Shown: piece by piece, positions 1 to 64,000 of the stretch
How the letters are laid out: each line of letters starts with the position of its first letter
Position numbering within the stretch: the first letter of the stretch is position 1
From: Urechis unicinctus
Taxonomy: Eukaryota > Annelida > Polychaeta > Xenopneusta > Urechidae
NCBI GenBank assembly: GCA_034190875.2
Contig: CM067348.1
Location: 33,457,848-33,521,847 of the forward strand
Reading direction: 5' to 3'
Length of the DNA stretch: 64,000 nt
The notes under the pieces: generated by a model
Databases searched by the model: none
The model's input: only the letters and a program-made list of their open reading frames with translations
What the model was told of the DNA's origin: nothing
Program-made: the position numbers and the translations under genes

Positions 1-2609
1 CTTCAAAGTTTAACTCTCATATTGAGAGCATCTGCACAAGTTCCACCCATGTTAATTTTCATTGGGTAATTTTGAACTTCATGAATATAAATCGGTTATC
101 CCATGAACCTCAACGATTATGCTAGTTGCCTCAGCGTGAGGATAGCAATTCTGCCGATTGCTTCAGCATATGTTCGCATGGATATCTGAAACTCTAAGTT
201 CATTGAAGTGTACCCATGGCAATGAAACCCCACTTGGGTCACAAAGTCTAGGAGTAAATACCGATGGAACAATTATTTCTTCACAGCATATAATCGTATC
301 GCTGCCAGAAAAAATGTGTGATTGTCAAACAACTAAATCTCTTACGAGACATCGGCTGTAAGAGATGTCAGCCCACGCCGTGTTTCAGACGGCCCACGCC
401 GTGTCCAAATGGATTTTTAGCTATCTCTCTATGGAAAGCTGCTATATCTAATTCCATTCTCTTGATATTGATATTGACGCTAGTATTCTTTTGTAAGCTT
501 ATTTGTGTGACGACTTTGGCCGAAAATTGTTCTTGAATATAGACATCTACTTTTGCAGTGCCGTAGTGCCTTTGTGGAAACTATTAATGTCAAAGGTTGG
601 TGTGCTGGATTCATTTGCAAATGCAAGCAAATTTATTCAGAGAATAATGCAACAACTATATGGGATCAAACTCTGGAATCGAATCGTTACCAATTTGGGC
701 AAATGCTGTTTTATGTAATATATTTGATCAGTTGACACCAGCTATAAATAATTATATTCCCCGAAGCAAGTGAATCAATTCAGGTGATGTGGCATTTTTC
801 CTGCAAATAAATGGACAGCAGCACTACTTGGTAGCTTATCGATCACACTACTATGATTATGTACTCCCGTCAACCATTTTCCATCCCTTATTTGCCGGTC
901 AACACTAATATTTGTCCGACCCACCGACACTGCCATAACGCAAGCATGCCTATTGCACACATGAATCGCACCATGTCAAACAAAAGATACTGTAATTGGC
1001 ATAACAGCCGAATACAATGCACCATGGGTTGTGCAATCAAATTCCCTGTCTTCACATCCATGTTTGCCTGTACATTCACGGGTTGATATTGTGCTGGAGT
1101 GTCACCCATGACGGCATTCCCCATCATTCGGTTCTGAATTGACAGGATATTACCGGTGCATGTACCTTCAAAAATATATGTATACTTAGGTGATTTAGCT
1201 TCCAACAATTTTGCAAAAGTGCATACAAATCAAACTGCATCATTCCTGCACAGATCGTGCTTATGACCACCGCAGATATAATATCACTGTGACAGTTTTG
1301 AAACCTCACTTGTTTTACACAACGCGTTTGTGCACAAGAGGGCGTACTTCTACTAATTCAGTCACCATGTCACACATAAGCTAGTTCCCCTTGTCGATTT
1401 TCAAAGACGCCCATCATCTACTTGGTTTGGTGTTTATTAATATCACCAACTTGGAGCAAGAGGTCAAGTCTGTTAACCGGTAAGTCAAACATAGCTGAGA
1501 AAACATACGGATATAATTCAGGTATTCCCAAGTGCCGTTATATCGACCGCGATGGTTCAATCGTACTGACTTCAGTTGGAGGTGATCTCCGGGAGATGAT
1601 TGCATCGAGGGCTTGTACGTCTATCAGATTAACACACAAGGTATTTGTATACATAAGCCATTGTAAGATTTAGCGGCATTATGTAACATTATAAGCGATT
1701 GTTGAGATAATTCAGTGGTTTGGTTGTGGCTACTGATGAAGGTAACTTGATCATGTGAGGTATTCTTTACCAAACCGACTTATTTGAGCTAACCTGCAAT
1801 TAATCAACGTATTTTGCAGTCACAACCATGCATGTATTACACACGTTTTACTTTCGTCAATCCGTTATGCAAACTGTACAAGTATTCTGCGATATCTATT
1901 ACATAGAGGTAACTTGGCGATGGTGTAATTTTTCTGCCGTGTGTATAGAGAAACCTGGTCCCTGATTATTGCTGCCCAGGGCGAGGCTTTGGCGTCTTGA
2001 TACCACCGCTTGTAACCATTCAACTGGGTAGATCAGGTATGAAAGAACACCTGCTCAAAAGCGCTTATTTACCTGAATTGATCAATTCTCCTCAGGTCAT
2101 GTCAACAGTTGTATTATTTGTGATCGTCAAGTATGGATCAGAGAATGATCAACACGTACATCATAGTCTGAATGTTCCACGTGTTTTTTCGACAACATGG
2201 CCACCTGGCAACTGGAACAACAATTTTACACAGAGCTACGGTCAGCATATTGTCGAGCCAACCTGTTCGTCCTCCAAAACCACTGCTCAGGTCATTGAGA
2301 GAACAACGAGTTTCACTGTATCCACCACTGAAGCAGGTAACTCTATCATATTTTTGTCCATATAGTTTATTCCTCACCGAGAGGAATAGAAGACTATGAC
2401 AGGTGATTCTATTAGCACACCATTTTTGATGAAAGATATTAAATGTGATAACGTTTAAAGCAGTAGAGACCAGTTGTGAACATGACTGAATGACGGCTGG
2501 TGATGTCGGGTTCAGCTGGCTGATATGCGCGGCAATTGATTCATCAGACGAATTCAGTCATTGGAATGATATCTTTTACTCGTACTTAAGATGTTCGTTG
2601 CTGTCATAG
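1..2609. other. No recognisable gene; short open stretches only
   Basis: No open stretch exceeds about 120 codons and none matches a family I recognise. A Cys-containing segment at about 550-715 and another at about 1997-2365 are open but lack motif support. They could be exons of the EGF/chitin-binding gene that follows, or chance. The base composition resembles the neighbouring intergenic DNA. Confidence 0.5.
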
Positions 2610-3240
2610 ATGCGTGTGCCAGTCGACCGTGTCAGAATGGAGGGACATGCGTCACTCAAGCCAACGATACATTCGTGCGTCGATGTCCCTCATCCTGTGT
2701 GTGTGTCCATATGAGAGAGTTTTGTAAATACGGTAAATATCTTCATAAAGATCCATTCTCATTACATATGAGCGCCGTACCGCGTTACCTACAGCATGCA
2801 TACGATGCCAAAAACCCAATGCATATAGCACAACAAAATGCAAAAACAAACCCCTATTAAACTACAATTACATGGTTCCGGATCGTTTTGACTGCAGCAG
2901 CGGCAATGATTTCAGATCACACCTAGACTACTGTCAGCTCTATATTCGATGCGTCCACAGCTTACCTAACTTTCTGACGTGGGCAAACGGGACGATATTT
3001 GATTGCAGTATGTATCGTGTAACTTCCCATTCCTGGTTGAGCTTAAATGTGAGACAGGTTTGTTGGAGGACACCATACCTGTAGCAGCGCAGCCGCTACC
3101 ACTGTCCTGGTCAACACACCAGTAGTAACCAGTAGCCAGCCTACAGTGAGTGAGGGCAGTTGCCCACACAGACCACCACGCTCCCTGCCACCAAGCTCTT
3201 TGCCAGGCTTACATTCATGGTGAAGGTGTACACAATAATG
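2610..3240 (+). pseudogene. Decayed EGF-like plus chitin-binding type 2 module (copy 1)
   Basis: After an acceptor-like TCATAG, the frame from 2610 reads DACASRPCQNGGTCV, the start of a classical EGF repeat. It runs on to a Cys-rich tail near 2700 without completing the domain. From about 2880 a second segment reads FDCSSGNDFRSHLDYCQLY and continues to an NGTIFDC motif. This fits the peritrophin-A/CBM14 pattern of extracellular chitin-binding proteins. Ser/Thr/Pro-rich sequence at about 3083-3230 resembles a linker. The pieces are in different frames and lack a full set of cysteines. I infer a fragment of a secreted or cell-surface modular protein, probably no longer functional, though separate exons of a live gene cannot be excluded. 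Confidence 0.5.
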
Positions 3241-3439
3241 CACCACGTTGATTGGAAGGCAAATAATGCATATGGTTATTGTTACAATTGGTCGTGGGTT
3301 ACTGGTGAACTCACAACCTAGTGCAGTTCATGACGTTGTGCTAGGATGAACCTGTTCGATGTCCGCCATCATGACGTCAATAATATCTTGTATTACAACC
3401 AATAAACATTTTCATTATATGTTTTCTAATTTCGTTTGG

Positions 3440-3770
3440 TGTAGACCTCTGTGCTAGCAATTTGTGCAAACGACACCTTCACGTGTGAATGTCCCGACGT
3501 CTGTAATTGCGTTAACGTCGGCATATTATAACAATAAAGTACGGCCCTTTCTTAGAACAGTGTATAATATTTGTTGTTATTCTTGAATTAGTCTGAATTA
3601 TGTGAAGTGCTTGTATCGATACAGATCCTGATCCGTTTGACTGCACAAGTCCAGGAGAGTATCGATCTCACCCCGACGACTGCCAGCTCACATACGATGT
3701 GTCAATAAAAACCACGCCGACCTGTCCTGCGGCAAGGGGACGTACTTTTATCCTCAGATTAGCAGGTGTT
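3440..3770 (+). pseudogene. Decayed EGF-like plus chitin-binding type 2 module (copy 2)
   Basis: Around 3455-3525 one frame reads CANDTFTCECPDVCNCV, which parallels the tail of the first EGF-like copy near 2660-2700. At about 3625-3700 another frame reads DPDPFDCTSPGEYRSHPDDC, matching the start of the CBM14-like segment near 2880 (FDCSSG, RSHLDYC). The order of EGF tail then chitin-binding start repeats copy 1, so the module was probably duplicated in tandem. No open frame covers both parts. Confidence 0.45.
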
Positions 3771-4546
3771 AATTTCCTTATGTGGTGGAAGATAAGTGTT
3801 TGAATGGCTGGTCGGATCCAACCACTGACGCAGGACTACTTCTTTTCACGCCCACCGAGGTTTGACACCGCAAAGTGAATCTTTGTATCTATGTCACATG
3901 CTAACGTTTTCCATGTGTAAGCAATTTACTGATGTAAATGGTTTGTATTTAAATGAACACTCTTTCAATGTTATTAATTCTGCATATACCGCCTATGTCC
4001 TTTTCCTCATGTGTGATATAACTGACGCCTGCGTTCATAATTAACAGCTAGAATTTCCTACAGTTCTGAAAGCACGCTCATATAGAGCAATGACAGTATG
4101 TCGAACCTTCTTACAGACGAGTGTTAATTCTGGGTAAAGTCACTTCAATATTGAGTAAATAAAGCTACTTATACTGTATTGTTTGCGCTGCTTCGTCCTT
4201 GCTGATGATCTATCGATTGACACCTGAGAATAGAGGCTAACATGTCTGCCTGGCAATGTCCGATCTGAGCAACTATTACAGCTATATCATAATTGACTAC
4301 ATTAACCTGGCGGAAGCTTTTACTTGATTCATTTATTTACTCTATCAATCGTCACTTAATGGCTCCATATCTGACGTTGATTCCTATATAATATGTCACT
4401 CATGTATATCACACGCTAATGGAAGCTCGCCTATCGTACTGTCAACCTCGACGTTGTATAGCTGTCAGTGGGGGGAGAAACATATCGTTTAGTTGGTTGC
4501 CACAAACCGGAGCAGTATGCATATCACCAAGTGTGTCAGTACTAGG
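3771..4546. other. Intergenic, nothing recognised
   Basis: AT-rich sequence with only short chance ORFs. I see no motif, tandem repeat or RNA gene. Confidence 0.5.
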
Positions 4547-5138
4547 TGGCGCTGCACCGTGGCGACACGCAGTCTAGTGTGTGCTCGTGTTTTTCTGTCA
4601 TTTTCCTCGTGTTTTGGCCTTTGTTGGGCTTGTGTTTTTAGTGCAGTGTGTGAATAAGATCGTCTACAACATATTTGAATCAAAGGATATATCTGAATCT
4701 GTTGGACTTTCTCATCAGCTGCCCAGGAAGGGACATTGTGTTTTTCCCGCTGCTCAACTACGCGCTTCGCTTCTAGGAAAGCCACGTGCTTTGCCTGGTC
4801 CTGTTTCCAGTGTCTTTCCACTCTTCGACCTTGGAAACTACATCAACGTCACCAAACGACCAGCCGTCTTTCTGACCACCACATCAATATGTAACGTGAG
4901 TTGCCGATCATGTGACGACCGTGTGCAAATAAAGCATATGCTGTCCTACACCAGGAAGGAACTGCTCGATATCTGCGGGTCATCACAGCACCCGTCTTCC
5001 AGCGCCATCTGGAATTTTCCTGCCAAAACACGGGCCTAGCAGGGGCTGGGACACGAGGAGAGTGACAGAGAGACACGAGTCAATTGTAGACTGTAAAGCA
5101 AATTCCCGAATAGGGCTAATAAATTATCTTATCTTATC
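4547..5138 (+). mobile_element. Interspersed repeat copy A with TATCTT tail
   Basis: This block is about 98% identical by eye to 38484-39096. Differences are roughly ten substitutions, an 11-base indel near 4980 and a few bases near the tail. It ends in a short TTATC/TATCTT array, as many non-LTR retrotransposons and their non-autonomous derivatives do. One frame contains SYTRKELLDI, which resembles N-terminal sequence of LINE ORFs, but no RT or endonuclease domain is present. A truncated or non-autonomous retroposon is the best guess. Confidence 0.65.
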
Positions 5139-6201
5139 TTTGTGCTTATCAGTGACTGCTGACGGAGCCAAAGAACATCAAAACAATGGTAAGTCCTATG
5201 TACAAGCAACTTCTTTACGATTGTGCGCGGAATTATTGCCTGTAATCCTTCTGCATCTTCTCATGAAGTTTAACGGATGTGGACGAAATATTTACCTGTA
5301 CAAGACTATTTTGCGGTTTACGTTAGGCAGAGTGGATGTGACACGGAAAGGCCTTATTAAGCAAAGATAAAAGTAGATGCATGTAGATTTATTGTTCTAT
5401 GTTATGAGAGCTTAATCAAATCTTGCGTGGGTATTTCTCTTTGAAGGACTAAGCGAGGTGTTTCGTAGTCACCGGAAGTCTAAGCATTAAAAATTGAAAT
5501 CGAGTTTTGGCACTGGTGGTGGCGTGATAATGTACACCTATGGGCTTCGATAAAGACATTCTGGCCAGGGCTATTTAAGACTATACAAACTGTCAAAGCA
5601 ATTAGTGCGCTGTCACGACAACTAAGTTGTATGACCGCTGCTTATGGGTCAAAACCTTTATATCTACCCTATCCAAAGATTCGATTTGGCACATGTTGCC
5701 AAACCGTCCGCGCTTCTTATATAGAGACGAAAATTTTTCACCATCATCAGAATTTACTCAATAATATGGATGCCGGCTACACGCTTACGGTACGATGTGA
5801 GGATGTCATTATGGACGGGTTCAATTGCAGGTGTTAACCAAGGGAAGACATAGGCGCCAATACTAGCTTGTGTATATATTGATGAATATCCAGGGTATCT
5901 ACGTGTACCTACAGGCAGATGTTCAATGAATCAGATGTTTTAAGTCATTCAGTTTTGCTATAAGGAAACTGCCAGGAATGCACAAGGAATTATCTCGTGA
6001 AGATGTTAAGCATGATATGGCGTAGAGCAGATGACTGATGTTTTATGCAAATAGCATTTCAATACGCTTAACATTGAATATTAAAGTAATCTTACTCGAA
6101 AAGCAATCTGTGCTCTCATGTTGATCACTATTTGAATGACAATAATATGCAACGTCAGCGTTATCAGGTGATCATGATAGTTATCTTCAATTTCGTACCA
6201 G

Positions 6202-6335
6202 GATCAATCAACTGGAAAGTACAGCTGCACAGAGACCTAATGGCCCACTATGATAACGATATAAAACCCGAGGCCTTTCCACATCAACAAGTGACAGTCA
6301 CTGTGTTATTCTCGCTGGCTCGCATTGATAGTTTT
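6202..6335 (+). CDS. nAChR-like exon: start of ligand-binding domain
   Basis: Flanked by TACCAG and GTAAGTG. It reads WKVQLHRDLMAHYDNDIKP then VTVTVLFSLARID, the usual first helix and beta-1 strand of nicotinic subunits. It joins the 36-base exon at 5153-5188 in phase 1 and the exon at 6427 in phase 0. Confidence 0.7.
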
Positions 6336-6426
6336 GTAAGTGATCTGGCATTTTCCTATTGAACAATCGATTGACTCTGCGTCGATTGTCATATATTTTC
6401 TACAATAGTCAAGACTGTAATTTCAG

Positions 6427-6471
6427 GATGAAAAGACACAAGTTCTCTCGTCTTTTGGCTGGATGACTTTG
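6427..6471 (+). CDS. nAChR-like exon: 45-base DEKTQVL exon
   Basis: Preceded by TTTTCAG and followed by GTGAGT. It encodes DEKTQVLSSFGWMTL, matching the conserved short exon of nicotinic subunits (DEKNQVL followed by a Trp). Phase 0 at both ends. Confidence 0.75.
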
Positions 6472-6641
6472 GTGAGTATGCAATCGTTAATATGAGGTCA
6501 ACATTGCACATTTATATTTGTACAACCGTCACAATGCACTTTTCCCATGTGATAATTATGAACGAATTTGTGTCAATGAATCATTTTGACATTGACATCA
6601 ATGTCAATAATGCGAAGACAATTTTACTTGCTGTGAGGAAG

Positions 6642-6793
6642 ATGTGGACTGACATCAATCTGCGATGGAACGAAGCTGATTACGGCGGCATCTACAGGAT
6701 GGTGTTGAATTGTGAACAGGTGTGGCTACCAGAAAGAGCTTTACTCAACAGTGCCGACCAAAGATCCGAGCTTACATTGGACAACACATTCAG
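6642..6793 (+). CDS. nAChR-like exon: WTD / ADYGG / WLPE block
   Basis: Begins MWTDINLRWNEADYGG and continues to CEQVWLPERALLNSAD. This is the loop D to loop A region of the acetylcholine-binding domain. The acceptor AAG and the donor CAG|GTCAGG are plausible, but the resulting phase 2 end does not fit the phase 0 start of the next exon. Confidence 0.7.
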
Positions 6794-7201
6794 GTCAGGT
6801 TATTTGAATGCATGACATACTTATATGGCTCGCCATCAGGGTCTGAGCACTCTACCCATAAACAGACTAGTATATGCTTCAATTGTAATGAACAGAAATT
6901 TATATGATACAAAACTCGTTACTTGTAAACTGATTCGTTTAAGCCTAAACGTTTATGTCTCTATTCCAATGGTATATGATCTTGGGGGCGGTATTACTTA
7001 GACGCTTTGTGACATTGCGTTATTTCTGGAATTACAAAAAGATGTAGCAAATTTCTGGTGCGTCAGTTTACGCCTAAGCCGACTTATTTACATGTAAGCT
7101 AGTAGTGTTCGCGTAAACTAGTCAGCCCAACATGAACCAATGCCAGAATTCGTGTGAGGTGCTCTGCACAATTTCACTGTTGGGGCTTTTTTTGCCTTCA
7201 G

Positions 7202-7551
7202 AAGCACATTGTATTCAATTATTATAGTATTTATTATGGCATCAAATGGAGGACATCGTGCAGTGTCAATTTGCGCTTTTTTCCCTTTGATTCACAAACC
7301 TGTGAAGTACAGTTTATGAGTTGGATGTATGGTTCAAACGGAATGAATTTAACGATCATACAGAACCATGTCCACCATGGTTGGCAGGACAGATTTTGTT
7401 TCCATTGATACATACCGTCATACGATGCCTGTGGTCGCATTTCAACTTAAACTCTCCAGAAAACCAGCGTACCTGGTACTAAACTTAGTCCTGCCTGTCG
7501 TTATCATCACACTGGTATCATCACTAGTGTTCTGTTTACCGGCACAGTCCG
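7202..7551 (+). CDS. nAChR-like exon: Cys-loop and TM1, frameshifted
   Basis: A strong polypyrimidine tract and TTCAG precede it. It reads KHIVFN, IKWRTSCSVNLRFFPFD and SQTC, the signature Cys-loop with the FPFD core, then an NLTI motif. From about 7395 the sequence continues only in another frame as FQLKLSRKPAYLVLN plus the TM1 helix, ending LPAQSG at a GTGAGA donor. The frame change within the exon is a probable indel. Confidence 0.75.
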
Positions 7552-7612
7552 GTGAGAACTTTTCTTAGATTCAAGAGAAATGTGAAAATTGCAAGATATC
7601 TGGTGTTCTAGG

Positions 7613-7710
7613 TCTCACTTGGAGTCACGGTTTTGTTGTCATACACTGTATTACCTCTCATGGTATCAGACATCACCCCAAGATCCAGTGACAACATGCC
7701 TATATTAAGT
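7613..7710 (+). CDS. nAChR-like exon: pore-lining TM2
   Basis: After TTCTAG the frame reads VSLGVTVLLSYTVLPLMV, the TM2 pore helix of cationic Cys-loop channels. It ends at A|GTGAGT and joins the next exon in phase 1. Upstream the phase does not match the TM1 exon. Confidence 0.7.
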
Positions 7711-7808
7711 GAGTGAAGCCATAGTCAGTCGAACAAAACTCGTGTATTGGTCATCCACTCTTACATGTGAGTGTGAATTATAATCCGACGTAACCCTCTC
7801 TGTGACAG

Positions 7809-8188
7809 CTATCTACATCGTCATCAGCATGGCACTCTCAGCGTATGCTCTCTTCTCCACAGTTGTCGTCCTCGGTATCCATCATCACTCCACAGATAAA
7901 CCTCTTCCCTCTTGGCTCCGTTCTTATGTCCTAAGTGCACTGGCTGCTGTTCTTGGTATCAGACACATCTCGGTCGAAGCAAAGGTGGAAAGATCCCGCC
8001 GGAATTCATCACATCCACAAGAGAATGAAGAATGCAACGGCAAAACAGTGATTGATCTCCCAGATGCTATTAATGAGTTTGTCAGCTTGCTTACTCGGAA
8101 ATATAAAGAATCAGACGAGGTCGAGAAGAACAGAACTGATTGGGAAGCTGTAGCTCGCGTCATTGACAGGTTCTTTATGGTCACTTAA
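7809..8188 (+). CDS. nAChR-like last exon: TM3, loop and interrupted TM4
   Basis: Encodes the TM3 helix (IYIVISMALSAYALF), a short cytoplasmic loop containing PSWLR, and the pre-TM4 motif WEAVARVIDRFFMVT. A TAA at 8186-8188 follows at once. The same frame then continues as a hydrophobic helix (GLLILIIAISMM) to a TAA at about 8285, so the stop falls inside TM4. A product ending here would lack the fourth membrane helix. Confidence 0.75.
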
Positions 8189-8287
8189 GGTTTACTTATC
8201 CTGATTATTGCTATTTCTATGATGACAGTCATGGCTACTTTCAGCACCGATGATCTAAAGAATGACGCACAGAACGTAATGATATAA

Positions 8288-9015
8288 AGGAGTTGGAAGT
8301 GTATATCATTATTTTCCTCCATAGAAACATCTTTGGTAACAATGCTACGTCGTAAATCATGGCTTTCTATTATTCAATTGCTAGGATGGTAAAACATTTT
8401 GAACTAAGTATCAAACTAAATTGGTCTGAACCAATTCAATGCCAAATGCTAATGTAAAATGTCGGTCAGGTAGCCCATTCATTATTGAAAAGGATCTTTA
8501 TAGAAACTCTCTATTTACTTAAGTATATATGGGTGTTACGTCGATCATTGCTGTGTGTTTGTAAAGATGAGTTGCATGATTATTAAATTGTTCGTAAGAA
8601 ACTTTTATCCTTTATGAACGATTGTTTCTGTCAAGCTTGTAATTATGCAATATTTTAGTAAGCTATCACTGAAACATTTTTCCCAATTATTGCAATATAC
8701 GGTTTCATATGTTTCACATCGATATCTTTTATTATTAAAATGGTCTGTGTAGTAAAATGCAATTCTAGTGTCATTTCGTAGATACGTATCAGGCTACACG
8801 GTGTAGGTATTGCTATGAAAGAGTGAATATAGTCGTCTAAATGCCCATGTACGGCGTTGATATTGATGCACATAAAGGGCTGCTCAACACATCGGCCATG
8901 TCTGGTAACACACATAATAATGTGTTCCATTCAGATTATACTTTGATCTTGAAGGCCCTTGTTTATCGATTATGCAGCACGAGATCAATTCGTTCCCCGT
9001 ATCACATGAGTGATA
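8288..9015. other. AT-rich intergenic DNA
   Basis: No supported gene. It may contain the 3' untranslated region of the receptor-like gene, but I cannot identify a polyadenylation site with confidence. Confidence 0.5.
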
Positions 9016-9019
9016 GTAT

Positions 9020-9465
9020 TCACGTATGACATGTCCACAGTCCATCACGCATGACAAGTAAACAGTCCATCACGCATGACAAGTAAACAGTCCATCACGC
9101 ATGACAAGTCCAGAGTCCATCACGCATGACATGTCCACAGTCCATCACGCATGACATGTCCACAGTCCATCACGCATGACATGTCCATAGTCCATCACGC
9201 ATGACAAGTACACAGTCTATCACACATGAGAAGTCCAGAGTCCATCACGCATGACATGTCCACAGTCCATCACGCATGACATGTCCATAGTCCATCACGC
9301 ATGACATGTCCATAGTCCATCACGCATGACAAGTACACAGTCTATCACACATGAGAAGTCCACAGTCCATCACGCATGACATGTCCACAGTCCATCACGC
9401 ATGACATGTCCATAGTCCACCATGCAATACTTTCAAAGTCCATCACGCATTACATGTCCACATGC
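9020..9465. repeat. 25-bp tandem minisatellite
   Basis: About 17 copies of a 25-base unit built from the words CACGCATGACA, GTCCACAG and TCCAT, with a few variant units (CACACATGAGA). Confidence 0.9.
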
Positions 9466-9544
9466 CTTGAAAAACCTATTTTAAACAGTCCATCAAATTT
9501 AGTCATATCATAGCTCATTAATGGTGCATTTCGCATTTGTAGAC

Positions 9545-9915
9545 GTCCAGACGTCCAAGAATCTCCCTATCCTCCATCAAGCATGTCCTTCATTTGAACT
9601 CTCCCTTTCGTCTACCAAGTCTTTCCTTCGTCGAGGCCTCGCCATTTCGTCCACCAAGATTGTCCTTCGTCTAGGCCTCCCCCTTTTGTCCACCAAGCCT
9701 TTCATTTTGTCCAGGACTCTCCCCATCGCCCATCAAGTTTTTACCTTGTCTAGGTCTCTCTCTTTCGTCCACCATGATTGTCCTTCGTCTAGGCCTCTCC
9801 CTTTCGTCCACCAGGATTGTCCTTTGTCTAGGCCTCTCCCTTTCGTCCAGCAAGCTTGTCCCTTGTGAAGGTCTCTCCCTTAGCACACCAAGCTTGTCCC
9901 TTGTCTAGGATTCTC
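9545..9915. repeat. 39-bp tandem minisatellite
   Basis: About nine imperfect copies of a 39-base unit containing GTCTAGGCCTCTCCC and TTCGTCCACCA. The unit is a multiple of three, which keeps frames open on both strands and explains the Leu/Ser/Pro-rich and Arg-rich shadow ORFs here. Confidence 0.85.
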
Positions 9916-10027
9916 ACTATGTCACTATTGAGAAGGTCCCCTCTATGATGAACTATGATCGAGATCGTTAAATGTTTATAAACATGGTATGAGATTCTAT
10001 TGGGTGATTGGTTCATCAATATATGAT

Positions 10028-10220
10028 ACAGCCCGAGACGGCCCTGATACAACAACAGGCGGTCATGAAACAATACCAGGCGGCTCTGATACAACACCAG
10101 GCGACCCTAATACAACACCATGAGGGCCTGATACAACACAACACCCTGATATAGAACCAGTCGGCTGTGGAACAACACCTGTCGGCCCTAATACAACCCC
10201 AGGCGGTCCTGTTACAACCT
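10028..10220. repeat. 21-bp tandem minisatellite
   Basis: Roughly nine imperfect copies of a 21-base unit around GATACAACACCAGG and CGGCCCT. The minus strand stays open through it as a Trp/Cys/Ile-rich reading frame, which I do not regard as a gene. Confidence 0.8.
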
Positions 10221-10858
10221 ACATATTTTGTTTCGTCACTCACCCATTGTTGCAGCCCCATCAACAATCTATATCAGTGTTCACCTTGACATGCACTAAA
10301 AATAGGGACAGCTCGATTAAACAGCAAATATATCATCGTATCGAGATGCATCATTCATGCTACATAGTAGCTACAACTCCACCGAGGTTTCTACGTATAT
10401 GAAACACAGTTATATGGCAAAGTTGCGTTGGTCTGTGCTAGCTAGCAACCACGTCGTCCAAGCGCTCTGTGAAGTTAAAACGGAAATTGCTAGATGGAAT
10501 AACGTTCGCTGTTTTTAAACGATGAATGTCAACCCAGAGTGAATAAAATTGGTTAGTTTAGCCACCAGAAAGAGGCATCCGACATCACATTTGACGATCC
10601 TGGTGAAAGTGCCAAGTTCCCTGTTATTCTGTTATGGATCTGCTCATTAGGTGTTTGTGTTCTATCTTTCAATGATCTCCCTTGTTTCCAATCTGTTCCT
10701 CAGCCTGCGAAAGGGCATCTGGTTTTCAACTGGATACTCCCGTTACCAATACCGATTCGCCCATCCATGTTACCACGATGATTGGCTCCCATTGTGACAT
10801 ATCGACGATCGCTTGATTGTCAAGACAAACCAATCATAGAAGATTCTTTGCCGGTGGT
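10221..10858. other. Spacer between tandem repeats
   Basis: No gene or strong repeat seen. Confidence 0.5.
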
Positions 10859-10861
10859 CAA

Positions 10862-11085
10862 TCTGTTAAGATGTGTCGATTGCTGTTAAGATGTATTGGT
10901 TTCTGTTTGGATAGGTCAGTTTCTATTAAGATGTGTCGATTGGTGTGGTTTTCTGTTTATATGTGTTAGTTCCGGTTAAGATGTGTCGTTTGTTTAGATT
11001 GTGTCAGTTTCAGTTAAGATATGTTGGTTTCGGTTAATGTGTCGGCCTCTGTTAAGATGTGTCAGTTTCTATTATGATGTATGGT
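10862..11085. repeat. Degenerate ~22-bp tandem repeat
   Basis: About ten degenerate units built on GTTAAGATGTGTCG and TTTCTG, with variable spacing. Confidence 0.7.
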
Positions 11086-11688
11086 TTTGTTGCAGTTTCC
11101 AATATTGATGTTTCAGCTGATCACAGAAGCTCTGTTCCATATAATAGGTTACATACCCATGCTTGAAGAATCAACTTGTTGTTTCATCCATGACTACCGT
11201 GAGATATATCCTTTCTTTTTTTATATAATGAGACACTCCATCGTAGGTGTATAGATTTAAAATGAGTTTGGCACAAGCAATTTTAATTTGATATGAAATC
11301 GGGGGGTAGCAGACTCGGTATACCGTGTCATGGCACTTAAATTAGGATACTCTCCTGTATTCCTAGCGACTATGCAATCATGACCTATATGAAACCTTCG
11401 TGTACAAACATATTATGCCTGCAATCACACAATTTTGAGTGTATTAAATACTAAAGTGTATCCGATATTGAAGTATAAGCATGCATGAAGTACATGCAAT
11501 CGCAAAATGCATACTATTATTGAGCATGGGTTAGCATGAAGTAAATGCAATCATACATGCAATTTTTAAATGTATGCAATTGTTAAATTTCAGCAATCGC
11601 AAATGCTGTGCAGTTATATAGTGTATGCAATCTCGATGTTGATGCAATAATAGGGTGTATACAGCTACGATTGCCTGTGTTAAGGTCG
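11086..11688. other. Non-coding spacer with loose ATGCAAT repeats
   Basis: Around 11,420-11,660 the words ATGCAATC and GTATGCAA recur at irregular spacing, suggesting an old decayed tandem repeat. No gene is seen. Confidence 0.45.
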
Positions 11689-11948
11689 TGACTCTCGAGG
11701 GGCGATTTTTAAAATTCAACAACCAGCAATAACAGCGGCGATGGTAGATAAGCGTTTTAAGACTCGAGTGCCTGTAATATTGTCTGTACGAGCAGTCAGT
11801 TAGGAGGGACATTTCGAGAATTGTTTACCTGTGTTTGAGTTGGCATATACCAGCGGCTAGGGACGATGGGTGCTGTTGATTTAGTCTGAAAATAGCAGCG
11901 TCCATTGAAGAGTTGCGTTTCAGAACTGGAGTTGCTCTCATTGAATAT
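11689..11948 (+). repeat. Left part of 60-bp minisatellite split by the retrotransposon
   Basis: Contains AAGACTCGAGTGCCTGT and TTGTCTGTA, the core words of the 60-bp family seen at 21,492-22,290 and 40.4-45.5 kb. The array resumes directly after the 3' LTR, so the element inserted inside it. Confidence 0.7.
11945..11948. repeat. Target site duplication, left copy (ATAT)
   Basis: ATAT lies immediately before the 5' LTR and again at 21488-21491 after the 3' LTR. The diverged solo LTR at 60211 is also flanked by a 4-base duplication (GAAC), which independently fixes the LTR ends. Confidence 0.8.
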
Positions 11949-11951
11949 TGT

Positions 11952-11967
11952 GGTGACGTACGTCACC
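11952..11967. promoter_or_regulatory. CRE-like palindrome at LTR start
   Basis: GGTGACGTACGTCACC is a perfect 16-base palindrome with two TGACG half-sites, the core bound by CREB/ATF-type bZIP factors. Both LTRs carry it. The solo LTR at 60211 has a rearranged version. Binding is inferred only. Confidence 0.4.
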
Positions 11968-12263
11968 GCTGTGGTCCAATGGCTTTAACGTGACGGCGTT
12001 GCATTAAAAGCGTATGACACCTCTGAGGAGCTTGGCCCTTAACGTGTCAGCGCTACTAAAACACGTCCCCCGGAACCGCCCTGGCCTTTTAGGCGGCAAA
12101 GCAATATACAAGTGACTGGTCACTTGTACGGTCACTTGTAGCCGACCCGCCAAGGAGAAGAGAACTAGCCAGCTAGATAACCACGAAGAAGCTAGTAAAG
12201 GAACAGTGAAAGCAGCCAAGTAGAAGACACAGCAAGTAACCAACCGCCCTACGACAGCTAAAG

Positions 12264-12269
12264 GTAAGC
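12264..12269 (+). promoter_or_regulatory. Consensus 5' splice donor in LTR
   Basis: AAAG|GTAAGC sits 26 bases before the LTR end and matches the metazoan donor consensus. It is kept in both LTRs and in the diverged solo LTR (near 60514), where much of the surrounding sequence differs. It pairs logically with the acceptor at 18696-18697 to make an ORF3 message. Confidence 0.55.
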
Positions 12270-12290
12270 GGGCTTAGGAAATCACTATAT

Positions 12291-12306
12291 TGGTGTCAGA
12301 AGTGAT
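12291..12306 (+). promoter_or_regulatory. Primer binding site, tRNA-Leu-like
   Basis: TGGTGTCAGAAGTG begins one base after the LTR. From general knowledge of animal tRNA-Leu 3' ends, the complement reads TGGTGTCAGGAGTGG, so one mismatch in the first 14 bases. The same type of site is used by several marine invertebrate Ty3/gypsy elements. Confidence 0.65.
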
Positions 12307-12617
12307 CGTATCTACGTCTGGTTTTTATACCGTTTTTGGCCCTGACTTTTTATTTAGACGCTTTTGCGCTGGAAATATTAGTACGCCTTTTGACACCTGG
12401 TGGTTTCTTGGCCTTGCTGCCTTACGCCTTACTTTAGTCAAGCTTGATTTGTGCATGCTATTTAAGTTGACTATTACGTAAGTGCCGTGGTTGTTTGTAG
12501 GGTTACGGTTGCTTGTCGTTTGCCTTGCTGTGTTCATTGCGTGGTAGTGTTTTCGTGAAGGGCGGATTTCTATCAGCGTAACCGTTTTGATTGAGTTTCT
12601 CTGTTGTCGAGCTCTTG

Positions 12618-13034
12618 ATGATGGCCTCCTGTGATGTGTCCTTCACGCGCGCGGCCCCTAACGCCCCTATCTCTGTCAATTATGCCCCGGCTAATATGCT
12701 TTGTTTAATACCGGGGGTGGGGGCTAAACTGGTTGCGGCTATTGTTGTGATCAGGGAGGAACAGGGCAATTTCACGGAGGTGTCTTTGAGGGCTTTGCTT
12801 CGGGGGAGCCTGTCATCGGCGGCGCTCGCGTTGGTGGATTCACGCCAAACCCCGCGCTGGGCGGCGCGGGACGTAACGATACACAGAGAGTGCCACCGCA
12901 AAACAGCAAGGCATGGGATAAGGGTTTTGGCGGCGGGATACAAGCACTCAGTGCTTAAGGCGGTTCGCGGGATGCGGGATTGCATGCGCCAGGTTGGACG
13001 GGTATGCGGAAGCGGGGTTCCACGATGGAACTAA
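12618..13034 (+). pseudogene. Gag N-terminal region with helix-hairpin-helix segment
   Basis: The first ATGs downstream of the primer site are at 12618 and 12621. The frame reads ISVNYAPANMLCLIPGVG then AKLVAAIVVIREEQG and NFTEVSLRALL. This is the pattern of a ComEA-type helix-hairpin-helix: a first helix, a PGVG hairpin, a second helix with xREExG, then a closing helix. HhH segments usually bind nucleic acid without sequence specificity, so an RNA or DNA contact role in the particle is likely but inferred. Codons after about residue 75 are Arg-rich and unremarkable. The frame stops at 13034, well before the capsid-like segment, with no single frame joining them. Confidence 0.55.
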
Positions 13035-13657
13035 CCCCGAGTGTCGGCGGTATCCAGGTCGGGGAGGAGTGGAGGAGTTGGCCGCGTGTGCAGTCTACGC
13101 CTGCCCCCATTCCTCGGCGGGTCGCGGGCCTGGAGTTGGACTTGGGGTCTTCCGGCCTTGCAGGTGTCGACGCAGTCTCGCCTCCCTCCCAGTCGGGGGA
13201 TGTCGGGGCTTGCGGCGACGCCTTGCTACATGGGGTCGGAGACTTCCGGGGGTACTACCGCCGTGACGTGCCTGCGGATGGGGGCGACGGACGTTATGCC
13301 GCGGCCCTGCCCCGCGTTCCTCCCGGTTTTGAGGGACACCCCCGTCCGCCTCAAGCTGCGGTTGTTAGCACTCCTTACCGCCATCCTGTAGCCAGCCCTA
13401 GGGGAATGTGGGGTAATGTTGTTTCCCCCGTAGGCTGCTTCCCACCCCCCGCTGAACCGACCATGGGATGCCTGTTCTATGGGGACTATGCGGTCGCCAA
13501 GGAGACGGTTGCCTGTCACACCTCCGACGGTACCATTTGTCGGGAGTGCGAGGGGTAATCCTGATCTCCATTATACTGGGCGTCCCGGGTCAAGGTTCCC
13601 GGCACCGGGTGGTTATGAGAGGCCTCGGGTAGCGGGGAACGCCTCGGGCCACTTTGA
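13035..13657 (+). pseudogene. Gag middle region, frame broken
   Basis: GC-rich Pro/Gly/Arg-rich sequence that is open in several frames. No one frame links the helix-hairpin-helix segment to the capsid-like segment, so one or more indels are likely. I cannot say which frame was translated. Confidence 0.4.
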
Positions 13658-14347
13658 ACAGTTGCCGCATTCGGTAACTGCGGCCCCCTACTCTGCATAC
13701 AGCGCCGTCCTGTCGCTGACCACCGGAATAACCAAGGTCCCTATGACAGCAGGGGATGGGACCCCGCCAAGGCCCTCCCTAGGGGCCTTTCATTTGATGG
13801 AGTCCGGGGGTGGAAGATTTTCCGGCAGCGTTTTGAGCGATATGCATTCGCTCGCGGCTGGTTTGAGGATCAGAAGAGCGAATGCCTATGCTGGGCTATG
13901 GTGGGAAAGGCGGCAGCGGTCCACTCCGCCACCATAGGGGATGATCTGGGTGTTCCCTTTGGTGTTGTGATGGATGAACTTGAGCACCGCTTTGGGTCTG
14001 GGGACTTGTACGAGGTCGCCCAGGCCAAGTTCAACCAGGCCACGCAGGCACCAGGGGAGGACCTTATGGAGTGGAGTGACAGAATCAGAAGTCTGTCACT
14101 CGAGGCATTGTCTGGCCTGCCCGACAATTACAGGGTGTGGCAGACGGTGTCTCGCTTCTGCCAGGGGCTGCAGGATCGAGATGCGGCGCACCACACCCTC
14201 TTGCGGCACCCGCAAACCCTCCGCGAAGCAATAGACCTGGTAAAGGACTTCCATCAACAATACCAGGCATGCTACGGAAAGCAGTCCCGGAGGCGGGGAA
14301 GGGGAGGGGGTACCCCCAAGGGTTTCAGCAGTAACTGGCCCTGGTGA
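13658..14347 (+). pseudogene. Gag capsid-like segment
   Basis: One frame is open from 13658 to a TGA at 14345. It carries a capsid-like pattern: SFDGVRGWKIFRQRFERYA near 13790, then DELEHRFG, EDLMEWSDRIRSL and TLREAIDLVKDFHQQYQ. These are features of retrotransposon Gag (Retrotrans_gag-like) helices that build the particle shell. A basic tail follows (QSRRRGRGGG). The nucleocapsid knuckle lies in a different frame just downstream, implying an indel around 14,320-14,345. Confidence 0.65.
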
Positions 14348-14348
14348 G

Positions 14349-14639
14349 GTGGAGGGCCTCGCGCGCCTGATGAGTCAGCTGCAGCGTGAGGTCCTGACCC
14401 TGACTAGGGCCATGCAAAAGCTGAAAGATCAGGGGTCACCCAAAGCTACTCAGAGTCCCTCCCGTTATAAATCTCCCAAAAGAGAAGCTGGGCCCTGTTT
14501 CCATTGTGGGAAACAGGGGCACTTTAAGAGGGAATGCCCAATGGCCCGGGAAGGGAGTCCCAGAACTCCTCAGGGAACAAAGTCGGGAAACGCCCAGGGG
14601 TCGGGCCAAGGGGCAGGTCGCCGATCCCCTCAACACTAG
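14349..14639 (+). CDS. Nucleocapsid with CCHC zinc knuckle
   Basis: A 96-residue frame with a coiled-coil-like opening (LMSQLQREVLTLTRAM) and one perfect knuckle, CFHCGKQGHFKREC (C-x2-C-x4-H-x4-C, nt 14496-14537). The tail is Ser/Gly-rich and ends at TAG 14637. Such knuckles bind the genomic RNA for packaging. The frame is open upstream of 14349, so its own start is not defined; it was presumably joined to the capsid segment. It overlaps the protease frame for about 100 bases. Confidence 0.8.
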   Translation: MEGLARLMSQLQREVLTLTRAMQKLKDQGSPKATQSPSRYKSPKREAGPCFHCGKQGHFKRECPMAREGSPRTPQGTKSGNAQGSGQGAGRRSPQH

Positions 14640-15397
14640 TGCCTCCGGTCTGTGTGGGTTGTGGGGCTGTAGGGGGTTGTGGTGATGCTGTAAAAGGTAG
14701 AGCCTGGGGTAAGGTTCTGGCGGGTAAGGGGCCTAGGATACAGGTTCATGGCGACCTGTGTACTTCCGCCGATGCACCAATGCCACCTCCGGTTCCTCCC
14801 CAGAATGTCAGCACTGCCGGTGAAGGTAGTGCGGCACGAAAGGGACAAGGGCTGAGAGAGCGAGCAAAAGGTAGCTCATCTGGCGCCACAGGAATGTCCA
14901 TGGCACCTCGTATACACCCTCTTACCCAAGTTAATCAAGCAAACTCGGCTCCTCAATCCATTGGGTCACCACAATCGACACCATTGGACAACTACAGGGG
15001 ACCTCATGATGCACAACGGGTTGGGGGACCGGTGACGGAGTTGGCCAGTAGCAGGGTAACCGATGAGGTGCCCAATGAAAGCGTATTGGTGTGCCAACTC
15101 CTATCCGCGTCTCAGTTTACCCTACCAGTGCAGATTGGTGGTATGACTGTAGATGCCGTTGTCTATACCGCTGCAGAAGCCACGATTATGTCTGACCGTG
15201 TTTTCCGCCAGCTAAACCTACAGCCGCGGAAGGTCAGGGATGTCAGGCTACTGACTGCAGGTGGAGACATGGCTATGGCCGGGTTCGTTGTGGGACCGGC
15301 GGAGTTGAATGTGGGCCATAAGTATATGTTGCACCTATCGCACAAGACCTGTTATTGGGATTTGACATCCTCGTCAACAAGTGGCAAGCTGTATTAG
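14534..15397 (+). pseudogene. Retropepsin-like protease region with altered active site
   Basis: After about 190 residues of Gly/Ser/Pro-rich linker, the frame reads LPVQIGGMTVDAVV then YTAAEATIM. In retropepsins this second stretch carries the catalytic D-T/S-G/A triad. Here the Asp position is Tyr (residue 211, codon at 15164). The flap-like and C-terminal parts follow (VRLLTAGGD, MAGFVVGPAELNVG). The frame leaves homology around 15,345. The DILV-type ending expected of gypsy proteases resumes in the RT frame, so an indel lies there. This copy is predicted to lack protease activity. Confidence 0.7.
14585..14635 (+). promoter_or_regulatory. Probable -1 ribosomal frameshift signal
   Basis: GGGAAAC at 14585-14591 is in phase G GGA AAC relative to the nucleocapsid frame. 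A -1 slip enters exactly the protease frame. Four bases later AGGGGTC (14596-14602) can pair with GATCCCCT (14623-14630) with one bulge, and inner GG/CC pairs extend the stem. GGGAAAC is an established slippery heptamer in retroviruses. The nucleocapsid stop lies just downstream, as expected. Confidence 0.6.
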
Positions 15398-16062
15398 ATA
15401 TGGCTAACGCAACCCTTGCCTTTGACAATCAAGTGGTCAATCTCAATATTGGGTGGGCAACAGACACCCTGTCCGCCGCACGAGTAGCCAAGCCAGTCAA
15501 GGTCCGTATGAGGCGCACCCCACGAGGATTCGCTGAGGAGGAAGAGGCTCATCTAAGAAAGATGTTGGATGCCGGCGTGATCCAAGAATCGACATCGGAA
15601 TGGGCCTCAGCCCCAGTGCTAGTACGGAAGAGGGATGGGACGGTACGTTGGTGTATAGACTATAGAGCATTGAACAATGTAACCACCAAGGACGTATTCC
15701 CCCTCCCACTAGTGGATGACTGCCTTGACACCCTAGTGGGCAACACATGGTTCTCCAAATTGGATGCTAATTCGGCATATTGGCAGATAGGAATCAAGAC
15801 GGAGGACCAGAAGAAAACTGCATTCATAACCAAATACGGCCTGTTTGAACACGTGAAGATGGGATTCGGGTTATGCAATGCCCCTGCCACATTCGCTAGG
15901 GTAATCATCTTGGTACTCCGGGGGCTCAATTGGAACACTGTCCTGGCTTTCCTGGATGACGTCCTGGTTCTCGGATCAAGCTTCGAACAACACCTACAGG
16001 CTCTGAGGGAGGTTCTAACTCGGTTCCGTCAGAATGGCCTGAAGCTGAAGCCGAAGAAATGA
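15355..16062 (+). pseudogene. Reverse transcriptase, fingers and palm
   Basis: Contains the conserved RT blocks in order: LRKMLDAGVIQESTSEWASA, RWCIDYRALN, FSKLDANSAYWQI (catalytic Asp 137), FGLCNAPATF and FLDDVLV (Asp 201 and 202). All three metal-binding aspartates are present. The enzyme copies the element RNA into DNA inside the particle. The track start is a TTG; the true polyprotein comes from upstream. A 5-base tandem repeat of AAATG near 16,056-16,065 creates the TGA at 16060 and shifts the thumb and RNase H into the next frame. Confidence 0.85.
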
Positions 16063-17066
16063 AATGCCTGTTCTTCCAAACAGAGGTAGAGTTCTTAGGG
16101 AGAATTGTCAACGGGGACAATATAAGAATGTCCGAGACGGATACAGCGGTGGTGGACAAGTGGCCGGAGCCCACCAAGGCGAAAGATGTGGAACGTTTCA
16201 TGGGGCTCGCCAATTACCACCGCTCCTTCATCAAAAACTTCTCCCTGTTGGCTGACCCACTCTACCAAGTAACAGGAAAACAAGGATTCAGATGGGAAAA
16301 AGAGCAGCGCGACACCTTTCAAGCCTTGAAGGAGGCTTTGACCTCTCCCCCTGTCTTAGCATTACCAAACAGGAGGGATGAGTTCATCCTTGACACTGAC
16401 GCGTCAGATGTGGCTGTGGGAGCAGAGCTGCTTCAAGTCCAGGACGGTGAGGAGAGGGTAGTTGCCTATGGCAGCTTCGCCCTCACTAAGGAGCAACGCA
16501 GGTACTGCACTACACGCAAGGAACTGCTGGCGGTTGTAAGGTTCACCCGGCAATTCAGGCATTACCTGCTGGGGAGCCCATTTGTGATACGAACAGACCA
16601 CGCGAGCCTGACATGGCTTCTCAACTTCAAAGAACCCCAGGGACAGCTGGCGCGGTGGATGGAAGAACTATCACAATACAACATGGTAGTTCGGAACCGT
16701 GCTGGCAAGAAACACGCCAATGCAGACGCCCTGTCCAGAATGCATCCACTACCAGGGCCATGCAACGCTTATGTGGCTGGGGTTGATCTAGAAGATTTGC
16801 CATGTCAGGGATGCAAATACTGTGCTCGTGCTGAGAGGGATTGGGGCAGATTCGAGCAAGAAGTGGACAACATCGTACCTCTGGCCACCCGAAAAATGGA
16901 AGAGGCTGCCCCGGAAGCGCGAGCTGAAGAAAGCGACCACGTGGCTCCCAACCTGGATGTGCTCCTTAGGGGGTGCCAGATAGAGAGGCACCCCACACAT
17001 CAACAGAAACCAGGGATCCGGTGTCTAAAGAAGAGGACCTTTTACCGGAAGGCTGGCCCTTTATAG
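16059..17066 (+). pseudogene. RT thumb, RNase H and start of integrase tether
   Basis: Reads FLGRIVNGDNIRM and FMGLANYHRSFIKNFS, the RT thumb of Ty3/gypsy. RNase H follows: FILDTDASDVAVGAELLQ, the catalytic Glu in CTTRKELLAVV, and RTDHASLTWLLNFKEPQGQL, ending at NADALSR. The RNase H acidic residues appear intact. A variable linker follows, with CPCxxC-type cysteines near 16,805 (CQGCKYC). Homology then leaves this frame near 17,000 and resumes in another. Confidence 0.85.
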
Positions 17067-17440
17067 AAGTGACTCGACACGGAGAGCAGGTAGAAGTCCG
17101 CAGTTGTAATGCAGTAACCGACGCGGACCCAGCTGCCTTTCAGAATCCATCCTGCTGGGGCTTTAGCACTGAGGAAGTAAGAGAGCAACAAGGAAAAGAT
17201 AAGGACCTTAGCGCCCTACTTCGATGGCTGAGCATTGCAGAGGAACCGGAGGAAGGTACCCTGTTCTCCTCAAGTCCTGCATCTAAGTAATACTGGATCA
17301 ACAAAGAAAGTATGTGCTTAATAGATGGGGTCTTGTACAAGGAAAGGAAGACTGTCCAGGAAAAGGACCTGGTGGTCCCCACCAGTCTGAAGGAAGATGT
17401 GCTCCATCTACACCATGACATTCCATCTGCGGGGCCACCA
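16973..17440 (+). pseudogene. Integrase N-terminal region with stop and frameshift
   Basis: Frame continues the polyprotein linker (VSKEEDLLPEGWP, EVREQQGKDKDLSALLRW) to a TAA at 17288. Beyond it the same frame reads GVLYKERKT and LHLHHDIPSAG, the start of the integrase HHCC zinc-binding domain. It then changes frame near 17,435, where a G-rich run occurs. The stop and the shift are separate lesions. Confidence 0.65.
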
Positions 17441-18668
17441 GGGGGTTGCACGGACCAAGGCCAAAGTAAAAGAGAGGTTCCATTGGTTTGGTTTGGCTCA
17501 GGATGTGGAAAACTATGTAGCATCCTGTAGCACGTGCAACCAAAACAAGAAGGCTACCCGCCAAGGGAAGGGCGCAATGCGAGAATACCAAGCAGGCTCG
17601 CCTATGGAGTGGGTACACCTCAATTTCCTTGGACCATTGCCGCGTACCTCAAGGGGGAACGAGTATGTGCTCATGATGGTTGACCAATTTACCAAATGGG
17701 TCGAGTGCATACCTCTCCCCTGTCAAACTGCCGAGGTAACAGCAAGAGCGGCAGTGAATGAGTTCTTCTCCAGGTTTGGATATCCTTTCCAAGTTTTCTC
17801 TGACCAGGGGAGAAACTTCGAGTCACGCCTCTTCACTGCATTGTGTGAAGCTCTCCACATCCATAAGGCACGCACGACGCCTTACAGACCATCTGCTAAT
17901 GGACAAGTGGAGAGATTCAATCGTACGTTAATGGACGCAGTACGCTGTTTCATTGGGAAGAACCAACACCAATGGGACATGCATTTGTCGCAGCTGGCCG
18001 GTGCACTCAGGGCTTCGGTTAATAGAAGCACAGGTTTTATGGCCAATAAACTCATGCTTGGGCGGGAAGTCAATGTACCGGCACACCTGATGTTCCCTCA
18101 TCATACAGGAGGAACAGTTGAGGAAGCGGATTACGTCGCCCAGCTAACGAGTGAGATAGGCCGTGCCCATGATGTTGCCCGGACTAAGCTCCAAACCTCG
18201 CTGCGTCGCATGAAACGTAATTACGATGTCCGCTTAATTGAAAGGTCGTATAAAAAAGGGGATGTGGTGTATATCCTAGATACGGCCAACTTGAAGGGGA
18301 AATGTCGGAAGCTGAGTCCCCCCTGGAAAGGACCCGCGGTCATCGTGAAGCGCATATCCGACTTTCTATTCAGAGTGCAACTAAAAAATGCCCTCTTCGT
18401 CGTCAACCACGACCGCATCAAGCCCTGCAAAGACCGAGACCTGCCAAGGTGGATTTCCAATTGGCAGAAACAACCGCCAGAGGGTCAAGAAGATGTCAAA
18501 GATGCCGAAGAGTTGTATTGCATTTGCCACCAACCTTGTCACGGGCGTTTCATGATTCAGTGTGACTTTTGTCGTGAATGGTACCACGGCACTTGCGTGA
18601 ACGTCACGGTGACAGATGCACTTAGTATAGATAAGTACCGGTGTGGGCGCTGTAAATCACGACATTAG
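17397..18668 (+). CDS. Integrase with C-terminal PHD finger
   Basis: The N-terminal zinc domain ends in CSTCNQNK. The catalytic core has VHLNFLGPLP, FSDQGRNFES (Asp 136) and NGQVERFNR (Glu 172). The Asp-to-Glu gap of 35 residues is canonical, but the first catalytic Asp is replaced by Asn 76. After the core a GPY/F-like region contains PPWKGPAVIVKRI. The last 50 residues (about 375-423) form a complete C4HC3 PHD finger: CIC, CDFC, WYHGTC and CGRC. Integrases insert the cDNA into chromosomes; chromoviruses carry a chromodomain in this place. PHD fingers often read histone H3 tails, so a targeting role is inferred. The frame ends at TAG 18666. Confidence 0.85.
   Translation: MCSIYTMTFHLRGHQGVARTKAKVKERFHWFGLAQDVENYVASCSTCNQNKKATRQGKGAMREYQAGSPMEWVHLNFLGPLPRTSRGNEYVLMMVDQFTKWVECIPLPCQTAEVTARAAVNEFFSRFGYPFQVFSDQGRNFESRLFTALCEALHIHKARTTPYRPSANGQVERFNRTLMDAVRCFIGKNQHQWDMHLSQLAGALRASVNRSTGFMANKLMLGREVNVPAHLMFPHHTGGTVEEADYVAQLTSEIGRAHDVARTKLQTSLRRMKRNYDVRLIERSYKKGDVVYILDTANLKGKCRKLSPPWKGPAVIVKRISDFLFRVQLKNALFVVNHDRIKPCKDRDLPRWISNWQKQPPEGQEDVKDAEELYCICHQPCHGRFMIQCDFCREWYHGTCVNVTVTDALSIDKYRCGRCKSRH
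18513..18665 (+). other. PHD finger domain at integrase C-terminus
   Basis: Zinc ligands are C-x-C, C-x2-C (CDFC), H-x2-C (HGTC) and C-x2-C (CGRC), the full C4HC3 set. The Trp before the His (EWYH) is the usual PHD core residue. It is fused in frame to the integrase with a Gln/Pro/Glu-rich linker. Confidence 0.85.
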
Positions 18669-18680
18669 CTATACACCAAT

Positions 18681-18697
18681 TGTTACTCTGATTTCAG
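18681..18697 (+). promoter_or_regulatory. Splice acceptor just before ORF3
   Basis: TGTTACTCTGATTTCAG gives a pyrimidine-rich tract and CAG two bases before the ATG at 18699 (G ATG GC). With the LTR donor at 12264 it would yield a short leader spliced onto ORF3, the strategy retroviruses use for env. Confidence 0.5.
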
Positions 18698-18698
18698 G

Positions 18699-21068
18699 AT
18701 GGCAACTCATAATAAGAGTGGAATTGTGGCCAGGGCAATGCAGGAGGGTCTAATACCTGCTAGGTCCCTGGTGGAGCAATTGATGATGTGCCCCAAAACA
18801 ACGGGGGCACAGCGGGTTGAAGCGTTTGTCCACCAGGTGACTTAAGCGAAAGCGAGAAAAGACCAGCAGTGGTTGCGGTTGGCAGCTAAGACAGCGCTGT
18901 CCCTGCAGCTCCAGAGCCGAGAGTGGATACACCGCAATGTATTCCCTATCGGTCTGCCTAGCAGGGGGCGTGTCCAAGCTCCGTTGCCAGCTGGACCAAG
19001 CAAGGACTACAGGCTCGCTTTAGACCCGTCCTTGCCGCATGTTTCGGCTAACGATGGCGCCAGTGACCCTGAGCGAACGTTGCAGGCGTCCTCAGGGCGG
19101 CCTGTAGCCAGCTCAGGGAGGGGCATGGGCAGCAGCCACCCTGACTCAGCAGGGCCAGGCTTAGTGCCCATGTTTGGGGCCTCTGGAAAAGGGTCACCCC
19201 TTGTTATGGGTGGCACTAGAGCAGAGGCTTCGACGTCTTCAATGGAGCTGGAACGTACAGGGGAATGCTCAGATTCCGAACCTGTATCCATCCTGGGTCA
19301 GCTGTTGGGTAGGGGGGAGGATTTCAATCTTCCAAGCTCTCCCCTTAGTAACCCTCCCCCTGCCACTGGTATTGGGTCTTCATGTTCACCACGTAGGCGG
19401 GTGCAATGTATTGAAGACCCAGGTGTCGCTGATGCTTTGGCTGGTCCTGATGTAAGACCCCCTTCCAAGTCCAAGCGGGCAGGTAAGAGAGTCCAAAGGG
19501 GAAGGAAGGCAAAGGCAGGTGATCGAAAACAGCCGGCTGCGCAGGCAACTGCAGCGCCAGCGCTGACAATCACCTTGCCTGTAAAGCGGCAAAAGGGGGG
19601 TGCAGGGTCATCCAAGTCGAGGAAGGCACACAAGCCCATGACAATCGGCAACGACCCCTACCCCCAATCAACAGCCAACTCACGACCCCTGGTGGTGCAG
19701 GGTGGGTCCCAGGGGGCTGTAAGCGAGACGCCCCGAGGGGACATGGGCGGCCACAAGGGGAAGTCCACACCTAGATGTCCCATTCCTGGGTGTGGGGATT
19801 CGTACGCGTCTCCAAAAACGCACAGCTTTACCAAACATGTCCCGGAGGTTTTTATTGAAGGCCTGGACCCCATGGATGTGACAAGGCAACGATTGTCTGT
19901 CCTCCATGTGATCGCTAACTATCTGCTGGGGCCGGGCCGAGACTTAAAATTCTTGGTCCACCTCGCAGAGGGGTTAGGTGGTTTTGGATGCCAAGGCCTG
20001 AGGGAACCGACGGGATTATTGAAGGAGTCAATGCGGGAGTTCTGTCGGGTCCACGAGGATCCAGTTCCTAATAGCTTCTGTCTTAAGCCCCCAAATTCGC
20101 CCGCGGTCCTCCTCCACTGGCAACCTCTGATGGCTCTGCTGTCCCGGCTCGGGCCCCGTGAGAGGGAGCTCGTCTGGGACTTGGGCCGTCGGCCTGCACA
20201 GTGTGGTAGGGTCGAGGGGAGCGGGGCGGGGCAGGGGCCTGCCGAACCGGAACCTCAGCTTCCTGTGGCCTTCGATTCCCACTTCCACATGGACAGGGCC
20301 CTGACTTCCCTGGGCCTATCACGGAAGTCTGGGCCGAGTAATTTGTTCATGGCTGCCAAGCCCCAGTCTGCCTTCGCTGTCGACGTTGGGGGTGCTGTGG
20401 CCAACTATTGCGACCCCGCCACTTACCCCAGTGTCAAGGAAATCATCCGCCTGGGGCAGCACAAAATACGGGTCGCGATTGGTCTTCACCCCAAGCATGC
20501 AGCGAAGTGCACATCGGACCAAATGCAGGTGATGTCCAACCTTCTCAAACGGTCCGAAGTTGTCGGTCTTGGGGAGGTTGGCATAGACCATTCAGTCCCC
20601 CCTGCTGAATGGGGGACACAGCAGCATGCCCTACACCACGTGCTGTCCCTCCTAGAGCCCCGGCATGTGCTGGTTTTGCACATCCGGGGAATGAAGGGAG
20701 ATGACGGCACAGAGGCATATTGCTGTGCCCTGTATCAGCTGCTTGGTCAGGTGCCCAGGGAGCAGCGGATTCACCTCCACTGTTTCTCGGGAACTGGGGA
20801 TGTGGTTAGCCGGTGGGCGTCGAAGTTTCCGAACGTCCATTTTGGGTTCACTCGGCTGGTGCGAGGTTTCAGTACCTGCCAGCTCGAGGCCCTGCGCTCC
20901 ATCCCCCTGGATCGCCTGTTGTTAGAGACAGATGCCCCCTATTTTAACTGCCCATCACCCAGCCATATAGGGGTGGTGGCGGCTTTGGTGGCGCGGGGAG
21001 TCGGCAAGGATCCAGTGGAGCTTATTAAAATCACTGCCCAGAATACTTGTCGACTCTACGAGATGTGA
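18699..21068 (+). pseudogene. ORF3: C2H2-like finger plus TatD-family nuclease (TATDN2-like), one internal stop
   Basis: Starts MATHNKSGIVARAMQEG at 18699. An in-frame TAA at 18843 interrupts it, after which 731 codons are open from about 18846 to TGA 21066. Numbering from 18873, residues 20-290 are Ser/Gly/Pro-rich with basic patches. A C-x4-C-x9-H-x4-H finger lies at 302-322. A conserved helical segment follows, then a TatD amidohydrolase-fold domain at 467-731. Its metal-site motifs are all present: DSHFHMD (His 470, 472), GLHP (539), GEVGID (Glu 568), LHIRG (His 603), LHCFSG (His 636) and ETDAPY (Asp 687). TatD enzymes are metal-dependent nucleases; TATDN2 homologues act on RNA and RNA:DNA hybrids. 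The position replaces env. There is no signal peptide or membrane helix, so it is not an envelope protein. Confidence 0.85.
19776..19841 (+). other. C2H2-like zinc finger within ORF3
   Basis: Reads RCPIPGCGDSYASPKTHSFT then KH. The ligands C302, C307, H317 and H322 are spaced 4, 9 and 4. Such a finger could bind nucleic acid or protein; no partner can be inferred. Confidence 0.5.
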
Positions 21069-21130
21069 TGGGGGGCATATCGGTCTGGGGGGGTTGGGAA
21101 AGTCCAGGGTGGGGTCCAACTCCATCATCA

Positions 21131-21146
21131 TACGGTGGGGGGGGAG
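21131..21146 (+). promoter_or_regulatory. Polypurine tract
   Basis: TACGGTGGGGGGGGAG directly abuts the 3' LTR; the G-rich run is the expected primer for plus-strand DNA synthesis. Confidence 0.75.
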
Positions 21147-21487
21147 TGTGGTGACGTACGTCACCGCTGTGGTCCAATGGCTTTAACGTGACGGCGTTGC
21201 ATTAAAAGCGTATGACACCTCTGAGGAGCTTGGCCCTTAACGTGTCAGCGCTACTAAAACACGTCCCCCGGAACCGCCCTGGCCTTTTAGGCGGCAAAGC
21301 AATATACAAGTGACTGGTCACTTGTACGGTCACTTGTAACCGACCCGCCAAGGAGAAGAGAACTAGCCAGCTAGATAACCACGAAGAAGCTAGTAAAGGA
21401 ACAGTGAAAGCAGCCAAGTAGAAGACACAGCAAGTAACCAACCGCCCTACGACAGCTAAAGGTAAGCGGGCTTAGGAAATCACTATA
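21147..21487 (+). repeat. 3' LTR (341 bp)
   Basis: Same length and ends as the 5' LTR, with a single substitution (GTAACC instead of GTAGCC). ATAT follows at 21488-21491. Confidence 0.92.
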
Positions 21488-21491
21488 ATAT

Positions 21492-22290
21492 TGACTCTTG
21501 AGGGGTGAATTTTAAAACTGAGATGCTGCAATTAAGTCTGTATAAACAAGCGCCAGGAGAAAAAAAGTCGTTTCAAGACACGAATTCCACTGATTGAGCG
21601 TGTGTACACCCGCGGTTGAGTAACAACATTTGCTATTTTAAAGACCATGTAGTGCCTTTAATTATTTTCAAGCGTGTAGGGAATAGAGGCATTTGAGACA
21701 CGAATGCTTGTGATTGAGCCTCAAGCACGGGCGGCTGAGTAACGTTGGCCATATTTAAGACTCTTGTACCCACGATTTAGTCTGTTTATTGCAGATATTT
21801 ACATTTGCGTCTGTATATACCAGTGTTTCATAAGAGCAGCATTTTTAGACCCGAGTGCAATTGATTGTGTCTATATAATGCAGCGGTCTTTTAAGACTCG
21901 AGTGCCTGTGCTTATGTTACAAATACCTACAATTATCTTGCTGTATATCAGGGACTAAGGAAGACAGGTGGTTTGAGACTCAAGTGTTTGTGATTGAGGT
22001 TTCATATACAAGGAGTTGAGGAAGACTAGAGTCCCTGCGATAGAGCTTTTTAACATGTGTGGCTTGGAAGAGGGGTGTTTTAAGACTCCAGTGCCTGTGT
22101 TTGTGTCTGTCCATATCAGAGCCTTGGGAAGTGCAAGTGTTAAGACTCTATTGCCTTTTGTATATTTACCAGCTGACAGAGAAGAGCAAGCCCGTACATA
22201 GGAGGAGAGGTACTTTAAGATTCAAGTTCCTCTGATTAGATGTTTATATGTCGGTGGACAAAGAGAAAGAATATTTTTAACTCCTCTGAG
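21492..22290 (+). repeat. 60-bp minisatellite, right part
   Basis: About a dozen degenerate units with GACTCGAGTGCCTGTG, GATTGAG and GTCTGTATA words. It continues the array cut by the retrotransposon. Confidence 0.75.
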
Positions 22291-22311
22291 TAGTTGGATC
22301 AGTTCGAATAT

Positions 22312-22325
22312 CACCCCCCCCCCCC

Positions 22326-22370
<45 letters not shown>

Positions 22371-22401
22371 AAGCTCAATCGGGCTGGAATTTTTGGAATA
22401 G

Positions 22402-22460
<59 letters not shown>
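22312..22460. repeat. Poly-C, (AC)20 and 59-base poly-C microsatellites
   Basis: A C run at 22312-22328, an AC run to 22368 and a 59-base C run at 22402-22460. Assembly length here is unreliable. The Gly-rich minus-strand frame is an artefact of it. Confidence 0.95.
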
Positions 22461-22463
<3 letters not shown>

Positions 22464-23590
22464 AAACAAAAATAATCAGACCCAAATATCAACAAGCAAC
22501 TGCGCCAAAGCAGGCTCGAGTATCAACCAGCCATATCAACCAATATGACAATATCAAACAGACTCTCCGCTCAATCAGGCTCCAAATGTCATACAAATAT
22601 CCGCTCAATCAGGCTTGAACAACATTTAGCCTTTCTGCTAATTAAGCTAGAATATAAATTTACCTGTCCGCTTAATGCCCGGTAGAGGGTGGGGGGAGGA
22701 GTTCTCACTATGTGGAGGTTAGTAGGGATGTGCCGTGAATTTGGGTCGGTTTTTTTGTCATTTTGGTATACAAATGGGTCGTTATTTCTTGAAGACAGGT
22801 ATAGCAATAGGTCTGTTCTTTTGGCAATAAGGTACGTATTTTTGACAGTGAGTATAGCAATAGTTATTTGTTTGGTGACGGTTATCCAATATGATGCTCA
22901 ATATTGGGTGTTTGCTGAAGTCCTCAGGGTCAATGGTCAGCCTTATCAGTCACTGTGGTTGCGTTGTTTCAAAGACAAGTTTTATGACATGATTAGCAAA
23001 CAGAGAGGTGAGGTCCGTACATACTCCTTGTAGTTTCCTACAATATCGTCTACCTCATGGGCCGAACGTCCTGGGCGCTCATTGACAGCCTGGGGGCATG
23101 AGTCACTCATCTGCTTACTTAGTGGCCGATATTTAATTAACTGCCATGCGTAACGAACCAGAGCATCGTTGGGACTGACCAAGGTATCAGGATTTTTTTT
23201 TTCCTGTTGCGAAGCTTGATAACCGTATTTTCTTCATTCTGAATCGTAAGTATGGTATATCGATGGGTCCCTAGTAGCTCTTCGAGGTGGTCTTGATATG
23301 ATTTGGGATCACTAATTTTGGTATTTGTATTGGCGACCATTTAAGTTTTTGTTTATGAATGGGTCTTTTTTCAGAGGATTTGGTATGTAAATGGTTCCCT
23401 TTTCTCACTTTGGCTTGGTATATATTTTTGTATCCCATGGCGGCTCACCCCTACCCTTATCCATGGAGAGAACCCATAGGCTTACAACAGGACTCACTTC
23501 GTGTAATATGCATCAAGGTACTGAGGAGCCTTCACTAGGCTACGCTTGTCCGTCTTTTCGTCGGAGTCATTACTGGAGTCTTAGGGTTGG
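22461..23590. other. Non-coding, loosely repetitive
   Basis: Short degenerate repeats (CTCAATCAGGCT words near 22,560-22,620; TTTTGGTAT words near 22,750-23,400). No gene is recognised. It may include remains of the neighbouring element's end. Confidence 0.45.
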
Positions 23591-23639
23591 TTGGTCTAAC
23601 ATGTGGGATACAGATTTCTTTGGTGGCTTCGTTTCATCG

Positions 23640-23925
23640 GAAACCTGATGTTTAGGTCACTTATTTTAGCCGAGTCATCTGTCAGGTGTCCGGCGCTGAT
23701 GGGTCTTTGAATATGAGTTGTCTTGAATGGACATCTGGTCGTCTGTGTGTTGTGATTCTGTCCTGATGTCAGGTTCTGGTGCTTCTTGTGTCTTGCTAGA
23801 TCAACCCTGTTTCTGATATAGGTGTTTCCTTCTCTGGTCTCCACTGCATATGATCTGGATTTAAATCTTTCACTAATGACGGCTCTCTTCCATTCAGTTT
23901 CACCATGCTGGGGTTTCATTCTCAC
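23640..23925 (-). pseudogene. Post-integrase Pol tail remnant
   Basis: Reads WKRAVISERFKSRSYAVE and GNTYIRNRVDLARHK, the SH3-like GPY/F-region tail common at the end of gypsy Pol. The catalytic core that should precede it is absent. Confidence 0.6.
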
Positions 23926-24325
23926 TATATCTCCTTCATTTAACTTTGGCAGGTCTTTCGCCCTTCGGTCATAATATTTCTTCTGCCGAGCTTAACTGTT
24001 CTTGAGCAGCGACTGTTACTTTTCATTACATTTTGTTCTGGACATCAGGAGCTTGGTGGACATAGGGATGAGTGATCTTCCTTTCTGTTGTTTAGATGTT
24101 GCATTGGGCTGGAGTCCATCATTTGGGTAAGAGTGTTCCTTGCACACTCAGCTCCTCTCATACTGAAGAACGTAGTTACCTGAGACACACACTCATTCTT
24201 ACTAGGCCATCCTTGTAAGATCGTCTCTTTTAGTAGCCGGAGCAACTCGTCTGTTTCAGTAGCAGCTTTCAGCCTTTGAAGTCTTCCTTTTCGTATTGGA
24301 AAGTATTCAACCATGTTCACAGACC

Positions 24326-24750
24326 TCACACTGATTTCCGGTTTGAACGGAATAGTAGATCAGCTGTACTGACGTATTTTCCAGGCATACAATGCATTTT
24401 AATGTTATATTCTATAATCTTCATCAGGATACCGTGTAGGCGTCTTGGAGCTCTGTGCAATGGCTTTAGGATTTTAGGTTCAAGCGGTTTGTGATCATTG
24501 TGAATGATGGTTTTCCGCCCATACGTATAATATGAAAGTGTGCAAGAGCCCATGCTACTGACAGGGCCTCTTTTTCTATCTGGGCATATTAGGTTTCACA
24601 TTCAGTTAGAATATGCATATGCAACAAGTCTACCGTCTTGCAGAATGGTTTCTACCAGAGCGGTCTGACTGGCATCACACTGTAATACCAATTCTTTGCT
24701 GCTGTCGTAGAATGCCAGCACTGGTGTCATAGTCATGTCCGTCGTCAACT
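24326..24750 (-). pseudogene. RNase H remnant
   Basis: The minus strand carries CDASQTALVETILQDGR, then YGRKTIIHNDHKPLEPKIL and LHRAPRRLHGILMKI, the RNase H and connecting region of gypsy Pol. Confidence 0.7.
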
Positions 24751-24939
24751 TCTCTAAGGCTGTTTTCTGTTCATTTCCACAGTGCCAAGGAGTGTCCTGC
24801 TTGGTTAGCCTACTGATGGGTTCTATGGTCTAGGACAGGCTTGAGAAAAATCTCGACAACTATCCAACCATGCCAGTAGTGTTTGGACTTCTGCTACATT
24901 GGTGGGTGACTGTATATCAAGAACAACTTTGATCTATTT

Positions 24940-25560
24940 AGGGTCTGGTTTTAGTCCGTCTTTGTTGATTAACTGGCCTTGGAATTCAGTCTCTGTTGTT
25001 TTGAATTCGCACTTGGACACTTTGTATCTGTGGCCATTCTCCATGGCATTTTTAACAGAGCCTCCAGGTTCTTGTCGTAGTCTGCTTATGCTTCCGTGAC
25101 GGTGTCACCAGATCCCCAAATAAGAATATCATCTGCAATGCATTCCACACCTCTTAGCCCTTCTAGCGTTTGTTTTAAACGCTTCTGAAAGATCTCAGCA
25201 CTCACATTCAATCCAAAAAGGATGCGCTTCCAGCGGAACCGTCCAAACGGTGTCTGAAACATACTAAGTGGTCTTGATTTCTAAGTGGTCTTGATGCCAA
25301 TATCCATCTTGCAGGTCCAGCTTGCTGAACACTTTGGCCTTTACAAGGTCTGGTAGGAGGTCATTTAACACTGGCATGGTGTCATGTTCTCATCTGAGGG
25401 CTTTGTCGAGGGGTCTGGGATCTACGCAGATCCGTATATCTCCATTCTTCTTTGTGCCTCCAGCCATTTGGGTGACCCAAGTAGATGGTTCATCAGCTCG
25501 TTCAATGATATCTTTCTTCACCATGTCTTCTAGCTTGTCTTGAACTTTCTTCTTAGTGGA
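24940..25560 (-). pseudogene. Reverse transcriptase remnant
   Basis: The minus strand reads KKNGDIRICVDPRPLDKAL, then VFSKLDLQDGYWH and, further on, ECIADDILIWG (the YxDD-equivalent block as ADD). Several stops and frame changes separate the blocks. Confidence 0.7.
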
Positions 25561-25879
25561 CGCTGGTATACGTCTGGGAGGGCATATGACTGGTGGTATG
25601 GTCTGGTCTACATCTAGATGTACTTTACCAGGGAGCTTTCCCTAAGTACCACTGAATTAGTCCGGGTACTGTTCCTGTGGGCTGGTCAGGGCTGTGACAC
25701 TGTTGTCATACTTGAAGTTGTCATAGTTTACTGTCAACAGATTCTTTGCTTCTGTACTGGTTTTGCTGATTATTGGCGTAAAATTTTCTTCAACTACTAT
25801 GAAGTGTGTTTCTTCTAAGGGGATTCTTTAATTTCAAAGTGTCTGACCAAGAGGTTTCACAAACGTCTTATTCCACATT

Positions 25880-26010
25880 CTGAGCTGCACGTCAATCGGC
25901 TTCGGCCTAGTTGAAACAGTAAGGAGCGAGTATGGTGTGACATTTACAGTAGCTCCACAATCTATCTGGAACATCTGGGGTTTGTGATTCATCTTCATCT
26001 CGCAGTAGAC
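25880..26010 (-). pseudogene. Protease remnant (DCGA)
   Basis: The minus strand encodes FQIDCGATVNVTPYSL, an aspartic protease active site with DCGA in place of the usual DTGA or DSGA. Confidence 0.55.
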
Positions 26011-26142
26011 TGTTCACCATCAAAGGCCATTATATCCCTCAGTGTTTGAGGTCTCTCCTGAATCCATGTATGAGGAGTAGGATCTACTGCATGTGTCTTC
26101 CCGGTCATCTACCATGTACACTCTTCTCTCTTTGCATCGTAA

Positions 26143-26592
26143 TCATTTCTTGTATCTTGGACACATTTTGGTGTTACAAAAATGAAGTCTTTGCAAACAT
26201 GCGGACTTTTGCTTGATACGGAGGTCGGCAATCCATGCATCCACAGTTTCTCCCTTTTTCTGGTCTCGCATGGCGAGGAGGTAATGTGATATAGCATCAT
26301 TTGATGTGCCAATACAAAACGAGTCCATCTTTGTTATGATGGCCACTACATCATCAGTTTTCTGTATACCAAGACCATTTACAGTACGTAGGGTCTCTGG
26401 TACCAAACTGTTGAAGAACTCTCCACATTTGTTTGTGAATCTCCAAGTTTTCTTTTCATCACTAGTTATGTCAAATGGGCAAGGTAATTTGATGTTAGGT
26501 CTGTAGTGATAGCTCCTTCCACCAGGTGCAGGAGCAGTCCCATGCGGAGCATCCTGTGCAGGAGGTTGAACATTACTCTCAGTATCAGTCAT
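26143..26592 (-). pseudogene. Gag remnant of minus-strand gypsy element
   Basis: Starts MTDTESNVQPPAQDAPHG and includes LPCPFDITSDEKKTWRF, KTDDVVAIITKMDSFCIG and KKGETVDAWIADLR, typical of gypsy Gag helices. The frame is lost near the zinc-knuckle region. Confidence 0.65.
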
Positions 26593-28138
26593 TTTCTCAG
26601 TCAGTCAGTCTAGTGATCAGGACTGTCAGTCAGGTAGAGTTCAAACAGTGTCAAAGCTACAATGTTACACAGGTACATGCACTATGGTAACAAGAACAAC
26701 AAATTACCTAAATAAAGGAAAGTGTCAATAACCTATTGATATAGAGGTACATATATCATGGGTGTAGAAACAAAATGATGAAGAGTATGACTACGATTTA
26801 CAAACATGAGTCAGTACAGCTGGGTAGCATTAAATGTAGGTGGGCTTCAACTCAAATGTGTCAATATGAAGCAGCAGCAGGCAGTAAATAAACACAGTAG
26901 TAAGTGATGTACAGAGAATTACAGCAGATTGTACAACGATCAAAGTCAATACACAGACCAACAGAATCATTAACATCATAACCTCACATGTCAAAAACGT
27001 TATAAGACCATAGGCATAGAGTTGTCTCAATTGAAACAGGCAGATATTCGTGCAGCAGTATGACCAGTATAAATCAGGTTACAAGGACTTTTAATATTAA
27101 ATTACAGAGTAATATGTGTAACCTACACAGTAGACAAAATGAAATGTCTCATCAGCATTCTTCACTTTGTTGGGAGAAAAAATATTCCAGGTACTAAACA
27201 CAATCCACCTCTCAAGGCATTTCCACTGAAATGAAAACACAACCAAGTACTAATCCTTCTAGTAAATACCTTAGTTTGAAGGAAGTATTTGTAGTATTAT
27301 CTCATAACTGATATAAACTATCACAGCAATCAACAAATAAAACACCCAATTACAGTTAAGAGAACACAACTCTTGTATTGCCAGGGATACATAATACATG
27401 ATAGTGGTATATGATAGTGATCCCCTATTATCGCTCACAATCAAGTGTCACCGGCACAGGTGATGAAGGTGGTTGCACAAAGTATAGATGCACTCATTTG
27501 CGCGAACAATTATGGATGGTAAGATGATTTCAACGTTTTCTGCAGTTATTGAGCTTTCTAAATCTATATCTTTCATCATACTTTTGAACATGAAATCCAT
27601 ACAAAAACATTAACATGACAGATACCATTTGAAAGCGCGGGTTTTCTACGTCAAGATTCATTAATCAGCCATTCCATAATACTGAGATATCGAGAGAACT
27701 CGAGTAAAACGAAACCGACCCGTCATCAACGAATCAAAATGGATGCCACCGAAAGACAGCCAATGTCCCAAAAACGCTCGTAGTAGATTGTCATTTGTGC
27801 TGCTCCACAGTAATCTAAGTATGGAATGGTGGTTTCGATAGAAATAGAATTTCTTTGATTTAAAATGAAACGATTTATCTTTTTCCCGGCACAAATATGC
27901 ATACAAACACAATTTAAAGTTGACATCAGTAACATTGAGCCAGATGGGAATTCCGTTGGCACCCATTCGCTGTCCTCGTTAGTGTTAGTAGTTACTTAGT
28001 GAGTAGATAAGCATCAAATTATTAAGTAGTTTGACCAAGAAGCAGCGTTAAATGCACGTTATGGTTCAGTTCAGGGTACTCTAAACTACGGATCTTTAGG
28101 TAGAACTGATCAGATAGTCTCTCTGACAGAGCAGACGT
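26593..28138. other. AT-rich non-coding DNA
   Basis: No gene, RNA or clear repeat seen. A few short open stretches lack any motif. Confidence 0.45.
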
Positions 28139-28803
28139 ATATAGATAGGGTGGTCAATCAATTTTTCAAAGTCAAAATTGATACCACAGGAAAGGTCTTT
28201 TTGTAAGCATTCCAAAACTGTTATATGACCATCCGTTATGAAGCTATGGCAGATTTTATTTCCGAAAAAAGGGGTCGACTTCGGACAGCTGCTTCAAATG
28301 GACCATTTTCAAACAGCTGTCGTTTATCATTTAGACTCGAAATGGCCTTTGTTGCAGGATAAATGTGATTTCATTGACCTACTTAGCTTGATAAAAAACA
28401 ATGACCAATATTTGTGGTATGGGATTAGGTTTTTATTAATATCTAAAATCAGGAATTTGAGCGCTGGACTATTTTTCTCGTGCCCGGGCCAGATTTCCAA
28501 TTATGGGCCCACTTTGGAGCTGCACTGTAAAATTATGCACAACAAACAAGACTTATTTTAAGTCAATGCCACTATCATGGAAATTGTACAGGTTTATGAT
28601 GCTCTCTGTCAGCTTTATGATATTGAAAAATTACATTTGATATCAAGAATCGTTCAATTTTCAGAAAGGTCAGTTTTTGAAGACGTTTTTCTGGTGTTTT
28701 TTACGCTTTTCATCAGCTTGTGAAAATGAAGGCTTGTAAGACCCTACATCTGCCTGCATCACACCATATAATCATTGGCTCACCATTTCCCAGTATGTTG
28801 TTA

Positions 28804-28874
28804 AGTGGTGCACATATACCTGTATCTATTTAAAAAATTGGTTTATCAATAGATACAGGTATATGTGCACCACT
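28804..28874. repeat. Perfect 27-bp inverted repeat hairpin
   Basis: AGTGGTGCACATATACCTGT (28804-28823, arm to 28830) is matched exactly in reverse complement by 28848-28874, with a 17-base loop. The 71-base hairpin could be a fold-back element or, less likely, a small-RNA precursor. Confidence 0.85.
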
Positions 28875-29055
28875 CCAAATTGTTATACATTTACTTGCCA
28901 ACATTAACTAGTCAAGCAGAAAAGTCATTTGTTATTGTATAGATTCAAAATATGTTACTCATGTCACCAAATTCCGGACTTTGCCAAAACCCTCTATGTA
29001 AATGTTTTCTGTACCTTCTTACTCAGGTAACATGATGCTGTGACCTCATGTACTG

Positions 29056-29080
29056 ATTATTATTATTATTATTATTATTG
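29056..29080. repeat. (TTA)n microsatellite
   Basis: About eight TAT/TTA units. Confidence 0.9.
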
Positions 29081-29513
29081 TGTACTATGCTTCTCTTTTG
29101 TACAGTCTATCTTTTGTGTGTTTCTTCTTTCATATTATTATTTTTATTTTCATTATGTTTGGGTGGCTCCAGCAGCAGCGGCTCATCAGCCTTAGTTGGA
29201 GTCTCTTTATCAATTGTTCATTGTTTATATGTTCAATTGGTTAATAAATTGATCTCTCTCTTGTTGATAAATTTTCCACTCGGAGGAATAAAGCAATAAG
29301 GAAAGTCAGCCTGCGAAGATGAATTTGCCTATTTTATGATTGAGCAATACTGGTATTATATAATTGGCTAAAGTTAAATTACAGTAGTTTTTACTCGCTG
29401 AAATTTCGGCGAACGACAGCGTGCTTTACCAAAGTCCACGCGGAAACGAATTTGGAAACGAATTTCGCGCGGGATTGTTCTCAGCTTTTCGTGATAATAT
29501 TGGTTCATCGGAG

Positions 29514-29773
29514 GGCTACGGGCTGAATATTTAACCAATCAAAAAGATGTAAAAGCCATTGTGGGAGGGACAGTCTCTTCTTCCCAAAGCCGAGTGAATG
29601 GGGTGAATTTGTAAAAACAATACCGAGTTATTCGGATTTAAAGCAGAAAACCATGGATTTTACAGCTTTTAAATATTGATTTCAATGCCATTCACTCGGA
29701 TCGGAATACCGTTTTCATTTTTTTTCAATATTCTGTCGTTTAAATGTGATTCTGATAAATATTCAGCCCGTAG
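29514..29773. repeat. Imperfect fold-back element, ~260 bp
   Basis: CTACGGGCTGAATATTTA at 29514 is answered by its reverse complement at 29757-29773. Further in, CCGAGTGAATGG (near 29591) pairs with CCATTCACTCGG (near 29690). The arms are about 110 bases with mismatches. It is probably a MITE-like fold-back. Confidence 0.6.
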
Positions 29774-30212
29774 GACGATTTTCTGTCAACCATATAAATC
29801 CCGCCACGATATTTTGGGCCCCGAAAATGACGACATTTTGCCATTTTCGTGTAATATTTAAGCTTTATTCCCATTCGCCTATATTAGGGCGGACAAACGC
29901 GGCGCCGATCTCGTTTGGACAAGGCCGTTTTTGGGCCGTTTGGTAGTCCCATGTAAATGACGATTGACAACAAATGATGCAATGATAAATTTTGTTCTTT
30001 TAATATATTATTAATGAAGAATAGCTTTTTCATTTGGTACCATTTTCGTTTTTCTTGTTGGTATTTAATGTGGTTTTAATTGCCAACGAAAATGGCGAAA
30101 AGTGGTATTTTTTCGTGATTTATGTACCTAAGGAAAACGGACCGTTCCGATTTATTCTCCATACGATTGCTATATAAATCATACCAAAATGTAGAAGAAT
30201 GAAAGTGATATG

Positions 30213-30331
30213 TCGATCCGAGTGATAATCGATCAGATTTTCGAGTTAAATGTGTTAAATCGCGATTTTGCCGCTTCAAAACCGGATAACTCTCCAAAAC
30301 TCGAATAACTTTTCGTCTATCACTCGGATCC
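30213..30331. repeat. Short fold-back with GATCCGAGTGATA arms
   Basis: GATCCGAGTGATA (30213-30225) and TATCACTCGGATC (30319-30331) are perfect inverted repeats. They share the CCGAGTGA core with the fold-back at 29.5 kb. Similar sequence (GTTAAATCG, CTCGAATAACT) recurs near 60,790-60,850. Confidence 0.55.
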
Positions 30332-31176
30332 ACACAAAGGAGACTCTCCTTAACACATCCGTATGATTATCTTTTCTGTGGGACCAAGAATAAAACGGTA
30401 CGGTCAATTTAAAGACACCATGTATTCAGCTTATTTTCATTGAGAAATCTCCCAACACCATATAGCTTCGGCGCCATGGCAACGGTCCGCGTCCTTGGGT
30501 GATTTCATATTGCGACTTTGTGAAAGGTTGGCAAGTCACGTATTTTGAAGTTTGTCGATATGGAATTTATCTGATTTACAAAGTCAGTTGGTCTGTTGCA
30601 GTCACTTGTCGATTCACAGCAATTTGGCGTGTGTGAGTGAAACTGTTGGAATGCTTAAATTACCTTTTAAATAATTTATGTCATACTGTTGAATCTATCA
30701 ACCCTGCTTATTGGAACATCCCAATGAACTATTTGACCTGCATTGGTTGGGAAACTCATCTCTTCTCTCCATCCCGTATCTTTTAACAAATACAGTAGAA
30801 CTCTGTCATGATACTCAGAATGCGACAAAGCGGGTGTTATTCGAGGAGATATTATTACTACGTAAACCATAAGAATCTATCTGGGGAATAGAACATTTAT
30901 CTTTCCACATGACATAACCAGTTCAAAACGATCCTCCACGAAATAATGCTACTTCCAACCTGACAAACCCCAACATGACATAATGCATATCCTGTTGGGG
31001 TTTTCTAAATATGAAAGTTTTATCAGACTTGCACGTATAACAATCTCACATGCTAAGAAACTTTTCCCAAACAAATTCCGTTCGACCTTTATCAGATCCA
31101 CAGGAGTTGACTTGTCGGTAAACATCAATGCGAATTAACTGGTGGTATATTGTAGTTCCCATGAAAAGCCGTTTTA

Positions 31177-31260
31177 ACTAGCTCTTTTGAACCGAGTGGA
31201 GCTTGAGCTACCTCTTGACAAGGGAGTACCCCATCGCCTGTTGGTCTGTTGGGCTAGTTG
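31177..31260 (+). repeat. Dispersed repeat, copy 1 (inverted partner at 35729)
   Basis: About 85 bases, including GCTCTTTTGAACC, CCTCTTGACAAGGGAGTACC and TTGGTCTGTT, match the reverse complement of 35729-35814 at roughly 80% identity. A GAACCGAGTGGAGC-type core is shared. Confidence 0.7.
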
Positions 31261-33508
31261 TATCTGCTGTGGGATCTGGTTATTCATTGCCTTGATTTAA
31301 TGACATGACAGTTGGTTTTGTCACTTCTACCGGACAAGAAACTGACAATTAAAACTTTTTAAGGGAAAGGGAAAAGAATGCATTAAAGATTTCTCGGGAC
31401 AGTTACCACGGTGCAGGATGATAGTCGCCTGGTGGGTAAAGACAGAAGAGCATTCCCGCGTTGGAGTAGGATGCGGAAGAGGTTTGGAACTTAAGGCGCT
31501 ACAGTTAACTGGGTCATTGGGGTATCTGAATTGTTTGGAGGTCTTACGGACTAGACGGGCGCATTCGCGCGACAGCGGCTACGAGTGGGGAACTGCAAAA
31601 TAACACTGCTGGTGGTTTTGTGATATCAATGGCTATTAATGAGTATGCAAACATTTGTCGATTCTATGATTGTATGAAATCAATAATACTATCTATTATG
31701 CTTCCCAATGTAATGGGTTGGTGATAAGAGTTGCTTATGAATCTACATGACACTCTTAGCAGTATATAAACTCATATCCCATTTTATACCATATATGGTG
31801 CATCCATGACTACCCAGTAACTGATACAGAAATGATCAAGAATGTATATAGGGATAATTCCATATACATTTATATCAAGACTGCCATCAAGGTAAAAAGA
31901 TAAACTGAAATTGAAATGCAACATATCAATTGTTATAAAATAGCTCAGTTGACATGGACTTGTTATGTGCTAACCTTTCCGCTTAAACAATTAACTTGCT
32001 CGATAGCATGCTATCTATAGTGACTTCAAAGGCCAATGAACATCATTTTCTGTATATAGTTGAACTTGATAAAGGATTCATAACATTATACATCAAAAAA
32101 GTGTTCAAAATTATTGATGATGAGATATATCATATTGAGTAGACTCAGTAATTGCATGAAAAGACAATAATGAGTCAGCAGCTACTTTCAAGACTGATTT
32201 TTGAGCTGAAATTGTCATATCTTGTAGTACATATCTAAGGGGTAAGGTGTATGTACCATGATCATATAGGTGTTTTTTCACTTGAGCTTTTCACAGAGAC
32301 GACTTAAGCCAAATCTGAACTAGTCACTGCATAGTTTGACAAATTTTCATGTCAATATCACCTCAGGTGTAGCAACCACATAGATTTTCTTGATGCTCGG
32401 GATCCAAAATGGTTATGTATTGTATTCAGGATATCTGACATTCATAGGGTGGTTATTGAGTAAGTAAAGTATATTTGTGCATGGGAATATACTGAAAGGA
32501 CCTAATAATGGATTTGACAACCTTCATTAAGGCTTTTATGAAGTTTTAAGTTGCCTACTGTCCAAAAATCCACTTAAAAAACAAAATCATCATTCAAATT
32601 AACGCTGATAAATTTTTGTTAGGCTCTCATTCCAAGAGGTCTTTGTGCTTAAATAAGGCTCCAATTACACTGATAAATACCTACAATTGACAACAATAAC
32701 TTACACTAATCAACTATAGCCATTTGGTGGGGTTAAATGGACATAGTTGATGAAAATAAGCGAAAATACATCAAAAATGGAGAAAATGTGCGAAAAACAA
32801 CCTTTCGGGCTATCAAAGGTTTTTAAATATTTAAATCAGATTTTAGATATAAAGCATTTGATTTACAGACATAATAATTAGCAATTATATTCTCCACCAT
32901 ACAGCAATTGAACATAAGTTATTAAACATATATATTTCATTCTGTATTTAGCAGGATAGTTGTCCGAAATAGGGCCATAATTGGAAAAATGGCTCGGACA
33001 CAGAGCACAAAATCAACATTTTGACCATCTGTATCACAGATAATCACTTTAAATGAGGATTTCTTAGCATACAATTTCTACAAGGAGGCCACAAATAACT
33101 AAGTTAAAGCTTTACATTTGCAAGTTATAGTAAAATGTTGACATAATTACACATTAAAATCTCCTCATACTGGAAAGGCAACTTTTTCTGATGCCGTGTC
33201 CAAATTGGACCCTAATTTTTGACTACAAAATATGCAATTACTTCATAATGCAATATCCAATTCCAAAAAAGAAAGCAGTTTTGAGATGCTCACGGTAAGG
33301 TCTTTCCAATGAACTATTTACATATGCAATACAACCCTTTTGAATTTTTCATTGGCCACCCTACCTATATGATTGAATTTGGTATCATATGAAAGAACTA
33401 ATCTTTATCTACTGTGACTATAACATATCTAAACAGCAAAGTCTGCCGTTTAATCATTCGCCGTCGACAGCCAGTTACATCTGAGCCCTAAACAGCATAG
33501 ATTTTTTG

Positions 33509-33547
33509 TTTGAACAAGCCGTTTTTATTAAAAATGGCTTGTCCAAA
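33509..33547. repeat. 19-bp-arm palindrome
   Basis: TTTGAACAAGCCGTTTTTA (33509-33527) faces TAAAAATGGCTTGTCCAAA (33529-33547) with two mismatches. The right half plus about 25 more bases also matches 29891-29935 in inverse orientation. Confidence 0.7.
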
Positions 33548-33914
33548 AAAAATCGGCGCAGCGTTTGACAGCAGATTGAAACAGCACTGTCGAACAGTGG
33601 AAAAGCAGCAGGAAGTCATAGAAGAAATGTTAAGTTGTAAAACACGTTTAGAGTAGCAGTAAATCAGTTTACCAGACAGCTTCCTTGGTCCGACACAGGT
33701 CCAGGTTATGTCTGCGTTAGATGAGGAAAATGTCATCCACTCTGTACCACGAGTAGAGACGCCATCTTGTTTAGACCATGCGGTCGCGAGCGGCGGTCGA
33801 GATATTCAGTAGAATGCGTGTGAAAACACGAAAACATCTCACGACAGACAGGTAGGGCGAGTCGGGGGAATCTGGCAGGTCCTTAAAATTAAATAATTAA
33901 CCGATGCCACCATC

Positions 33915-34727
33915 TAACATTTGCCAGTGTTTTTGAAAAGAACAGACACGTGTTGAAGTGATGGCGTGTCAGGGCGAACTGTCTTTATTTGTCTAGTACA
34001 GTCGCAGATGTAACAGACATTGTATTTGTATATTACAGCCGCAGTTATGACAAATACTGTAACACAAACGACAAAGTTATTATAATATAATAATAAGTTT
34101 GCAAAACACATTCAATAGCGAAATACATTAAGAAAACCACCAGAGAACATTTGTCATTAAAAATACATAAATCATTCAAATGCTGGTACAGCCGCAAAAC
34201 GACAATCCCAATATGACAAATCCGGCCATGTGCGTCACAGATACATGCACGCGATGAAATATAAATCCGGGTAAGCACCAAAACGATGTGTGTTTTTAGG
34301 TGAGTCCAAAGGTCATGAACTGATCGTTGAATTACTTTGTTAGGGATTTTTAAACAAAACTGAAATCTAATTTGAAATTGTTACTAACTTCAGGACGTTT
34401 CTAAACTTTTCATTTATTATCCAGTTTGGTTGGTTATTGGAGATGCAGTCATGCAAAATGTCTATTGCGTATTCACTAATTCATATTGTCTATCACAAGA
34501 ATGTTTCTTTGTAGAATGATCATGACAGTATTCATCTTCCTATCTGTTGTGTTCATCACATTATCTAAGTGCCCAACTGTGAATTCTAGGATGGAGGCTA
34601 ACTGCAGCGGTAATGATTACGATGATGAGTGTAACATATGCTAGTGTTCTTGAAATGAAGAGACACGTGTTGAAGTGATGGTGTGTCGGGCAGAACTACT
34701 TTTATTTGTAAAGTACAGACACAGATG
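33915..34727. repeat. Pair of ~96-bp direct repeats
   Basis: 33915-34010 and 34632-34727 share CACGTGTTGAAGTGATGG, CTTTTATTTG-like and AGTACAG words at about 80% identity. They could be ends of a small LTR-like element or a local duplication. The roughly 620 bases between them hold no ORF. Confidence 0.6.
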
Positions 34728-35728
34728 GGGCTTTGTACTCTTTGTTCTTCACTCACGCCAATAGCCCAATGTCAATCGGTCCCCAAATTGTTCTCGTTTT
34801 GTTGGTTTCTTGTAGTGGGATGTCAGTCAGAGTCTATCCTCTGACTTTGGCCTTTTCAATGACATCCCACCGTTTCTATTCGTGCTGTTGTACTTATTGT
34901 ATATATATTATCAATGTTGCACCTTGTACTGCAAATTACTTGTCTTAACAGTTTATCATTATCTAGGTCATAATTTTACTCATGCATTTGTTACATTGTT
35001 TAAAGTTTCTTTGCTGTCATAATATTTATCCAATCTAAATTACCTACCCTATAGTATCTTTCTCATTTGGACACTCTGTATTTGGTATTATCTACTTTCA
35101 CTATTATATACTCATTTTATGTATTTAATATAAAATTTCTTATCACACATAATTTTGTCAAAGCTTAAATCATATATATTTTGTCACCCATCACTGTTCA
35201 CTTCTACCTCTTGTAATTACTACCAATCTTATTTATGTATTTATATTAGCAATATCAATCTGTATACCTTCTTCACATACTTGGTTAATAAACCATTTTT
35301 TTGTATTTTTATATATACCCAACCTCTGTGACTTGTTTTCTTTGACTCCCTCACATATACCTACTGGTCGCATCGATATGGCGCCTGGGGAGTCTTGTAT
35401 CCAAGATGTGCGTATTGAGTTTGGAAACGACTCCAGCGCTTCTGGTAAACACTTTTTCGTGGCGCATCGCCCTCACCGTGTGTTATGCAGAAAGAAGCCT
35501 TTTACAGAAAGTATTGTTTACGCGTACTGCGCATGCACGTATTTAGACAAATGGCGGTCATGCACAAAGTGGCGATTGAAGTAAACAATGCGTCATTACC
35601 ATTCATTCTTTGATAAGCGAATCATCCCTGGGATTATTTGTCGTGGTAGGAATAAAACGAATTAAATTAAGCTATAATTGGTCGCGATAGGAATAAAATT
35701 AAATTCAGCTATAATTACAGACGTTATC
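34728..35728. other. AT-rich non-coding DNA
   Basis: No gene seen. TATTTATGT and TTATCA words are frequent. Confidence 0.45.
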
Positions 35729-35814
35729 ACTAGCCAAACAGACCAACAGTCGAACGGGTACTCCCTTGTTGTCAAGAGGGAGCGCAGGCTCCACTTGGTT
35801 CAAAAGAGCCAGTG
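35729..35814 (-). repeat. Dispersed repeat, copy 2 (inverted partner at 31177)
   Basis: Inverse-orientation copy of 31177-31260; see there. Confidence 0.7.
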
Positions 35815-35939
35815 TTCAATGACTGTATTCTACAATTTGAGCGGATAAGTGAAGCATTAGTGGGAGTATTTGTCATGGAGGGAATAAAAAGACGACAATG
35901 TACTCCTATTGAATGTAGCAACAAATATTTTTAAAAATC

Positions 35940-36860
35940 AGGCTACTTTGTGCATACTAGTATAATTCCATGTTGAAAGTAACTTCATATATAAACTCAG
36001 GCTACTTTGTACATAACAGGTTACTCCCATGTTGTAAGCAGCCAGACCTATATACTTGGGCTACTCTCATATTGAAAGTAAACATATCTGTAAACTCAGG
36101 CTACTTTGTGCATGCCAATATTCCCCCTGTGCTGAAAGTAGCCAGACCAATATACTCCGGCTACTCCCATGCTGAAACTAGCCTGAGTTTATAGATGTGG
36201 CCACTTTCAGCATGAGAGTAGCCGGAGTATATTGATATGGCAACTTTGAACGTGGTAGTAGCCAGGTATGCACCAAGTTGCATGAATATTAAGATGTGGC
36301 TACTTTCAACACAAGGGGAATACTGGTATACACAAAGTTATATATATGCGTTTACTTCCAGCATAGAAATACTGGTATTCACAAGAGTTTATAGATGTGG
36401 CTACTTTCAGCACGGAAGGATACTGTCATGCACAAAGTAGCCTGAGTATATAGGTCTGGCTACTTTTAGCATGAGGGGAATATTGGCATGTACAGAGTCT
36501 CCTGATTTAATAGATGTGGCTTCTTTCAGCACGGGAGTATACTGGCATGCGAAAAGCAGCCTGAGAGTATAGACGTGGCTACTTTCAGCATGGAAGTAGC
36601 CAAACTATATTGATATGGCAATTTTCAGTATGTGATTATATTGGCATGCAGAAATTAGCCTGAGTATATAGGTCTGGCTACTTTCAGCACGAGGGGAATA
36701 TTGGCATGTACAGAGTAGCTGATGTGACTACTTTCAGCATGGAAGTAGCGCGAGTATATTGATATGGAAATTTTCAGTGTGGTATTATACTGGCATACAG
36801 AAAGTAGCCTGAGTATATAGATGTGGCTACTTTCAGCATGGGAGTATTTCACATGCAGAA
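35940..36860. repeat. Minisatellite that reverses orientation (palindromic array)
   Basis: Units with GGCTACTTTCAGCATG, GTATATAGATGTGG and GGCATGCACAAAGTAGCC words. Left of about 36,185 the units read as CTCAGGCTACTTTGTGCAT and GCTGAAAGTAGCC; to the right the reverse-complement words predominate. The array can therefore fold back on itself. Confidence 0.8.
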
Positions 36861-36869
36861 AGTTTCAGG

Positions 36870-38458
36870 CGCGTATTCTAGAACACACATACTTAGATTG
36901 TTTCATTTATAAGCCACAGTAATAGGGGCCTTCACATAGTCGTGTTCCCGTCGCGGCCGCTAGGAGGGGCACCGTCGCGTATGGCGATTTTTACCGGAAT
37001 TGGGGGCAGGTTTCTCTGCCTGTCAAGCTGTCAGCGCTTGTTTCGGGCTTTATCAGTTGAAGTTCCTGCGTTGTTGCGCGCATTCTTGTTGCGTGTTTCT
37101 ATAGCTGAAAGGGACATCAAAGACGTCGCCGAAGGTGTCAAGCGTATTCTGAACTTCTGAAGTTCATCTGAACACTGTCACGACGCAATGAGCACATTTA
37201 ACGCAGTTCTCAAACACAGATATTATCATGAAATAGTACTCCAAAATGTTGCCAACGACATTAACCTCCAGTCGTCTGGAGAGTATTCTGCAAGAACATC
37301 AGTATTCACTCGATATCATTTCGAAGTTAGCGTGCGTGACTGTTGCTACACCATTTTACCACTGTCTCCTTCTTAGTGGAAATCCGCTACGGCACAAGTA
37401 AACCTGGGCATTGTTGTTTCCACGCAGCCTATATAATCTACAGAAAGGTATTCTTAAACTATTTCTCCAAAATAACACCGATGTCAAACATAAAACGACA
37501 AATATTCACCACAGTTCAAATCAGGGTCTTGAAAACTGCCCGTCCATCTCCGCCCCAACCCCGTCCATCATGTTATGACCAACTGATTATCACAACGTAG
37601 TTTGTTGGCCTTCTCCGAAAGCTGGGTGGGGGGGGGGGGGGGGGGGGAGGTTATTTATAGAGAGGGTTGACGTGTGTGCGCGTGCATGATGCGAAATATC
37701 AGACCGTTGTTCAAAAGAAATTTAATTAATTACACATCCCGCGATGGCATAAACATATGGGAGAAATAAAAACTTAGTCAAAGACTTCGTGTCGATATTA
37801 TATTTGTGAGCTTCATTACCTAGCCAACAGTGTAGACCAAAAGTTTATTAGATCGTGGTAAAAGCGATACCGCGAGGCAGACATTTCAGAATGATGCTCC
37901 AATCGACCGTGCACAATGTACGCCAGCCTTCTAGTTGTCATTTTTCCTACAATCCTCGAATATATCGTATATCATTTTAGAGAAGGAATACGATCGAAAT
38001 GGACTGGGACGTTGTTTAGCATGGAGGCGAAGCTGGCGTAACTCCATCGTTAAAGTATTATGGCGTTCATTAAACCCCATGTGTCGTAAGAAGCGTTATA
38101 AAACAGAACTGGATTGATTTTGGTCGTAGATGAGCGGCCAGCGTGCTGCGTCGCGCTTTGTCTTAAAATGAGCTGTTTAAACAGGCTTGGCTAATTCCTT
38201 GGACGGGCTGGCGAGTGGACGGGGGGACGGATGGAAGGGCTATAGGGGGAAATTATTGCCCGTCCAAATTTACGACTTACCCGTCCATTGGACGGGTGGA
38301 CGGGTCTCTGGCTAAGACCCTGGCTTAAATCTCTACGTTCCATGTCGTGTATTGCCTTTGTGGTTTGGAAAAACATGCCCCCATTTCCGGTGAAAAATCA
38401 CTCTCGCTACTTAATGCATAGTGCAACTCTGATCCTCCCCGCGCTCATGAGCAATGCG
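36870..38458. other. Non-coding DNA with G-run and CCGTCC-rich patch
   Basis: No supported gene. A 20-base G run lies at 37628-37647. GGACGGG/CCCGTCC motifs cluster at 38,195-38,310, including a near-palindrome at about 38,279. A 72-codon frame at 36942 has no recognisable motif. Confidence 0.5.
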
Positions 38459-38483
38459 ACTTTCTGCATAGCGCTACTTTAAT

Positions 38484-39096
38484 GGCGCTGCACCGCGGCG
38501 ACACTCAGTCTAGTGTGTGCTCGTGTTTTTCTGTCATTTTCCTCGTGTTTTGGCCTTTGTTGGGCTTGTGTTTTTAGTGCAGTGTGTGAATAAGATCGTC
38601 TACAACATCTTTGAATCAAAGGATATATCTGAATCTGTTGGACTTTCTCATCAGCTGCCCAGGAAGGGACATTGTGTTTTTCCCGCTGCTCAACTACGCG
38701 CTTCGTTTCTCGGAAAGCCACGTGCTTTGCCTGGTCCTGTTTCCAGTGTCTTTCGCACTCTTCGACTTTGGAAACTACATCAACGTCACCAAACGACCAG
38801 CCGTCTTTCTGACCACCACATCAATATGTAACGTGAGTTGCCGATCATGTGACGACCGTGTGCAAATAAAGCATATGCTGTCCTACACCAGGAAGGAACT
38901 GCTCGATATCTGCGGGTCACTGCTTCTTCATCACAGCACCCGTCTTCCAGCGCCATCTGGAATTTTCCTGCCAAAACACGGGCCTAGCAGGGGCTGGGAC
39001 ACGAGGAGAATGGCAGAGAGACACGAGTCAATTGTAGACTGTAAAGCAAATTCCCGAATAGGCTAATAAATAAATTATCTTATCTTATCTTACTTT
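38484..39096 (+). mobile_element. Interspersed repeat copy B with TATCTT tail and target duplication
   Basis: About 98% identical to 4547-5138. ACTTTCTGCA occurs at 38459-38468, upstream, and again at 39092-39101, directly after the TATCTT tail. This looks like a 10-base target site duplication with 15 extra bases at the 5' junction. It supports target-primed retroposition. Confidence 0.7.
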
Positions 39097-39101
39097 CTGC
39101 A

Positions 39102-40440
39102 CACCAACGACGTGTTGAAAGTATCCGAGGTTTGCGCGCATGCCCAGTACCGCCTTTCGCAACTTTGTGCATAACGCTATTTTCTGCATGTGACACCGGG
39201 TTTTGAGAGCAGACGATAAAATGTCGTCCCCGAAGTTGGTTTTGGGTATGACCGAGGTGAATTTATACACATCATTTGCTCTAAAAGGACTAATCGGATT
39301 AACGATATCGGTTGAAATAATCTTTGTGATACCATTCATGGTATTCAAGTAGTTATACATTGTGTCACGGCTCCATTTTAAGAAAAACGAGAAATACAAA
39401 TTCCGTTTTGTAATGTTATCATTTAATGTCGAAAAAGTTGTTTCTGCACAACGAAAAAAATAATAGGCGACAGCATTTACTTATGTCATGAATATTTTAG
39501 CCCGTGATACGTATAGTTCAAGAACAATATTCTATATTTTTACGATCGATTCACAAGATACAATCCATTGCAATCAGTTAAAATGTAGGCCCACGGCCCA
39601 GAGCGTGTGGGTGTTCATCAGCCATTGTAAACTGACCTTAGATTTTATTTGTGTGGGACGGGGGGTGTATCTGTGTATTGTTGCTTGCACGATGTATAAA
39701 CAATTTCATATTAAAATTAATGTACTCATACAGATTTGTTTTACATCTGTTCTGATTGTTTGGGGTGATGTGGAAGGTGTTGGAGGCAGAGGTGTGTGTT
39801 ATCTGTTAACAGGTTAATGGGTATCATTGTACAACAGTTCGATTTGGATTATTTTTTGTTATTGATCCATGTTGTTATATCAAATCTTATCTGTTTATAC
39901 ATTTTCAATCAAATCTCATCAGCTTAGCTATGTGATATAACTGATAAACTTTATATTCAGCTCTACCCCCTCTGATTGACGAAAACCTTCAGTACCACGA
40001 AGAGTAATCAGTGATTTTAGAGGTTACGTGTGTTATATTTTTCCATTTAATAAGGGAAGTATGTTGTGGTTAATCGATTCAACATTTTGCTGTTAATACC
40101 AGAACCAGGAATGTTATTCTATTTCTTCCCTTACCTCTGGACAGCTACACAAAGTAAAGCCAAGTATGTGATTGACAAATATATGTGTAAAGCTTCCATT
40201 ATTGAATGTAACTTTTATTTACTAAAATGAATATCTGCTGAAGATGTGTTCAACAATTTCTGTATCAATTAATTCTCTTAAGGATGAACAGGTCCTGTCC
40301 TCAAGTTTGGTAGAGGCGGCTGTGAAGACTGTTATGGAAGATACATATCTATTTATTCCATCACCAAATCCCATACACAGATTGTGTCAAGTGAGTTCAC
40401 TTATAAAATATACATTTGTTCAGTTTTCTATTTTTCCACG
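39102..40440. other. Mostly non-coding; one possible exon
   Basis: AT-rich DNA. At 40282-40390 a segment between CTTAAG and GTGAGT reads DEQVLSSSLVEAAVKTVMED and then a TYLFIPSPNPIHRLCQ stretch. It is exon-like but unrecognised and isolated. Confidence 0.35.
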
Positions 40441-41187
40441 TAGCCGCTGTTATATACAGATTGAAGCACAGGCACTTGAGTCTTAAAGCACCCTTCTTCC
40501 CCAGCCGCTGCTACATACAGACTCAATAATAGGCACTTGATTCATAATGACTGAATTACAGGCAATCGAGCCTCTGGATATGTTGGTATGTAAAGACTCA
40601 ATTTCAGTCTTAAAATGCCCTTCGTCACTATCTCATGATATATTTGGACTCACCCGGAGGTAATCTAAATCATGTCTGAAAAATACCCATCTTTCCTCCC
40701 AGCTGATATGTCAAGACTCCATCACAGACACTAGATTCTTGATGCACCCCACTTGCCCAACCAATGGGTTTGGAACTCGATCAGAGGCTTTCAAGAGTTA
40801 GATTCTCTCCTCCACAGCAACTGGTTCTTTAAGACTTAATCACAGACAACCCAAGTCTGGAAATGCACCTTCACCCCTCCCTGTTCTTTATTATGTAAAG
40901 ACAATCACTGGGTGTAGTGTTTAAGTGTACCCCACCTCCACCTGTCTGTAAAAAGTCAATCAAAGGCACCTATGTTTTAAAATGCCCCCCCCCCTCTCCA
41001 GCCCCTAACAAACAGTTACTTCATCAAGGCACTCGAGTCTTAAGAGGCTCGTTCTTCATAGTAGTTTGCATACAAAGACTAAATCACATTCACCCGAGTC
41101 TTTATAAACTCATCATCCCTAGTGTTTTGTATGTAAAGCCTGAATCATAGGCCCTCGAGTCTTTAAATGCCCCTCCTGTCTTGCCAC
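40440..41187 (-). repeat. 60-bp minisatellite, reverse-oriented, left block
   Basis: Degenerate units containing CAGGCACTTGAGTCTTAAA-type words, the reverse complement of the family consensus at 44.3-45.5 kb. The block is cut at about 41,187 by a 2.3-kb insertion and resumes at 43,510. Confidence 0.75.
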
Positions 41188-41192
41188 AAATA

Positions 41193-41487
41193 AAGCAAGA
41201 GGCCCATGGGAACATGGGGGAACTTGGCGAACTGCATCCAAACAATTGCAACAATTTCTGAATCGGTCCAAAATTGGCCAAAATCGGCCAAAAATTACCT
41301 AAGTTATCATGCCTTTTACGTTGAAAATCATTATGATTGCAAAGTGATTCTTGGGAAATGAAACATCATAACGTACAAATCATCATTACGTTATAATATA
41401 TACAATAAGATGAATTAGTTGGCCGATTTTGAAATTTTCCTTATGCAGTTCGCCAAGTTCCCCCATGTTCCCTTGGGCCTCTTGCTT
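41193..41487. mobile_element. MITE with 43-bp terminal inverted repeats
   Basis: GCAAGAGGCCCATGGGAACA (arm 41195-41237) is matched by the reverse complement of 41443-41485 with one mismatch in 43. About 205 bases lie between, without coding potential. The near-perfect arms suggest recent activity or maintenance. Target duplication is unclear. Confidence 0.75.
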
Positions 41488-42611
41488 GTGTAGCGCGAGA
41501 GGCGCTGCGATTTGACCTGATTCCCACAGCCAGCCGCCTTTCTCAAGCAGCGCGCTGGGGCGCTGTGGATTCCTTTGTTCTGCGCGACAGGGCGGCTGCA
41601 GTGAAGAGCCAGCAGAATTGACACCCACTGTACTTCAAACTTACTTTGTGAGAAAACTGTTCGGTATTTAGAGCTGAAAATTATACACATCGTTCAGAAT
41701 TGAATGGGCTTCCTTCTCGAGCAAACCAATTCACGATACGACCATTCGCGACAGAGAAACGACGCGGTAACTTCAGATTTTAGTCGAATTTTAACTTTCA
41801 CTCGTTCGTGACCGAAAATGACATCAGCGACATCCCCAAAAGAATCATCATTCGGTACACGCTCTCCATGGTAACATTTTACCCACGTTTTGTGACCCTC
41901 GAACGAATATTGTCGATTTTACAAGTGATCGAAAAAAAATTGCCAATTTTAGCTGTTTTCCGAACTTTTACCGGCGATTCGTGAGAAAACTACGCATAAT
42001 TCCTGCTGTTACACAGTGTACGAAATGTTACTCGAAAAGTAACCTTCAGATTCATGTTTAAATTTTCAAAATCGACCCAGTAGTATTAAACATATTGGGG
42101 TGTTAATGCATTTAGGGAGTCACTTTTTAACTTTAAGCTCAGTTTGTGAGAAAACTATATGACCTATACAATTAGATGAAGAAGTTTCAAGTTCGGAAGT
42201 GTATGGGCTACCTTTAGGTGCAAACATTTTTACGATACGACCATTAACGACGGAGTAATGACGCAATAATTTTCGATTGCCCAGCTAAATAACGTCGTTT
42301 TCGTCGTAACCGGAAGTGACGTCATCGACATAAAAAAACCACTTATCTTCCGATAGCCAGTGCTTCTGTGAACATTCGACCCAATTTTTATGACCATCTA
42401 TCGAATATTGTTGAAGTTATAAGCGATGGAAAAATGTGGTAAAACACTACCACAAATTTTTGAGTGGGGGCTACGGGGCGAAATATGCATATTTTTTCAT
42501 GATATTTGACATGGAAAGTTGGAGAATAAATCAGACTACAAGGGACTGTAAAATTTTTAAAAATCGCACCGTAGGTTAAGATGATATCAAGGATTGAAAG
42601 ATTCACAACGT
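41488..42611. other. Insertion interior, non-coding, diverged repeat units
   Basis: The words GATACGACCATT and CGACGGAGTAA recur near 41,735 and 42,235. They are diverged forms of the ~345-bp unit that follows. Confidence 0.5.
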
Positions 42612-43420
42612 GACCTTGACCTTAATATCAGGTCAAGGTCAAAACAAAACCTCTCGGTTCTGCGCATTATTAGTCACAATCATTTTTTTTAAAAAAATCC
42701 GAGAAATTTTCAAAATTGCTTTATAAGCACTCAAAATATTCATGAAACTTTTGTTGCCATTTGGACCGATACCACTTTTTTTCGACCTTAGGCGCTCGGG
42801 AAAACCATTGGTTGGATCGACGTATATGTAATTAGTAAAAGTTTGCAATTTGAATGAGCTACACGATGGTGTAAAGTTTGTAACGATCCGACCATTATTA
42901 ATGGAGTTATTCGAGATACTAGTTTTTTACTTAATCGATGACCTTGACCTTAGTTTTGGGTCAAGGTCAAAACAAAACCTCTCGGTTCTGCGCATCATTG
43001 ACGCCTAGCAATGGGTGAAGAAAAAATTGGAAAATTTCCAAAATTGCGACCTGTATCGCAGATCCCAACAAATGATATCTGATAGGCGCTCAACATATTC
43101 ATGAAACTTTTGTTGCCATTTGGACCGATACCACTTTTTTTCGACCTTAGACGCTTGGGAAAACCATTGGTTGGATCGCCGTATATGTATTTAGAAAAAG
43201 TTTGCAATTTGAATGAGCTACACGATAGTGTAAAGTTTGTAACGATCCGACCATTATTAACGGAGTTATTCGAGGTACTAGATTTTCACTTATTCAATGA
43301 CCCTGACCTTAGTTTTGGGTCAAGGTCAAAACAAAACCTCTCGGTTCTGCGCATCATTGACGCCTAGCGATGGGTGAAGAAAAAATTGGAAAATTTCAAA
43401 AATTGCGACCTGTATCGCGA
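42612..43420. repeat. ~345-bp tandem repeat, about 2.4 copies
   Basis: Units begin at 42612, 42949 and 43298. Each begins with GACCTTGACCTTA-type sequence followed by GGTCAAGGTCAAAACAAAAC; the first two go on to CGATCCGACCATTATTAA. Adjacent units are about 90% alike by eye. Confidence 0.8.
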
Positions 43421-43470
43421 AACAAAAAATGTTAACATACAAACAAACATACAAACCGGACCGATCGCCA

Positions 43471-43499
43471 TAACTTGGCGTTATGACAACGCCAAGTTA
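43471..43499. repeat. 12-bp-arm hairpin at the end of the insertion
   Basis: TAACTTGGCGTT and AACGCCAAGTTA flank a 5-base loop. It sits at the right edge of the 2.3-kb insertion, where 3'-terminal stem-loops of some rolling-circle or non-autonomous elements lie. That link is only a suggestion. Confidence 0.75.
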
Positions 43500-43509
43500 A
43501 CAAGACAAA

Positions 43510-44262
43510 GGTATTTGAAAATGTAAAGCCTTCCCATCTGGCTTCTATAATTTAAACACTCTATTGCAGGTTCTCGACTCTTAAAATGCTCTTTTACCTG
43601 GTCGCTGTTACGGAATAATTGATCACTTGGATCTTAAAATGCCACTTCTCGTGGACGTTGGTAAAATAATGACTTTATCACAGGCACTCAAGTCTCAAAT
43701 TGTCCATCCCCAATCTGCTCATATGAAATGACTTGACCGCAGGTACACCAGTCTTAAAATGCCCGTTCGACTGCTATGGATTGACTCGATCTTAAGGTAA
43801 ATCTTAAACGGTTAAAATGCCCCTCATTCCTATTCACTGGTATATGAATAATTCGAGTACATGTTTTGAAAAGCCCTTCTTCCTCTGGTATATACAGATT
43901 TTGTCATAGTCACTCCAGTCTTAATAAGACCATCATCCCTATGTTGTGTATATATACATATTTGCTGGCATTTGAGTTAAAAATCTCCCCTCTTGCCCAG
44001 CTGCTTGTATATAATCAATCACAGGCAGTATGTACAGACTCAATCACTGGCACACCCCTCTTCCCCAACAGCATTGATTTATATACTATATCGCTGGCAC
44101 TTGAGTCTCATAACACCCCTCCTCATCAGTCGGTACTATAAAGAGATTCAATCATTGGCACTCCAGTCTTCCATTGCTTCTCTTCCCTAGCTGCTGCTAT
44201 GTGCATACTCAATCACAGGCACTCCAGTCTTAAAATGCCCCACTTTCCTAACCATTGGTATA
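43510..44262 (-). repeat. 60-bp minisatellite, reverse-oriented, right block
   Basis: Resumes the array interrupted at 41,187, with TCACAGGCACTCCAGTCTTA and AAAATGCCC words. Confidence 0.8.
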
Positions 44263-45510
44263 AGAATAAGAGATTAAGACTCGAGTGCCTATGATTGCAT
44301 CTCTATATACCAGCGGCCTGGAAACAAGGGCACCTTAAGACTTGAGTGCCAGTGGTTTTGTCTGTGTATAGAAGAAGCAAGCGAGGAAGGGCTTTTAAGA
44401 CTTGAGTGCCTGTGATTTTGTCGGTGTATAGAAGAAGCAAGCGAGGAGGGACTTTTAAGACTTGAGTGCCTGTGATTTTATCTGTACATAGAAGAGGCTT
44501 AGTAGGTGGGGCTTTTAGGACTTGAGTGCCTGTGATTTTGTCTGTACATAGAAGAGGCTTAGTAGGTGGGACTTTTAAGACTTGAGTGCCTGTGATTTTG
44601 TCTATTTATAGAAGAGGCAAGGGAGAAGGGGCTTTTAAAGACTCGAGTGCCTGTGATTTTGACTGTGTTTAGAAGTGGCAAGGGAGGAGTGGCTTTTAAG
44701 ACTCGAGTGCCTGTGATGTTGTCTGTGTATAGCAAAAGCCTGGGAGGAGGGGTTTTTAAGACTCGAGTGCCTGTGATTTTGTCTGTGTATAGAAGAGGCT
44801 TTGTAGGGGGGGGGGGGGGGCTTTTAAAGACTGGTTTTGTCTTTTTATGGAAGAGGCTTAAGAGGAGGGCTTTTTCAAACTCAAATGCCTATGATTTTCT
44901 ATGTATATAGAAGATCGTTTTAAGTCTTAAGTGTCTGTGCTTTGGTCCGTCTATAGAAGATTATTATTAGGAGAGACGTTTAAGACTTGAGTGCCTGTGA
45001 TTTTGTCTGTACATAGAAGAGGCTTAGAAGGAGGGGTTTTTAAGACTTGAATGCCTGTTATTTTGTCTGTGTATAGAAAAACCAAGGGAGGAGGGGCTTT
45101 TTAAGACTGGAGTGCATGTGGTTTTGTCTGTATATAGGAGAGGCAAGGGATGAGGTTCATTTTAAGACTAGAGTGCCTGTGATTTTGTCTGTGTATTGAA
45201 GAGGCAAGGGAAGAGGGCTTTTTAAAACTCAGTGCCTGTGATTTTTTATATGTATAGAAGAGGCTATGGAGGAGGGTCTTTTTAAGACTTGAGTGCAAGG
45301 GATTTTGTCTGTGTATAGAAGAGGCAAGGGAGGGGGGTCCTTTTAAGGCTGGAGTGCCTGTGATTTTGTCTGTTTATGGAAGAGGCAAGGGAGGAGGGGC
45401 TTTTCAAAACTCGAGTGCCTGTTATTTGGTCCGTCCATAGAAGAGGCAAGGGAGGAGGGGCTTTTTAAGACTCAAGTGCCAGTGATTTTGTCTGTCTATT
45501 GAATAGGGGA
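44263..45510 (+). repeat. 60-bp minisatellite, forward block (~20 copies)
   Basis: Several consecutive units are exactly 60 bases. The core is GACTTGAGTGCCTGTGATTT, then TTGTCTGTGTATAGAAGAGG and GGGAGGAGGGG. Orientation flips at about 44,262 relative to the block on its left. A G run lies at 44,806-44,820. Confidence 0.9.
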
Positions 45511-46537
45511 AGGGACTACTTATTAACACTCCCCATTAAAGCTGTATTTTGTTCCCTTCTTGCTCTCAACCATACATTGTGGTTGGATGGCAATTAACAC
45601 AAAGTCATTGGTTAGAGGTTGGTACCATTTGTTTATTTGACCAGTCTAAAGGTCGGTCACTGTGGGTCAGGTATTCATGATGTCTTGTGGTGTTAAGTGG
45701 CAGCACAGAAAATGGCTCATGCTTTTTATTCTCGCGCATGTTTACAATCAGATTAGAAGAATTATTCCACCTGTTTGTATTACCCTTCTGTGATTGATCG
45801 ATGTATATCTGGCAAATGTTGATTTTCTGTTAAAGTGCAGCCTAGCATAAGATGGAAGGTCTGAGTTAAGGGTTCTGGTCCCAAGCCATCCATACATAGG
45901 GAACCATGTTACCCCACACCCCAGGAGCAGACATTTGAGTCTTCCATCCACCTGACTGTAGTTGATCCCAGTGAACCAATGAGTGTTGATGACCCTCTGC
46001 CAGACACAGCCACAAGAGGTGAGAACCAGTAACAATTAACACTATATATGAGCTCACATTATCTGGTGTACTAATCAATTAACAGCATGGCCTTTTGTTG
46101 TTTTGTTGCATGAAATTTGAAACTAACCATCTATTGTACATAGCTTCATACAATGGCAGTGGCATAATGTATTATATTTTGATACTTTTCCCAGTTATCA
46201 AATGTACTAGTGTATCTGTTGTTGTGTGTGGCTGGGAAGACATACCAAGCCAAGGAAGAAGATGAAATGAATGTCTAGGCTAGGTGAACTATCCAACAAA
46301 CTGTGATATGGATGACAGCTCACCAGCTGGCGCTGTGGCATAACAGATGCTTCCTACCGTTGCGTTGACTGCCTCTTTAGAATCTGTCCCTGCTATGGCT
46401 GTACTGTAGACACCCAACAAACACAACCACTGCATCTGATTCAAGAGTGACAGGTGTTTATCAACATTAATTTGTTTTAAAAGTGCAGAAGTGATAACTG
46501 ACAGTTGTTTATCTTACCTGTGTTTTACTCTCTTCAG
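45511..46537 (+). other. Low-repeat DNA with a possible exon
   Basis: 45925-46018, between CCCCAG and GTGAGA, reads EQTFESSIHLTVVDPSEPMS and ends VDDPLPDTATR. It is open and exon-like but unrecognised, and it does not join the next candidate exon in phase. Confidence 0.3.
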
Positions 46538-46644
46538 GGTAATCATTTTGTCACTGCTGATCTACAGGGGGTGAAGCAAATCAAGGATCTCCATGTGTCA
46601 CCTGGCCACACCTTCATTATAACACTTATTAATGATTTATGTAG
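46538..46644 (+). CDS. Candidate exon of an unknown gene
   Basis: Preceded by CTCTTCAG and followed by GTAAAC. It reads GNHFVTADLQGVKQIKDLHV then SPGHTFIITLINDLC, open for 35 codons plus two bases. No family is recognised. It may belong with the exons at 47281-47911. Confidence 0.35.
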
Positions 46645-47280
46645 GTAAACACAACATGTGTTATCCACCCACTCAATCATTTCATATTCCGTACAAGCCA
46701 GGAATAAACAGTCCTGGTACGGTTACTTTACTAACTGCAATGTCTATCACTTCAGGCACAGATATCAGTTCAAGCATTTGTGGCTGTGACTGTTATGCAC
46801 TCATAGCATCTCATAGCTAGATCACTCATCAATAAATGATATGAGTTATGTGATAAATTGACAATACGCTTTGTGTAATGAAACCAATTCTATGCTATTC
46901 ATCTCATAGCTAGATCACTCACTAATATATGATAAGATTTATGTGATAAATTGACAATATGTTTTGTGTAATGAAAGGAATCCTCCACCCTGCCCAGCAT
47001 CAGCAGCGGTGAAACACTACACGAGTATCAACAACTCTGACAGAAGATGAGAGATGCCCCTACATCACCTGTATTGCCTGCATTCAGTCACTGGCAGCGT
47101 GCGCTGGATGTCAAGTCAAAATGTAGAAAAATGCTTTTCAATCACTTGATTCAATTTAAAAGAGAATAGAGGTGTAATCAATATTTTATAGATTGAATAT
47201 ATTTGGATTCTTTACATATGACAAAAATGTTTTTCCCTTTGGTAATATCTCTTGAAGGAAATTGTATGTTATACTTTCAG

Positions 47281-47911
47281 ATGGTCTCAGGACCAGGCTT
47301 GTTCAGGTTTGGCTTCTTGAGGACAAGTGGAAAGGACAAACTGCCAGCCCACCTACCATCTGCTCCACGCCATAACATACATACTGAAAGGATAGCTCCA
47401 CCACACACTTGCGTAATCTTAGCATCGGTCGGTAAGATATATTAATACATGTACAGCAGCACCAAGTACTCTTTCCAAGCATTAAAAGATGCTAGGATTA
47501 TGATTTATATCGACATAGTCAGCTTTTGGTTTTGGTGAATTGGTTCAAGGAATTATTGAGCATGTTGGCCGGCACGAAAACTTCCACACAACCAGAAGCC
47601 ACTTCCTCTGCCGACTGCTGGACAATCGTCATTCCTCATTTCATTTCCACGACAGAACTGTTGGATTATACAGGTATGCTCATACATTCAATGTAAATAA
47701 TAAATGACTTTTCTTGCTATTGTATATATTTAACAACTTTACCCACAACTGCTATGATTTTGCTGTTTTCATATGCAGATCTCTGAACCAGGAGCTTACC
47801 CAGAGGAACATGGAATCATGTTCTGGGTACCAACCACCTGCAGACATTGCTGGAGAGTTCCTCCTGTTCAAGCGACTAGTTGCAGGAAACTATGGAGTGA
47901 ATGTTGCCTAG
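47281..47911 (+). CDS. Unknown protein, three phase-consistent terminal exons
   Basis: Exons 47281-47431, 47523-47673 and 47779-47911 have good acceptors (TTTCAG, AGTCAG, ATGCAG) and GT donors, and keep one reading frame across both introns (phases 1 and 2). The joined frame runs from about MVSGPGLFRFGFLRTSG, through FGFGELVQGIIEHVGRHENF and CRLLDNRHSSFHFHDRT, to a terminal GEFLLFKRLVAGNYGVNVA and TAG at 47909. It is rich in His and Arg in the middle. I do not recognise a domain. The ATG coincides with the first exon start, so upstream exons are likely. Phase agreement over three exons argues for a real gene. Confidence 0.45.
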
Positions 47912-48892
47912 CAACATACCTACTGTCCATTTCAGCTGCTTTGTACTTCTATTGTTTTGGAGTTGTTTGTTTGTGGTTATTTTTAGTTCGCAGCTTCTGT
48001 CGGGACTGCTTGATTCTGATGATACAAATGCCACCATGAGGATCATCACAGCTAAGCTCACCTTGAATGTTAACTACTATAAACAGTGTTTTTTAGCGCT
48101 GCTCTTGATCATATCTTATCATATACCTTTGCCTTCGTGAAGGAGAGGACATAGGAGGGAAAAGGTCAAGGTCAGGCAAGATGTCCACTGTGGAGGAATA
48201 GGTCAAGTAAGTGAACTGGAATTCGTGGCTGCATGTCACAAAACAGCATGTGACAGGAGTCTGAGGATAGAAAACAAGTTTTGAGAGTAAAGTAAACCTG
48301 CAAAATGGGGCGGTGTGTGTTGTACTGGAGATGTGAACAATGTTGAATTGAAGGAAAGTGGGACAGAAGTTTCGACAGCTGGTTGCAATTATTCCACCAA
48401 CATTATCTTACCAGCAGCCATTCCCTTGTTGGGCAACCAGTATATTTAAGTCAGGCACCTGTTGAGATGGTGTTGGTAAGACCGCCCATTGCCAGGTATC
48501 CAGGCTGTTTTAGCTGGGGACGGTCGTAGCGACTCACCCGGCTACAGTGCCCAGTACTGCAGCTACTCCATAATGCTGCTGCATTACAGGTACATATTGC
48601 ACTCTAGTCTGGTTGACAAGAGGGAGGTCGGTGGAACACGTCCCAACGTGGAACCTCTAAGATAAGATCAACATTCAGGAAATTGTGACAGATGCCCATC
48701 CACAAATAGTCGCCTTGCTAGGTCACTATCAAATGCTACATTTTATATGCAAAAATGCAGTCTGCAAATTAACTCTAGTCTGATAGGAAGACTTCAAGTT
48801 GTCTTAATTTCATAGAAATAATCTGGGGATGTTGTGCCATTGTAACCTTGAGTTTGTTTGCTTCTTTCATCCATTGATTGTTCTGTCACAGG

Positions 48893-48984
48893 ACAACTGG
48901 GAGCACATAGTGGCCATGACTTCCTGGAGAACTTCAACAACCTGACCCTCATGTATGACCCCCAAGAGGTCATCATATTGGTAG
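48893..48984 (+). other. Possible isolated exon
   Basis: After CTGTCACAG the frame reads QLGAHSGHDFLENFNNLTLM and YDPQEVIIL to a GTAGGG donor. Open and plausible, but no family is recognised. Confidence 0.25.
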
Positions 48985-49844
48985 GGTTCTATAAGTTTAT
49001 ATGGCATTTATCATTTGTATAACAAATCGTGAGGGATAGAGATAAATGATGGAGTACAGATATAGTTTTCTAGGTGTTGGTTAACCTTATCCAACATCTA
49101 CTATTGCCTAGAACATCTAATGATGCACTATTGGCATGTATTCACACTAGATGTCCATGTCCAGATACCAGCAGATGGACATTAGGGTGAAGCTTGCTGC
49201 CAGCACTCACAAGCCCAGAGGGGACAGCTAAATGGAATACACAATAAGGCAACAAGTCAAGGTGCTGGACAGTTGTGCAAGAGAAGATCCCCAAATATAA
49301 TGCATACATTGAATGCAATTAGGGATCGATTATGGGATAATCCTTCTGTTGTTGCTGCCTAAATGACCATACCGATGTAAGGTATATTGGTGATAAGCTG
49401 CCAATGGGAATGCTCGGTCGGTTTCCTCCCATAGCATGACTGTCTCCCTAGTGTAACAGAGCAGGGCTCTCTTGACAGCTCCTGTATTATGGCATAGGAG
49501 TCGAGGTTGCTTATGTGGCTTCTGCTTGCAGCATATCCTCTCAGATTGGCTTGGCAATCAATCTGGCTGTTTCTAATTCCCTGGGCAAGAAATTCCTTGA
49601 TGATGTCCTCTTGAGAAGTATTCAATACCTATTACAGTTCAGAAAGTTGTTATCCATTTAGTGTGTAAATGAGCAAGTAAAACATCATCATAATTTGGTC
49701 ACGTATCACTCAGGATGATATATTTTAATCAGGTTTTCGGTGAACATTTCAATATTCTCTGTGAATATATTTTTTTAAGTACTGCAGAATTCCCACCATG
49801 ATATTTGTTTACCATAATGTATCTATTGAACAGTAAAATGTGAT

Positions 49845-50212
49845 GATATCTACATGGAGCTGCCCTGGTGATGCTATCTACATGGAGCTGCCCTGGTGAT
49901 GCTATCTGCATGGAGCTCCCCTGGTGATGCTATCTACATAGAGCTCCCCTGGTAATGCTATCTACATGGAGCTGCCCTGGTGATGCTATCTACATGGAGC
50001 TCCCCTGGTGATGCTATCTACATGGAGCTGCCCTGGTGATGCTATCTACATGGAGCTCCCCTGGTGATGCTATCTACATAGAGCTGCCCTGGTGATGCTA
50101 TCTACATGGAGCTGCCCTGGTGATGCTATCTGCATGGAGCTCCCCTGGTGATGCTATCTACATAGAGCTCCCCTGGTAATGCTATCTACATGGAGCTCCC
50201 CTGGTGATGCTT
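49845..50212. repeat. 28-bp tandem minisatellite
   Basis: About 13 copies of a 28-base unit with GATGCTATCTACATGGAGCT and CCCCTGG or GCCCTGG. Copies are 90% or more alike. Confidence 0.9.
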
Positions 50213-50504
50213 CTAATTTCCAGGGCAAGGAAATCAGGTTTTCAGTGAACATTTCAATATTGTGAATTTAATTGTTGTGTACTTCAGAATTCCCACCATA
50301 GTATTTGATGACATTCATTGTATCTATTGAACAGTAAAATGAGATGCTATCCTGGTGCTCAGTTGATATCGAAATGCGTTGTTTTCATAGTTGATGGAAA
50401 AAGGGTGAATGATTGCCACCAGGAACCTGATCGCTATCAGAGGAGGACAATTCAGAGGACGGAGGATTGACCACTGAAAGGAGTTACAGTTCAAAAAAAA
50501 AAAT

Positions 50505-50930
50505 TCAGTGTTGGATTGCCCATAACATACCATATCCATGTTGGATTGCCCAAAATATCCATGCAGGATTACCCTCTATGCACCATTTTCTTGTTGGATT
50601 GCCCACAATGCATCATGTCTATGTTGGATTGCCCACAATTTACCATGTCCATGTTGGATTGCCCACCATATACCATGTCTATTTTGGATTGCCCACAAAA
50701 AACCATGTCCATGTTAGAAATGCCCACAATATATACCATGTCCATGTTGGATTGCCCACAATATACCATGTCTATTTTGGATTGCCCACAATATACCATG
50801 TCCATGTTGGATTGCCCACAACATATACCATGTTCATGTTGGATTGCCCACCATATACCATGTTCATGTTGGATTGCCAACAATATGCCATGTCCGAGTT
50901 GGATTACCCACCATATAACATGTACCATTG
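50505..50930 (+). repeat. ~31-bp minisatellite, orientation 1
   Basis: About 13 units of TTGGATTGCCCACAATATAC and CATGTCCATG. The same unit appears inverted at 58385-59390. Open frames in all directions here come from the repeat. Confidence 0.9.
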
Positions 50931-51188
50931 TTATGAGAACCACTGCAAATAAACTTTGAAGTGTCAAATCCCCAGGAGCTGACAGCATAATGAGAAAAAT
51001 ACAATGGCCTAGGTGACCTGTCCACCATGGGGAGCTATAGGGGTCAGGAAAATCCCTAGTTGGACAGCCCATGGTGTGGAGCTATAGAAAAAATATGCCC
51101 TGTTGTTGTTTGGACATTTATAATGTTGTTTGCCCTGATGCCTTTTATCGTCTGTGTATGGATTGTGTCTTTGTTATTGCATGCACAG

Positions 51189-54091
51189 GTACTCTACAGA
51201 TGACCCGAACAATCTTCAGTCGTTGGTGACTGATTGGCACCTGAGTGGGCGTAACCACAGTGTTTTCCTCTTGAAGAAAATGTTTGTTGCTATTTTGCTG
51301 TTACTTACTATAAATCCAGAAAATCTCCAAACATTACGTATGGACCCAGTCAGTGGGATGCTGTATGTGTTAATTGTGAGTAATGTTATCATCATTAAGA
51401 AATGTTTGGGGAATGTTTGTTTGACCAATGGCATATTGCTGTTGAATCTGCATTACTTCTGTGTGTTCAGGGGAATTCCTCTTTGTTGACCGTAACCAAT
51501 AGTGACGTGACGTGCTTCACCGCTACGGCCAGGATATCCATCTGCTTGATGTCACATACAACACCACTAAATGTGATGTTCCTTGTTTGTTTTGTGAATA
51601 CAAACTTTGGCTTCACTAATGTGGTGATGTTTGTGGTGGAGAGGCAGACAACAGCCGCCATAGAGGAAGCCATCAACTTATTGCCAACCCCATTGAATGG
51701 GACAAGGGCAGCACCCTAAATACTAATATGGATATGATTATTGGCATCATGGAATCCGTCATGGAAGCCCAGACACTCCATGTTGCATGGTGTTTTTATA
51801 GCTCTCATTTATAATATTAATTAAGCTGTTATTCTAGTTGAGAAATCTGCCACTTTGTATCATGTTAAACAGATACATTCGCCATTATGGGCATATAAAT
51901 CTTCCCAAATGTTTCTGTAAAGAAAAATCAAATAATATAATAATGGGATTTGGTTGGATTCTTGATAGGGGACTTTTTGGTGTTCCATCGATAATTTGCA
52001 AAGGAATGGGTTTGTGAGAACTCGCTCTTTGATGTGTGAGCATATAAATTTTCCATGGCAAGTACAATTTGTCATATATTATGCATGATAACTTCTCAAA
52101 TACATGTTCTCTGTAGCTTATGACATTTGTGTTTAGTTATATCTAACTCTTTGCCCCGAGGTGGTGTTGTAATGTTATGTAGAGCAATGTACTGGAGCCA
52201 GTTTCGTATTTGTTATAGTTGTGCATGGGAAAGCATGTGATGATACGTAGTAACTGCCTGCTGGCAAATCACATCCAATCACTTAGCATCATAAGCTCTG
52301 AGCCGAGTTTCTTGATTGCCTGGAATAGCAGTAGCCATTTCATGAGTTATTCCATTATCATAGATTCTTGGACGATGAGCTACGATCGACAATTTATTGG
52401 ATTTAGATTGTGTCTTTAAGAAGTATTTTCCCTGTTTCAGTAATTTAGAACATGTAACTAAGCATTTACCAATTTTTCTCTGTAAAAACTTTATTAAATT
52501 ACAGCTAAACAAGAGAGGTTGTTTGGACCGACTGTTACGGTATGGTACATTTCACTATCCATGACTTGTCTCAGGGGTATCAATAAAACTTTTTCAGTGA
52601 TACAAATTAAGTTGTAAACAATTATCTTGTCACAACTTTATGAATTTATGTCTTCTGCTTGGGGCGTTGCTTAAATGATAGGACTGTGGCTGTTATCACT
52701 GTGTACAGAGTGCCATGTACTGTGACTGTTATTTCTGTGTACAGAATGCCATGTACTGTGGCTGTTATCGCTGTGTACAGAGTGCCGTGTACTGTGACTG
52801 TTATCGCTGTGTACAGAGTGCCGTGTACTGTGACTGTTATCACTGTGTACAGAGTGCCATGTACTGTGACTGTTATCGCTGTGTACAGAATGCAGTGTAC
52901 TGGGGCTGTTATCGCTGTGTACAGAGTGCTGTGTACTGTGACTGTTATGGCTGTGTACAGAGTGCCGTGTACTGAGGCTGTTATCACTGTGTACAGAGTG
53001 TCTTGTACTGTGGCTGTTATCACTGTGTACAGAGTGCCATGTACTGTGACTGTTATCACTGTGTACAGAGTGCCGTGTACTGTGACTGTTATCGCTGTGT
53101 ACAGAGTGCCATGTACTGTGGCTGTTATCGCTGTGTAGAGAGTGCTGTGTACTGTGACTGTTATGGCTGTGTACTGAGGCTGTTATCGCTGTGTACAGAG
53201 TGCCGTGTACTGGGGCTGTTATGGCTGTGTACAGAGTGCCGTGTACTGGGGCTGTTATCGCTGTGTACAGAGTGCCGTGTACTGGGGCTGTAATCGCTGT
53301 GTACAGAGTGCCGTGTACTGTGGCTGTTATCGCTGTGTACAGAGTGCCGTGTACTGTGGCTGTTATCTCTGTGTACAGAATGCCATGTACTGTGGCTGTT
53401 ATTGCTGTGTACAGAGTGTCGTGTACTAGGGCTGTTATCGCTGTGTACAGAGTGCCGTGTACTTCTCTACGACTTTCACAGAGAGCTAGCCTGGGAGAGG
53501 TAGCTAAGCCATGATGAAAACGTGATTCAGGAGTTGGTTGAGTTCCAGGTGGATTTCTTGCCATGACTGAGGGATCAAGTCACTAATGGCTGAGGGATCA
53601 AGTCACTAAGTGGTTAATGTCCACTTACTGTACAATCTGGAGTATAGGACGTAAAATATTAGACAAAATTTCAATTTATTTAATCCAATCATGAATGGAT
53701 CATGGATAAATCAAAACGGATCTGACACTCACTGATGTCTACTTGATCATCAGGAGAAGACAACTGCCAGTTGAATCCAGCTAATTTCATCATGTTACCT
53801 GGACTAGGCCTACCATAACTTTGCTCTACTGAACCCATTTCTTATCCAATGATTTAGTAACAAAGCACATATATCATATCCTTGTATTTTACCCTGTTAT
53901 TGTATTTCTTTGCTCATTTTGTTACCTCTACAGAGATTGATGAAAGCCTACCTGAACGAGCTTGTCAGTCTCATCAATACAACAAATGGGATCGAGCACC
54001 AGCATCGAGAGATGGAATGGAATTATCTGTATGCCACCTCGGACACTTATCTGGTGGGACTGTTGAAGATTGTAATGGATTGCCAAAAGAA
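51189..54091 (+). pseudogene. MULE-transposase-like (SWIM/MULE family) sequence, broken
   Basis: Three exon-like pieces resemble the MULE-transposase-domain proteins common in marine invertebrate genomes. 51189-51283 reads YSTDDPNNLQSLVTDWH. 51476-51719 reads HRYGQDIHLLDVTYNTTK, then in another frame VCFVNTNFGFTNVVMFVVE and TTAAIEEAINLL. 53934-54091 reads INTTNGIEHQHREMEWNYL then VGLLKIVMDCQKK. The LLD-TYNTTK block holds the first catalytic Asp of MULE-type DDE transposases. In-frame TAG and TGA at 51500-51505 and a frame change near 51,590 indicate a pseudogene. No terminal inverted repeats were found. A 36-bp minisatellite fills the intron between the second and third pieces. Confidence 0.6.
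52675..53465. repeat. 36-bp tandem minisatellite, open on both strands
   Basis: About 22 units of CTGTTATCGCTGTGTACAGA and GTGCCGTGTACTGTG. Because 36 is a multiple of 3, long frames run on both strands as 12-residue repeats (AVIAVYRVPCTV; HSDNSHSTRHSV). I do not treat them as genes. Confidence 0.92.
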
Positions 54092-57000
54092 GTATGTTAA
54101 TAAGTACCACTTATCACTAAAACATTAGAATGCTTAAGGACTGAAGATGCTAGTAGTTTCATTGGAACATGAAGCCGTCTGGTTTCCCATAACTTGGATT
54201 GTTTCCCTTTTCTATTATTGCTCTTTGCTTATGATGCTTGTTATATATGGTCTGCTCGTTCTGTAAGTGTTTTGAGGACATGGATTGAACAATGTTAACG
54301 CGTCTTCCAGAAGCAGGTGATATGGTTCTTGGGTTCCTTCACCACAAACCACAGGCATTCATCCAACATGCATTAGAGAGATTAAGAGGGAGAAACTCTT
54401 TCATGTCTGCTCTGAGGCATGAAAAACTTCATACGAACTTGATATGAATAAGCCGCCATGCTCATGTGCGGACTGGCACATTTTCATATTCCACACAAAC
54501 ATCTATGGAGCTTGGTTTTTACAGCCAGTTTAAGTGGAATGAGCAAGGTTGATGTTGGCAGCTACCACCATATTCTTCTTCCGTTCTTCATTAAAGGCAG
54601 GTCCCACTTCACTCTGGGTATAAGTCGCCCTAGATATTGCTCGTCAACCCCAAGTTGGGTGTGTATTGTTTATTATTGACCATAAATAGGAATGGTTTAT
54701 TGATATCTTCCATTGTTCCATATTAATTCCCACTTTAGTGACCATGGAATTAAACATTTAATATTGGTTTAAGAAAGATAATTTGTTTTTTTAGAAAGTC
54801 TGTGTGATTTAGGTTTTTATTAGCGTGAAGCTCGAAAGGTGGCCATAACCACGGATCACAGATCTGACAAGATCAGTAAGTATCATGACCAACATTTTAG
54901 GTAGCAGGTAGCCCGCAGGATTTTATCCCAGATGTATAAGGATGAATGGCCTACTGATTGGTATAATGGTTTAGAACCAATTCCGTCCCAGATCACAGCT
55001 AAGCCTAGGTTGAGCTTAAGCTGTCTCTAAAATGTTGTTAGCCAATCAGAGACACCCTCCCCGTACTACAGGCGTGCGCCAGGATGCGACGTGGGGACAT
55101 AGCATCTGCCTTGTACAACATGCGCCACACCCCCTCTCTCTTGAGCCAGCCGTTAATCCTCAGGAACGCGCTAGGTTAGTGGCTCAAGTTGATGTCCCTG
55201 AGGGCCGACAGTTCACGCCACGAGGTTGTCGAAGGAATAGACAATAGCACGCCCTGTCGATTTCCCGTCGAGTTCTGCTTCGGGTTATAAGCAGACTACG
55301 CATCAACAGTCATGTGTATTTGGTGTTGTTTAGTTATTATAGTAGTGTACTTATGCTCAGTGTGGTTGTCATGCCGTGCTCTGTTCACAGTATTTAAGAG
55401 TTTGTACTTGTTCAGCAGCGTCTTTGGTCAAGGGGACAGATCACTTTCAGCCAGTGGAGGCGTTGACGCGCGAGTCCTGTCTACGACATGATCAACCGGC
55501 CGAGGATCTTTAAGTATCACGTCGCTGTCTGGATCGAATGGAACCCCTAGTTCGGAAAGCTCACGTCAATGATAATTCTTACTGTGTAAATGATTGAATC
55601 ACATTAAGTTTTTCTTTATGTAAATTTTTCAGCTTAAATGCAAGCAGTGGGCATACGCATGTGAAATGACCATGACTTGTTATCCATCAGCCCTGCTTTG
55701 CTAGTTTAGATGCAAGATAAACGACCATGACTTGCTCAGGCTTTATTTTACATTCCATTGGTATAACTTTCTCCTCCTTTAGAACAGTCAGGTTTACTGT
55801 TGCATGTCTAATCTTGCTTCTCTCCCTTTTTCCACCTTAAATCCCATGCCAGGTAGGCCCCCAATGTTAATTAGTTTTAGCGTTGAGGTGCACAGAGAGG
55901 CCGACTCTCTGCTTGGCTCAGATTCACAAGGGTTAGGAGTGTCGCATGATACTCCTGCTGGCGCTATCGATGCTTCGGCATCAATGGTGCCAGTTTCCGA
56001 GTACAGCTGGGGTATCTATGAGTAATTTAGATGCCCTAGCCATAGATATTGCACCTTGTCCCCAATGAAATTAAGATAGGTTTGGATTTCAACCTCTAGA
56101 AAGTAGGTCAGTCTGCACGACATCTACCAACAATTCCTATGTTCAACAATAATTAACTATATGATATAAATACTTTGATTTTACTGTTAAATAATTAATT
56201 GGACCAGAATGGTTTTTAATAACTCTGGTATAATGTACACTGGAATGTGTATTCCACATTTCGACTCAGAACACAGTCATTTCCTTACCAATCATCCCTT
56301 AGTTTAGAATATCCCCATGATTTTTTTTTCACTCATGAAGAGACCTAGTTTCTTTTGTGGATATTCATCCACTTAAAAGGAGAGGGATATGTTGAGTGCC
56401 AAATTGATAACAAACCCACCCTTCACCATAACGTATCCTCTAAGTCATAAGTCGATGGAGTAACCCCCGACAGCTTATATTAATTATAAACCCCAGTTTC
56501 CCAGATCCACAAATGACCTACATGTCTCCCCCTCTCCTCATACATACCCCATATTCCAGAACCACATGGCTTTCCTGCCCAGGCAACGCCTGATAGCCAC
56601 AACCCTCACAGACCTAGCTACCGCATGTCCCATGAGAATTGGGATGGCGTGCCTTAGTCGTTGAGGGAAACAATTTATATTTCAAAATCAGTTCTCTCCT
56701 GGCCTACGAGCTCAATAAATCTCTCTCTTAAATTTAGGCTAAGCAACATCGGAATAAAGCTCAAGTTTGTATTAACCTTACACCAGGAGTTCGATTCTTT
56801 TATTTACTACAAGTGCGTTGCGTGAGCATCTCTACACCACAGATCATGTTACGACAGAATCATTAACAAAACTAATCCGAAAAGTTGTATGTGTGTGTTA
56901 CAGCTCTGAAACCAAATTACCAAGTAGCTATTATGAAGGGGGTGAGTTAGAAATTCAAGTATATGGTAAACCTATTGAGACAACCAGACATTGAATAACT

Positions 57001-57120
57001 CTCGGTCGTTGATTAAGGACATCAGACATGTTTTGGTTAACAAAATCTATGTATTGAAAACATTACAAAACAATTCAGACAAATTGTGTGTGTGTGTGTG
57101 TGTGTGTTATTCCATTCTGA
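54092..57120. other. Mostly non-coding DNA
   Basis: No recognised gene. A GC-richer block at about 55,030-55,560 (ending near CGGAAAGCTCACGTC) and an open 73-codon frame at 55804-56025 may be repeat remnants. A (GT)n run lies at 57085-57107. Confidence 0.4.
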
Positions 57121-57124
57121 AACA

Positions 57125-57463
57125 GTCACCATCATGGATCTATCCCACTTTGAAAAAAAGGTGCTGAATTTTCTGTGCGAGAAGCCTGATGACGATTGGT
57201 AAGTTCATGTGGACCGAACGACATTTAACTGTAAGTTATATCATCGTATATATCATCCATGCATAGGATTTTCTTACAGTTCAGGCAGTTCTTGATATAT
57301 TTATGTTGCCGGTGTTCTGGTAGAATTACAACAGGTGATTGTATTCTTGTCTTTTAAGGAGTATTGGCAGTGTGACAATTGCTGTAAGTGGTATCACCCA
57401 GAGTGCATTGGCCTGCAGAAAGGCTGGGAGGTTCCAGAGGAATTCTTGGGAACAAGCTGTGAG
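57125..57463 (+). pseudogene. PHD-finger exon pair, possibly the C-terminus of the MULE-like gene
   Basis: 57359-57463 reads EYWQCDNCCKWYHPECIGLQ, holding C-x2-C and H-x2-C of a PHD finger. 57132-57180 reads HFEKKVLNFLCEKPDDDW, which could supply the N-terminal half, but only one of its two expected cysteines is present and the splice phase does not fit. Proteins of the MULE-like family often end in such a finger, so it may belong to the gene at 51.2-54.1 kb. That link is inferred from position. Confidence 0.45.
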
Positions 57464-58384
57464 GTAATGCTGCTTGTGCATTGTCAATGAGGAACGTATA
57501 AATCTATCAATTACCTGATCAGTAAAGGCCCCATGAAGTTATCAATGTGTGAAATGAAGGAAAGGCACATTCAGCTTAGTTATTTCATGCAAGCTGCAAT
57601 AACTCGTCTTACAAAAACCATCATTGCTTGTTCATGAAGTAATTTCATGGCAGCTTATCACTTGCATATCCATCCATTGCCCGTTTATTTGAGGCCAGAG
57701 AGTACTATATTGATAGTATGATAATAAGTTTGATGACCTGTGAATGAATAACTTATTGTCTCACAGACCTCCACCAATCACAAATAACCAGTGATTCTGA
57801 CAGTGATTCCTCAGGTGTTGCCCCTCTACCCCAGCATGCAGGGAAGTCTTCTGTCAGAAGCTACAACACACCATTCATTAAATGGAGTTATATTAATGTT
57901 TCATTCCACAACTGCCGTGAGGATATGTGTTATAATAACACCCATAACCATTGTCTTTCTGTCCATGTATGAAAGGAATTTCCTTCTTGGTGCTGTCTGA
58001 TGTATTTTTCCTGATGAATTATTTAATTTAACTCCCCAAGTGCAATTATTTATATAGATGTCATCTTCATACGTGCCTCACATCTGAAGAAAAACTTGCA
58101 TCATGTTGGCGCTCATTTTTCTACAAGTGCAGGGTAACGAAGAATGTTCCTTTCTTTGAAAGCAACTATTCGTCAGGAATTATTTTTTAAAAACCTGATT
58201 TCAGTGATTGCCATTACAAAGGAGCAACATGACAAGTACCGAAAGCTGGCACTGGGATTTTGCCTGGACAAAAGCTGGCAAATATGAGCCACTGGCATCT
58301 GTCAATCTTTCTTAGATCATGCAGTAAGTTCCACAGATATTTTGTGATCTGCTAAACCTCTTTATCTGGCTTATAAAAATACTG
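57464..58384. other. Non-coding DNA
   Basis: Nothing recognised apart from short open stretches. Confidence 0.4.
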
Positions 58385-59390
58385 ATTTATTGTGGGCAAT
58401 CCAACATGGACATGTTATTTTATGTGCTTTTGTAAATCGTCGTTGTGGTCAATCCAACATGGTATATCATTGGCTAGTGAAACTTCTTATAGTGGGCAAT
58501 ACAACATGGATGTGGTATATTGATGGTAAACAAAAATGTATATGGTTTGTTGTGGGCAATCTAGCATGAATATAGTATATGTTGGGCAATCTAACATGAA
58601 TATGGTATATTGTGGGCAATCTAGAATGAATGTGATACATTGCGGGCAATCAATAATGGATATGGAATATTGATGGCAATAAAAAATGCATATGGTATAT
58701 TGCGGGCAATCCAACATGAATATGGTATATAATGGGAAATCAAACATGGACATGATTTATTGTGGGCAATCCATAATGGATATGGTATATCATGGGCAAT
58801 TCAGCATGGATATGATGTATTGTGGGCAATCCAACATGGATATGGTATATTGTGGGCATTACAACATGGATATGGTATATCATAGGCTCGGTGTGGTCAA
58901 TCCAACATGGTGAATCATAGGCTAGTGTAACTTCTTATAGTGGGCAATATAACATGAATATGGTTTATTGTGGGCAATACATGATAGATGTGGTATATTG
59001 TGGGCACTCCATCATGGAGATGGTATATTGTGGGCAATCCAGCAAGGATTTGGTATATTGTGGGCAATCTAACATTGACCTGGTTTGTTGGGGGCAATCC
59101 ATAATGGATTTGGTATATTATGGGCAATCCAACATAGACATGATGTATTGTAGGCAATCCATAATGGATTTGGTATATTATGGGCACTCCAACATGGACA
59201 TGGTTTGGTCCATAATGCATTTGGTATACTATGGGCAATCCAACATGGACATGATTTATTGTGGGCAATCCATAATGGATTTGGTATATTGTGGGCAACC
59301 CAAAATGGGCATGGTTTATTGTGGCCAATCCATAATGGATTTGGTATATTATGGGCAATCCATAATGGACCACTTACACCAAGAAGATCG
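58385..59390 (-). repeat. ~31-bp minisatellite, orientation 2
   Basis: About 28 units of GTGGGCAATCCAACATGGAC and ATGGTATATT, the reverse complement of the array at 50505-50930. Confidence 0.9.
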
Positions 59391-59621
59391 GCGTGTTCGT
59401 GTCTAATGTATATAATAGTGAATGATATGGGTGATAGAAACGTTGTGGAGTGTGGAAAGCTTTGGCGCCTGTTGAAGGATCTAGTGACGTAAAACCATCC
59501 CGGTCACATGATGTAGACTTAAATGTCTCCACCATCACGATCACAGATGCCCCGGTTTATAATTGAAAAAAAAAATCCGAGACTAATTGTTCCTTCACAC
59601 AACTATTCAAGACGCGAGGTT

Positions 59622-59635
59622 TCCCCCCCCCCCCC
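59622..59635. repeat. Poly-C run
   Basis: Fourteen C bases. Confidence 0.9.
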
Positions 59636-59708
59636 AAGAATCAGGTAAATTTCAACCAGAACGCCTAACAACCACGTGTTCAGACTAAATGCTTTGCAAT
59701 CGACATGG

Positions 59709-59764
59709 GAATATACCGCTCCAACGCTAGTGATCGTGTCAGATGTTCAATCGAGAAATGCAGA
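59709..59764. repeat. 56-bp exact direct repeat, copy 1
   Basis: GGAATATACCGCTCCAACGC and the following bases to GAGAAATGCAG recur exactly at 63945-64000, where the window ends. The shared block may be longer beyond the window. Confidence 0.85.
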
Positions 59765-60210
59765 TGTTAACATTATTCATGGATAATGACATCTGACAGT
59801 ATATAGGAATCAGCTACATTATTGATGAAGTAGTGAAGCAGAGAGCGTCATCAAGTGGATATCTTCTTCTCAACTGAAACTTGGTGGGATAGTCTAACGC
59901 ATATATTATGGATTATCGCTTACATAGTAATGTATTATCTTCAGCCCACGTGATATGCGTCCAGTTGGTGCAATCAATTTGGAAACAGGTTGGATCTGTT
60001 TCTTTAATTCATTGGTAATGGCTTATCTCTGACTTGCTGTGTTGTACATTAATCGTATATAACTCAGGAGACTCAGCCAAAAGTCACGTCGATTCGTTTA
60101 CCCAAGGCCTTTAGTAAAAGTAGGGTAGTCAAACTTCACGCGGAACCGTTCTGACAGGACCGTTTTTATATTGTTCTGTGCTCTCGTGTAAATGCCCACT
60201 GACAGCGAAC

Positions 60211-60539
60211 TGTGGTGACGACGTACGTGGGTCCAATGACCTTAACGTGACGGCGTTGCATTAAATCATATGACACCTCTGAGGGGCTTGGCCTTTAACG
60301 TGTCAGCGTGAGTAAATCACGTCCCCTGGAACCGCCCTGGCCTTTTAGGCGGCAAGGCAAAATACAAGTGATCAGACACTTGTAGCCGAGCCGCAGAGAA
60401 GTGAAGACAGCACCAAGCTAGCTCAGTCCAATAAGAAGAAGCAAGAAAAGTATACCAAGTCATCTAAAGAAGAAGATCAAGCAAGTGACGCAACAGCCCT
60501 ACGACAGCAGAAGGTAAGCGGGCTTAGGAAATTACTATA
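60211..60539 (+). mobile_element. Solo LTR of the TatD retrotransposon family
   Basis: Starts TGTGGTGACG and ends ACTATA like the full element's LTRs, is 329 bases long and roughly 75-80% identical by eye. GAAC flanks both sides (60207-60210 and 60540-60543), a clean 4-base target duplication. It keeps CCAAT, ATTAAA, CCGCCCTGGCCTTTTAGGCG and the donor AAGGTAAGCGGGC. It results from LTR-LTR recombination of an older insertion. Confidence 0.88.
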
Positions 60540-60543
60540 GAAC

Positions 60544-62267
60544 GAAGTAATGACAGACTGGACATATACGCTGTAAGTTAATATTAGCTCTTTTATTTGG
60601 TAGCAAAATCCATCATAATTCATCTGGTCGAAAGGGAATGAAGCATAAATCGAACCAGAATATCGTCGGTACCCAAAAATGATGGTACGGGTGGAATATT
60701 CATTAGAATTCCACAAGAATGATGGAATATTGAAGAAAAATAATAATTTACTTCTGATCCGGGTATTGGCATTATATTGATTTTCAATAGTTGTTAAATC
60801 GTCGTTTACTGCTTTTAACTCGAATAACTGGCCGAATAACTCGTAATTTTCATGAAATTGATCTTTTTAGTTTATGACACCCCTTCACATACTCAAGCCT
60901 TGTTGACTGCTAAGTTTCTGTGGGCTTTGGTCTGGGGCAATACATTCACATTCGCCCAGTAGAAGTAGATAAAGTGGGAGAGAGAGTGTTTGGCATCTGA
61001 GTGTAGTGATGGAGGATGAATGGATCTGTATGTTCTGACAAAGTATAAATAACCCTGCAAATCCATAAAATGAACAATTCATACAAGTTGTAGCTTGGCA
61101 ACGCTGCGATTGTGACCCGTCTACTTGGCAACGTCTGTTGGTGGGCTGTAAATCTGGGACGTTTCCATGGTAATTTGCGATTGAAACTGACTTTTGCGTG
61201 TAGTGAGTGATTTTTAGATGCATAGGAATAGTTGAGGCAGACAAAATGACAGGGAAATCCATTGATGGTGTTTAGGACAGTAATAGTCTTCTGTTTGGTG
61301 ACTGCTAACGGCACCTCACGCACACTCTGCATGTTGTCTGGACTAGCATTTACGCGTCAAATTAGTTCTCGGGATTAATATTTATTTGAAAACCTCAGTC
61401 AGGCGAGTCTGAATGAACAGCCATTTCGGACACAATTGAGTACCAGCAGACAGGCATTACCCAGAACTGTTGTTAATGAACGTTACAGGATCCGCTAATC
61501 CCTGCCATGACTCCACTCTAAACTTCACATTAGCTATTAGTTATAGGTGATACGTTGATAACCATTCCGATTCTTGATATGGATTTTGCGTTTGTAACTT
61601 ATATTTTTTGTTTTAATCAAAGTCCGTGGCGTCAAAACCATCGCAGCCTATGCGGAAGTTTCTCAATGCGATGCGGGCGGGCGAGGTGTTGTGGCGGTGG
61701 GGGGCACTATATATCATTGGAGTTGTTTACGACTTTCAGGGCCTTTCCTAGCAAAAAGATAAATTTGACAGAGCTTGTAGAATATGGGGTATATTGTTTC
61801 TGTGCGATGTGTTTATTGAACTTTGGGTGGACTTTGATTAGCCCCACAACCAAACAAGATGTTAGCAAAGATTGACGAGACTAAAACATGTATTTATAGG
61901 AAAGTAACCCCTCCTGACGCATTAAGCTATTCTTATAACCTGTTGCCAGCCTCAGTGAGATCCCATCAGGATAAGACATGGCGACAGAGAATTGCTGACC
62001 AAATAAGGTAAAGATTGCGGTTTCTGTTTTTGTGTAGGTTTTTGTGTTTGTCAATGGCAAACCTCAGGTAATTGAGCATTTCAGATCTAAAGAAAAGAAG
62101 GGGGCGCATGATAATCATAAGGAATAGCTTGAATATACATCAGTTTTCCAGCTGCCACCCAAGTGACGTCTCGTCTTCATCACTACGACCACAAAAGCGC
62201 CGAAGCTGTCGCATGTTTTTGGTAAAATTCTGTTACTTTAGCATTTGATAGTTATTTTGACATACAG
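60544..62267. other. Non-coding DNA, part of a dispersed repeat
   Basis: 60,600-60,860 shares words (GTTAAATCG, CTCGAATAACT) with 30,170-30,310. 60,885-61,880 has open stretches on both strands (61555-61875, plus; 60885-61332, minus) without recognised motifs. Confidence 0.4.
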
Positions 62268-62330
62268 AAGGATATGAACCAGCGAACTGCTGTCCACAAG
62301 TCGAACATCTTAACCACTCTCTATCGCGTC
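62268..62330 (-). repeat. Possible tRNA-derived SINE head
   Basis: The minus strand reads GTGGTTAAGATGTTCGACTT and CTGGTTCATATCC, similar to a tRNA A-box region and B box (GGTTCRANNCC). No complete cloverleaf can be drawn, so a SINE relic is likelier than a tRNA gene. Confidence 0.35.
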
Positions 62331-62339
62331 CAACCATCA

Positions 62340-63660
62340 TCCCAGCTCGTTTACGTTGTTCATATTCGAATCACGCATTGTCTGACGTTGTTAATATTCG
62401 CATCACTCGCTGTCTGACGTTCATTATCTTCGCATCTCGCTCTATTTGATGTTGTTGAGATTCACATCACGGGCTGTCTGATGTTGTTTAGATCCACATC
62501 ACGGGCTGTCTGATGTTTAGATCCACATCACGGGCTGTCTGATGTTTAGATTCACATCACGGGCAGTCAGGTGTTGTTTAGATTCACATCACGTGCTGTC
62601 TGACGTATTGATTCACATTACGGGCTGTATGACGTTGTTAAGATTCACATCACGCTCTGTTTCGTGTTGTTTAGATTCACATCACAGGCTGTCTGATGTT
62701 GTTGAGATTCACATCACATGGGCTGTCTGATGTTAAGATTCACATCACGGGCTGTCTGATGTTGTTTAGATTCACCTCACACTCTGTTTGGTGTTGTTTA
62801 GATTCACATCACGGGCTGTTTTAGATTCACATCACGGACTGTCTGATGTTGTTGAGATTTACATCACGGGCTGTCTGATGTTGTTTAGATTCACATCACG
62901 TGTTGTCTGATGTTATTGAAATTCACATCACAGGCTGTGTGATGTTGTTAATATTCACATCACTCGCTGTCTGACGTTCATTATCTTCGCATCTCGCTCT
63001 ATTTGATGTTGTTGAGATTCACATCACGGGCTGTCTGATGTTGTTTAGATTCACATCACGGGCTGTCTGATGTTGTTGAGATTTACATCACAGGCTGTCT
63101 GATGTTGTTTAGATTCACATCACGGACTGTCTGATGTTGTTGAGATTTACATCACGGGCCTGTCTGATGTTTTGATTCACTTCACAGGCTGTTTGATGTT
63201 GTTGAGATTTCCATCACGGGCTGTCTGACATTGTTTAGATTCACATTACGAGCAGTCTGATGTTGTTTAGATGAGATTCACATCACAGGTTGTCTGATGT
63301 TGTTGAGATTTACATCACGGGCTGTCTGATGTTGTTTAGATTCACTTCACAGTCTGTCTAATGTTGTTTAGATTCACTTCACAGGCTCTCTGGTGTTGTT
63401 TAGATTCACATCATGCTCTGTCTGATGTTGTTTAGATTCACATCACGGGCAGTCAGGTGTTGTTTAGATTCACATCACGTGCTGTCTGACGTATTGATTC
63501 ACATTACGGGCTGTATGACGTTGTTAAGATTCACATCACGCTCTGTTTCGTGTTGTTTAGATTTACATCACGGGCTGTCTGATGTTGTTGAGATTTACAT
63601 CACGGACCTGTCTGATGTTGTTTAGATTCACATCACGTTCTGATTGTGTTAACCGTTGTC
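62340..63660. repeat. 32-bp satellite with higher-order repeats
   Basis: About 40 units of GATTCACATCACGGGCTGTC and TGATGTTGTTTA. Blocks repeat at a larger scale: the variant run beginning near 62,390 recurs near 62,940, and that near 62,550 recurs near 63,430. Decayed units (GTCTGACGTTG, GCGTTGTC) continue to about 63,935. Confidence 0.9.
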
Positions 63661-63944
63661 TGGTATTGTTTATGTTTACATCAATCGTTGTCTTACACGG
63701 CTTTTGTTTGCGTCAAGCATTGTCTGACGTTGCTTGAGTTTGTGTCATGCGTTGGCTGATGCTTGTGTTAGATTGCATCAAGCGACGGCCATTGCTTATA
63801 TCAGCATAAAGCGTTGTCTGTCGTTGTTAATATTGCGCTAAGAGTTTTCTAGCATTGTTTCTAGTTGTATCAATGGTTGTCTGACATAACGTATATTTGC
63901 ATCCAACATTGGCTGGCGTTGTTTATGTTGTGATCAAGCGCTGT

Positions 63945-64000
63945 GGAATATACCGCTCCAACGCTAGTGATCGTGTCAGATGTTCAATCGAGAAATGCAG
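63945..64000. repeat. 56-bp exact direct repeat, copy 2 (at window edge)
   Basis: Identical to 59709-59764; runs off the window. Confidence 0.85.

What the first reader, a model, noticed from the sequence alone, without database searches (positions are those of the whole stretch)
18699..21068. An LTR retrotransposon carrying a TatD-family nuclease as its third ORF
Seen: a 731-codon open frame between the integrase and the polypurine tract, inside two near-identical LTRs. It has every TatD metal-site motif (DSHFHMD, GLHP, GEVGID, LHIRG, LHCFSG, ETDAPY). Known: TatD enzymes are metal-dependent nucleases, and TATDN2 homologues act on RNA and RNA:DNA hybrids. Inference: the element has captured a nuclease that may process its own RNA:DNA intermediates, trim cDNA ends or counter host nucleic-acid defence. 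Families of TATDN2-like genes annotated in invertebrate genomes could partly be such ORFs. I am not aware of a description of this architecture.
Basis: partly seen in the sequence, partly recalled or inferred. Interest (0 to 1): 0.92.

Follow-up and report, generated by a model that had tools for sequence, protein, structure and literature searches.

The report
Jumping gene carrying a TatD nuclease
A family of retrovirus-like jumping genes, probably widespread in marine invertebrates, carries an extra nuclease gene of the TatD type where retroviruses keep their envelope gene, which suggests the elements use it to cut nucleic acids during their own life cycle.

The parts
11949..12289 (+). 5' LTR (TGTGGTG...TCACTATA), 341 bp
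   Evidence: 340/341 identical to the 3' LTR
11945..11948 (.). target-site duplication, left copy (ATAT; right copy 21488-21491)
   Evidence: 4-bp TSD in 11 of the 13 copies with both LTR ends complete, this one included
12260..12269 (+). 5' splice-site-like AAAG|GTAAGC near the 3' end of the LTR
   Evidence: same string in 19 of the 21 copies scanned; function inferred
12291..12302 (+). primer-binding site candidate TGGTGTCAGAAG
   Evidence: primer tRNA not identified
12618..14540 (+). gag region: helix-hairpin-helix stretch at 12618-12773 and zinc knuckle at about 14517; frames broken in this copy
   Evidence: HHH_3 4.8e-7 and zf-CCHC 1.4e-5 in the open gag frame of copy L027
14534..15397 (+). 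aspartic protease frame
   Evidence: PF13650 1.3e-5 (26.2 bits, cut-off 24.3), PF13975 4.1e-6 just under its cut-off
15355..16062 (+). reverse transcriptase frame (about 478 bp missing relative to other copies)
   Evidence: PF00078 1.3e-24
16059..17066 (+). RNase H frame, frame-shifted relative to RT in this copy
   Evidence: PF17917 3.4e-34
17397..18668 (+). integrase: H2C2 finger, rve core, C-terminal PHD finger (18519-18653), TAG stop
18678..18698 (+). 3' splice-site-like AATTGTTACTCTGATTTCAG|G directly before the ORF3 ATG
   Evidence: TGTTACTCTGATTTCAG|GATG found by the pattern in 18 of 21 copies; function inferred
18699..21068 (+). ORF3; TAA at codon 49 in this copy (18843-18845), then a 731-codon frame from TTG 18873
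19776..19838 (+). C2H2-like finger C302-x4-C307-x9-H317-x4-H322, followed by a helical domain (to about residue 440)
   Evidence: all four residues in 55 of 58 aligned proteins; pLDDT by block of ten 87-97 except 72 at 371-380
20271..21059 (+). TatD nuclease domain; ligands H470, H472, E568, H603, H636, D687
21134..21146 (+). polypurine tract GGTGGGGGGGGAG
21147..21487 (+). 3' LTR

Best explanation
This is a young copy of a Ty3/Gypsy-type LTR retrotransposon whose lineage long ago acquired a TatD nuclease domain, fused behind a basic linker, a C2H2-like finger and a helical domain, as a third ORF in the position where retroviruses carry env. ORF3 is most likely made from a spliced subgenomic mRNA that joins a donor in the LTR leader to an acceptor just before its ATG. 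The protein most likely works as a nucleic-acid-bound, metal-dependent nuclease on the element's own replication or chromatin intermediates. My preferred substrate is the RNA strand of RNA:DNA hybrids (R-loops over the element, or hybrid left by RNase H), or free RNA/DNA 3' ends. Shown: anatomy, conservation, recurrence in this genome, an intact metal site, purifying selection. Inferred: linkage in other genomes, splicing, catalysis, substrate and benefit. About 0.95 for 'a conserved element-encoded TatD ORF', about 0.7 for 'catalytically active in intact copies' (lowered from 0.75 after the ligand count), about 0.35 for the hybrid substrate.
For: All 20 fetched top TatD loci have this LTR downstream of the TatD domain; 9 have the integrase upstream, 10 are the short form, and 1 (L018) keeps pieces of protease and RT only. 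LTR pairs differ by 3 or fewer substitutions in 14 of 16 proper pairs (319-340 aligned sites, gaps left out). ORF3 or TatD lies downstream of 18 of 19 integrase loci at 95% or more identity. dN/dS for the TatD domain is 0.34 (0.24-0.54, 21 copies) and for integrase 0.21 (0.12-0.38, 9 copies). All six ligands stand in 21 of 21 genomic copies and 53 of 58 aligned proteins. One clade of 60 ORF3-type TatD domains (SH-aLRT 100) stands apart from the TATDN2 group. Five TatD contigs equal PHD-pol contigs in exact length; 1000 shifted controls gave a mean of 0.25 and a maximum of 3. TatD and integrase distances of the six pairs correlate, r 0.75, reached by 34 of 720 permutations. The fold is confirmed. 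Human TATDN2 is reported as an RNase acting on R-loop RNA (passages of PMC10707325 and PMC12709183).
Against: No biochemical or transcript data. 5 of 58 aligned proteins have lost one or two metal ligands, among them P0009, a cluster of 182 member sequences, so some amplified relatives may be catalytically dead. No spliced junction was found in the genome (one 2-mismatch hit, and the control also gave one). Copies were picked by TatD score, which favours intact TatD and lowers dN/dS. Within the short form alone TatD dN/dS is 0.68 (0.29-2.13), not distinguishable from neutral. TATDN1 and TATDN3 were not in the tree, so 'sister of TATDN2' is not established by it. Contig-length identity is indirect: 9450 equals two different pol entries, which cannot both be on one contig of that size. 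The order inside the window/9450/11268 group differs between the TatD and integrase trees, with weak support.
Confidence: 0.6

Rival explanations
1. ORF3 is a counter-defence factor: its nuclease removes RNA from the nascent-transcript/DNA hybrids or small-RNA complexes through which the host germ line silences the element.
For: The non-autonomous form gave up RT and integrase but kept ORF3, as expected of a function that helps the element's own locus or RNA in cis. tatdn2 is a germ-cell R-loop factor in medaka (PMC12709183, passages).
Against: No small-RNA or silencing data. Retention in the short form could be chance, and within that form constraint on TatD is not demonstrable.
Confidence: 0.25
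2. ORF3 is a replication factor: it trims cDNA or RNA 3' ends, removes primer or leftover template RNA, or resolves flaps before integration.
For: E. coli TatD is a 3'-5' exonuclease on ssDNA and RNA (PMC12709183 introduction, passages). ORF3 appears to co-descend with the integrase.
Against: The short form lost RT and integrase but kept ORF3; if ORF3 worked in trans with pol it could have been lost too. The element has its own RNase H.
Confidence: 0.3
3. ORF3 is mainly a nucleic-acid-binding or packaging protein, and catalysis is dispensable.
For: C2H2-like finger (55 of 58), basic linker and helical domain. Five of 58 aligned proteins, one of them a 182-member cluster, lack one or two metal ligands.
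Against: Fifty-three of 58 proteins and 21 of 21 genomic copies keep all six ligands, hard to explain without catalysis in most lineages.
Confidence: 0.15
4. A one-off insertion of a host TatD gene into one element copy.
For: None found.
Against: 20 of 20 fetched loci, 18 of 19 young integrase loci, recurrence outside this genome.
Confidence: 0.01

Closest known systems
Bdelloid rotifer LTR retrotransposons (Vesta, Juno) with enzymatic ORF3s: DEDDy exonuclease, GDSL esterase (PMC5408684; outline with abstract and found passages seen)
   Same: LTR element, third ORF after pol, non-envelope enzyme including a nuclease, said to be expressed from spliced messages; the paper suggests a role in RNA 3'-end processing.
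   Different: Nuclease is DEDDy, not TatD ('TatD' occurs 0 times in the text); other host group; that paper reports no significant departure from neutrality, whereas here TatD dN/dS is 0.34; here one clade spans several phyla and an RT-less derivative keeps the ORF.
TATDN2 (animal TatD-domain protein)
   Same: TatD domain in a long protein; best scoring animal paralogue for the single query (83-99 bits for TATDN2-group rows, 145 for the two-domain P0082; against 18.5 bits for TATDN3 and no TATDN1 row at E 0.01). The length filter excludes free-standing TATDN1 and TATDN3, so this is not a fair contest.
   Different: ORF3s form a separate clade, carry the C2H2-like finger and helical domain, and in this genome are multicopy and LTR-flanked.
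Retroviral and errantiviral env (recalled)
   Same: Position 3' of pol and splice-like signals.
   Different: No envelope family matched; only TatD_DNase found.
Bacterial TatD / YcfH (1yix, 2gzx, 1xwy)
   Different: 21-24% identity in the structural alignment; free-standing chains of about 260 aa.

Membership tests
LTR retrotransposon, Ty3/Gypsy type | Two LTRs with target-site duplication | tested here: met
   (4-bp TSD in 11 of 13)
LTR retrotransposon, Ty3/Gypsy type | PR-RT-RNaseH-IN domain order | tested here: met
LTR retrotransposon, Ty3/Gypsy type | RT phylogeny inside the Ty3/Gypsy group | not tested
   no reference RT set was built; placement rests on domain order and Pfam models
TatD nuclease family | Profile match over the whole domain above the curated cut-off | tested here: met
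   111.6 bits, cut-off 27, profile 1-252 of 253
TatD nuclease family | Metal-binding residues HxH, E, H, H, D | tested here: met
   window and 21 of 21 genomic copies; 53 of 58 aligned proteins; which residues bind metal is recalled from TatD structures
TatD nuclease family | TatD TIM-barrel fold | tested here: met
TatD nuclease family | Nuclease activity | not testable with these tools
   needs purified protein
TATDN2 subfamily | Groups with TATDN2 to the exclusion of TATDN1 and TATDN3 | tested here: inconclusive
   one search has the TATDN2 group and two bacterial rows only; ORF3s form their own clade
Bdelloid-type enzymatic ORF3 | Non-envelope enzyme ORF 3' of pol in an LTR element | tested here: met
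   (enzyme by domain, activity untested)
Bdelloid-type enzymatic ORF3 | DEDDy exonuclease or GDSL esterase domain | tested here: not met
   only TatD_DNase in ORF3 and in 20 of 20 aligned members
Env-bearing endogenous retrovirus or errantivirus | Envelope glycoprotein ORF | tested here: inconclusive
   no envelope family; transmembrane prediction not run

The most novel reading that the evidence does not exclude
A single ancient retrotransposon lineage captured a TATDN2-like nuclease, has kept it under selection across several animal phyla, and uses it as an element-encoded RNA:DNA-hybrid nuclease against R-loop or small-RNA-guided silencing in the germ line. ORF3 then acts in cis, which would explain why RT/integrase-less derivatives still carry it, and it would be a retrotransposon-borne counter-defence enzyme of a kind for which my searches found no description.
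Probability: 0.22. Interest if true: 0.88.

Novelty: new variant of a known kind. Interest (0 to 1): 0.74.

Why it matters
Accessory enzymes in retrotransposons are, as far as I recall, rarely seen to persist. Here one nuclease has apparently travelled with one pol lineage across molluscs, Lingula and sea urchins and is under purifying selection in the genome examined, so its use to the element becomes testable. It may also explain a set of 'uncharacterized TatD' genes in marine invertebrate annotations as transposon ORFs, and offers natural experiments: derivatives that dropped RT and integrase but kept the nuclease, and relatives that multiplied after losing metal ligands.

Tried and rejected
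Viral contigs: three scans found no relative. Prokaryote genome contigs gave three contigs, probably host contamination in symbiont assemblies, with more distant integrases (33-42%). None matched ORF3 or the four other TatD proteins I compared by tblastn, but L044 ends 1.1 kb after its integrase, so absence there means little. L043 has a finger-bearing ORF after its integrase, but similarity to the ORF3 finger is weak (E 0.036 among those ORFs), so I do not claim homology. A search with the N-terminal half (only the 7999 candidates sharing most words were scored) gave 12 rows, the query among them; 10 carry TatD and the other 2 (94-95% identical to the query) look like truncated copies, so I found no TatD-less precursor.

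Spliced retrocopy: none. Read-through of the integrase TAG (ORF3 is in the same frame) was considered as the expression route. The short form lacks the integrase yet keeps the acceptor and, in three copies, an open ORF3, so splicing is preferred, not proven. Weak TatD hits of about 50 bits (three read, L029-L031, of several dozen) are ORF3 pieces cut inside TatD and joined to other repeat sequence; they are not counted as elements. The 'gag' row (0.60, 0.29-1.40, 18 copies) was read in a frame with 1-3 stops in each of the 17 copies other than the window's, so it does not measure gag and is rejected.

Rows left out before counts. One search used 90 of the 106 integrase rows (left out: 11 rows of other integrases at 35-38% identity, four more pieces of loci already counted, and one locus at 52%), 57 of the 77 ORF3 rows and 24 TatD positions of the 150 rows; I checked the omitted ORF3 rows by eye and none lies at a missed locus. 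One search used 13 of the 16 proper LTR pairs (L013, L021 and L022 have incomplete ends); L020 is two elements and not a pair. Codon counts dropped copies with 80% coverage or less. Two of 78 domains fell out of the tree (no match or too short).

VIA-align rows cover 335-731 for the most part; the finger plus helical domain was not searched alone, so nothing is claimed about its fold. Second AlphaFold job not used. Papers: of ten searches, five paired TatD or TATDN2 with transposon or mollusc terms and showed, in the listings, no TatD ORF in a retrotransposon; some searches asked for PHD integrases or extra ORFs, for TATDN2. One search listed 5 of 5,062 papers and one search listed 20 of 27. 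The library lacks most subscription journals, and Repbase was not available.

Full report
What is in the window. The window is a stretch of an unnamed 1.19-Gb genome in 926 contigs. Between 11949 and 21487 lies an LTR element of 9,539 bp. The LTRs are 341 bp and differ at one site. A 4-bp duplication flanks 11 of 13 copies compared, this one included. A primer-binding-site candidate follows the 5' LTR and a polypurine tract precedes the 3' LTR. Pfam finds protease, RT, RNase H, and an integrase with H2C2, rve and a C-terminal PHD finger. In the open gag frame of copy L027 gag begins with a helix-hairpin-helix (HHH_3, 4.8e-7) and ends with a zinc knuckle.

Not a one-off. A genome search for the TatD profile gave 150 scored hits of 223 candidates, a lower bound. 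I read 20 loci that hold 21 of the top 22 hits, the other being the window's own. All 20 have this LTR downstream of TatD; 9 have the family integrase upstream, 10 are a short form, and one (L018) is degenerate, with protease and RT pieces only. Because those were chosen by TatD score I ran the converse test: integrase loci against ORF3 and TatD hits. At 95% or more identity 18 of 19 have ORF3 or TatD downstream; at 90-95%, 10 of 20; at 80-90%, 3 of 21; below 80%, 2 of 4; 33 of 64 in all. The hit lists are truncated, so I read four of the 31 misses. All four continue from integrase into ORF3 sequence: two far into ORF3 and the first part of TatD, one broken after 183 bp by other sequence, one cut after 206 bp. 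The other 27 were not read. LTR pairs of 14 of 16 proper pairs differ at 3 or fewer sites, so the family has moved recently.

Selection. Pooled pairwise dN/dS (Nei-Gojobori, codon bootstrap) is 0.34 (0.24-0.54) for TatD in 21 copies, 0.50 (0.36-0.74) for the rest of ORF3 in 20, 0.21 (0.12-0.38) for integrase in 9 and 0.81 (0.36-2.35) for RNase H in 9 (few changes). In full-form copies alone TatD is 0.34 (0.19-0.60) and in short-form copies alone 0.68 (0.29-2.13), not distinguishable from 1. Ascertainment by TatD score works in favour of low values, and pairs are not independent.

A derivative without pol. Ten of the 20 fetched loci are a form that keeps LTR, gag, part of the protease and ORF3 but has no RT, RNase H or integrase of the family; the nine with both LTRs span 6,559-6,676 bp. 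The tenth, L012, has no 5' LTR in the fetched stretch and a different element's pol upstream (25-30% identity). In L017 and L015 the right edge of the missing part lies just 3' of the integrase stop, 5' of the putative splice acceptor. Three of the ten (L012, L015, L017) have open 799-aa ORF3 frames. Pol can evidently be borrowed; ORF3 was not dropped.

Expression. The ORF3 ATG is preceded by TGTTACTCTGATTTCAG|G; my pattern found it in 18 of 21 copies. AAAG|GTAAGC stands near the end of the LTR in 19 of 21. This suggests an env-like spliced mRNA. A genome search for the joined ends found nothing above control, which is expected if spliced RNA lacks the primer-binding site, so splicing stays inferred.

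Beyond this genome. A search with the TatD part found 136 long proteins at E below 1e-5, 120 listed; named ones come from Pecten, Argopecten, Dreissena, Pinctada, Crassostrea, Nucella, Lingula, sea urchins and others. Nineteen were aligned with ORF3 in full: most share the N-terminal motif, the finger and TatD, while P0002, P0069 and P0081 lack the N-terminal part and P0069 the finger too. In a tree of 76 domains, 60 ORF3-type rows, the window among them, form one clade (SH-aLRT 100), separate from 14 rows of the TATDN2 group, rooted on two bacterial rows; TATDN1 and TATDN3 are not included. A search with the integrase of one copy (763 proteins, 120 listed) shows PHD-bearing pol proteins, some named from Pinctada, Nucella, Haliotis, Ostrea and Lytechinus. 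The listings give the longest contig of each protein. Among 120 TatD and 119 pol entries, five TatD contigs (16046, 9450, 11268, 9947, 9881 bases) equal a pol contig exactly; shifting the lengths by 1-500 gave on average 0.25 matches and never more than 3 in 1000 trials. One length (9450) matches two pol entries, which cannot both sit on one contig of that size. Four of these TatDs are in the tree and fall in different sub-clades, including one (P0050) in the deep branch that also holds urchin and Pinctada proteins. For the window plus five pairs, TatD and integrase distances correlate (r 0.75, 34 of 720 permutations as high); both trees separate the pair 9881 and 9947, while the order among window, 9450 and 11268 differs with weak support. 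The simplest reading is one old acquisition followed by co-descent.

Mechanism. [quoted passage not shown] E. coli TatD is a 3'-5' exonuclease on ssDNA and RNA (passages of PMC10707325 and PMC12709183; the primary TATDN2 paper was not read). From this and the intact metal site I infer a nuclease acting on hybrids or 3' ends. Keeping ORF3 without pol leans towards a role in cis or at the chromatin level, but does not prove it.

Known relatives. The closest precedent I found is the set of ORF3s in bdelloid rotifer LTR elements, some encoding DEDDy exonucleases (PMC5408684, abstract and passages). That makes this a new variant: another nuclease family, other hosts, selection visible, a single multi-phylum clade. 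The open-access searches made showed no TatD ORF in a retrotransposon. The giant squid genome paper shows a 'TATDN2' gene among non-Hox genes inside the Hox cluster beside POGK and ZMYM1 (PMC6962438, one passage), a possible instance that I could not test.

Noticed in passing
L009, L010, L012, L014-L017, L021-L023 (whole loci): A roughly 6.6-kb non-autonomous form keeps LTRs, gag and ORF3 but lacks RT, RNase H and integrase; it has multiplied recently (nine LTR pairs 97.6-100% identical, gaps left out).
   Followed up: partly
P0009, P0028, P0051, P0054, P0081 (alignment A2): Five ORF3 homologues have lost one or two TatD metal ligands; P0009 stands for 182 member sequences, so a possibly inactive lineage has multiplied.
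   Followed up: partly
window 12618-12773; L027:271-2325; P0208: Gag begins with a helix-hairpin-helix (HHH_3) domain, also in a pol polyprotein from another source; unusual for a gag as far as I recall.
   Followed up: partly
L029, L030, L031 and several dozen weaker TatD hits: A dispersed repeat contains ORF3 cut inside TatD and joined to other sequence, with a DIRS-like RNase H fragment nearby in L029 and L030 (that label is recalled).
   Followed up: partly
P0132, P0142, P0148, P0189: Pol proteins of this kind are deposited as Sedimenticola and Candidatus Thiodiazotropha proteins; probably bivalve host contigs in symbiont assemblies.
   Followed up: no
L041:735-4481: One ORF3 copy is interrupted after 183 bp by sequence with Helitron-like reading frames (label recalled, not searched).
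   Followed up: no
C1:1.1-6.2 Mb of the genome: The integrase copies found on contig C1 (61 Mb long) all crowd within 1.1-6.2 Mb; two read there have ORF3s that lose similarity within TatD.
   Followed up: partly
window 9020-9462, 9562-9909, 44335-45515, 52683-53463, 58488-59369, 62353-63637: Dense minisatellites (25-, 39-, 60-, 36-, 30-, 32-bp units); the 297-aa minus-strand ORF at 52671-53564 overlaps one such array.
   Followed up: no
P0045: A Pecten 'cytochrome P450' gene model carries a TatD domain (PF01026 plus PF00067), perhaps an annotation fusion across an element.
   Followed up: no
P0003, P0012: Some contigs are only slightly longer than ORF3 itself (891 aa on 2817 bases, 802 aa on 2651 bases), as a subgenomic mRNA would be; nature of the contigs not known.
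   Followed up: no
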